Positions 1 through 25,928 of a stretch of DNA of 25,928 nucleotides are shown one piece after another. Position 1 is the stretch's first letter, and every line of letters begins with the position of its first letter. The stretch spans positions 1 through 25,928 of IMG/VR virus record IMGVR_UViG_3300025141_000647; one strand, given 5' to 3'. The translations under genes and the position numbers were made by a program. This DNA is from a virus. The notes beneath the pieces are model-generated. The model saw nothing but the letters and a program-made list of their open reading frames with translations. It made no database searches and was not told the DNA's origin.

Positions 1-1812
1 CCTAGCTTTGAGATTACGGATCCGAACAGTGGTTTTTCTAAATTTCCTAGAACTGAGAGTTACTTTATCAAAAGATGGAGGGGTGTCTCACGCTTATCTC
101 TTGTTGATATTCCTTCAGAGCTTAGAATTGAAGTCCCTACGTTTGATCCTGATGATTTTATGTATACAAATTCTGATGGGACCTCTACCTCTGTTGATGG
201 GGTGCAGAGTCGAGTAGATATGGTCTTTATCTACAGTAAGCCTGTAGATATGAGTGGAGTTAATATTCTAAAAAGTGGAGGTAAGCAAAAAATTACCACT
301 CCTCAATTAGGCATTGTAAAAGGAGCAGGTATTAGAGCCAACTTCCAAGGAACGTCTAACTTTTCTCAAGATTATATTACCAGCACAGGGGATACTCCTA
401 GTATCCTAGCGGCTCCTGGGGATCAGAACAACAGCACTATGGGTTTCACGGCAGCCTCTGGTAATGATATCGAATTTGATATTCGAGGTAGCTTCCCCTC
501 TCCTGATGACATTTTAAACTTAGCTCCTCTGATCTCGGAGCAGTTAGAGGAAAATGCTTATGAATTGGTGGGTCAGTCGATTATGCCTGTTGCGTATGTA
601 TGGGTTCAGAATGGTTCTACTCTTGTATCTCCAAACGATGTTGTTGATATCCGACCCTTCTTTAGAACGGCTGAATTAACCTATAACGAAAGAGGGGGTA
701 TTGCCGCAGCCTTCCCGCAGCTATCGCTTGCGAACCCAGCCGTAGGGAAAGGACAACTGGACTACGAACTTAGAAAACTTTATGATCCCCTAGATACCCG
801 AATTGGGAGCTTGGAGGATGGGGTCAATGGGATGACGAGAAACAACCAAATGACGCTGGCAACGGGTTATGTTTTTGGTGGATATAATTTCGGGCCTGAA
901 GGAGCTTTATATAACTTTTATGAAACCACTCACGGTAGTGACCCAGCCGCGTTGAGATCATATATTAAAAGTACTTATGCTTATGCGAGTGAATCTGCTC
1001 CTGTTCAGATACCCTTTTACCCCGACTGGGATTTAGCTCAATGGTGTATTCAAGGAGATATTGAGGGTAAGGGAACATACCCTAATGATCGGATCAATAC
1101 TTTCTTTGGCGATAACATCAGGGGAAGTAATGCTGCAAGCAACTCTCAGGCAACTGATGAGCAAGGACTTCACGCTGGTGGAGACCCTGAGGAGCTTAAT
1201 ACTTTTGAAGGTGTACGCAACTACGGAAGCACAGGCCCTTATGGTGTTGACACTCAAGGATTTAGCACTTCTTTCCATTATATCTCTAAAAAGATTAAAT
1301 TCCAGAGGCCGACCTGGCTCGCAGACTACTCGGTTGATGTAGACTTTTTAAATTGTCTTCCCCAGACCTATAGGGGAGGTTCTGGTCCTGCAAGCTACAC
1401 AGGACATTGGATTGAAAAGGGTTGGGATGAGTTTACAATCTATGTTGCTTTTGCTGCAACACCTACGACTGGTCTTGAATCTAATGCAACTGCTACTTTT
1501 CCTGCTCCCTACCAAACCACTGTAGTGACTAGCAGTTCTAAGAAAAAGAAGACAACAGCGAGTGTAACTGTCTCGGCAAGGGATGGGGGACGTTTCAGTG
1601 CTTTTGTGGTTCCTGTATCCACTATTCTTGCTTCGAACACAGATCCTTATAGCACTACCGCAGGTCAAGGCTACTTAGGGAACCCGAGGATGGGGTTATG
1701 CACCTATCCTACGGTACTTTGGAACTTTAAAGGAATTCCCATTAGTCAGGCTGCATTCCATTATGGAAACCTTAACGGAACGGACCAGACGATAACCTTG
1801 AGAACGAGTTAA
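1..1812 (+). CDS. Virion structural protein, probably baseplate or tail-fibre associated (5' end outside window)
   Basis: The reading frame is already open at base 1, so the gene starts upstream; 603 residues are visible, ending at TAA 1810-1812. The first in-frame ATG at 160 is internal, because the preceding 53 codons are uninterrupted and protein-like. No enzymatic motif is seen. The sequence is rich in Gly/Ser/Thr/Asn with many aromatic residues, typical of beta-rich phage appendage proteins. A central segment (about 720-860), with residues such as PFFRTAELTYNERGG followed by a Pro/Asn-rich SLANPAVGK stretch, resembles segments I associate with structural proteins of aquatic myoviruses; this is recollection, not a search. 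Another large structural gene follows 2 bases downstream, so the two are probably co-translated baseplate or fibre components. The exact role is unknown. Confidence 0.6.
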   Translation, partial: PSFEITDPNSGFSKFPRTESYFIKRWRGVSRLSLVDIPSELRIEVPTFDPDDFMYTNSDGTSTSVDGVQSRVDMVFIYSKPVDMSGVNILKSGGKQKITTPQLGIVKGAGIRANFQGTSNFSQDYITSTGDTPSILAAPGDQNNSTMGFTAASGNDIEFDIRGSFPSPDDILNLAPLISEQLEENAYELVGQSIMPVAYVWVQNGSTLVSPNDVVDIRPFFRTAELTYNERGGIAAAFPQLSLANPAVGKGQLDYELRKLYDPLDTRIGSLEDGVNGMTRNNQMTLATGYVFGGYNFGPEGALYNFYETTHGSDPAALRSYIKSTYAYASESAPVQIPFYPDWDLAQWCIQGDIEGKGTYPNDRINTFFGDNIRGSNAASNSQATDEQGLHAGGDPEELNTFEGVRNYGSTGPYGVDTQGFSTSFHYISKKIKFQRPTWLADYSVDVDFLNCLPQTYRGGSGPASYTGHWIEKGWDEFTIYVAFAATPTTGLESNATATFPAPYQTTVVTSSSKKKKTTASVTVSARDGGRFSAFVVPVSTILASNTDPYSTTAGQGYLGNPRMGLCTYPTVLWNFKGIPISQAAFHYGNLNGTDQTITLRTS

Positions 1813-1814
1813 AT

Positions 1815-4800
1815 ATGTCTCCGAGCCCCGACTCACAAATCAACTATGGGCCTGAAATAACTTTTGGTTGTGGCACTTTTCTTCCTGGTCAAGGACCTTT
1901 TAACCTTGATGACACCACGGGAGGCATTGATGTTCTCGATATAGATACTCCTTTGGATGGCACGGGTGTCCCTCCTGGGAAACCAGTTGATGATCAGGAA
2001 ATTGATTTTCCTCCTACAGGTCCAAAAGAATCGACAGGGCCTTTTGGTGGAGGAGTTATTACTCCAGGGGGCCAATTTACAGTAGGCTGTTCTGTGCCTG
2101 AAGCAACTAATTTTGATGAGACTGCTGATGGTTGTGATGAAAACGATCCCTCAAATTTTGATTGCTGTGAGTTTCTTGATGGCTGCCCAGACCCCTCGTT
2201 CGATAATTATTTAGAAGGGGCATGGGGTTGTGGTGGGACTTATGAGAACCAAGGCAATACAGATTGTTGCGAAAACGAAGGCCCAAATCTTGGGAATCCT
2301 GTAATAAACTTAGGAAACGGAGATATAGTTCCAGGGTTTGGTGAGTCTGGAGAGAATTACGGAGAGGAATTGTTTGTTGATATTACTTTGTATAGGGGAT
2401 CTCAGAATCCCACAGGTGAGTTGTTCTCTGTATTTACTCCACTCAAATGGGATCTAAATGGAGCGGGAGTGGCAGTTGGCGGTACTTTTAACGCAAATAT
2501 CGGGGGATATGAGCCACCTGTAACTATAAATCCCCCTTATTTTAGTAGATGGGCTCCCACCCCAACGGGCTTTGAAAATATTCTTTTTCAACACGGGACT
2601 GGACTTATAGGTATGAAGAACTTTACCGCTGATTTCGGACCAGGAGTTGAATGGAATGGAGAACCTTGTAATGGCATTCCTCTTGCTAATTGTAATGAGG
2701 AAATAACTGAGGCTCACTGGCAATGTGATTGGGTGAACCCTTGGCCTGCAGGGGAATGCGGCGAGGGAGGATGTTACGGATTCTTTTTTCTAACTGCTCG
2801 TATCCATTGGGTTGATACTTTGGCTGTTGGGGCTGGAGATGATGGATCGACAGGGAGCACATTATCTATTAGGAATATTATAAAACGAGTTGGAGCGGGT
2901 TTGTTGCCCCAGAAAGAAAAAGATATCTCTCAAAGTACTATTATTTCGCAAGCCCTTAAAGACAATAGGATTGATCTCAACGATCCTTCTATACAAGCTT
3001 CTATTATGGAGAATAATCCCCAAGGATTAATGGATAGTGATATTGCGTACACACTCACTCCAAAAACTTCTAAGATGATTCCCAACAATACAGGGAGTTC
3101 TGATCTATTTAACGAGGAAATTGATGAAAATCTAGCCTATATCGTAAATAATATCGACCAGATTCGTGACTGGGATTCCACTAAGACAAGGGGCGTAACA
3201 TTAAATTCATTACTAAGAAGTTTAAAGCCCGAAGCTAGAGCTTATATTTCAAAAATAAAAAATTATGACGGAACTCCTTTAACTATTTCTCAAATATTTT
3301 CCATGATTGGTAGTAGAGTATTAGATGGGACTTTAGGGAATGTTAATATGAAACTCCTCCGTAAGTATGCCGAGGCTAGTGAGGCTCTACAAAATTTTGA
3401 TATAATTAGAAGTAATTCTGATACAGTAAATGAAGTAGCAGCTTTAGCTTATATTGAACGAAATTACTATTCTTTAGATCCCGCTAGGAGCCAAGGAAAG
3501 GGGCGTTGGATCCTTCCTAATTGGAAAGTTTTTGCTACTGATGTGGACAAACATATTGAAATTCGAATTGCAAATGGTGATCTCAAAAAGTTTTATATTA
3601 AAGACGATAATACCTTAGTGGATCGAAGCAGTATTAAAGTTCAAGATGGGGACTTTGTAGAGGTTAAAGTAGGCGGGGTCCTTAAAAGATTTTTCTGTAA
3701 GTCGGAAATAGATCACGCTTTTCTACTGCCTGAGAGGGTAAGAATGAAAGCTGTTAGCCTTTTAGGGGGCGACCCCGCTAGGACTCTTTCGGTAAGCGCA
3801 GATGTCTCTAGTGAGATCGAGTTTAATTACTCTCTTAGCTCCGCTAGGCAAAACTTCTACGTTCTGAGTGCGGTTTTAAGCTCCGTTGTTACCGAACCAA
3901 GTGAACAAGGGTCCTATCTCCTCAAGAATACAACACTTACTTATCAGTTAATGGACACTAGTACTACTTCTGGTCTGGATGAAGTTAACGAATACATTAG
4001 ATACAAGGCAAACTCTAGAATCTATACTTTAGATGATGACGATAGAATGCTGGATTATATCGAGTCTACAGGAGAATTACAGGTGAAGCAAACGGATATC
4101 CTCGCAGATGCGCCTAAAACTATCAAGGCTACACCACTTTTAGTTAGGCAGATTCCTTGGTACGTTATAGTATACCCTACTAATAGGCCTGAGTATAATC
4201 TTCTGAACTCTAAGTCTAACCTTATTACTTATGAGAAGGGAAGAATATCCTCTAGGACTATAAGAACTGGCCCTACAATGGCTCCTGAATTCAATAACGG
4301 TACGCAGAATACATTTGCACCTGTGGTATTAACAGGTACAGATTATCCCGATGCTATTGGAAATTACTCTACTCAGAATAGGATTACTAGAATATCTCCT
4401 GATGCCAAAGTGTATCAGACAGGATACAGAAAAAATAATATAGAGTTGGGATCTGCTCAGGAGGTTAATCCTCCTAAACTTAAAACTACCTTTAGGGTAA
4501 TCAAAGAGATTATTACTGAATTAAATAATAATTATATCCTGGATTGGGACTCTTTAGGGAGAAGTCTGACCACTTTTGATGTTATTAGTAGACTAAATCT
4601 AAAGGAGTTTTGTAAATTTCTTTCCATAGAAAATTATGCTTTGCTATTCCCCTTCATTAAGAAGGGAGGAATAGAGAATGTAAAAGTATTTGAACCTACT
4701 GCATTCACTGGCGCACGGTTGGGGAACACAAAAACACAGCTAATCCAAAGGAGATCAACTGCGGGAGAAGACACCTTCCCTCCTATTAAGAGTATGGCAA

Positions 4801-4880
4801 CAGGCTACAAAATCTCTTCTCCCACTACTGCTGGCCCAGCGTTCGCCGCTATGGATAGGCAGCGTGTACCACGTACCTAA
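1815..4880 (+). CDS. Large Cys-rich virion structural protein with two GC-P-N(F/Y) repeats
   Basis: 1021 residues, starting 2 bases after the previous stop with only a weak upstream purine stretch, so translation is probably coupled. Residues 1-90 are Gly/Pro/Asp-rich and look like a linker. Residues 91-153 hold two tandem copies of a Cys module: GC, then P, then N(F/Y), then G-C, ending D-C-C-E. It resembles the 'GCTDPxAxNY' repeat known from secreted proteins of Bacteroidota and some aquatic phages. Residues 225-330 add further cysteines and many Trp/Phe/Gly. From about residue 350 the character changes to a mixed alpha/beta region rich in Ser/Asn/Lys/Arg, with no motif I recognise. It lies between a fibre or baseplate-like gene and the head cluster, so a baseplate, fibre or adhesin role is plausible but not shown. 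Confidence 0.65.
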   Translation: MSPSPDSQINYGPEITFGCGTFLPGQGPFNLDDTTGGIDVLDIDTPLDGTGVPPGKPVDDQEIDFPPTGPKESTGPFGGGVITPGGQFTVGCSVPEATNFDETADGCDENDPSNFDCCEFLDGCPDPSFDNYLEGAWGCGGTYENQGNTDCCENEGPNLGNPVINLGNGDIVPGFGESGENYGEELFVDITLYRGSQNPTGELFSVFTPLKWDLNGAGVAVGGTFNANIGGYEPPVTINPPYFSRWAPTPTGFENILFQHGTGLIGMKNFTADFGPGVEWNGEPCNGIPLANCNEEITEAHWQCDWVNPWPAGECGEGGCYGFFFLTARIHWVDTLAVGAGDDGSTGSTLSIRNIIKRVGAGLLPQKEKDISQSTIISQALKDNRIDLNDPSIQASIMENNPQGLMDSDIAYTLTPKTSKMIPNNTGSSDLFNEEIDENLAYIVNNIDQIRDWDSTKTRGVTLNSLLRSLKPEARAYISKIKNYDGTPLTISQIFSMIGSRVLDGTLGNVNMKLLRKYAEASEALQNFDIIRSNSDTVNEVAALAYIERNYYSLDPARSQGKGRWILPNWKVFATDVDKHIEIRIANGDLKKFYIKDDNTLVDRSSIKVQDGDFVEVKVGGVLKRFFCKSEIDHAFLLPERVRMKAVSLLGGDPARTLSVSADVSSEIEFNYSLSSARQNFYVLSAVLSSVVTEPSEQGSYLLKNTTLTYQLMDTSTTSGLDEVNEYIRYKANSRIYTLDDDDRMLDYIESTGELQVKQTDILADAPKTIKATPLLVRQIPWYVIVYPTNRPEYNLLNSKSNLITYEKGRISSRTIRTGPTMAPEFNNGTQNTFAPVVLTGTDYPDAIGNYSTQNRITRISPDAKVYQTGYRKNNIELGSAQEVNPPKLKTTFRVIKEIITELNNNYILDWDSLGRSLTTFDVISRLNLKEFCKFLSIENYALLFPFIKKGGIENVKVFEPTAFTGARLGNTKTQLIQRRSTAGEDTFPPIKSMATGYKISSPTTAGPAFAAMDRQRVPRT
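2085..2273 (+). repeat. Two tandem Cys-rich modules within the 1021-residue protein
   Basis: Residues 91-119 and 123-153 align as GC-x2-P-x3-N-[FY]-x-E-x2-x-G-C and end in D-C-C-E. Eight or more cysteines fall in about 60 residues, which suggests disulfide-stabilised or metal-binding units. The repeat shows at protein level; the DNA copies are diverged. Confidence 0.55.
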
Positions 4881-4969
4881 CAAATTGTAAAATAAAACAT
4901 ACTTCTTTCTTGTAGAACGCTAGATAAGTGTAGAGATTAAGAAATCTCAACCCTTTATAGGACATTATT

Positions 4970-5428
4970 ATGAATCACATGAATTTAAGCGATGAACTTC
5001 GCGCACAGTTAATCGAGTCTGCCTCATGGGGCAAGGCTGGTATTACACCTCGCCTCGATGAAGAGGTCATTAACGAGAAGAAGAAGAAGACGAAGGACAC
5101 AGGCGCAAGCAAAGGCGACAAAGGTAAGGACAAGGATGACTCCGAAGCCACGGATTACGAGGATGGCGGCGACCGTAGAGGCGACCAATCCAAGACTAGA
5201 AAAGGCAGGAGGGATTACGAGAATTGTGAAGAGGAAACAGCACACGCTTGCCCCCTCTGCGCGTCAGAGCTTTCTGAAGCTATCGACGAAGAGCGCCTTC
5301 TTGAGCATTTAGATATTGTTGTCGGTCTTGTTGATCGTCTCTCACAACTCCAAGAGGGTGATGAGGACATTGATTCCGTTATTGATGAAACTATTGCCGA
5401 ACTTCTTCTTCAAAACGAAGAAGAGTAA
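4970..5428 (+). CDS. Small charged head-cluster protein with CxxC (possible prohead core or internal protein)
   Basis: 152 residues, ATG preceded by AGGA about 6 bases upstream. Residues 35-85 are a low-complexity Lys/Asp/Glu/Gly region. A compact C-x6-H-x-C-x2-C cluster follows near residues 86-97 and could bind zinc. The C-terminal third is acidic and helical with regular Leu/Ile spacing. The gene opens the run leading to the protease, scaffold and capsid genes. T4 has small core proteins (gp67, gp68) at the equivalent site, so a prohead core or internal protein role is inferred from position only. The 89-base gap upstream holds a weak 6-bp hairpin (4933-4948) and no convincing promoter. 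Confidence 0.6.
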   Translation: MNHMNLSDELRAQLIESASWGKAGITPRLDEEVINEKKKKTKDTGASKGDKGKDKDDSEATDYEDGGDRRGDQSKTRKGRRDYENCEEETAHACPLCASELSEAIDEERLLEHLDIVVGLVDRLSQLQEGDEDIDSVIDETIAELLLQNEEE

Positions 5429-5447
5429 GTGGTAAAGGAGTTTTATC

Positions 5448-5990
5448 ATGGATAATATTGGCGATTTTGCCGAGCAATTAGTTTTAGGAGAGGTAAGTAA
5501 TGTTCAAAATGGAAAAGCCTTACCCCCTTCGCAGCGCATTCAAGAAGGCTTGGCTCCTGCTGGGAAGGATATCCAACGAACTCAAGTGCCTGATTCTTTT
5601 ATGCAAGAGATCCTAGGAGATAAGTATGTTTCCAAGGCTCCTGTGATTGAAGAAGCCGAGATTCCTGAGCTTGTTTGGACTGATCCAGACGGACATGATC
5701 CCGAGCCTGAGCCACAATCATTAACCGAAGAGACCGCACAACAGCTTGTTCCTTTATTGGAAGAAGTTAAAGGTCTTCTTAAGGAGATGACTGCGGCTGT
5801 GACGGGCAGCGGAAACATTGGTATTAGCATAGCAGGACCCCAAAAGGATAGTGATTCTTGGGAAAGCATGGAAAAGCGTTATGGCTACAAGTCCACCAAG
5901 AAAGCAGACCTTCCTGGAGACTCCACTAAAAAAGCAGTTCTTAAGGCATCCATCAAGAATAGGCTCTCAAAACGAAATGAAACTGACTGA
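5448..5990 (+). CDS. Conserved-type hypothetical head-cluster protein
   Basis: 180 residues with a clear AAAGGAG ribosome site 9 bases before the ATG. The N-terminal half is Pro/Glu-rich and acidic. A central predicted helix (about 92-118, alternating Leu/Val with Glu/Lys) could oligomerise. The C-terminal 45 residues become Lys/Ser-rich and basic. It lies 19 bases after the preceding gene, and its stop is overlapped by the next gene's start, giving a tight operon. No enzymatic motif is visible. The location in the protease-scaffold-capsid run suggests a role in head assembly or as an internal component; this is inference. Confidence 0.6.
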   Translation: MDNIGDFAEQLVLGEVSNVQNGKALPPSQRIQEGLAPAGKDIQRTQVPDSFMQEILGDKYVSKAPVIEEAEIPELVWTDPDGHDPEPEPQSLTEETAQQLVPLLEEVKGLLKEMTAAVTGSGNIGISIAGPQKDSDSWESMEKRYGYKSTKKADLPGDSTKKAVLKASIKNRLSKRNETD

Positions 5991-6420
5991 CATTTTTCAA
6001 CATCTAGAGGAAAGAAAGACTGGTGATTCACCAGGACGGAAAGAGTACACTTCTGGAGGGAAAAAGAAAGAAAAAAAGAAAGCGTTTAAGGGGAGAGTGA
6101 AAACTTATGATAGCATTAAGGTTGCCTTAGCGTCAGGTTCGGTAGGACAAATTTTTAGTACAACTGCTGCGGGTAGACTTTATGTTATTTCAAAGGGTAA
6201 ATGGGGCTCAAAGAGTGGCCGAGGTAAAATCGCAAAAGGGTTCACCCCTGGCAGTTCTACCCCATCCTCAGACTTTGCCAGCGTAAAAAAGCATGCCGCT
6301 CGTACTTTATTGCGGCATGGAAAGGGATCACGGAAGCTGGCTGCTAAGTACGGTAGTAGATCTATTAAGAAAGCAAAAGGAATCGGTGGAGAGGATGGCC
6401 GAACGGACAAAGGAGAATAA
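5977..6420 (+). CDS. Small very basic protein, probable internal head protein
   Basis: 147 residues from ATG 5977, overlapping the end of the previous gene by 14 bases. The frame stays open upstream to 5851, but that stretch lies wholly inside the preceding gene and reads as an out-of-frame shadow, so the downstream ATG is preferred. No strong ribosome site precedes it, and translational coupling is likely. Composition is dominated by Lys, Arg, Gly and Ser (Lys-rich run at residues 30-40, basic C-terminus), giving a strongly positive protein with no recognised fold. Its 3' end contains the ribosome site of the protease gene. A DNA-binding or internal head role is inferred from charge and position. 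Confidence 0.55.
   Translation: MKLTDIFQHLEERKTGDSPGRKEYTSGGKKKEKKKAFKGRVKTYDSIKVALASGSVGQIFSTTAAGRLYVISKGKWGSKSGRGKIAKGFTPGSSTPSSDFASVKKHAARTLLRHGKGSRKLAAKYGSRSIKKAKGIGGEDGRTDKGE
6409..6415 (+). promoter_or_regulatory. Ribosome binding site fixing the start of the prohead protease gene
   Basis: AAAGGAG lies 6 bases before ATG 6422. The longer frame from 6293 overlaps the preceding gene and yields an N-terminus unlike the family, so this site decides the start. Confidence 0.8.
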
Positions 6421-6421
6421 A

Positions 6422-8494
6422 ATGCAATTATTACAAGACACATTTATTATTGAAAACTTACAAGTGCTTAGTGAAGGTAAGTCTAGTGACAAGATGAGGA
6501 TCAAAGGGGTCTTTGGGAGATGCAATGAGAAGAATAACAATGGGAGGATTTACCCTACTGCTGTTTTAGAATCACAACTTGCTAAAGTACAACCAATGAT
6601 CTCGGAAAGACGTTTGTGTGGTGAGCTTGATCACCCACAAAATGATACAGTTAAACTGTCGAATGCTTCTCACTTAATTACCAAGCTTGAAATGAAGGGC
6701 GATGAGCTTATTGGTGAAGCGGAGATTTTAAAGACTCCCGCTGGCTTAACTGCTGCTGCCCTAGTAAACGGTGGGGTTAAAATTGGAATTTCCTCTAGAG
6801 GAATGGGGACTTTATCTGAGAACGAGACTGGTGAGAAGGTTGTTAACGAAGATTTTCGTCTTGTAACTTTTGATCTTGTTGCTGACCCGTCAACCAGAGG
6901 TGCATATCCTGGCTTATCAGAATCTACTGAATCAAAGTACGCTAGAGAAACACAAGGGAAGCTTACCAAAGAAAGCAACTTTGTTACGATGCTTGAGTCT
7001 AAAATGAAAGAAGCTTATCAGCCTTGGATTGATGAGTCACGCTCGCCAAGAAGTCTGAGGCAAATAGCAACTCAAACTCAGCAGCAAGGTTCAAAATTGC
7101 GAAAGCCGAAGACTGCGGAAGAGCTTGCTACCGAGAAAGCTTTAGCGGGTGAGAGGAAGCAGCCACCAAAGCCAGCCACAACAAAAGAAGCTTTAGAATT
7201 AGTTAAAGCTGATGGTCACTGGCATAGAATTGCTGAAATGATTGTGGCTAGTTTAGTTGAAGACCTATCAACGCCTGGGCCATTAAAGCCAGGACAAACA
7301 GCAAAAGGAAGAAAGGCTCTTTGGGCCAGTCGAGCTTCTGGTGCTACTACAAAACCAAAAGGTGGACAACCAAAAGATGAAGACCCAAAAGATGAAGACC
7401 CAAAGGCTGGTGCTACTCAAAAAAAAGTAGATGAAGACAATTGGATTCAAGATGCTGAAAAAGATATTGAGAAGCGAGGCACTGAAGGAGTCTGCACGGG
7501 AGACAAATTCGGTGGTCCTACATGCCCTCCTGGGTCTAAAAGATATAATCTAGCTAAAACCTTTAAGAAGATGGGTAAAAAAAAAGTAGCTGAAGCCTTT
7601 GAGACTGAGACGGATCAAGAGAGATTAGAACGAGCTAAAGAAAAAATAACCCCTCAAGCTGTGGGAACGAAAGGACCTGGTTTCAGGGACCGTATGAGGA
7701 TCAAAGCAGGTAAGAGGGCAGAGGCACAGGGAGACGTTCAAGCTTCTCGAATTAGACGCAGAGGCGAGGCTGGAGGTAATGTTGGTTTAAGAGCTAAGTT
7801 AGGCTTAGGTGGAGCAGGGTCTGCACGGTACTCTCAGAAAAGCAGTGATCTTCTGAGAAAGAGAGCAGGGATCGCGCAGCCACCCGTGAAAAAACCTGGA
7901 GTCTTGGACAGACTTAGGGGGAGATTTGGAGCGAATCCAGAACCACCAGCCGCAGTGCCCAAACGTGACGATATACCTCAAGCAACACCTGGGCAGCAGG
8001 GTATGGTTCCTGGAACTCTGAGAGACAGAAGTAAAGTAAAGCCTAAAGGAAAGCCTAAGATGAGTGACGAGGATAAGTATAGTGCAAAGGTGGCAGGCAA
8101 GGAAGAGCTTAGACGAGCTACTGCGAACGTAAGAGCGGCAGCAAGATCAGATAGCGCAGGAAAGACAGGTGAGTTTGGATCGGGAGTAAAATCTCAAGAG
8201 GACAAGGATATTGCAGCTAAGGCTATTGCTAGACGAGAGCGTAAGAGTGGTAAAAAGGTTAACCTTACCCCTCAACAAAAACTAGACCTGGGTCACACAT
8301 CCTATAAGCAAATTGGTAACATGCTCGCTGAGATGATGCACCTGAAAGAAGATGAAGCTAAACCAAAAACCAGAAAGCTGAAGAGCGGAGAGTACGGAAG
8401 AAGGGGTTACGGTGGAGGACCACGTAAAAAGACTGCCCTTGTAACTCAAGACGAAACGCAAGACAAGAGGGAGCAGGGAAGTACCCGACCTTAA
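6422..8494 (+). CDS. 21: Prohead core protease (T4 gp21-like) with a ~500-residue basic C-terminal extension
   Basis: 690 residues. Residues 1-165 match the T4 gp21 type of serine protease that matures the prohead. Visible motifs are GELDHP (His71), GISSRG (Ser124/Ser125) and DLVADPSTRG (Asp151 or Asp155), the expected His, Ser and C-terminal block of the family. The scaffold and major capsid genes follow directly, as in T4. T4 gp21 is about 212 residues; here roughly 500 extra residues follow, rich in Lys/Arg/Ala/Gly/Pro, with a 15-bp tandem DNA repeat (7370-7404), a segment with two Cys (GVCTGDKFGGPTCPPG), and two short amphipathic helices of a type that recurs elsewhere in this cluster. 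The tail may be a scaffold/core domain or a DNA-binding internal protein released by self-cleavage. Protease identity is confident; the tail's role is speculative. Confidence 0.85.
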   Translation: MQLLQDTFIIENLQVLSEGKSSDKMRIKGVFGRCNEKNNNGRIYPTAVLESQLAKVQPMISERRLCGELDHPQNDTVKLSNASHLITKLEMKGDELIGEAEILKTPAGLTAAALVNGGVKIGISSRGMGTLSENETGEKVVNEDFRLVTFDLVADPSTRGAYPGLSESTESKYARETQGKLTKESNFVTMLESKMKEAYQPWIDESRSPRSLRQIATQTQQQGSKLRKPKTAEELATEKALAGERKQPPKPATTKEALELVKADGHWHRIAEMIVASLVEDLSTPGPLKPGQTAKGRKALWASRASGATTKPKGGQPKDEDPKDEDPKAGATQKKVDEDNWIQDAEKDIEKRGTEGVCTGDKFGGPTCPPGSKRYNLAKTFKKMGKKKVAEAFETETDQERLERAKEKITPQAVGTKGPGFRDRMRIKAGKRAEAQGDVQASRIRRRGEAGGNVGLRAKLGLGGAGSARYSQKSSDLLRKRAGIAQPPVKKPGVLDRLRGRFGANPEPPAAVPKRDDIPQATPGQQGMVPGTLRDRSKVKPKGKPKMSDEDKYSAKVAGKEELRRATANVRAAARSDSAGKTGEFGSGVKSQEDKDIAAKAIARRERKSGKKVNLTPQQKLDLGHTSYKQIGNMLAEMMHLKEDEAKPKTRKLKSGEYGRRGYGGGPRKKTALVTQDETQDKREQGSTRP
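7370..7404 (+). repeat. 15-bp tandem repeat in the protease gene extension
   Basis: Two full units of a CCAAAAGATGAAGAC-type 15-mer plus the start of a third, encoding KDEDP repeats. This is an in-frame low-complexity expansion in the C-terminal extension. Confidence 0.75.
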
Positions 8495-8541
8495 CACCTA
8501 CATTTTAAATAAAAAAGTAGATTTTATTACCTTCTGCTGTA

Positions 8542-8548
8542 CATATAG
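8542..8548 (+). promoter_or_regulatory. Possible late promoter-like element upstream of the scaffold gene
   Basis: CATATAG lies 22 bases before the scaffold ATG, followed by a leader with a TAGGAG ribosome site. The 76-base gap (8495-8570) also holds an imperfect A/T-rich hairpin. The call rests only on resemblance to the TATA elements farther right. Confidence 0.25.
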
Positions 8549-8570
8549 AAGAACCTAGGAGACTATTAAT

Positions 8571-9209
8571 ATGAGTAACTTAAAAAATATTGCCGAAATT
8601 CTTCCTGAGGGATTGGATGAATCAACGGTAGAGGCTATTTTTAGCCTCGTCGATTCCACTATCAATGATCAGGTGGATGAAAAAATTGGTCTTTTAGAGG
8701 CGAAAGTGAACGCCTATCTTCGCACGAAGATTGACCAACTTAAAGAACAAGCTCTTACTGAACTCTCGGAAGAGAACGAAGTGTATCGCAATGCGAGACT
8801 CTTTGAATCAGTAAGAACTTTAATGGCCTTAGAGCTTAATACTGACGATGAAGACAGTGCTCTTTCTGAAATGACGAACCAACATGGTGAGCTTCAGGAA
8901 GAGTTTGATGTTTTAACGGAGCAGGTGAATTCACTTGTTATCGAAAACGACAAACTTCAAAACACAGTTAAAGTTCTTGACAACAAAGTATCTATCACCG
9001 AACAAACGGTGGAAGAGCTTGAAGGTCACAAGTCGCAACTTCTGGAAGAAGTTGAGAATTTAGAAGCTTCCCAGGAAGAGGCATTCGCCTCATCTGAAAA
9101 AGCTGTTGTTATCTCCCGAGCAGATCAGGAGATTAACGAAGAAAGAACTTATGAGAATCAGTTCTTAACAGATGAGGTCATGAAATTCATGCCTTTCTCC
9201 CAATCTTAA
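8571..9209 (+). CDS. 22: Prohead scaffold/core protein (T4 gp22-like)
   Basis: 212 residues, strongly acidic and almost entirely helical with long coiled-coil stretches (about 40-85 and 100-170), as expected for the internal scaffold around which the capsid shell assembles and which gp21 degrades. The C-terminal segment (ENQFLTDEVMKFMP) is the type of conserved tail seen in gp22 homologues. The position between protease and major capsid genes is diagnostic. Many LxE and IxE tripeptides, the cleavage signature of T4 gp21, are scattered through it. TAGGAG lies about 10 bases before the ATG. It is somewhat shorter than T4 gp22. Confidence 0.85.
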   Translation: MSNLKNIAEILPEGLDESTVEAIFSLVDSTINDQVDEKIGLLEAKVNAYLRTKIDQLKEQALTELSEENEVYRNARLFESVRTLMALELNTDDEDSALSEMTNQHGELQEEFDVLTEQVNSLVIENDKLQNTVKVLDNKVSITEQTVEELEGHKSQLLEEVENLEASQEEAFASSEKAVVISRADQEINEERTYENQFLTDEVMKFMPFSQS

Positions 9210-9224
9210 TAGGATTATATAAAT

Positions 9225-10922
9225 ATGGAAATGATGCATCGCCAAGATGAAACGCTTGTCCAGAAGTGGGAGCCCGTGCTTGAAGGTATTGATAATGACT
9301 ATACCCGTCGAGTTACAGCGCAGCTTCTAGAAAACCAAGCAAAATCTATTGTTGAGGATCGCCTTTCTGAGGCCATTACCGCTGCTGCCACCACAACTGG
9401 TCAGCTTGGTACGTTTCAGAAGTTCGCCTTCCCTCTCGTTCGTCGGGTTTACCCGAAACTTTTAGCCAACAGCCTTGTTGGTGTTCAGCCCATGCAAGGG
9501 CCAGTCTCACAAGTCTTCTACCTCGGCAACAGCCGTGCGAAGGATGGTGGTGTTGGTGCTGGTAACAGGCAAACTGTCTTCAGTAAGTTCAACCTTACCT
9601 ATGCTGGTAATGTTGCTTCTGCTATTGGTTCTATTGATGACCAATATGCACCTGGAACCACTACACCTGGAGGTACTTTCCGTACAGACGCAGGAGAGGG
9701 CTCCAATTTCGGTCTTGATGGTGACAGTGCTCAAACAGGCTTCGACGTTTCTAACGTCCTTGCAACTCTGAGTGGAGCAGCGGAGCTTAACGGAGGTGTT
9801 AACCAAATTGTTGGTGCTGGTGCTGGTTCAGGTACGATGGGTGGTAGAATCGGCGCATGGCCGAATCCGAACTTCGTTGGAGGCTACAACCTTTCAGGTG
9901 GTGAGCGTCTAACTGGAACGGGCATCCCAGAGATGACCTTCCACATCGAGCAGGAAGCAGTCGTTGCTAACACTCGTAAGATGAGAGCACTTTGGACTCT
10001 TGAGGCTTCTCAAGACCTTAAGGCTTATCACAACCTTGACCTTGAGCGGGAGCTTACTGACCTTCTTTCGAAGGAGCTTCAACTTGAGATCGACCGTGAG
10101 CTTATCGAAGATCTCCGTATGATTGCATACGGTCTTCGTGACAAGAACCTCGGTGGTGTTGACCAGAATCTTATGGATGCTAGTTACATTAGCTTGGGTA
10201 GCCGAAGCGATGGTATCTTCCCTGGTCTTGATGGTAACTCTGCTGCAACAGGTGTTTTTGTTCCCGCTCAATTCACTTATGATTTCGATGGTGGACAAGG
10301 AACCTCAACTGCAACTTCTTTAGGTGCAGCTAAGACTGACTCAAACATCTTTGTCTGTGATTTCAGCACGACTGCTCTTGACCTTTATCCCCGTCACGTT
10401 GGCGAGGTATACGCAAACTTACTTGCGATTATTAACCTTGCTTCGCAGGACATTTACCGTACCACGATGCGTGGTCCTGGTAACTGGCTTCTGACCTCAC
10501 CCCTTGTTGCTTCTATGCTCGAAAGTGCTACTAAGCTTGAAGGAGGCATCCAGTCCCCTGATGGTCCCACCAACATTGGTAGGAACTCAATCGAGTATAA
10601 GGGTAAGTTTATGGGTCGCTACGACCTGTACGTTGATCCGATGTACCCGACTGATGAAATCATGATGGGCTACAAAGGTGCGAACGCAATGGATTCGGGT
10701 TATATTTATGCCCCGTACATTCCGCTGCAGCAGTTGCCGACCATTACGGATCCCGAGTCCTTCCAGCCTAGGAAAGGAATCTTGACTCGTTACGGTAAGG
10801 TGCAGATCGAACCGATGAACCGATTCTATAGAATCATTCGCCTCGTCGGTGCGACCAGCAACTTCCTCTTCCAGCCTTTCGCTAGAAACAACAGTGTCTT
10901 AGGTACGGATACTACTGCCTAA
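9225..10922 (+). CDS. 23: Major capsid protein precursor (T4 gp23-like)
   Basis: 565 residues (T4 gp23 is 521). A T4-type pattern is visible at about residues 70-105: basic VRRVYPKL, then LVGVQPMQGP and QVFYL. The C-terminal half contains the conserved helices and the final NRFYR and FLFQPFAR blocks. Gly/Ser/Thr-rich segments at about 125-215 are probably the variable insertion region. The likely gp21 processing site is after Glu49 in RLSE-AITAA, which fits (I/L)xE and the 65-residue propeptide of T4. The gene follows the scaffold gene by 15 bases, has AGGA about 10 bases before the ATG, and ends just before a strong terminator. A TATAAATA octamer overlaps its start codon (9218-9225). Confidence 0.93.
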   Translation: MEMMHRQDETLVQKWEPVLEGIDNDYTRRVTAQLLENQAKSIVEDRLSEAITAAATTTGQLGTFQKFAFPLVRRVYPKLLANSLVGVQPMQGPVSQVFYLGNSRAKDGGVGAGNRQTVFSKFNLTYAGNVASAIGSIDDQYAPGTTTPGGTFRTDAGEGSNFGLDGDSAQTGFDVSNVLATLSGAAELNGGVNQIVGAGAGSGTMGGRIGAWPNPNFVGGYNLSGGERLTGTGIPEMTFHIEQEAVVANTRKMRALWTLEASQDLKAYHNLDLERELTDLLSKELQLEIDRELIEDLRMIAYGLRDKNLGGVDQNLMDASYISLGSRSDGIFPGLDGNSAATGVFVPAQFTYDFDGGQGTSTATSLGAAKTDSNIFVCDFSTTALDLYPRHVGEVYANLLAIINLASQDIYRTTMRGPGNWLLTSPLVASMLESATKLEGGIQSPDGPTNIGRNSIEYKGKFMGRYDLYVDPMYPTDEIMMGYKGANAMDSGYIYAPYIPLQQLPTITDPESFQPRKGILTRYGKVQIEPMNRFYRIIRLVGATSNFLFQPFARNNSVLGTDTTA

Positions 10923-10945
10923 GTTAACTTAGAAAGTAAATAAAC

Positions 10946-10981
10946 AAGAGGGTCAGAGGAATTTTGTCCTCTGACCCTCTT
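10946..10981 (+). terminator. Strong hairpin terminator after the major capsid gene
   Basis: A perfect 15-bp stem (AAGAGGGTCAGAGGA, 10946-10960, pairing with 10967-10981) around a 6-base loop, followed by a pyrimidine-rich CTCTTTCC run. It begins 24 bases after the capsid stop codon and would end the abundant capsid transcript. Confidence 0.85.
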
Positions 10982-10988
10982 CTCTTTC

Positions 10989-10996
10989 CTATATAC
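10989..10996 (+). promoter_or_regulatory. Putative late promoter-like element restarting transcription after the terminator
   Basis: CTATATAC lies 12 bases before ATG 11009, directly after the terminator, followed by a short GAGGG ribosome site. It resembles the TATA-type elements at 18852, 22072, 23216 and 24736, with no recognisable -35 box. Confidence 0.4.
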
Positions 10997-11008
10997 ACTA
11001 GAGGGATT

Positions 11009-11215
11009 ATGTATAAATATAGAAGCAAATGTAGATGGAACATGCTTCTTCACATTGATGGGGAAGTAATAGAGATTAGACCTGGAGAGTTATTTGAGTC
11101 CTGTACTTTAGTAACCTCTCGTAACCTAGAAATTATAAGTAAGCCGCTACCAACGAAAAAGATAGGAAGACCTCCTAAAAAAACCACTAAGGAACAGATA
11201 AATGGTAAAGATTAA
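11009..11215 (+). CDS. Small protein with AT-hook-like basic tail
   Basis: 68 residues from ATG 11009 with GAGGG just upstream. A longer reading from TTG 10964 would start inside the terminator loop and is rejected. Residues 1-48 look like a small beta-rich domain with a central PGE turn. Residues 50-66 are basic and contain IGRPPKKTTK, similar to the GRP core of AT-hooks. The gene overlaps the next start by 14 bases, so it is coupled to the neck gene. The PGE-centred domain resembles the 58-residue protein at 15742 and the two may be paralogues. Function unknown. Confidence 0.6.
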   Translation: MYKYRSKCRWNMLLHIDGEVIEIRPGELFESCTLVTSRNLEIISKPLPTKKIGRPPKKTTKEQINGKD

Positions 11216-12071
11216 TCCTAGAATACTTAGCTATGGAGATAGCTTTGGACAGTATGGAGGGAATCAGCTAAGTGATACTAAGCTTTTCTCTACTGCTATT
11301 GATGGTTCCAAACTCAATGTTGGAACCCTAGGAGATCCTATTGAGCTTACTGAGTTTGAGAAAACAATTCACGATTTTATTCTTGCTCGCTTGGGGCATC
11401 CCGTTGTTCGGGTAGAGTTAACGAGCTTTCAAATAAAGACAGTAATTGATGAAGCCATCACTCAATTAGATTATCACGCTCCTTTCTGGTGTAATCAAAT
11501 TGCTGCCTTTGAATGCCAAGCAGGAGCAAACCAATATGTTCTCCCTCTACAGATAGCAAATAACTTATCTTATGTAGCTTATAAAAAATCTTTACTTAGC
11601 ATCCAGAATATGGCAGGCAGTTTGGAGTTTGATTTCTTTATCAAATACTTCCAAGACAACTTCCTATTCAGTAACTTTAATATATCAGATTTTTATCTCA
11701 TGCAGCAACACCTAGAGACAATGAGGAAGGTGTTAAGCCAAGACGGTTCTTGGGATCTTCTTAATGGGAATGTCCTTCAGTTGTATCCTGTGCCTGTTAC
11801 AAATGGACAGCCTGTTATTTTGGTTTACAGAGGATTAGACACGGCTACAATGCATCCCTATTATAAAAATTGGATTCAAAGATATGCTGTTGCGTGTGCT
11901 AAAGGAATTTTGGGTGAGGTTAGAGGAAAGTATGGAACACTGCCATCCCCTGGAGGAGGCGCAGTATTAAACGGAACTGCTTTGTTGCAGTCAAGTGAGT
12001 TGGAAAAGGATAAGCTAAAGGAAGAGCTTCTCTCAGAAATTGAAGAACCACCAGTGTTCACCATGTTTTAA
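11202..12071 (+). CDS. 13: Neck / head-completion protein (T4 gp13-like)
   Basis: 289 residues, close to the 309 of T4 gp13, which with gp14 forms the neck joining head and tail. Visible are an N-terminal helix-rich part with the family-like LARLGHPVVRVELT and IDEAITQLDYH segments, then a beta-rich middle ending NVLQLYPVPV, then a helical C-terminus with a short EEPPVFTMF tail. Position fits: after the capsid gene and before the gp14-like and gp15-like genes. It overlaps the preceding small gene by 14 bases. Assignment rests on pattern and context without an alignment, so gp13 is likely but not certain. Confidence 0.65.
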   Translation: MVKINPRILSYGDSFGQYGGNQLSDTKLFSTAIDGSKLNVGTLGDPIELTEFEKTIHDFILARLGHPVVRVELTSFQIKTVIDEAITQLDYHAPFWCNQIAAFECQAGANQYVLPLQIANNLSYVAYKKSLLSIQNMAGSLEFDFFIKYFQDNFLFSNFNISDFYLMQQHLETMRKVLSQDGSWDLLNGNVLQLYPVPVTNGQPVILVYRGLDTATMHPYYKNWIQRYAVACAKGILGEVRGKYGTLPSPGGGAVLNGTALLQSSELEKDKLKEELLSEIEEPPVFTMF

Positions 12072-12073
12072 TT

Positions 12074-13657
12074 ATGCCAAAAGGAACAAGAGTTAGTCGA
12101 TGTGTTGATAAAGTAAAGAGGTCCAAGGATGAAGGTGCAGCTATCGCTATCTGCCAATCTTCTACTAATCAAGGGTATGCTTCGGGTAAGAAGCTTAAGG
12201 AAGCTATTGCCTCTAAGGTCGTAAAACCAGGACCAGGAAAACCCGCTAAGAAACTTAAAGATTCTCAAGATGATTGTTGGGAGAAAGAAGAGAAAAGAGA
12301 AGGATATAGAACTCCTAAAGCAGATGATACGAGAGGGTATGACTCACCTACTGATGACAATGCTTCTGATGATTTTAAGCATGGTAGGTGGATGAAAGAA
12401 GATCCTCCCAAGAAGTATAAAAAGAAACTTAAAGAGTCTCTTAGAAGTCTTGTCGAAAGACAAGCTCCCAAGCGAGTGCGTGGGGCAGAGGGTGGTGATT
12501 ATGTAACTAAGGGTAAGACAGGCACTAGTACTACCATAGGTGGTGGAAGACTTAATTTAACTGGCGTTAAATCAAAGCAGGCAGAGCTACTTAAAAAGCA
12601 CACTTCTGGGCCTAAAGGAAGACTTCCTGAAGCTCAAAGCTTTAGTCAGACTCAAATGGACGCTCAGAAAAAGGCTTTGAAGCCTTTAAACCCCAAGCCT
12701 AGGAGAGCTAAGAAGCTTTCTCTTACTGCGGGTGGAAATAAAACAACTGGTGCAAATGCAGCAGGTGACGAGGGAGTTCCTGTTGGCAATGACGCTAACA
12801 AGAAGTCTCAAGAGTTACAGCAACAAGGTGATCAGGATCACGCAATGTACGAAAAGGATATTAAAACTATGGATAAACAATGGAACAAAGAAAGAATTGA
12901 TGAAGTTCTTCCTGCAATCGCAGCAGCACTCAGGACAGCGGCTACTACTTTTGGACGAGGCGCGACTAAGGCTGCAGAAACCCTAACTAAAAAGGCTGTA
13001 GAGGCTGGCGGAAGGGCTGCAAAAGGCGCAGCTAAGAAGGGAGCTAAGAAGGCAGTAAAACGTACCCTATCAACAGCAAAAGAAAGGCTTTCGCCTGAGG
13101 ATGAAACTATGGAAGACAACACACGATATGCTAACGCTTATGTTAGAAAATTAATGGAAGCCACGGGTGGACCAAACACCGCTCCAGTTTCTGATGAGGA
13201 TAGAAAGGCAACAGCGAGGTTTGCTGCTTATGGTCGAGGTGGTCCTCACGATACAAGCAAATCAAATGAGCCTAAGAGAAGCCCTTCAGGTTCAAAGAGA
13301 TCAAAAAAAACAAAGGCAGCAGATGACGCAGCAGGGGTTGTTGTATCTCACACAGAGTACCACAGAATTGGAAGAATCCTTTATGAAGTTGCAGGTCGAA
13401 AACTTTCTCCAGTTCAGAAAAAATATAAGGGCACTTCAGCTTCGGAAGTAGCCTCTAGCAAAACAGTTGATACGGAAGTTCAGGCAGATGTAAGTGATGA
13501 AGCGGCACGGACTCAGGCTAAAGTTCCTGGGGCGAACCCTGATGCTGGACACCTTCTTGCACAGAAGAAGGCGCGAGACGCTGGAAAGAGGCCGACAGGA
13601 AGAGGTCACGGCACCTCTAAGTCAGGACTCGGAGCCACAACACCCAGAAAAACCTGA
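12074..13657 (+). CDS. Basic low-complexity protein, probable internal head / processed protein
   Basis: 527 residues, starting 2 bases after the gp13-like stop with no clear ribosome site. The N-terminus (PKGTRVSRCVDKVK, then EGAAIAICQSST and YASGK) is a small conserved module seen in many phage proteins. The rest is dominated by Lys/Arg/Ala/Gly/Ser, including a highly Ala/Lys-rich stretch at about residues 285-335. Two segments stand out: YVRKLMEA (residues 356-363), matching the Y-x3-(I/L)-x-E-A pattern of T4 internal-protein capsid-targeting sequences, and TEYHRIGRILYEVAG (about 427-441), nearly the same as a helix in the protease extension. A packaged, protease-processed internal protein is my inference; no enzymatic domain is seen. 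Confidence 0.6.
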   Translation: MPKGTRVSRCVDKVKRSKDEGAAIAICQSSTNQGYASGKKLKEAIASKVVKPGPGKPAKKLKDSQDDCWEKEEKREGYRTPKADDTRGYDSPTDDNASDDFKHGRWMKEDPPKKYKKKLKESLRSLVERQAPKRVRGAEGGDYVTKGKTGTSTTIGGGRLNLTGVKSKQAELLKKHTSGPKGRLPEAQSFSQTQMDAQKKALKPLNPKPRRAKKLSLTAGGNKTTGANAAGDEGVPVGNDANKKSQELQQQGDQDHAMYEKDIKTMDKQWNKERIDEVLPAIAAALRTAATTFGRGATKAAETLTKKAVEAGGRAAKGAAKKGAKKAVKRTLSTAKERLSPEDETMEDNTRYANAYVRKLMEATGGPNTAPVSDEDRKATARFAAYGRGGPHDTSKSNEPKRSPSGSKRSKKTKAADDAAGVVVSHTEYHRIGRILYEVAGRKLSPVQKKYKGTSASEVASSKTVDTEVQADVSDEAARTQAKVPGANPDAGHLLAQKKARDAGKRPTGRGHGTSKSGLGATTPRKT

Positions 13658-13672
13658 GCCAGGAATAATTAA

Positions 13673-14251
13673 TTGAACCGAAAGAACTACAAGGTATCCA
13701 CAGAACTACCTGAGCTACCCGATCTGGATGGCGAGGATAGCATTCTAAGCTTATTTGATCAGACCAATCCTGATATAAATATGTTTAATTTGGTGGATGA
13801 CGAGATGATCCGTCTAGCAGGATCAAAAATGTTCTTTTATAAGTACTATCAGACAGAAGATTTTGATCCTGTGTACATGGAAGCTAGAGATAAACCTGTT
13901 GCTAAAGCACCTATTATTGTTCATGGTCATTATGATCCTATTTCGATGAGTGAAGAGCTTACTCAATTTGGTCTTGAGCTAACAAACGATCAGTTGTTTA
14001 CGTTTAATAAAAGCTACATTGAGAGGAAATTACATCGTTCTGTAATTCCTGGAGACGTTATTAAGCCCCAGTTCCAGAACCAAATGTATGAGATCTTTGA
14101 GGTTGTTGAGGATGGCTTTGAGGCATACGGTGTATACCACCTAGTTTGCTCTGCAAGGCTTCTTCGTGATGCGCCTGATGTCCAAGACACTCCTCTTACG
14201 GAAGTGAGTGAAGAGCTTGGTGGGTACGCTGGAGCGAAAGATGCTTTCTAG
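13673..14251 (+). CDS. 14: Neck / head-closure protein (T4 gp14-like), TTG start
   Basis: 192 residues. The start is TTG 13673 with AGGAAT about 7 bases upstream; no in-frame ATG gives a complete domain. The sequence follows a pattern I associate with head-closure/neck proteins: an N-terminal GSKMFFYKYY block, then DPVYMEA, a QFGLELTNDQ segment, IPGDVIKPQ and YEIFEVVEDGFEAYG. T4 gp14 is 256 residues, so this is a compact version. It sits between the gp13-like and gp15-like genes, as in T4 apart from the inserted basic protein gene. Its 3' end overlaps the next gene by 11 bases. It is probably part of the neck; gp14 is the best guess. Confidence 0.6.
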   Translation: MNRKNYKVSTELPELPDLDGEDSILSLFDQTNPDINMFNLVDDEMIRLAGSKMFFYKYYQTEDFDPVYMEARDKPVAKAPIIVHGHYDPISMSEELTQFGLELTNDQLFTFNKSYIERKLHRSVIPGDVIKPQFQNQMYEIFEVVEDGFEAYGVYHLVCSARLLRDAPDVQDTPLTEVSEELGGYAGAKDAF

Positions 14252-15422
14252 TATAGGACATTGGCAGAGTTATCAAGGTCTAATGACTCCAACCTCTGAT
14301 GGTTGGATCGCCTTAAATAGTAATTATACTACTGATACTGATCACAACGGTAATCCTATTACAGCGGTTTCAGGAATGGTTGTTACTGTTAAAGATATAT
14401 CAGGTATTTCTTGGTACAATCATCTAGCAAACATTAAAAAAGGTGATCAAGTCCGTGTAACAATTGCTGCATCAGCTACGGTAGACGCAAACTTATCCTG
14501 GCAAGTAGGCTTATCTGGAAACCCTACTTATTACGGAGATGGAGCATACCCTTATTTTCATTTTCCCGTTTCCTCAGCAGGTTTAACCGCAGTCACTCGC
14601 AATGGAAATTATGCGGGAGAGTATGGGTGGACCGCTGGTGGGAGTATTATTACTCTAGAAGGCCCCCCGTGGTCAGCAGGGGGAAGTTCACCAAATGTTT
14701 CTTTTACCACTACTGGGCTTGACGTTAATTGGAATGCAGCGTCTTACCCTAGCCAGAGTCGAAGCTATCCTACCCGAGAAGGTTGGATTCGTAAAGAGAT
14801 CTATAGGTTAACACAGGCTCAGAATACTATATCCCATGTGTACAAGGATTCTCTTCGGGGAATGATAGCCTCCTTCAATGATGTTGGTTACATCAACTCA
14901 GAAGAAAAGTTTGTAGGGATACAATGTATTCATGCAAACGCGGAACGAGCGGTTGCTAAGTTGAAACAAGAAAACAATATCATCCTTCCAATCCTATCTA
15001 TTTCCCAAACTACTTCGGATAATGATGATGAGCGTAGAAGGAACGAGAGTGTTCTCATTAATGAGAAGTGGTGGGACGCTGACAAGGAAAGAGCTTACAG
15101 AGTATTGAGTTTAGCCCCTCGTCCTGTGAATGTAAATTACCAACTAAACATTTGGTGTAAGTACATGGCTGATATGGACCAAATCTTAGAGCAGGTTAGA
15201 CTGAAATTTAATCCTGAGATGCAGGTTCCTACTAAGTTTTCTACTCTAGCTAAATCATTCATTTTTTCTGAAGATGATGTCACTCCTGTTACAGCCTCGG
15301 ACAAAGAGGATAGGGTTCTTAAGAAGAGTCTAAGCCTTATACTCAGAACTTATATTCCTAGTCCTAAGTTCCTTATTACTTCTACAGGAAAAATAACTCA
15401 ATTCAAAGTGGAGACTTCCTGA
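14241..15422 (+). CDS. 15: Tail terminator / sheath stabiliser (T4 gp15-like) with extra N-terminal beta domain
   Basis: 393 residues from ATG 14241, with GGAG 6 bases before it. A longer GTG start at 14208 lies within the previous gene and lacks such a site. Residues about 175-393 match T4 gp15 in layout: KFVGIQCIHAN corresponds to gp15 KFIRVPITYAS, ILPILSIS to ILPRINLH, and RVLSLAPRPVNVNYQLNIW to the gp15 SPIKMIYELSIF region, followed by MDQILEQVRLKFNPEM. gp15 caps the tail tube and sheath and joins the neck. Residues 1-170 are not in T4 gp15: a Gly/Ser/Thr/Trp-rich, beta-like domain that could project from the tail top or bind sugars. The next gene overlaps by one base (TGATG). Confidence 0.75.
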   Translation: MLSSIGHWQSYQGLMTPTSDGWIALNSNYTTDTDHNGNPITAVSGMVVTVKDISGISWYNHLANIKKGDQVRVTIAASATVDANLSWQVGLSGNPTYYGDGAYPYFHFPVSSAGLTAVTRNGNYAGEYGWTAGGSIITLEGPPWSAGGSSPNVSFTTTGLDVNWNAASYPSQSRSYPTREGWIRKEIYRLTQAQNTISHVYKDSLRGMIASFNDVGYINSEEKFVGIQCIHANAERAVAKLKQENNIILPILSISQTTSDNDDERRRNESVLINEKWWDADKERAYRVLSLAPRPVNVNYQLNIWCKYMADMDQILEQVRLKFNPEMQVPTKFSTLAKSFIFSEDDVTPVTASDKEDRVLKKSLSLILRTYIPSPKFLITSTGKITQFKVETS

Positions 15423-15685
15423 TGGCTGCAGTTGTTAAGTCGGGAGATTTGGCTTCTTGTGGTCATGCGATCACAGGCAGCACTACGGTTTTCGCAAATG
15501 GTCTGGGAGTTTCTAGAGTCGGAGTAGATATTGCAGGAGGGCTGGATCTGGGTCCTGGAGCAGGGACCGTGTTTTGCGAAGGAGCCTTGGTATCGGTAAT
15601 GCAAGATAGCATTGCTTCACATGGGGATAATGCCCACGCAGCAGCAAAAATGACAGGCGTTAGTACTAATGTGTTTGCTGGATAA
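15422..15685 (+). CDS. PAAR-domain baseplate spike-tip protein
   Basis: 87 residues. It shows the PAAR pattern: an N-terminal GDLASCGHAITGS, repeated short beta/Gly turns, a conserved-type GVSRVGVD, and C-terminal HGDNAHAAAKMTG. Two Cys and several His could hold the tip metal. PAAR proteins form the sharp conical end of contractile tail spikes (T4 gp5.4, type VI secretion). The start overlaps the previous stop as TGATG. The length is normal for a stand-alone PAAR protein. Confidence 0.85.
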   Translation: MAAVVKSGDLASCGHAITGSTTVFANGLGVSRVGVDIAGGLDLGPGAGTVFCEGALVSVMQDSIASHGDNAHAAAKMTGVSTNVFAG

Positions 15686-15741
15686 AAAAAGTTATCAAAA
15701 AAATACCCTTGAGTGGGTAGATAATAAGGAGTGAATTAGTT

Positions 15742-15918
15742 ATGAAGTTAATCAAAAACGACAGCCTACAAGCCTTTACCATTTATTTTAATACGGAGAA
15801 GGGTTGTAAGGAGAAGTGGATGCAGCCAGGAGAAAGTATCATGGTTCCTGAAACTTATGTGACAGAACAAATCCAAACATTACACAGACGGAAAATTTTT
15901 AAGATTTCAAACGCTTAG
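15742..15918 (+). CDS. 58-residue hypothetical protein
   Basis: A short complete frame from ATG 15742, preceded by AAGGAG 11 bases upstream, ending TAG 15918, 11 bases before the sheath gene. A weak 5-bp hairpin lies in the gap after the PAAR gene. The protein starts MKLIKNDS, has a central KWMQPGES turn and a basic C-terminus (HRRKIFKISNA). Its layout resembles residues 1-48 of the protein at 11009, which also has a PGE turn before a Leu/Arg/Ile C-terminal strand. Function unknown; the ribosome site and clean spacing make it a real gene. Confidence 0.6.
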   Translation: MKLIKNDSLQAFTIYFNTEKGCKEKWMQPGESIMVPETYVTEQIQTLHRRKIFKISNA

Positions 15919-15929
15919 GAGAATAAATT

Positions 15930-18173
15930 ATGGCAAATTATGTAAGCCCTGGTGTCTACACCATTGAAAAAGATATTTCAGAATACACCCCATCAATCAA
16001 CACTTCAGTGGTGGGGATTGTTGGCTTTGCGCCTAAAGGCCCGACGAACAAGGCTACCTTAATTACAAGCCAGAATCAGCTTCTTCGCACATTTGGAGAA
16101 CCTACTGAGTCTCTTACTGGGCAAGCTCTTGAAGGAGCATTAGAGATCTTAGAGACTACTAATCAGCTTTACTTTATTAGAGCCTCTGATTCCACTACCG
16201 CTACTGATGCTTCGGCTACCATGAGTATGGGGGTCTGCCCTGCTGTTATTGTTTCAGGCGCTACTACCGCTGCGGATATGGCACTGAATGGGTGGGGGGT
16301 TAAGAGATCCACAACTACTGGTAGCTCTCAGTTCGGTGGAGCAATTACTTTCCGTATTCAATCTTATGACAACGATGGAACGGCTCAGTTTACTGATAAT
16401 AATAGTGCAGGACGAGATTTCTCCGTTCCTGAAGGCACTTCAACAACTAGTCAGGCAGCAGCACTTAAACAAATTATCGGTGGAGACTTAGACTCCGATA
16501 AGGTGGGAGTGGTTGTGGGGCCTGGATCTTTAACAGCGGGTCTTAACCTTTCGGGAGCTATTGTTGGTAGCTTCGCTGGGTCAGGAGCCTCTTTGGGCAT
16601 TTCAGCTTGCAGTGGAACCTCATACGATCCTGACAACGGTGTCTCGGCTCTGGTTGCTGTTTCCTCTACTCTGAATGCCGAGGCTGACTATGGAGTCTCA
16701 GGTCTTCTTGCTTCAGCGGTTAGAGTTTATGGAGCTTCTTATATGGCAACAGGCACAAATTCGGTTGCTTATGAAGTGGAATCACTCTACCCTGGAGCAG
16801 GTTATGATGCTGGAACTAGAACAGATGGAACCGTTAGTGGTAACTCTGTGACGGTAAGCCCGTTGGGTGGACAGAATTTGAGCGTAGCTATCAATCAAGA
16901 CGGCACAGCCCAAGAAACTTTCAAAGTAAGTCTAGTTGGTTCTGGTGCGTGGATTGAGAATGTAATTAACACAGGAGCCACTAACCTTACCTCCGATATT
17001 ATCAAAGGTAATATTATTGTTGATGACCAGCCTACGACTGCTGTTGCTGGAACAACTTGGTTCACTAACATGGCAACTATGGCAGGAACCACAGGACTGG
17101 AGATGACTACTCAGTTCCTAAATCCAGTCACTAATCCAACAGGAACAGGAACTGCTGTTGCAAATAATCTAGTGGTTACTAACGGAGGAATTTGGAATAA
17201 ACTTCTTCAATCTACTGCCACTTCTTTAGCAGGTGGAAACAATGGTGTAGGAACAGGGGATGCTCCTGCAAATGCACTCATTGGAAACGCCTCTGTTGAG
17301 CCCAAGACAGGTATGCAGGTTCTTGATGATCCTGTATTGAATGTTGGTATCGCTCTTGTTCCTGGAGTTCAAACTCAAACTGTTCAGGATAGCTTAATTT
17401 CGCTGGCCTCTACGAGCCAGAACTTTATGGCTCTTGTCTCTCCTCCTTACGGTATCGGAACGGTGAGTGACGCTATTGCTTGGACTAACGGACAATCAAC
17501 AAGCACCGCTGGTTCCAGAAGCTCTGCGATCAATAACTCATACGCTGCGGTTCACTGGCCTTGGGTCAAAGTATTCAGCACCTTCGATGGAAAGGATAGA
17601 TGGTATGATCCGTCAATCTTTGCCGCTCGACAGTTTGCTTACACCGATGCTGTGGCTGATAGCTGGTTCGCTCCTGCTGGATTCCAAAGAGGTAAGCTCT
17701 CCAAGCCTACGGAGGTTGAAGTTAAACTCAACCAAGGCGACAGAGACAGCCTTTACAGTGGTGGAAACTGCATCAACCCGATTGTCAATTTCCCTCAACA
17801 AGGTATTACAATCTTCGGTCAAAGAACTTCTCAAAGGGAGGCAACTGCGCTGGATAGGATTAATGTTCGAAGGTTGATGATCTATGTCAGAAAGGTTATT
17901 GTTAACTCTTGTCAGAGCTACGTCTTCGAACCAAATGATACTTTCACTTGGTCACAAATAGAAGGAAGGATCAACCCCTTCCTTGACGATATCCGTAGAC
18001 GTAGAGGAATCAGCGAGTTCCGAGTTGTTTGTGACGAAACGACTAACACCTCAGTAAGAATTGACCGAGGCGAAATGTGGACTAAGGTTATCATCAAGCC
18101 TACGAAGACCGCTGAGGTTCTTATCTTTGAAATCAACCTCACCAATCAAGCAGCCGATCTCGGCAATCTCTAG
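15930..18173 (+). CDS. 18: Contractile tail sheath protein (T4 gp18-like)
   Basis: 747 residues (T4 gp18 is 659). The N-terminus (YVSPGVYTIEKDIS, then INTSVVGIVGFAPKGP) is the hallmark start of T4-type sheath proteins. The C-terminus holds the conserved block with INVRRLMIYVRK, FEPND, RRRGISEFRVVCD and IIKPTKTAEVLIFEI, the C-terminal strands that link subunits into the contractile sleeve. The Gly/Ser/Thr/Ala-rich middle (about 80-440) corresponds to the variable exposed domains and accounts for the extra length. AGGAGA precedes the ATG. The tube gene follows after 14 bases. Confidence 0.93.
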   Translation: MANYVSPGVYTIEKDISEYTPSINTSVVGIVGFAPKGPTNKATLITSQNQLLRTFGEPTESLTGQALEGALEILETTNQLYFIRASDSTTATDASATMSMGVCPAVIVSGATTAADMALNGWGVKRSTTTGSSQFGGAITFRIQSYDNDGTAQFTDNNSAGRDFSVPEGTSTTSQAAALKQIIGGDLDSDKVGVVVGPGSLTAGLNLSGAIVGSFAGSGASLGISACSGTSYDPDNGVSALVAVSSTLNAEADYGVSGLLASAVRVYGASYMATGTNSVAYEVESLYPGAGYDAGTRTDGTVSGNSVTVSPLGGQNLSVAINQDGTAQETFKVSLVGSGAWIENVINTGATNLTSDIIKGNIIVDDQPTTAVAGTTWFTNMATMAGTTGLEMTTQFLNPVTNPTGTGTAVANNLVVTNGGIWNKLLQSTATSLAGGNNGVGTGDAPANALIGNASVEPKTGMQVLDDPVLNVGIALVPGVQTQTVQDSLISLASTSQNFMALVSPPYGIGTVSDAIAWTNGQSTSTAGSRSSAINNSYAAVHWPWVKVFSTFDGKDRWYDPSIFAARQFAYTDAVADSWFAPAGFQRGKLSKPTEVEVKLNQGDRDSLYSGGNCINPIVNFPQQGITIFGQRTSQREATALDRINVRRLMIYVRKVIVNSCQSYVFEPNDTFTWSQIEGRINPFLDDIRRRRGISEFRVVCDETTNTSVRIDRGEMWTKVIIKPTKTAEVLIFEINLTNQAADLGNL

Positions 18174-18187
18174 GAGAATAAATAATA

Positions 18188-18781
18188 ATGACAACATCAT
18201 ATTACAAAAATAAATACGACAGGAACTTTACCCCAGGGCAAGGTCTTCCTACCATCTCTACTGATTTAGATTCAGTAAGAGCATACCAGTTCGAGGTTCA
18301 CTTTTTTGGTCTTCCCGCAGACATAACAAACCAAAGTGATCTCACTCTCGCTGCTAAGAAAATAAGCGGGATTGAGTTTGCTAATGAAGCTATCCCTATT
18401 AACAGAGTTAACGATCAGGTCTTCTACCCAGGTAAAAATAAACCAGGGGAACTCGTAGTTACATTCGACAATCTCTATCTTCGTGAGACTGCTTCCGATC
18501 TGTGGAAGTTCTTCAAGCATACCTATGATCCTATCACTGGCGAAATGACGAAGAGTTCTCAGCCTGGGGGAGGAGCGGGGTCTACTTTTAAAGCTGACAA
18601 GGTAGAGGTCATCATGCTTGATAACACTATGACACCTCACTCCACAATTGAACTATACGGAGTGTATCCTAGTAAGTGGTCTGCGGCAGAGTTCAATTAT
18701 GCCACAAATGATTTCCACACGGTCGTTGTTTCATTCAAGTATGATTTCATGAACTCTTATGACTACGCCAACCCTGATTGA
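18188..18781 (+). CDS. 19: Tail tube protein (T4 gp19-like)
   Basis: 197 residues, against 163 for T4 gp19. It forms the inner tube enclosed by the sheath, through which DNA passes. The sequence has the family order: an N-terminal YQFEVHFFGLP strand, AAKKISGIEFANEAIPIN, FYPGKNKPGELVVTF, a LWKFFKHTYDP helix and a C-terminal IELYGVYPSKW...YATNDFHTVVVSFKYDF block. AGGAGA lies upstream in the sheath-tube spacer. A strong terminator follows. Confidence 0.92.
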   Translation: MTTSYYKNKYDRNFTPGQGLPTISTDLDSVRAYQFEVHFFGLPADITNQSDLTLAAKKISGIEFANEAIPINRVNDQVFYPGKNKPGELVVTFDNLYLRETASDLWKFFKHTYDPITGEMTKSSQPGGGAGSTFKADKVEVIMLDNTMTPHSTIELYGVYPSKWSAAEFNYATNDFHTVVVSFKYDFMNSYDYANPD

Positions 18782-18805
18782 TCTCTCGTAATTAAAGTTT
18801 TAAAA

Positions 18806-18840
18806 AAGGCCCAGTCTACGACACCCACGGACTGGGCCTT
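18806..18840 (+). terminator. Hairpin terminator after the tail tube gene
   Basis: A perfect 11-bp stem (AAGGCCCAGTC, 18806-18816, with GACTGGGCCTT, 18830-18840) around a 13-base loop, preceded by an A-run. It starts 25 bases after the tube stop codon and lies just before the promoter-like element of the next gene. Confidence 0.8.
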
Positions 18841-18851
18841 ATTCCAATCAT

Positions 18852-18860
18852 CTATAATGT
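18852..18860 (+). promoter_or_regulatory. Putative -10-only late promoter giving a leaderless mRNA
   Basis: CTATAATGT: TATAAT (18853-18858) lies 5 bases before ATG 18864, with no ribosome site between. Normal -10 spacing would place the transcript start on or next to the A of the ATG. It follows a terminator and shows no -35 hexamer. Confidence 0.5.
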
Positions 18861-18863
18861 AAT

Positions 18864-21542
18864 ATGGACTACTTCTCTGAACTGCTGGATAGTTACGACA
18901 AACTTAAGAAAAGAACCTTTAAGCTGAGGTATATCTCAGAGGCCGATGACAAGGATAATAAGAAGAAGTCGGATAAAAAAGAAGAAGACTCTGAGGACAA
19001 GCTCTCGGTTAATCAGGAGCAACAATCTGACGGTGCTTCATTGGCTCAATCCTTTATGACTACCCACCTGGCTGAGATTCAGAAAGGTACTAACGCTAAA
19101 AAAATTACTCTTAAAACAGGGATAGGTGTGCCTATTCAATTTTATATGGGGCCACCCTCGAAATCGGATGCTGTTCCTGCTAAGACACAGACAACGCGAG
19201 TCGCTCCTGAAGATTTTGCGGCGAAGCCCTCTGTTGATGGAGGTGATGATCCTCAGGAAGTTGAAAAAGCAGAACCCCTCAAAGTAATCAAAGCTCAATC
19301 TGGTAACTTCAACGGAGAAGTGGGCATAATTAATGGAACATCGGTCAGTATTTCTCCCGCGCTTCAAGCAAATCCAAAAAGATTTCAACTATTCGTAGGT
19401 AAATTTGTTGCGGACGCTGATACAGGGGGTGAAGATGCTGCAAATAAAGCGATTGGCGCTGCTGATGCTTTGGACGCTGACAAAGCAGCAGAGGAAGAGG
19501 CTAAAAGAATAGCCGCGCTTAGAGAGATTGGAGGGTTCTTTAAACAAGAGGGTGTTGAAAATCCTGAGGCTCTTCGGGCTATGATGGCATCCAAAAAAAT
19601 GGTAGATGATTTTTGTATAGCAAATGACTCTGTTGAAACTCTAAAGAGATTTTGTAAAAGATCCTGGTCTTACTTCGCTGCGGGTGAGGGAAGTATGGGG
19701 TTAGAGTACAAACTAGCTACGGCTACTACTGTTAGGGTTATTGATGAGGACGGAACAACCAAACCTGGGGGTAAGGCGAATGCTGCTCTTGTCGCTGAAG
19801 CAGCCAGGTCTGCCGCATTTCTTACGGGGTTTCTGGATAATGCCACTGATTTTAAATGTAGTATAGTAAAGCAACGCATTGGAATGTTCCAAGGTAGCAA
19901 GCTTCTTCTTTATGGGAATGACACAACTGAAGGTATCGTAATTGGAAAGCCTAATGCCATGCACAAACTAGCCCTTAAAAAGATTGCTGCTTCTAAAGAG
20001 GATGGGGGCTGTGGTATCAGTACGGAGGATTTATCTCAACTAAGTCCCGAGGTGGAACAAGATGAGAAAGCTATGAATGCAATTAAAGGAACTTTCTATG
20101 AATCAATCATGGCTTTTTCCACAAGACTTTTAATAGCTCAAGGAAACCAGAAGAAGATGGACGAGGCGCGGGATCTACTATTAGCTACTGTCAAGAAAAA
20201 TAAGAAGATACTTAAGAAAATTATGGAACGTGTGGATAATAATGCGGGGGAAAGCATCGAATTGGCACACGAACTTAGTGTGCAGAGAGACCTGCTAGAA
20301 AGTATGGCAGATCCTGGGGCATTTTTTGAGGGGGTCATGCGAGAAATTGATTCTGTCCAACCTTTTATTGAATTTATGTCTCCTCCAAAAGGTGCAGGTT
20401 TCGGGGTGATAGAAGGGGGAAAGGTAAGCAAGACAGGTCAACGAGCAGACCTAGTGTTTACATATACTGATCCAAAAGTAGCCCGAGCAAAGGCGAAAGC
20501 AATTGGATCCTCAGTGAGTAAGAAACAACCAGACGGAACCTATCATGTTCCTATTGGTTTGAAAAGATTGGCAAAACTTAAAGGTACTAAGTTTGGAGAG
20601 ATTAATAATCAGACCAGAATGACAAATCTACTTACGGGGGATCTTATTGTAGATGAGAACATCGAGCCAGGGTTCGCTCAGTCAATGCAGACTAGACAGT
20701 ACGGTGGTCCGAGTACGCCTAGAGAGGAAAGACAACAGGAATATGCCAGAAACCTAGAGGCTGAGATCTCTGCTGCAACTAGCCAATTATTAGAGGACAA
20801 GACTTACATTGATGGGGAAGGGAAGATAAAAAGTCAAACTCCCGAAGGAGTTCTAAAGCAACTTGCAAAGAAAGTTACTTCTATGCTATCGTTTGAGGAT
20901 CAATCCCATGCCATAATCAGTAAGGCTTTCTTTACTATCAACGAGAACGGGGAGAACGTACTGAAGGAGTTCAAAGGGGATGGGAGTAATGCCTTCTCCA
21001 ATAGAGAATATGCAAGGGAAGGAGTGTCTCGATGTGCAAGATATAACATGCTTAAAAATGATTCCGAAGGTGTCCCAAGAAGTGAAGACGATACTCCTGA
21101 GGATATTGAACAGAGACAGATGGCAGCACAGGATTACATGATTAAGTCTGCACTTATTTGTGGATCGAATGCTAATAATCTGGCACAAGTAATTGTAACA
21201 GACTCTGGGGAGATGCTGGACATCAAACACAATGAGCTTTTCGATAAGATTTGTAACGCACAAAACGATCCCGATTCTGATGAGCCTACGTTTAAGTTCA
21301 AGGCAGGAGGAGCTTCTGTAACTATCTGCGTTGATGGATTATGTCTTTCTGTAGGACAAGAGGGCAATGATGCTGCTGGTGATACAAGAGACACCAGAAC
21401 TTCGACGTTTATATCCAAAAGAACATTAGAAGACCCCAGAATCCAAGGTGATATTCCGCAGGTAGCTAGACCTCAAAACAACTCTAGCTTTGAAGAGTAC
21501 GTTAAAGGTCACATCCAACTACTAGAAACTTTTCTTAGTTAA
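18864..21542 (+). CDS. Large hypothetical protein, possibly virion-associated
   Basis: 892 residues that I do not recognise. Residues 1-25 (FSELLDSYDKLKKRTFKLRY) form an amphipathic basic helix, followed by a Lys/Asp/Glu low-complexity linker to about residue 60. The long central part is mixed alpha/beta with scattered cysteines and no visible catalytic signature. Residues 410-500 are helical. The C-terminal end (FEEYVKGHIQLLETFLS) is a short helix containing LLE, similar to other helices in this cluster. The gene starts right after the tail-tube terminator with its own TATA element and ends overlapping a minus-strand gene by 8 bases. An internal virion or DNA-ejection protein is possible, but nothing proves it. 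Confidence 0.6.
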   Translation: MDYFSELLDSYDKLKKRTFKLRYISEADDKDNKKKSDKKEEDSEDKLSVNQEQQSDGASLAQSFMTTHLAEIQKGTNAKKITLKTGIGVPIQFYMGPPSKSDAVPAKTQTTRVAPEDFAAKPSVDGGDDPQEVEKAEPLKVIKAQSGNFNGEVGIINGTSVSISPALQANPKRFQLFVGKFVADADTGGEDAANKAIGAADALDADKAAEEEAKRIAALREIGGFFKQEGVENPEALRAMMASKKMVDDFCIANDSVETLKRFCKRSWSYFAAGEGSMGLEYKLATATTVRVIDEDGTTKPGGKANAALVAEAARSAAFLTGFLDNATDFKCSIVKQRIGMFQGSKLLLYGNDTTEGIVIGKPNAMHKLALKKIAASKEDGGCGISTEDLSQLSPEVEQDEKAMNAIKGTFYESIMAFSTRLLIAQGNQKKMDEARDLLLATVKKNKKILKKIMERVDNNAGESIELAHELSVQRDLLESMADPGAFFEGVMREIDSVQPFIEFMSPPKGAGFGVIEGGKVSKTGQRADLVFTYTDPKVARAKAKAIGSSVSKKQPDGTYHVPIGLKRLAKLKGTKFGEINNQTRMTNLLTGDLIVDENIEPGFAQSMQTRQYGGPSTPREERQQEYARNLEAEISAATSQLLEDKTYIDGEGKIKSQTPEGVLKQLAKKVTSMLSFEDQSHAIISKAFFTINENGENVLKEFKGDGSNAFSNREYAREGVSRCARYNMLKNDSEGVPRSEDDTPEDIEQRQMAAQDYMIKSALICGSNANNLAQVIVTDSGEMLDIKHNELFDKICNAQNDPDSDEPTFKFKAGGASVTICVDGLCLSVGQEGNDAAGDTRDTRTSTFISKRTLEDPRIQGDIPQVARPQNNSSFEEYVKGHIQLLETFLS

Positions 21543-22056
21543 ACCAGAATGAATCTTGTTCTTTAAGTAGCTCATCAAACAGGTATATTCTATATGTTAT
21601 TTCTTTTTTTACTATTTGTATTGTTTTTTCTGTCTCAACAACGGGACTAGTTGGTGAATAAGATACAATAGCTAGTGTAGGCTGTCTATCCTGTTTAAAG
21701 ATTACCATAGGAGCTTTGTAACACTTGTCCGAATCTTTTTGACATTGATCTAAAAAACCCCAGAACTCGCTACTATAATTATATAAACTATATAAGTTTT
21801 GGTTATTGTATCCTTTCTTGCATTCTATACAGTATTTAAAGTTCTGTGGTGTGATTAAATCCCCATAAATTTTAAGGTAGTCTGGGAGATTGTGAGTGGT
21901 AGCAAATGCACCAGACCCAGGACTTCTTGAAAATTCTGTGGTGTTGAATCTATCGTTAAAGGTGTTGGCTATCTGTCGTTCAAAGGTAGCCCCCTTAGCC
22001 CTACTGTTCTTGCGCTTTTTCTTCTTCAATGCAGAAATGTCGTAATTGTCTTCCAT
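21535..22056 (-). CDS. PD-(D/E)XK-type nuclease, possibly Holliday-junction resolvase-like
   Basis: 173 residues on the minus strand. The N-terminus is Lys-rich and then shows KGATFERQIA (Glu26), SRSPGSGAFA, YGDLI (Asp66) and YCIECKKG (Glu78-x-Lys80), the E...D...ExK order of PD-(D/E)XK nucleases. The GSGA loop is typical of resolvase-like or VRR-type members. The C-terminal part carries more beta strands and a helix. Such an enzyme could resolve branched replication or packaging DNA, as T4 gp49 (a different fold) does, but substrate cannot be read from sequence. It converges with the 892-residue gene and diverges from the 22085 gene, sharing a TATA element with it. Only a weak AGG precedes its ATG. 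Confidence 0.65.
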   Translation of the reverse strand: MEDNYDISALKKKKRKNSRAKGATFERQIANTFNDRFNTTEFSRSPGSGAFATTHNLPDYLKIYGDLITPQNFKYCIECKKGYNNQNLYSLYNYSSEFWGFLDQCQKDSDKCYKAPMVIFKQDRQPTLAIVSYSPTSPVVETEKTIQIVKKEITYRIYLFDELLKEQDSFWFN

Positions 22057-22071
22057 AATATGCCTGTCCCA

Positions 22072-22080
22072 CTATAATAG
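22072..22080. promoter_or_regulatory. Bidirectional late promoter-like element CTATAATAG
   Basis: It lies between the divergent genes 21535-22056 (-) and 22085 (+). Read forward, TATAAT ends 6 bases before ATG 22085 with no ribosome site, predicting a leaderless mRNA. Read backward it is CTATTATAG, about 15 bases before the minus-strand ATG. The same kind of element lies in the other two divergent spacers. Confidence 0.55.
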
Positions 22081-22084
22081 TACA

Positions 22085-22558
22085 ATGGACGCTGACCAAA
22101 CTAAAATCAAACTTGATGTGGACAAATGGAAAATCAAAGTCCGCGAAAGGAGAAATAATAGAATGAGATTACAAATTAATTTAACGAAAGATGAAGCCAT
22201 AGCATACAAGAACTTTGCTGAGGTGTGTAAGCCCGAGGATATCACGGACGCAGATTTCCTAAAGACTGTTTTTGTCACAGGCATCGAGGCTTTGAACAAA
22301 CAGCTTGCAGAGATGGTTCAGAAGTATGCGAAGGAGAACCAAGAGGAGCTTGCTTCCTCTGGTATTACTGTGATTGAAGGTGATGATGGCGACGTGAAGT
22401 TAGCCTCTACTGCTGACCTCATTCAATCAGAGCTTGATGTGTCTGGTGCTACCTCCCCTATTCAGCCCCAGAATTTTCTAGACAAAGCGCAGACCGCTGA
22501 TCGCCTCAATGAGGATGTAGCGTCTGATTCTCCCAAGAAATACAAAGAAAAGAAATAA
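22085..22558 (+). CDS. Hypothetical protein with possible ribbon-helix-helix region and acidic tail
   Basis: 157 residues from ATG 22085. An ATG at 22046 in the same frame lies inside the divergent gene and upstream of the promoter-like element, so it is rejected. Residues 1-25 are basic. Residues about 27-75 run strand (RMRLQINLT), helix, loop, longer helix, a layout compatible with a ribbon-helix-helix DNA-binding domain. The C-terminal 70 residues are acidic or Ser-rich and probably disordered, ending in a Lys-rich tag. The next gene overlaps as TAATG. A transcription-factor role near the sigma gene is tempting but unproven. Confidence 0.6.
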   Translation: MDADQTKIKLDVDKWKIKVRERRNNRMRLQINLTKDEAIAYKNFAEVCKPEDITDADFLKTVFVTGIEALNKQLAEMVQKYAKENQEELASSGITVIEGDDGDVKLASTADLIQSELDVSGATSPIQPQNFLDKAQTADRLNEDVASDSPKKYKEKK

Positions 22559-22878
22559 TGTTTCAACTAAACTTTCTTAAGAAAGAGAATGATCTCAACA
22601 AGATCATCAAGAAGCAGAAAAGAGATAGGGGTAGAATAAATATCCTGTTTACCTCCTTATGGGACAAGCCTTCCCAGAGGTTAGTGGAAAAGTTAAAGGC
22701 GAAGTACTCCTCCAACAAGGAAGGAGACCCTCTTTATATTGTGGACAGTTTTAACATGCCTCATAGCTTTGTAATCTACAACACCACTAAGCTCCCGCAT
22801 CTCGTTAAGCTAAAGAGAGATCGCTACGAGTCTGATGATTACCTTAGCCATGTAATGAGACAGTTAAAAATTACATGA
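22558..22878 (+). CDS. Thioredoxin-fold-like protein lacking the CxxC active site
   Basis: 106 residues, start overlapping the previous stop by one base. After a basic N-terminus (1-25), the order RINILFTSLWDKPSQRLVEKLKAKY, then LYIVDSFNMPHSFVIYN, then KLPHLVKL resembles the beta-alpha-beta plus cis-Pro layout of thioredoxins: Trp35-Asp-Lys-Pro-Ser39 sits where WCGPC would be, and Met67-Pro68 where the cis-proline is. There is no Cys in the protein, so it cannot be a redox enzyme. A structural or processivity role is possible, as T7 polymerase uses thioredoxin as a non-redox clamp, and the phage polymerase gene lies 350 bases away. The fold is inferred by eye. Confidence 0.5.
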   Translation: MFQLNFLKKENDLNKIIKKQKRDRGRINILFTSLWDKPSQRLVEKLKAKYSSNKEGDPLYIVDSFNMPHSFVIYNTTKLPHLVKLKRDRYESDDYLSHVMRQLKIT

Positions 22879-23212
22879 AATCATCTTTTCGTTTTTCGAT
22901 GTAATTTTCAATCTTAATATTGTACTTCTTCTCCCGAGTATACATTAATTTTAGATTGTTTACTACTATTGTAGTAAAATAGTTGAAAGCTGTTCCTTTT
23001 CTTGGTTTAAAGTTCTTAACTGTCTTGAGGACCAAGGCGAAGCATTCTTGTTTTGCGTCATCTGGATCCACCTTGAACCTAAAAGATTCAATAATATTGG
23101 TGATCAACAAATCAAATAAAGAAACTAGCTTATCCTCATAAATTTCAGGCTCTTTCTGGTATGATAAGATGGTGCTTTCAAAGTCTTCGTTGTTGATGTA
23201 ATGATTTTTCAT
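22871..23212 (-). CDS. 55: Late-transcription sigma factor (T4 gp55-like)
   Basis: 113 residues on the minus strand. The N-terminus (YINNEDFESTILSYQKE) parallels gp55 YVNNKELLQAIIDWKTE. It is followed by a helical sigma region-2-like core: ITNIIESFRFKVDPDDAKQE, ALVLKTVKNFKPRKG, AFNYFTTIVVNNLKLMYTREKK, matching in order the gp55 segments KRFNFSGY...QEMIADGIEASIKGLHNFD...[20 protein letters not shown]. gp55 directs host RNA polymerase to late promoters consisting only of a TATAAATA -10 element. This version is shorter than T4's 185 residues and lacks an obvious C-terminal clamp-binding motif. It is convergent with the thioredoxin-like gene (8-base overlap) and only 14 bases from the divergent polymerase gene. 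Confidence 0.75.
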   Translation of the reverse strand: MKNHYINNEDFESTILSYQKEPEIYEDKLVSLFDLLITNIIESFRFKVDPDDAKQECFALVLKTVKNFKPRKGTAFNYFTTIVVNNLKLMYTREKKYNIKIENYIEKRKDDFM

Positions 23213-23215
23213 ACC

Positions 23216-23224
23216 CTATCATAG
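23216..23224. promoter_or_regulatory. Bidirectional late promoter-like element CTATCATAG between sigma and polymerase genes
   Basis: The whole spacer between the two divergent ATGs is 14 bases (23213-23226) and is almost filled by this near-palindrome. Forward, TATCAT is 4 bases from ATG 23227 of the polymerase; reverse, TATGAT is 5 bases from the sigma-factor ATG. Neither side has room for a usual ribosome site, so both mRNAs would be leaderless if it is used. Confidence 0.55.
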
Positions 23225-23226
23225 TT

Positions 23227-24264
23227 ATGTTTGAGTTAGATAATTTATATTCTGGTCACAAGACACACGGGGACAACCCCTTATGCTCTGGATGCACGAT
23301 TCTAAAGAAGAGCAAGGTGTGCCATTCCTTCATGGATTATGAGGAGCTAGATGAGTCTCCCGTTTTGTTTCTTTCAGACACCTTAAAGGACAGGCCCAAT
23401 AGCTTACTTCCGTTCACCCAGCAAGACATGAGGCTACTAAAGTCCTCGTATCCTGAGGCTTTTGCGTGTGCTGCGTCTGTGAAGTGCCCTTCTGTTAAAG
23501 AGGCAGACATGACACCTGACAATATGAAACTGTGCAGGGTCCATCTGGAAGCAACCATCGACAAAGTAAAGCCTAAGTTAGTCTTCCCTTGTGGGAATTT
23601 AGCAATGAAGATGCTCATTAAGAAGAGCGGCATCACACATAAACGAGGAAAATCCTATGAATTCACCACTCCTAATGGGCACTCTTGCATCGTTGTTCCT
23701 ATCCTTCATCCTTATTTTGTGGTTAAAGAGCCTAGACATAAATACTTATTCCAAACGGATGTCAGAAATGCGTATGAAAAATACATACTTGGCAAAACGC
23801 ACGAAGGAAAGTTCTCATACGAAACACTAATGAAGGTAGAGGATGTGGTGTCTTTAGGGAAAGAGCTAGAGCACAGTTCTGATACTCTTGCACTGGACAT
23901 TGAGACTACTGGACTCAACTTTAGAACCGATGACATTCAAACGATAGCAATCTCCTCTCAGGATAAGAACTGGGTCATTCCTTTGGACCATAAGGATAGC
24001 CCCTTTCGACAAGGCGCAGAAGACCAAGACCCTGATAATTATGGTAAGGTGTGGTCCAGCCTAAAGAAGATTCTAGAGAACCCCAAGAGCAAGAAAGTTT
24101 TCCACAACGCTAAGTTTGACCTTAAGTTCTTAATCAATTACGGAATCTACACTCAGAACGTATGGGATACCAAGGTCATGCACCACTTCATTGATGAGAA
24201 CCTTCCTAAGAGCTTGATGGATCTGGTTAAGCTTTACTTTCCGACCGAGCTTGAGAGTCTTTAA
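23227..24264 (+). CDS. Family A DNA polymerase, fragment 1: UDG-like Fe-S domain plus 3'-5' exonuclease (motifs I and II)
   Basis: 345 residues. Residues 15-185 look like a family 4-type uracil-DNA glycosylase domain: Cys20-x2-Cys23, then VKC (Cys87) and KLC (Cys103), four cysteines in the order and spacing (x2 then, after about 63 residues, x15) of the [4Fe-4S] ligands of family 4 enzymes, followed by a VKPKLVFPCGNLA strand and ILHPYF (His161-Pro162). The usual GEAPG active-site loop is not recognisable; LFLSDTLKD stands there. Residues 218-340 are a DEDD exonuclease with motif I LDIETTGL (Asp224, Glu226) and motif II FHNAKFD (Asp298). The frame stops just before motif III, which begins the next fragment 486 bases downstream. 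It appears to be a natural break caused by the inserted minus-strand gene. Confidence 0.85.
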   Translation: MFELDNLYSGHKTHGDNPLCSGCTILKKSKVCHSFMDYEELDESPVLFLSDTLKDRPNSLLPFTQQDMRLLKSSYPEAFACAASVKCPSVKEADMTPDNMKLCRVHLEATIDKVKPKLVFPCGNLAMKMLIKKSGITHKRGKSYEFTTPNGHSCIVVPILHPYFVVKEPRHKYLFQTDVRNAYEKYILGKTHEGKFSYETLMKVEDVVSLGKELEHSSDTLALDIETTGLNFRTDDIQTIAISSQDKNWVIPLDHKDSPFRQGAEDQDPDNYGKVWSSLKKILENPKSKKVFHNAKFDLKFLINYGIYTQNVWDTKVMHHFIDENLPKSLMDLVKLYFPTELESL

Positions 24265-24727
24265 GTGCTTCTTCTAGAGCAACAATCCTACTCTCATTAT
24301 GCTTCATAATTACATCCTGTTCATCGTCCCTTGCATCAATATCTGCTTGGGATACGGTGTTATGGATCTGACCAAATTTCTTAAACCAGTTCCGACCGTT
24401 CTTTCTGAAGAGGGGAAGGAACACAAAGAGGATTAACCACCAGTAGCCTAGCGTCTTAATTAATCCACCTGTCTCATGCAGCGTAGATGCCGTAGAGCCT
24501 TGAACTGGTCCTCCCGCCATTACTTGTCCTGCAATAGCAGTAGGGCTTGCAGAGGGGAAGATCATTTCTGTGACCACTACTCCCCCTGCTGCCCCTGCTG
24601 CGACCGCTGCTGGCTCTGGGATGAAGGCTGCGGTCAACCCACCACCCAAAGCTCCACCAACAGCGTGTTTGATTGTGCCACAACTGGACAGCGCGATTAA
24701 CATCAGTATGCAAATAAATATTCTCAT
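24227..24727 (-). CDS. Small lipoprotein with one membrane segment, inserted in the polymerase gene
   Basis: 166 residues on the minus strand, with AGGAG about 7 bases before the ATG. Residues 1-16 form a lipoprotein signal ending in a lipobox (LSSC, Cys16). Residues 20-80 are very Gly/Ala-rich. A hydrophobic segment at about 93-107 (TLGYWWLILFVFLPLF) is followed by basic residues and a charged, helical C-terminus (about 125-166). N-terminal lipid plus a downstream membrane helix is the layout of unimolecular spanins, the phage proteins that fuse inner and outer membranes at lysis, though the long charged tail is unusual. Other envelope roles are possible. The 3' end runs 38 bases into polymerase fragment 1, and it diverges from fragment 2. 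Confidence 0.65.
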   Translation of the reverse strand: MRIFICILMLIALSSCGTIKHAVGGALGGGLTAAFIPEPAAVAAGAAGGVVVTEMIFPSASPTAIAGQVMAGGPVQGSTASTLHETGGLIKTLGYWWLILFVFLPLFRKNGRNWFKKFGQIHNTVSQADIDARDDEQDVIMKHNESRIVALEEALKDSQARSESKA

Positions 24728-24735
24728 GATTACTC

Positions 24736-24748
24736 CTATTATATATAG
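24736..24748. promoter_or_regulatory. Bidirectional late promoter-like element between the lipoprotein gene and polymerase fragment 2
   Basis: CTATTATATATAG, a near-palindrome, ends 2 bases before ATG 24751; a TATATA hexamer (24740-24745) lies 5 bases from it, with no ribosome site. On the other strand TATAAT precedes AGGAG and the lipoprotein ATG. It is the third divergent spacer with the same kind of element. Confidence 0.5.
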
Positions 24749-24750
24749 CC

Positions 24751-25230
24751 ATGCTCACTATAGACAACCCTAGTAAATTTGACTGGGCCAATATGCCTCT
24801 ATCTGATTGCTGTGAAGGCAATGCGATGGATGCCTATTTTACTTTCAAACTCTTTAATCTAATCTGTGAAAAGATGGAGGGGCAACCTATGTTTAAATTG
24901 ATTGAGAAGATTGTTATGCCTTCACTAGAAACCTTTGCAGACATGGAGTACAACGGTTTAGATGTAGACCCTTCTGTTCTTGACGCTGTAGGGAGACAGT
25001 TAAACACAAAAAATATGAACGAGGAGGACTATCTGTACACCTGTAAGAGTGTAAAGAAAACGGACAACCTTTCCTCAAACAAGGATCTTATTGAGGTTTT
25101 ATATACTAGAGAGGGGGGGATGGAGCTATTCCCTCCTGACAAGACAGCGAGTGGAAAGCCTTCTGTTTCGGCTCCAACACTTAAATTACTTTTGGAACAT
25201 ATAGATGAGGAGTTAGCGTCCCGTGGGTAA
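24751..25230 (+). CDS. Family A DNA polymerase, fragment 2: exonuclease motif III and start of the polymerase domain
   Basis: 159 residues in the same frame as fragment 1. Residues 1-40 (KFDWANMPLS, then AMDAYFTFKLF, Asp27) carry the exonuclease motif III region missing from fragment 1; the usual Tyr four residues before this Asp is Gly23. Residues 50-75 (FKLIEKIVMPSLETFADMEYNGLDVD) match the conserved entry into the pol I polymerase domain (E. coli: PVLSRIERNGVKID), followed by helices of the thumb. It ends at TAA 25230, where fragment 3 continues one frame over. ATG 24751 directly follows a TATA element, so it may be expressed from its own leaderless transcript. It is not a complete enzyme alone. 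Confidence 0.8.
   Translation: MLTIDNPSKFDWANMPLSDCCEGNAMDAYFTFKLFNLICEKMEGQPMFKLIEKIVMPSLETFADMEYNGLDVDPSVLDAVGRQLNTKNMNEEDYLYTCKSVKKTDNLSSNKDLIEVLYTREGGMELFPPDKTASGKPSVSAPTLKLLLEHIDEELASRG
25207..25212 (+). promoter_or_regulatory. Ribosome binding site for polymerase fragment 3
   Basis: GAGGAG lies 10 bases before GTG 25223, the only start available between the in-frame stop at 25214-25216 and the conserved coding region. It sits inside fragment 2 coding sequence and favours true re-initiation over an accidental frameshift. Confidence 0.45.
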
Positions 25231-25928
25231 GTGGCAACATAGAGATGAAGGTAAGAAGGTAAGTAAGTCTGTGGTGAAATCCAAGACTACGGAGCAGCTT
25301 CAAGAGTCCAAGAGATTTCTAAAAGGTCTTCTCGATCTACGCAAGTCTGAGAAACTTGCCAAGACTTATATCAAAGGTACGCGCAGTGCTATTGAGTACA
25401 ACGGAACCAACAAGGTCTTTGTAGACTTTAGATTTGATGGCACTTCGACTGGTCGCCTTTCTTGTGCTGCTTACAATGCCAAGAAGGCTATGGGAGTTTC
25501 CTTTCACACGCTTCCCAGGGAGACCGAGACGAACATCAGGAGTATTTTCACAGCCCCAGAGGGTAGCGTCTTTATTGCAGCCGACTACGCAGCGATGGAG
25601 CTAAGAGTTCTGTCTCATATCGCTAAGGAAGGTAATATGCAAACAGCATTCAATCAGGGCGCAGACCTTCACACATATACCGCAAGGTTGCTATTTAATA
25701 AGGAGAACATCACCAAGCAGGAGCGACAGATCGCAAAGACTGTATCGTTTTTAATTGTATATGGGGGAGGACCTTTCAACTTAGCGGAAACTATGGGAAT
25801 CCCTATGCAGCGAGCCGAAAAGATTATTAATAACTATAAGAATGTGTACCCAGGTATTTTCTCCTACATGGAATTTGTAAATGAGTTCATTAAGAGCAAT
25901 GGGTATGCTTATACTATTTTTGGTCGCA
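25223..25928 (+). CDS. Family A DNA polymerase, fragment 3: palm and fingers (3' end outside window)
   Basis: 235 codons visible, open at the right edge. GTG 25223 overlaps the previous stop by 8 bases (GTGGGTAA), with GAGGAG upstream. The protein carries core pol I motifs: TSTGRLSC, IRSIFTAPEG, motif A DYAAMELR (Asp121), DLHTYTARLLF, and the O-helix R-x3-K-x3-F-x3-Y-G (Arg168, Lys172, Phe176, Tyr180), then YPGIFSYME and YTIFGR. Phe176 corresponds to E. coli Phe762, a residue reported in viral ecology work to track with virulent phages. Fragments 2 and 3 join smoothly as RG then KWQ if one G of the GGG at 25225-25227 is ignored, so frameshift or sequencing error is the alternative to a separate gene. 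Motif C lies beyond the window. Confidence 0.85.
   Translation, partial: MGKWQHRDEGKKVSKSVVKSKTTEQLQESKRFLKGLLDLRKSEKLAKTYIKGTRSAIEYNGTNKVFVDFRFDGTSTGRLSCAAYNAKKAMGVSFHTLPRETETNIRSIFTAPEGSVFIAADYAAMELRVLSHIAKEGNMQTAFNQGADLHTYTARLLFNKENITKQERQIAKTVSFLIVYGGGPFNLAETMGIPMQRAEKIINNYKNVYPGIFSYMEFVNEFIKSNGYAYTIFGR

Follow-up and report, generated by a model that had tools for sequence, protein, structure and literature searches.

Head genes of the window

The window, that is, the whole stretch of 25,928 nucleotides under analysis (IMG/VR record IMGVR_UViG_3300025141_000647), and fifty relatives make up our comparison set of uncultured T4-like phages. We found the gene order gp21-gp22-gp23 in the window, together with the following genes and sites.

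5977..6420, + strand: conserved gene whose product has a propeptide-like N-terminus (MKLTDIFQHLEER in the window; MKLTETIDYLNEAR, for example, in relatives; N-termini compared by eye)
6422..8494, + strand: prohead protease of the gp21 type whose C-terminal tail is long and basic; counted from the MQLL start, which was chosen from alignment A2, the protein has 690 aa
9363..9371, + strand: LSE in the gp23 N-terminus, a predicted gp21 site (LSE/A), by eye from comparison with FLTE/A of T4 gp23
12074..13657, + strand: 527-aa protein, basic and for the most part disordered, in the slot that separates the Ad2-like gene from gene 13673 (hereafter the 12074 slot), a candidate internal head protein
18864..21542, + strand: 892-aa protein whose N-terminal block is conserved and ends in YISEA (5 homologues aligned)

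The protease matches PF03420 (E-value 1.6e-23, 83.7 bits against a cut-off of 27) and phrog_207 (E-value 1.3e-51). In a Foldseek search, an AF2 model of its first 230 aa matches T4 gp21 (5jbl) with an E-value of 3e-12, and H71 and S124/S125, which we take to be the catalytic residues, are invariant across 31 sequences. The gp23 gene was identified by PF07068. A coiled-coil protein (8571-9209) occupies the place of gp22 and has no gp22 family match in Pfam or PHROGs. In the N-terminus of gp23, L-S-E-A stands, by eye, where T4 has L-T-E-A; T4 gp23 is cleaved after the Glu residue of FLTE/A. In the 892-aa protein, the first 30 alignment columns show a mean identity of 81%, versus 2-48% in the other blocks (5 homologues). 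By analogy with T4 Alt, it is possible that this is a large internal protein that undergoes processing.

The long tail of the protease

The gp21 proteins of this lineage range from 250 to 849 aa, whereas those of ten isolates have 209-244 aa. The additional length is a basic tail that shares blocks with other proteins. In the window, the protease carries the following elements.

7016..7039, + strand: YQPWIDES, with the exact spacing of the T4 CTS (Tyr; aromatic at +3; Ile at +4; Glu at +6), located where gp21 conservation ends in alignment A2
7214..7261, + strand: GHWHRIAEMIVASLVE, Trp form of the long motif described below, lacking Glu at the homologous position (compared with Trp-form copies in gp21 tails)
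7436..7585, + strand: 50-aa tail block that recurs with 90% identity in the L003 protein of the 12074 slot (tails compared by blastp with slot and post-gp21 proteins; position found by counting along the sequence)
8291..8347, + strand: GHTSYKQIGNMLAEMMHLK, Tyr form of the long motif (class B), 43.6 bits with the leave-one-locus-out profile
8369..8488, + strand: last 40 aa of the tail, which match a stretch of the L049 slot protein at 65% identity (blastp; position found by counting along the sequence)

A segment of the form Y...[ILMFV].E lies at the end of the conserved part in 34 of 41 non-redundant gp21 proteins. YQPWIDES (7016-7039), the exact T4-spaced copy, had been missed by the first-pass annotation. 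Judging from the two shared segments, whole blocks are exchanged between the protease tail and the slot proteins, and the best reading of the gp21 tail is that it resembles an internal head protein.

The protein of the 12074 slot

The 527-aa slot protein has a pI of 9.96, and Lys and Arg make up 21% of it. Its AF2 model has 312 of 527 residues below pLDDT 50. The model places helices at residues 355-364 and 426-441, over both of the motifs given below, and since the local confidence is low, we did not use these helices as proof. The whole protein found no match in the phage collection, and no named domain could be assigned, none being above the cut-off in Pfam or PHROGs. Among the slot proteins of relatives, 8 of 10 have no Pfam match at E-values up to 0.01; of the remaining two, one from L038 has DUF6321, and for the second there is a DUF6496 match below threshold.

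13139..13162, + strand: YVRKLMEA, short motif (class A), conserved better than any other element of the family (alignment of 11 sequences)
13349..13387, + strand: HTEYHRIGRILYE, Tyr form of the long motif (class B), 40.1 bits with the leave-one-locus-out profile

In the 11 sequences, Y356 and L360 of class A are invariant and N354 and E362 nearly so, and the start Met and class A are the only nearly invariant columns of the family. The median pI is 10.19 for slot and post-gp21 proteins (n=64) versus 4.95 for other ORFs having a homologue in the window (n=393). As far as sequence can tell, the slot and post-gp21 proteins thus fit the pattern of T4-type internal head proteins, which are basic and fast-evolving and keep the tag alone.

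A 19-residue motif shared by the protease and its neighbours

The first-pass annotation had joined four peptides into a family of packaging and cleavage tags. All four are in frame in the genes it named, with HTEYHRIGRILYE, YVRKLMEA and GHWHRIAEMIVASLVE at 13349-13387, 13139-13162 and 7214-7261, as it said; HTSYKQIGNMLAE does lie in the protease tail, at 8294-8332, one base later than it had been placed. They belong to three motif types, however, and not to one. In the light of the relatives, the proposed likeness of HTSYKQIGNMLAE and HTEYHRIGRILYE is far more than chance. The window alone does not establish it: the two share 7 of 13 residues, and when the two sequences were shuffled, the best 13-mer match between them had at least 7 identities in 821 of 1000 shuffles, so we rejected the likeness within the window as proof.

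The loci of the relatives define the long motif (class B) as 19 residues of the form [HSW]-T-x-Y-x-[QR]-I-G-x-x-L-A-E-A-[LM]-G-[LH]. Scored with our own leave-one-locus-out profile at a threshold of at least 10 bits, it occurs at 74 places in 651 gene-like ORFs, compared with 0 in reversed proteins and 2.0 per set in shuffled ones. The relatives are kin, so that the following counts are not independent: copies are present in the protease tail of 25 of 41 gp21 proteins and absent at this threshold from the other 16, and they are found in 26 of 44 genes of the 12074 slot. ORFs just after gp21 carry the motif in 7 of 20 cases, 9 of these 20 coming from one record, L048, in which the gp21 frame is broken, so that some of them are pieces of the L048 tail. 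A motif equally common in non-head proteins had been named as what would speak against the idea; among the remaining ORFs of these loci, which were drawn only from the neighbourhood of gp21, 0 of 546 have a copy (0/448 with a homologue in the window, 0/98 others), and the idea stands. Thus, a modular motif family does exist, confined in the loci read to gp21, its neighbours and the 12074 slot.

In 29 full records there are 57 matches, located in 22 records. The gp21, post-gp21 and slot classes hold 49 of them by script and two more by hand, and the remaining six are in small ORFs elsewhere. Searches at E-values up to 1 gave no match in six whole records (G016-G019, G028 and G029) of the branch L037-L046, of which the L038 gp21 has a weak copy of 13.5 bits. 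The whole-record search also gave no match in G026, the record of L002, which is close to the window. A 23-residue motif query against isolated phages had no match, which is weak evidence, a query this short having little power.

As the first-pass annotation had it, placement is not limited to the N-terminus. The copies of the window are internal or near the C-terminus, and in short ORFs of L023, L025, L031 and L048 the motif is N-terminal (for example, MNNTYKHLGLLIAEALNLI). Several copies per gp21 are found in L010, L017, L019 and L051. The linkers that flank the motif are basic and cannot be aligned, while the motif is conserved at the protein level. A DNA-level repeat was rejected, the synonymous codons of the copies being near-random: within one record, identical residues share the codon in 157 of 328 cases, with 127 expected, which indicates that the copies are not recent duplicates. 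These observations bear on an alternative in which disordered repetitive modules without a head function were spread by recombination, the motif being a remnant of shared ancestry. In its favour, the linkers are of low complexity, and blocks do pass between slot proteins and the protease tail, one of them 50 aa long and 90% identical. Given the near-random synonymous sites, a motif that persists between unalignable flanks and a spacing that is fixed in genes at several places, we consider it very improbable.

The glutamate and the residues around it

We think it probable, with some reservation, that class B, as an elongated version of the T4 CTS, is a short amphipathic helix that tags proteins for docking in the capsid core and for processing. 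When distinct copies are selected on the left half alone (Y..hG), Glu follows at +9 from Tyr in 55 of 62; in other genes, the wider left half [YWF]..h[GA] occurs 464 times and has Glu at that position in 38 of them. Viewed from the other end, Tyr or Trp is nine residues before the Glu of [ILM][AS]E tripeptides in 36 of 53 cases in gp21 tails, 24 of 34 in slot proteins and 8 of 8 in post-gp21 ORFs, and in 8 of 394 in other ORFs with a homologue in the window. Conservation continues beyond Glu (A/M, L/M, G and L/H), which is more than a bare cleavage site requires.

GHWHRIAEMIVASLVE had been called a related form, and it is indeed the Trp form of the motif, but the homologous Glu is missing: Ala stands at +9, and its own Glu comes four residues later. 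Among 20 distinct Trp-form copies in gp21 tails, 11 keep Glu at +9 and 9 do not, and the left half is retained. The hydrophobic-x-Glu ending ascribed to all four peptides holds for class B, which follows the L/I-x-E rule of gp21, and often fails in the Trp form at the homologous position.

Such copies, together with the conservation past Glu, would fit a helix that only docks, in which a G-x-x-x-A-x-x-x-G ridge packs on a partner helix (of gp22, gp23 or a second copy), with Glu serving for contact or capping and not for cleavage. Small residues do line up in the Glu-bearing Tyr-form copies at +8 (Ala in 47/55) and +12 (Gly in 29/55), the Gly at +4 being there by selection. We regard docking alone as unlikely, though worth keeping in mind, because Glu is at +9 in 55 of 62 copies chosen without regard to it, and because it occurs in the L-x-E form cut by gp21, according to the available part of PMC9026906, within the protease itself and its genetic neighbours. 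Conversely, the motif might be just a cleavage site without targeting information, at which gp21 cuts up core proteins, the resulting peptides then leaving the head. L-A-E-A obeys the gp21 rule, and the multi-copy gp21 proteins would be cut several times, like the T4 core proteins in the same source. Since T4 gp21 needs just a short L/I-x-E, the conserved Tyr nine residues and Gly five residues upstream would be surplus, and the Trp forms hold this upstream part without Glu. We find this alternative improbable.

Comparison with the T4 CTS and other systems

In the part of PMC9026906 available, targeting by the T4 CTS is assigned mainly to residues 4 and 7 and processing to residues 8 and 10, the gp21 cleavage rule is L/I-x-E, and T4 core proteins are cut at several sites. 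T4 IPII and IPIII both start with MKTYQEFIAE; class B thus matches at Tyr and at +3, and its L-A-E corresponds to I-A-E three residues later. The first-pass annotation's comparison with a T4-type tag is accordingly borne out for the targeting and processing residues but not for the length, and the three-residue insert distinguishes class B from the true T4 CTS. A hydrophobic residue at +3 from Tyr is found in class B and in the gp21 end segment (Y.P[FW]). The T4 position of hydrophobic-x-Glu (+4/+6) is found in YQPWIDES and YVRKLMEA, and not in class B (+7/+9). YVRKLMEA, likened earlier to the T4 tag, has the Tyr/Leu/Glu spacing without the hydrophobic +3, and is a separate, second and shorter motif.

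As in IPII and IPIII, a short conserved tag sits on divergent basic proteins, at the N-terminus in some short ORFs. Unlike the N-terminal T4 CTS, the motif has an inserted G-x-x and a G-x-x-x-A-x-x-x-G ridge reaching past Glu, is often internal or near the C-terminus, is multiple in some proteins and is also present on the protease. The gp21 proteins of T4, Ah1 and phi-pp2, which belong to the same protease family, carry LAE[AT][ML]K near the C-terminus, reminiscent of L-A-E-A-[LM] here; the Tyr-to-Glu spacing is +5 at the LAE of T4 gp21 and +9 in the lineage. The giant phages SPN3US and phiKZ also have long propeptides with several Glu-ending cleavage motifs and a C-terminally processed protease, as far as the available parts of PMC5694885 and PMC9026906 go; in these parts, no helix is described that recurs in both protease tail and cargo, and the phiKZ motif is S/A-x-E. 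For P1 DarB, a short N-terminal stretch suffices to bring a reporter into the head (available part of PMC9024508). That CTS is N-terminal, the Dar proteins have no consensus in the same part, and we claim no sequence likeness. The literature searched, which did not reach most subscription papers or any bioRxiv preprints, yielded no description of the motif or of long gp21 tails.

A possible role in the prohead

If class B is a docking and processing tag, the putative binding partner of its first half, T-x-Y-x-x-I-G, would be the prohead core or scaffold, and the second half, L-A-E followed mostly by Ala, Met or Ser, would be the gp21 cleavage site. The basic, unstructured proteins that bear it would become part of the prohead core; they are the protease tail, the products of the small ORFs that follow the protease gene, and the 12074-slot protein. 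As the head matures, gp21 would cleave behind the motif Glu residues, and the basic pieces may stay in the head with the DNA. More tentatively, and at less than even odds in our estimate, the gp21 of this lineage may itself be the carrier of its cargo. The basic tail, up to about 630 residues long, would in effect be an internal head protein attached to the enzyme. Repeated targeting helices would hold it in the core, self-cleavage at these helices would free it, and it would trade modules with free internal-protein genes.

Whether gp21's own propeptides are targeting sequences is an unsettled question in the available part of the T4 head review (PMC9026906), and here several tag-like helices, which mark neighbouring proteins as well, sit on the protease of a whole lineage. 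The dozens of natural variants, including copies without Glu, make targeting separable from processing, and both testable. With the motif, one can also search uncultured T4-like phages, whose proteins otherwise lack recognisable relatives, for internal proteins that may be injected.

A T4-like lineage with variable, basic protease tails

The window, a 25,928-base IMG/VR virus record, is a piece of a T4-like phage. Its gp23 is only about 29% identical to that of the best isolates, indicating that the collection searched contains no cultured phage closely related to this lineage. The following features of the head region are used here.

6422-8494, gp21 prohead protease (PF03420)
8571-9209, coiled-coil protein in the place of gp22
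9225-10922, gp23 major capsid protein (PF07068)
11202-12071, Ad2-like connector (phrog_211)
12074-13657, basic 527-aa protein (genes in its place are called slot genes)
14208-15422, sheath stabiliser-like protein

The last gene is followed by those for a PAAR-like protein, the tail sheath and the tail tube. The product of a gene before gp21 (4970-5428) is variable apart from a conserved CPLC motif, which reads HACPLCASEL in the window. Searching with the gp21 domain yielded 50 related loci. Their records are fragments, and gene classes were assigned by homology to window genes (E 1e-5) and by position.

The protease domains of the relatives are 69-94% identical to that of the window in the best segment, and their gp21 ORFs range from 250 to 849 aa (leaving out L036, where the contig end cuts the ORF, and L048, where it is broken). 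By contrast, gp21 of ten isolates comprises merely 209-244 aa. The tails longer than 40 aa (n=38) have a median pI of 10.19 and 24% Lys+Arg, compared with 5.85 and 13% for their protease cores. Slot ORFs over 80 aa span 100 to 552 aa, the longest being cut by a contig end. As separate observations, the gp21 match of Desulfovibrio phage 7757 (L127) lies in an ORF of 583 aa, longer than the gp21 of other isolates and read here over its last 60 residues, and EF-hand/dockerin-like calcium loops, all below Pfam cut-offs, occur in four of ten tails scanned (L037, L046, L015 and L034).

A recurrent motif in three gene places

The first-pass annotation had reported four related peptides in head proteins of the window. 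All four are present where it placed them, one shifted by a base. The two best copies do share 7 of 13 residues, but a best 13-mer match of at least 7 arose in 821 of 1000 shuffles, so that within the window alone the likeness does not exceed chance. It is the relatives that carry it beyond chance: amid basic, mostly unalignable added parts, they repeat T-x-Y-x-[QR]-[ILM]-G-x-x-[LIM]-A-E-[AMS]-[LMF]-G-[LHY].

We scored each locus with a 19-column profile built without that locus and near-identical seeds, which is only a partial cure for seeds taken from the same genes as tested. At 10 bits or more, 74 places were found in 651 gene-like, non-identical ORFs, whereas shuffled sets gave 2.0 each and the reversed proteins gave none. 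The motif occurs in 25/41 gp21 ORFs, 26/44 slot genes and 7/20 ORFs directly after gp21 (L048, whose gp21 is in pieces, supplies nine of these 20 and two of the seven). At this threshold it is absent from all 448 other ORFs with a window homologue and all 98 remaining ORFs; a homologue of gene 5448 gave a weak match of 7.6 bits. In L048, the gp21 frame is split over several ORFs, by sequencing error or decay.

A profile-free test gave the same picture. In [ILM][AS]E tripeptides, the Glu is preceded at a distance of exactly nine residues by Tyr or Trp in 36/53 cases in gp21 tails, 24/34 in slot proteins and 8/8 in post-gp21 ORFs, compared with 8/394 among the other ORFs that have window homologues and 3/23 among the remainder. 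In gp21 tails, distances from Tyr, Trp or Phe to Glu peak at +6 (36) and +9 (41), against 1 to 18 at other distances. Related sequences were each counted singly in all these tests, so the counts are not probabilities. Identical residues of motif copies use the same codon in 157 of 328 cases (127 expected). The motif is conserved at the protein level.

Motif types and comparison with T4

The four peptides had been assigned to a single family; we find three types that should be kept apart. The two longer ones lie as follows (+n counts residues after the motif Tyr or Trp).

8291-8347 and 13349-13387, long Tyr form
7214-7261, Trp form, an early motif of the gp21 tail

Among 62 distinct copies of the long Tyr form, selected on Y..hG only, 55 have Glu at +9. 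In other genes, a wider left-half form has Glu there in 38/464 cases, and Glu with a hydrophobic +7 in 12/464. Positions +4, +8 and +12 are mostly small (G, A, G), which we read as the mark of a helix tightly packed on another helix. The Trp form has a hydrophobic +7 in 20/20 distinct copies and Glu at +9 in only 11; the window copy has Ala. The third type is the short YVRKLMEA; in 11 aligned slot proteins, no columns outside it and the start Met are invariant or nearly so. It is internal in long slot proteins, and related helices begin some short ones (MKYINKLLKE in L012, MKYIKKLLSE in L017, MKYLDKLFEE in L051). In addition, the conserved part of gp21 closes with EAYxP[FW][IL]xE (7013-7036 in the window, where YQPWIDES lies at 7016-7039), with T4 spacing in 34/41 sequences; in an AF2 model (first 230 residues, 31 sequences, mean pLDDT 73), YQPWIDES is part of a long helix that follows the protease domain.

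T4 IPII and IPIII both begin with MKTYQEFIAE. According to PMC9026906, the first ten residues of IPIII suffice for incorporation, targeting depends mainly on residues 4 and 7 and processing on 8 and 10, gp21 cleaves after L/I-x-E, and Asp at residue 10 blocks processing while leaving targeting unaffected. In this capsid targeting sequence, Tyr4 and Phe7 correspond to Tyr and +3, and Ile8-Ala9-Glu10 to +4 to +6. YQPWIDES fits exactly. YVRKLMEA agrees at Tyr, +4 and +6 but not at +3, whereas the long Tyr form agrees at Tyr and +3 but has three extra residues ahead of L-A-E. The L011 slot protein has Asp in place of the motif Glu (HTEYHQIGLVMADAMGLN). Window gp23 has L-S-E-A at the site of L-T-E-A in T4 gp23. 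Among ten isolates compared, LAE[AT][ML]K occurs near the gp21 C-terminus in T4, Ah1 and phi-pp2 (L086, L125 and L123), but not in four cyanophages and three others. It is a possible C-terminal processing motif, and the L-A-E-A half may derive from it, although the Tyr spacing differs and we do not claim homology.

We infer that the Tyr/+3/Gly face would dock on the prohead core and that gp21 would then cut after L-A-E, the basic pieces presumably being left with the DNA in the head or removed. The main rival is a docking helix without cleavage, which is favored by conservation continuing beyond the Glu and by the Trp forms that lack it. That the motif serves cleavage alone seems less likely.

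Distribution

In 29 records searched whole, 57 matches were found, 22 records having one at E up to 1. They fall in gp21 (26), slot genes (17), post-gp21 ORFs (6) and elsewhere (6); two further matches, in small ORFs in slot and post-gp21 places, were assigned by hand. All of those elsewhere are in small ORFs. Two belong to L082 and the others to L083-L085, where the ORFs lie between two parts of the DNA polymerase gene and start like MDKYERIGESVWNTYKTMGILVAEG, a tag-like helix. The window polymerase gene (23227-25230) is likewise split by intervening ORFs; one of these (24227-24727, minus strand) has a lipoprotein-like start.

The exact DNA pattern matched 34 stretches in a 2.9-million-contig viral collection. 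Thirty-one belong to this lineage, 13 of them in records already analysed; the other three (L092, L104 and L109) lack any homologue of window genes and are apparently chance matches. As far as searched, the motif is limited to one phage lineage and a few gene places. At E up to 1, no match was found in six whole records of the branch L037-L046 (G016-G019, G028, G029) or in that of L002 (G026), a close relative of the window. In the L037-L046 branch, the L038 slot holds two proteins (15588-16172 and 15052-15588), one with DUF6321 and the other with a sub-threshold DUF6496, which match several PHROGs of unknown function.

Other propeptide-like ends

Two more window genes are suggested by their sequences to have propeptide-like ends. 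One (18864-21542, after the tail tube gene) encodes a large protein whose N-terminus, MDYFSELL.SY.KLKKRTFKL.YISEA, is strongly conserved, while the rest diverges widely: across five homologues the first 30 columns, a block closing with YISEA in the window, average 81% identity, compared with 2% to 48% in every later 30-column block. Its product is possibly a large internal protein. In T4 Alt, both ends are processed, according to PMC5694885 and PMC9026906. The other gene (5977-6420) starts with MKLT in the window and in relatives reads like MKLTETIDYLNEAR.

Modules shared by the protease tail and slot proteins

The window tail shares a 50-aa block with the L003 slot protein at 90% identity, and the 40-aa block at its end with the L049 slot protein at 65% identity. 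Modules are thus exchanged between the protease tail and slot proteins. Neutral spread of such modules is a less likely explanation of the motif than docking followed by cleavage. The common blocks mean that the tail and the free slot proteins draw on one parts list, which is what packaging of both in the head would predict.

Follow-up and report, generated by a model that had tools for sequence, protein, structure and literature searches.

A uracil-DNA glycosylase-like domain with a probable iron-sulfur site and eroded catalytic motifs on a family-A polymerase divided among three genes in marine phages

Introduction

UDG-like domains, those with a resemblance to uracil-DNA glycosylases, are common at the N-terminus of phage family-A polymerases (PolA), and the locus described here raises the question of what such a domain contributes to a replicase once its catalytic loop has been replaced while its cysteines are kept. 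The locus lies in IMG/VR virus record IMGVR_UViG_3300025141_000647; "the window" denotes the whole stretch of DNA that was analyzed, 25,928 nucleotides, positions 1 to 25,928 of that record. A sequence-only reading had proposed a [4Fe-4S] UDG-like domain at the N-terminus of the phage polymerase and had offered a structural, uracil-sensing or redox-regulated role for it.

The phage group is marine, and the window also encodes a T4-like type tail sheath, head maturation protease and major head protein. The only high-identity match in genome collections was a 130,604-bp contig in a Prochlorococcus single-cell assembly, which a phage contig may have entered through co-sorting, and no cultured phage with gene 1 at 60% identity or above was found. 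In this contig (L091:12959-17437) the split polymerase is followed by SbcD-like, SbcC-like and ribonucleotide reductase large-subunit genes. Neither the cyanophage marker psbA nor PolB had a match in 11 related records, which carry one PolA and one UDG-like domain; a T4-type sliding clamp gave no match in a search that had no positive control. With a modified-thymine genome in mind, PF00303 (thymidylate synthase/dUMP hydroxymethylase) was also looked for; it had no match in the 11 records, which are possibly fragments, and ThyX is present in 6 of them. A ThyX gene lies near the polymerase in records L013, L050, L053, L072, L080 and L081, in several cases roughly 100 bases past the end of gene 3. 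A small divergent gene (22871-23212, minus strand) that directly precedes gene 1 scored 23.5 bits for sigma-70 region 2 against a threshold of 24.

Results

Gene 1 encodes a predicted family-4 UDG fold

The gene at the center of this study and its N-terminal domain are as follows.

23227-24264, plus strand: gene 1 (product P1, 345 aa), a UDG-like domain followed by the portion of a family-A polymerase 3'-5' exonuclease that carries exo I and exo II
23272-23796, plus strand: the UDG-like domain, residues 16-190 (VIA-align Z 16.0 to 4zbx; profile E 1.6e-13)

A profile search against UDG families and a structure prediction, the two computational checks proposed with the sequence-only reading, both upheld the assignment. 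The Pfam UDG profile PF03167 matched P1 residues 75-171 with 29.7 bits, above its cut-off of 24.3, and the family-4 profile TIGR00758 matched with an E of 6e-10 and 39.1 bits, far under its curated cut-off of 125.3. Searched against the PDB, a 51-sequence profile of the group recovered the Sulfolobus family-4 UDG 4zbx (E 1.6e-13). The PolA exonuclease model PF01612 accounts for residues 209-341. An AlphaFold2 model of P1, built on the 51-sequence alignment (mean pLDDT 81.5, pTM 0.63), had 4zbx as its top VIA-align match over model residues 16-190 (Z 16.0, rmsd 3.3 A, 167 residues aligned), followed by other family-4 UDGs and UdgX at Z of about 14-15, and its residues 193-345 matched Klenow with Z 12.3. 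In a viral structure library the best matches were phage PolAs and several proteins of 313-372 aa, with most of the model covered. The alpha/beta fold of family 4 of the UDG superfamily is thus predicted for residues 16-190.

Conservation was read from 52 non-redundant IMG/VR relatives of P1 at about 50-78% identity. Mean pairwise identity is 0.74 in the UDG core (residues 84-188), 0.67 in the exonuclease part and 0.50 in the motif A stretch, and both R140 and G141 are kept in 52 of 52 relatives. This pattern suggests selection on the fold and its surface, and not on uracil excision or the active site.

The four cluster cysteines are retained

Family-4 UDGs carry a four-cysteine pattern, CxxC...C-x15-C, and P1 has it at the positions that had been read from the sequence (Cys 20, 23, 87 and 103).

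23284-23295, plus strand: Cys20 and Cys23 (CxxC; C-SG-C), proposed cluster ligands, in every relative covering the position
23485-23487, plus strand: Cys87, proposed cluster ligand, in 52/52 relatives
23533-23535, plus strand: Cys103 (C-x15-C), proposed cluster ligand, in 52/52 relatives

Cys20 and Cys23 occur in all 51 rows of the alignment that reach them, one more row being truncated at its N-terminus. Since the four residues recur in effectively all 52 divergent relatives, chance is not a reasonable explanation, and a [4Fe-4S] site is probably kept in P1; the proposed ability of the cysteines to form a cluster rests on a column-by-column alignment with an intact fused family-4 UDG. The C-x15-C loop and the lysines within it are highly conserved among the 52 relatives. 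A fifth cysteine, C122 (in CGNLAMKM; window 23590-23592), occurs throughout the group but in none of the other phage polymerases aligned.

The polymerases of SPO1, RcTiptonus, RHph_I4 and CherryonLim are without the cysteines. As SPO1 and other homologous phage polymerases of the UDG-PolA type keep the domain in this state, the cluster is not essential to the architecture in general. This bears on the earlier suggestion that the oxidation state of the cluster regulates the replicase, for which the conserved ligands are the only point in favor. Nothing specific was found in its support, the domain persists in SPO1, RcTiptonus and RHph_I4 after loss of the ligands, and we regard a redox switch as highly improbable.

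The catalytic motifs are eroded

The residues that correspond to the catalytic motifs of family-4 UDGs are listed below.

23374-23388, plus strand: residues 50-54 (S-D-T-L-K), replacing GEAPG (motif A), from alignment with intact fused UDGs
23413-23415, plus strand: Phe63, invariant, corresponding to the PF of the family-4 G-x-PF in the profile alignment
23473-23475, plus strand: Ala83, replacing the uracil-reading Asn, from alignment (role of the Asn from PMC10359453)
23707-23712, plus strand: His161-Pro162 (motif B), in 52/52 relatives

The late HP motif noted from the sequence is thus invariant, and Phe63 is also kept in all 52 relatives. The replacement of the GEAPG loop, likewise part of the sequence-only reading, holds for the whole group: the motif GE(A/G)PG is not found in it, and a conserved LSD(S/T) stands in its place, with D51 in 50/52 relatives, Ser or Thr at position 52 in 52/52 and a Ser before D51 in nearly all. 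Because an acidic residue, D51, occupies the position of the catalytic Glu, the motif was replaced and not deleted, and by alignment the loop has lost GExPG and been shortened. At the Asn position, four residues before Cys87, Ala is found in 43 of 52 relatives and Ser or Thr in most of the others. In UdgX, a family-4-like UDG, H178 and N91 bind uracil and E52 activates the nucleophile, and in its H109S form a change of the equivalent Glu to Asn lowers kcat/Km about 75-fold (PMC10359453). With the Asn gone and the Glu changed to Asp in a rebuilt loop, uracil excision is unlikely, and on these motifs the glycosylase chemistry of P1 has probably been lost.

Two rival explanations have to be weighed against this evidence. 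In the first, the domain is still an active glycosylase, with Asp51 standing in for the catalytic Glu. The near-invariance of D51 and the invariance of H161 speak for it, and family-1 UDGs do use an Asp; the loss and shortening of the GExPG loop, the loss of the Asn and the cost of the Glu to Asn change in UdgX H109S speak against it, and we consider this improbable. The second makes the domain a base-sensing module: on reading uracil or another base in the template, it would leave the base in place and stall or redirect the polymerase. The persistence of D51, F63 and H161 means that a base pocket may remain, several relatives have thyX a short way downstream of the polymerase, and a thymidylate synthase or dCMP deaminase gene is found beside many UDG-PolA genes. 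However, the residue that contacts uracil (N91 in UdgX, PMC10359453) is replaced by Ala, Ser or Thr in almost every member of the group, and few parts of the domain are conserved as poorly as the motif A stretch; together these leave base sensing rather unlikely. We also compared P1 with UdgX itself, which shares a family-4-like fold (Z about 14); UdgX was set aside as an identity for P1 on the grounds that its GEQPG is absent, with LSD(S/T) instead, and that the R-loop bearing the nucleophilic His is absent.

Fused UDG domains differ in what they retain

Gene 1 matches 323 phage records, some through the exonuclease part alone. SPO1 gp31 is a homologue of the gene 1 product, which bears out the link to the SPO1 polymerase drawn in the sequence-only reading. 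Solved family-4-like UDGs bear the name "Phage SPO1 DNA polymerase-related protein", and SPO1 is reportedly discussed in a survey of UDG folds by Aravind and Koonin. N-terminal fusion of a UDG to PolA has been described for PaBG gp205 and its group (PMC7412058), so this fusion is already known, and the present group is a version of it that retains the cluster residues without motif A.

Among the relatives, the PolAs of ctfzr933 (L083:2432-4846) and Thermus phage phiLo (L217:2429-5804) have an N-terminal UDG with complete-looking catalytic motifs: GEAPG, TN and HP are kept in both, as HPS in phiLo, and the UDG domain of ctfzr933 scores 181 bits with TIGR00758, above the cut-off. An enzymatically active UDG-polymerase fusion seems possible in these two phages, judged by their motifs, and the intact-looking domains make an active ancestor plausible. 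Serbin, PMBT14, Lebethron and LysYB1 have an altered motif A but still all four cysteines. Taken with the cysteine-less polymerases, the sampled UDG-PolA set shows, at the level of motifs, a graded erosion of the UDG domain. Separately, the PolIII alpha of Pseudomonas phage phiK7B1 (L218:1130-4522) has a UDG-like domain at its C-terminus, which places UDG folds on two unrelated phage replicase families.

P1 thus shares with family-4 UDGs (TIGR00758; 4zbx, 1ui0, 1vk2) the fold, the CxxC...C-x15-C pattern, the HP motif and the RGK strand region; it differs from them in the loss of GExPG and the uracil-reading Asn, in its fused exonuclease and in a score far below the family cut-off. With the PaBG gp205 group, SPO1 gp31, ctfzr933 and phiLo it shares a UDG fold N-terminal to a 3'-5' exonuclease and PolA, whereas SPO1 is without the cysteines and ctfzr933 and phiLo have the catalytic motifs.

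The polymerase is divided among three genes

The sequence-only reading placed the UDG domain at the N-terminus of the polymerase. The replicase context stands, but the polymerase is not one gene: gene 1 ends within the exonuclease domain, at 24264, so that exo II is still included and exo III is not, and two further genes encode the remainder.

23896-23904, plus strand: exo I, D224-x-E226, invariant
24106-24120, plus strand: exo II, N294-A-K-F-D298, with N294, K296, F297 and D298 invariant
24751-25230, plus strand: gene 2 (P2, 159 aa), exo III Asp27 and part of the thumb (NF004397 448-580; hhalign to contiguous phage PolA)
25223-25928, plus strand: gene 3 (P3, first 235 aa, the window ending inside it), palm/fingers (PF00476 2.8e-53)

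The motifs exo I, II and III and the thumb are named here in line with what is established for Pol I (Klenow). The same division is found across the group, with the UDG domain and exo I/II on gene 1, exo III and thumb on gene 2 and palm/fingers on gene 3. The Pol I profile NF004397 is tiled in order across the three genes (289-427, 448-580 and 569-782, respectively), as is phrog_17, and in a relative the full-length gene 3 matches PF00476 with 1.7e-80, covering the domain to its end. The exonuclease carboxylates are D224, E226 and D298 on gene 1 and D27, which is invariant, on gene 2, and the PolA palm (PF00476) is on gene 3; with exo I/II and exo III thus separated, the exonuclease site is encoded by two genes. 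In our alignment the Tyr position of exo III is Gly23 of P2. The structure model of gene 2 has a pTM of 0.33, and its best Foldseek matches, at E 0.6-2.5, are PolA chains; these matches are too weak to serve as proof, and the assignment of gene 2 is based on the profiles.

Junctions between genes 1 and 2 were counted in 68 loci, the window included, in which both genes were readable. The stop of gene 1 overlaps the ATG of gene 2 (TAATG or TGATG) in 37 of them, an in-frame TAG is followed directly by ATG in one, and in the other 30 an insertion of 151-2287 bp lies exactly between stop and start. Genes 2 and 3 overlap in different reading frames at the gene 2 stop, also in the window, with gene 3 starting on a GTG at -5 in 39 loci, an ATG at -1 in 16 and other arrangements in fewer; the frame relation of genes 2 and 3 varies between clades while the start codons persist. 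PolA as a single continuous reading frame is not found in the group. In all likelihood the polymerase is produced as three polypeptides, and we infer that these assemble.

Other causes of the split were considered and rejected. A group I intron, as in SPO1, had no Rfam match over the window; moreover, splicing would leave the split unexplained, because the pieces are out of frame even in loci with no insertion, and the insertions sit exactly between stop and start. Sequencing error is not compatible with the recurrence of the same junctions in 68 loci from many samples. Programmed frameshifting between genes 2 and 3 was discarded in view of an offset of -5, -1 or -20 depending on the set of loci, with the start codon and a Shine-Dalgarno (SD)-like site persisting.

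No unsplit close relative was present among the loci found, contiguous polymerases occurring in distant relatives only; one of these, L150, has an open frame of at least 825 aa encoding a contiguous polymerase that is 24% identical. The sampled phage Pol I fusions differ from the group in being single polypeptides (SPO1 with an intron), and our literature search found no paper on a three-part PolA. Like the present genes, the split polymerases of MEP401-type phages (PMC10580990) and the MIJ3 PolB with a split intein (PMC6892783) have a divided gene with one or more inserted ORFs. The group is unlike them in having three pieces, in having one break between exo II and exo III, and in showing stop/start overlaps without any insertion in more than half of the loci.

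The division also bears on a third rival, in which the UDG-like domain is a pure scaffold that stays off DNA and serves only the folding or assembly of the three-part polymerase. Three separately encoded pieces must assemble, and the UDG core is strongly conserved, as a scaffold would require. Yet unsplit phage polymerases also bear UDG-like domains, whose general purpose is therefore not the assembly of pieces, and the high conservation of the C-x15-C loop and its lysines is a second point against it; we judge this reading, too, rather unlikely.

The junctions carry insertions and start-codon elements

Three features of the window mark the junctions.

24227-24727, minus strand: inserted antisense gene (P4, 166 aa, lipoprotein-like N-terminus) between genes 1 and 2, its end overlapping the end of gene 1
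24737-24748, plus strand: TATTATATATAG element, a near-palindrome adjoining the gene 2 start and common to the divergent antisense gene
25207-25212, plus strand: GAGGAG, an SD-like sequence for gene 3 within gene 2; such a site is present in 36/45 distinct loci

What is inserted varies. The window and many relatives have an antisense lipoprotein-like gene, and elsewhere there are different antisense genes or genes on the plus strand; this variety points to the gene 1/2 junction as a repeatedly used insertion site. In the window and in L005, L012, L024, L030, L041 and L037 the inserts are several unrelated genes, mostly antisense; the types include lipoprotein-like, ESIWDTYR-type and NEEEILPFTLDYYSEF-type, the last a possible glycosyltransferase.

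An SD-like site for gene 2 lies inside gene 1 in 20 of 27 distinct uninserted loci and in 1 of 22 inserted ones. A TATnAT..AG element beside the gene 2 ATG has the opposite distribution (17/22 inserted vs 0/27 uninserted), occurs beside the gene 1 start in 54 of 57 and accompanies 1.9% of all plus-strand ATGs as background. In the window, palindromic TATnATAG-type elements adjoin the start codons of gene 1 (23217-23224) and the inserted gene 2 (24737-24748). Such elements are shared with divergent antisense genes and may give rise to leaderless transcripts in one or both directions.

Discussion

Our findings lead us to favor, at somewhat better than even confidence, the reading that residues 16-190 of P1 are a former family-4 UDG that now serves a phage family-A replicase as a DNA-binding module, with the cluster but without catalysis. 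In the proposed mechanism, the cluster would be present in P1 and hold a DNA-contact loop, and the UDG-like domain would bind DNA without excising uracil. The domain is joined covalently to the half of the proofreading domain that has exo I/II, and it might tether the polymerase to DNA, providing processivity, and/or help to hold the three polypeptides together. P1 and P2 would together form the exonuclease active site, and P2 and P3 the thumb and palm. We infer the cluster, the DNA binding, the processivity and the subunit assembly alike. The fuller picture, of three non-covalent polypeptides with a proofreading site completed across two of them and a retired Fe-S UDG module as a DNA clamp, is one that we put forward tentatively, as possible but doubtful.

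A DNA-holding module is favored because selection has kept the core and the C-x15-C loop, and because vaccinia D4 provides the best precedent of a catalysis-independent UDG fold in a viral polymerase complex. D4, which acts as a processivity factor with A20/E9, is a UDG whose part in the polymerase complex does not depend on catalysis (PMC1936997, PMC4450493). In contrast to the P1 domain, D4 is a family-1 enzyme without a cluster, is a separate subunit, is still catalytic and works with a family-B polymerase, so that for P1 it can serve as an analogy only.

If the favored reading is true, these bacterial viruses would parallel the poxviruses in employing a UDG as an accessory to their polymerase. 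The group would also represent a PolA that is naturally made in three pieces, and the positions of its breaks would show where in the enzyme a cut is tolerated. Finally, a comparison of versions that are intact (ctfzr933, phiLo), keep only the cluster (this group, Serbin, PMBT14) or have no cluster (SPO1) makes the role of UDG domains on phage replicases directly testable.
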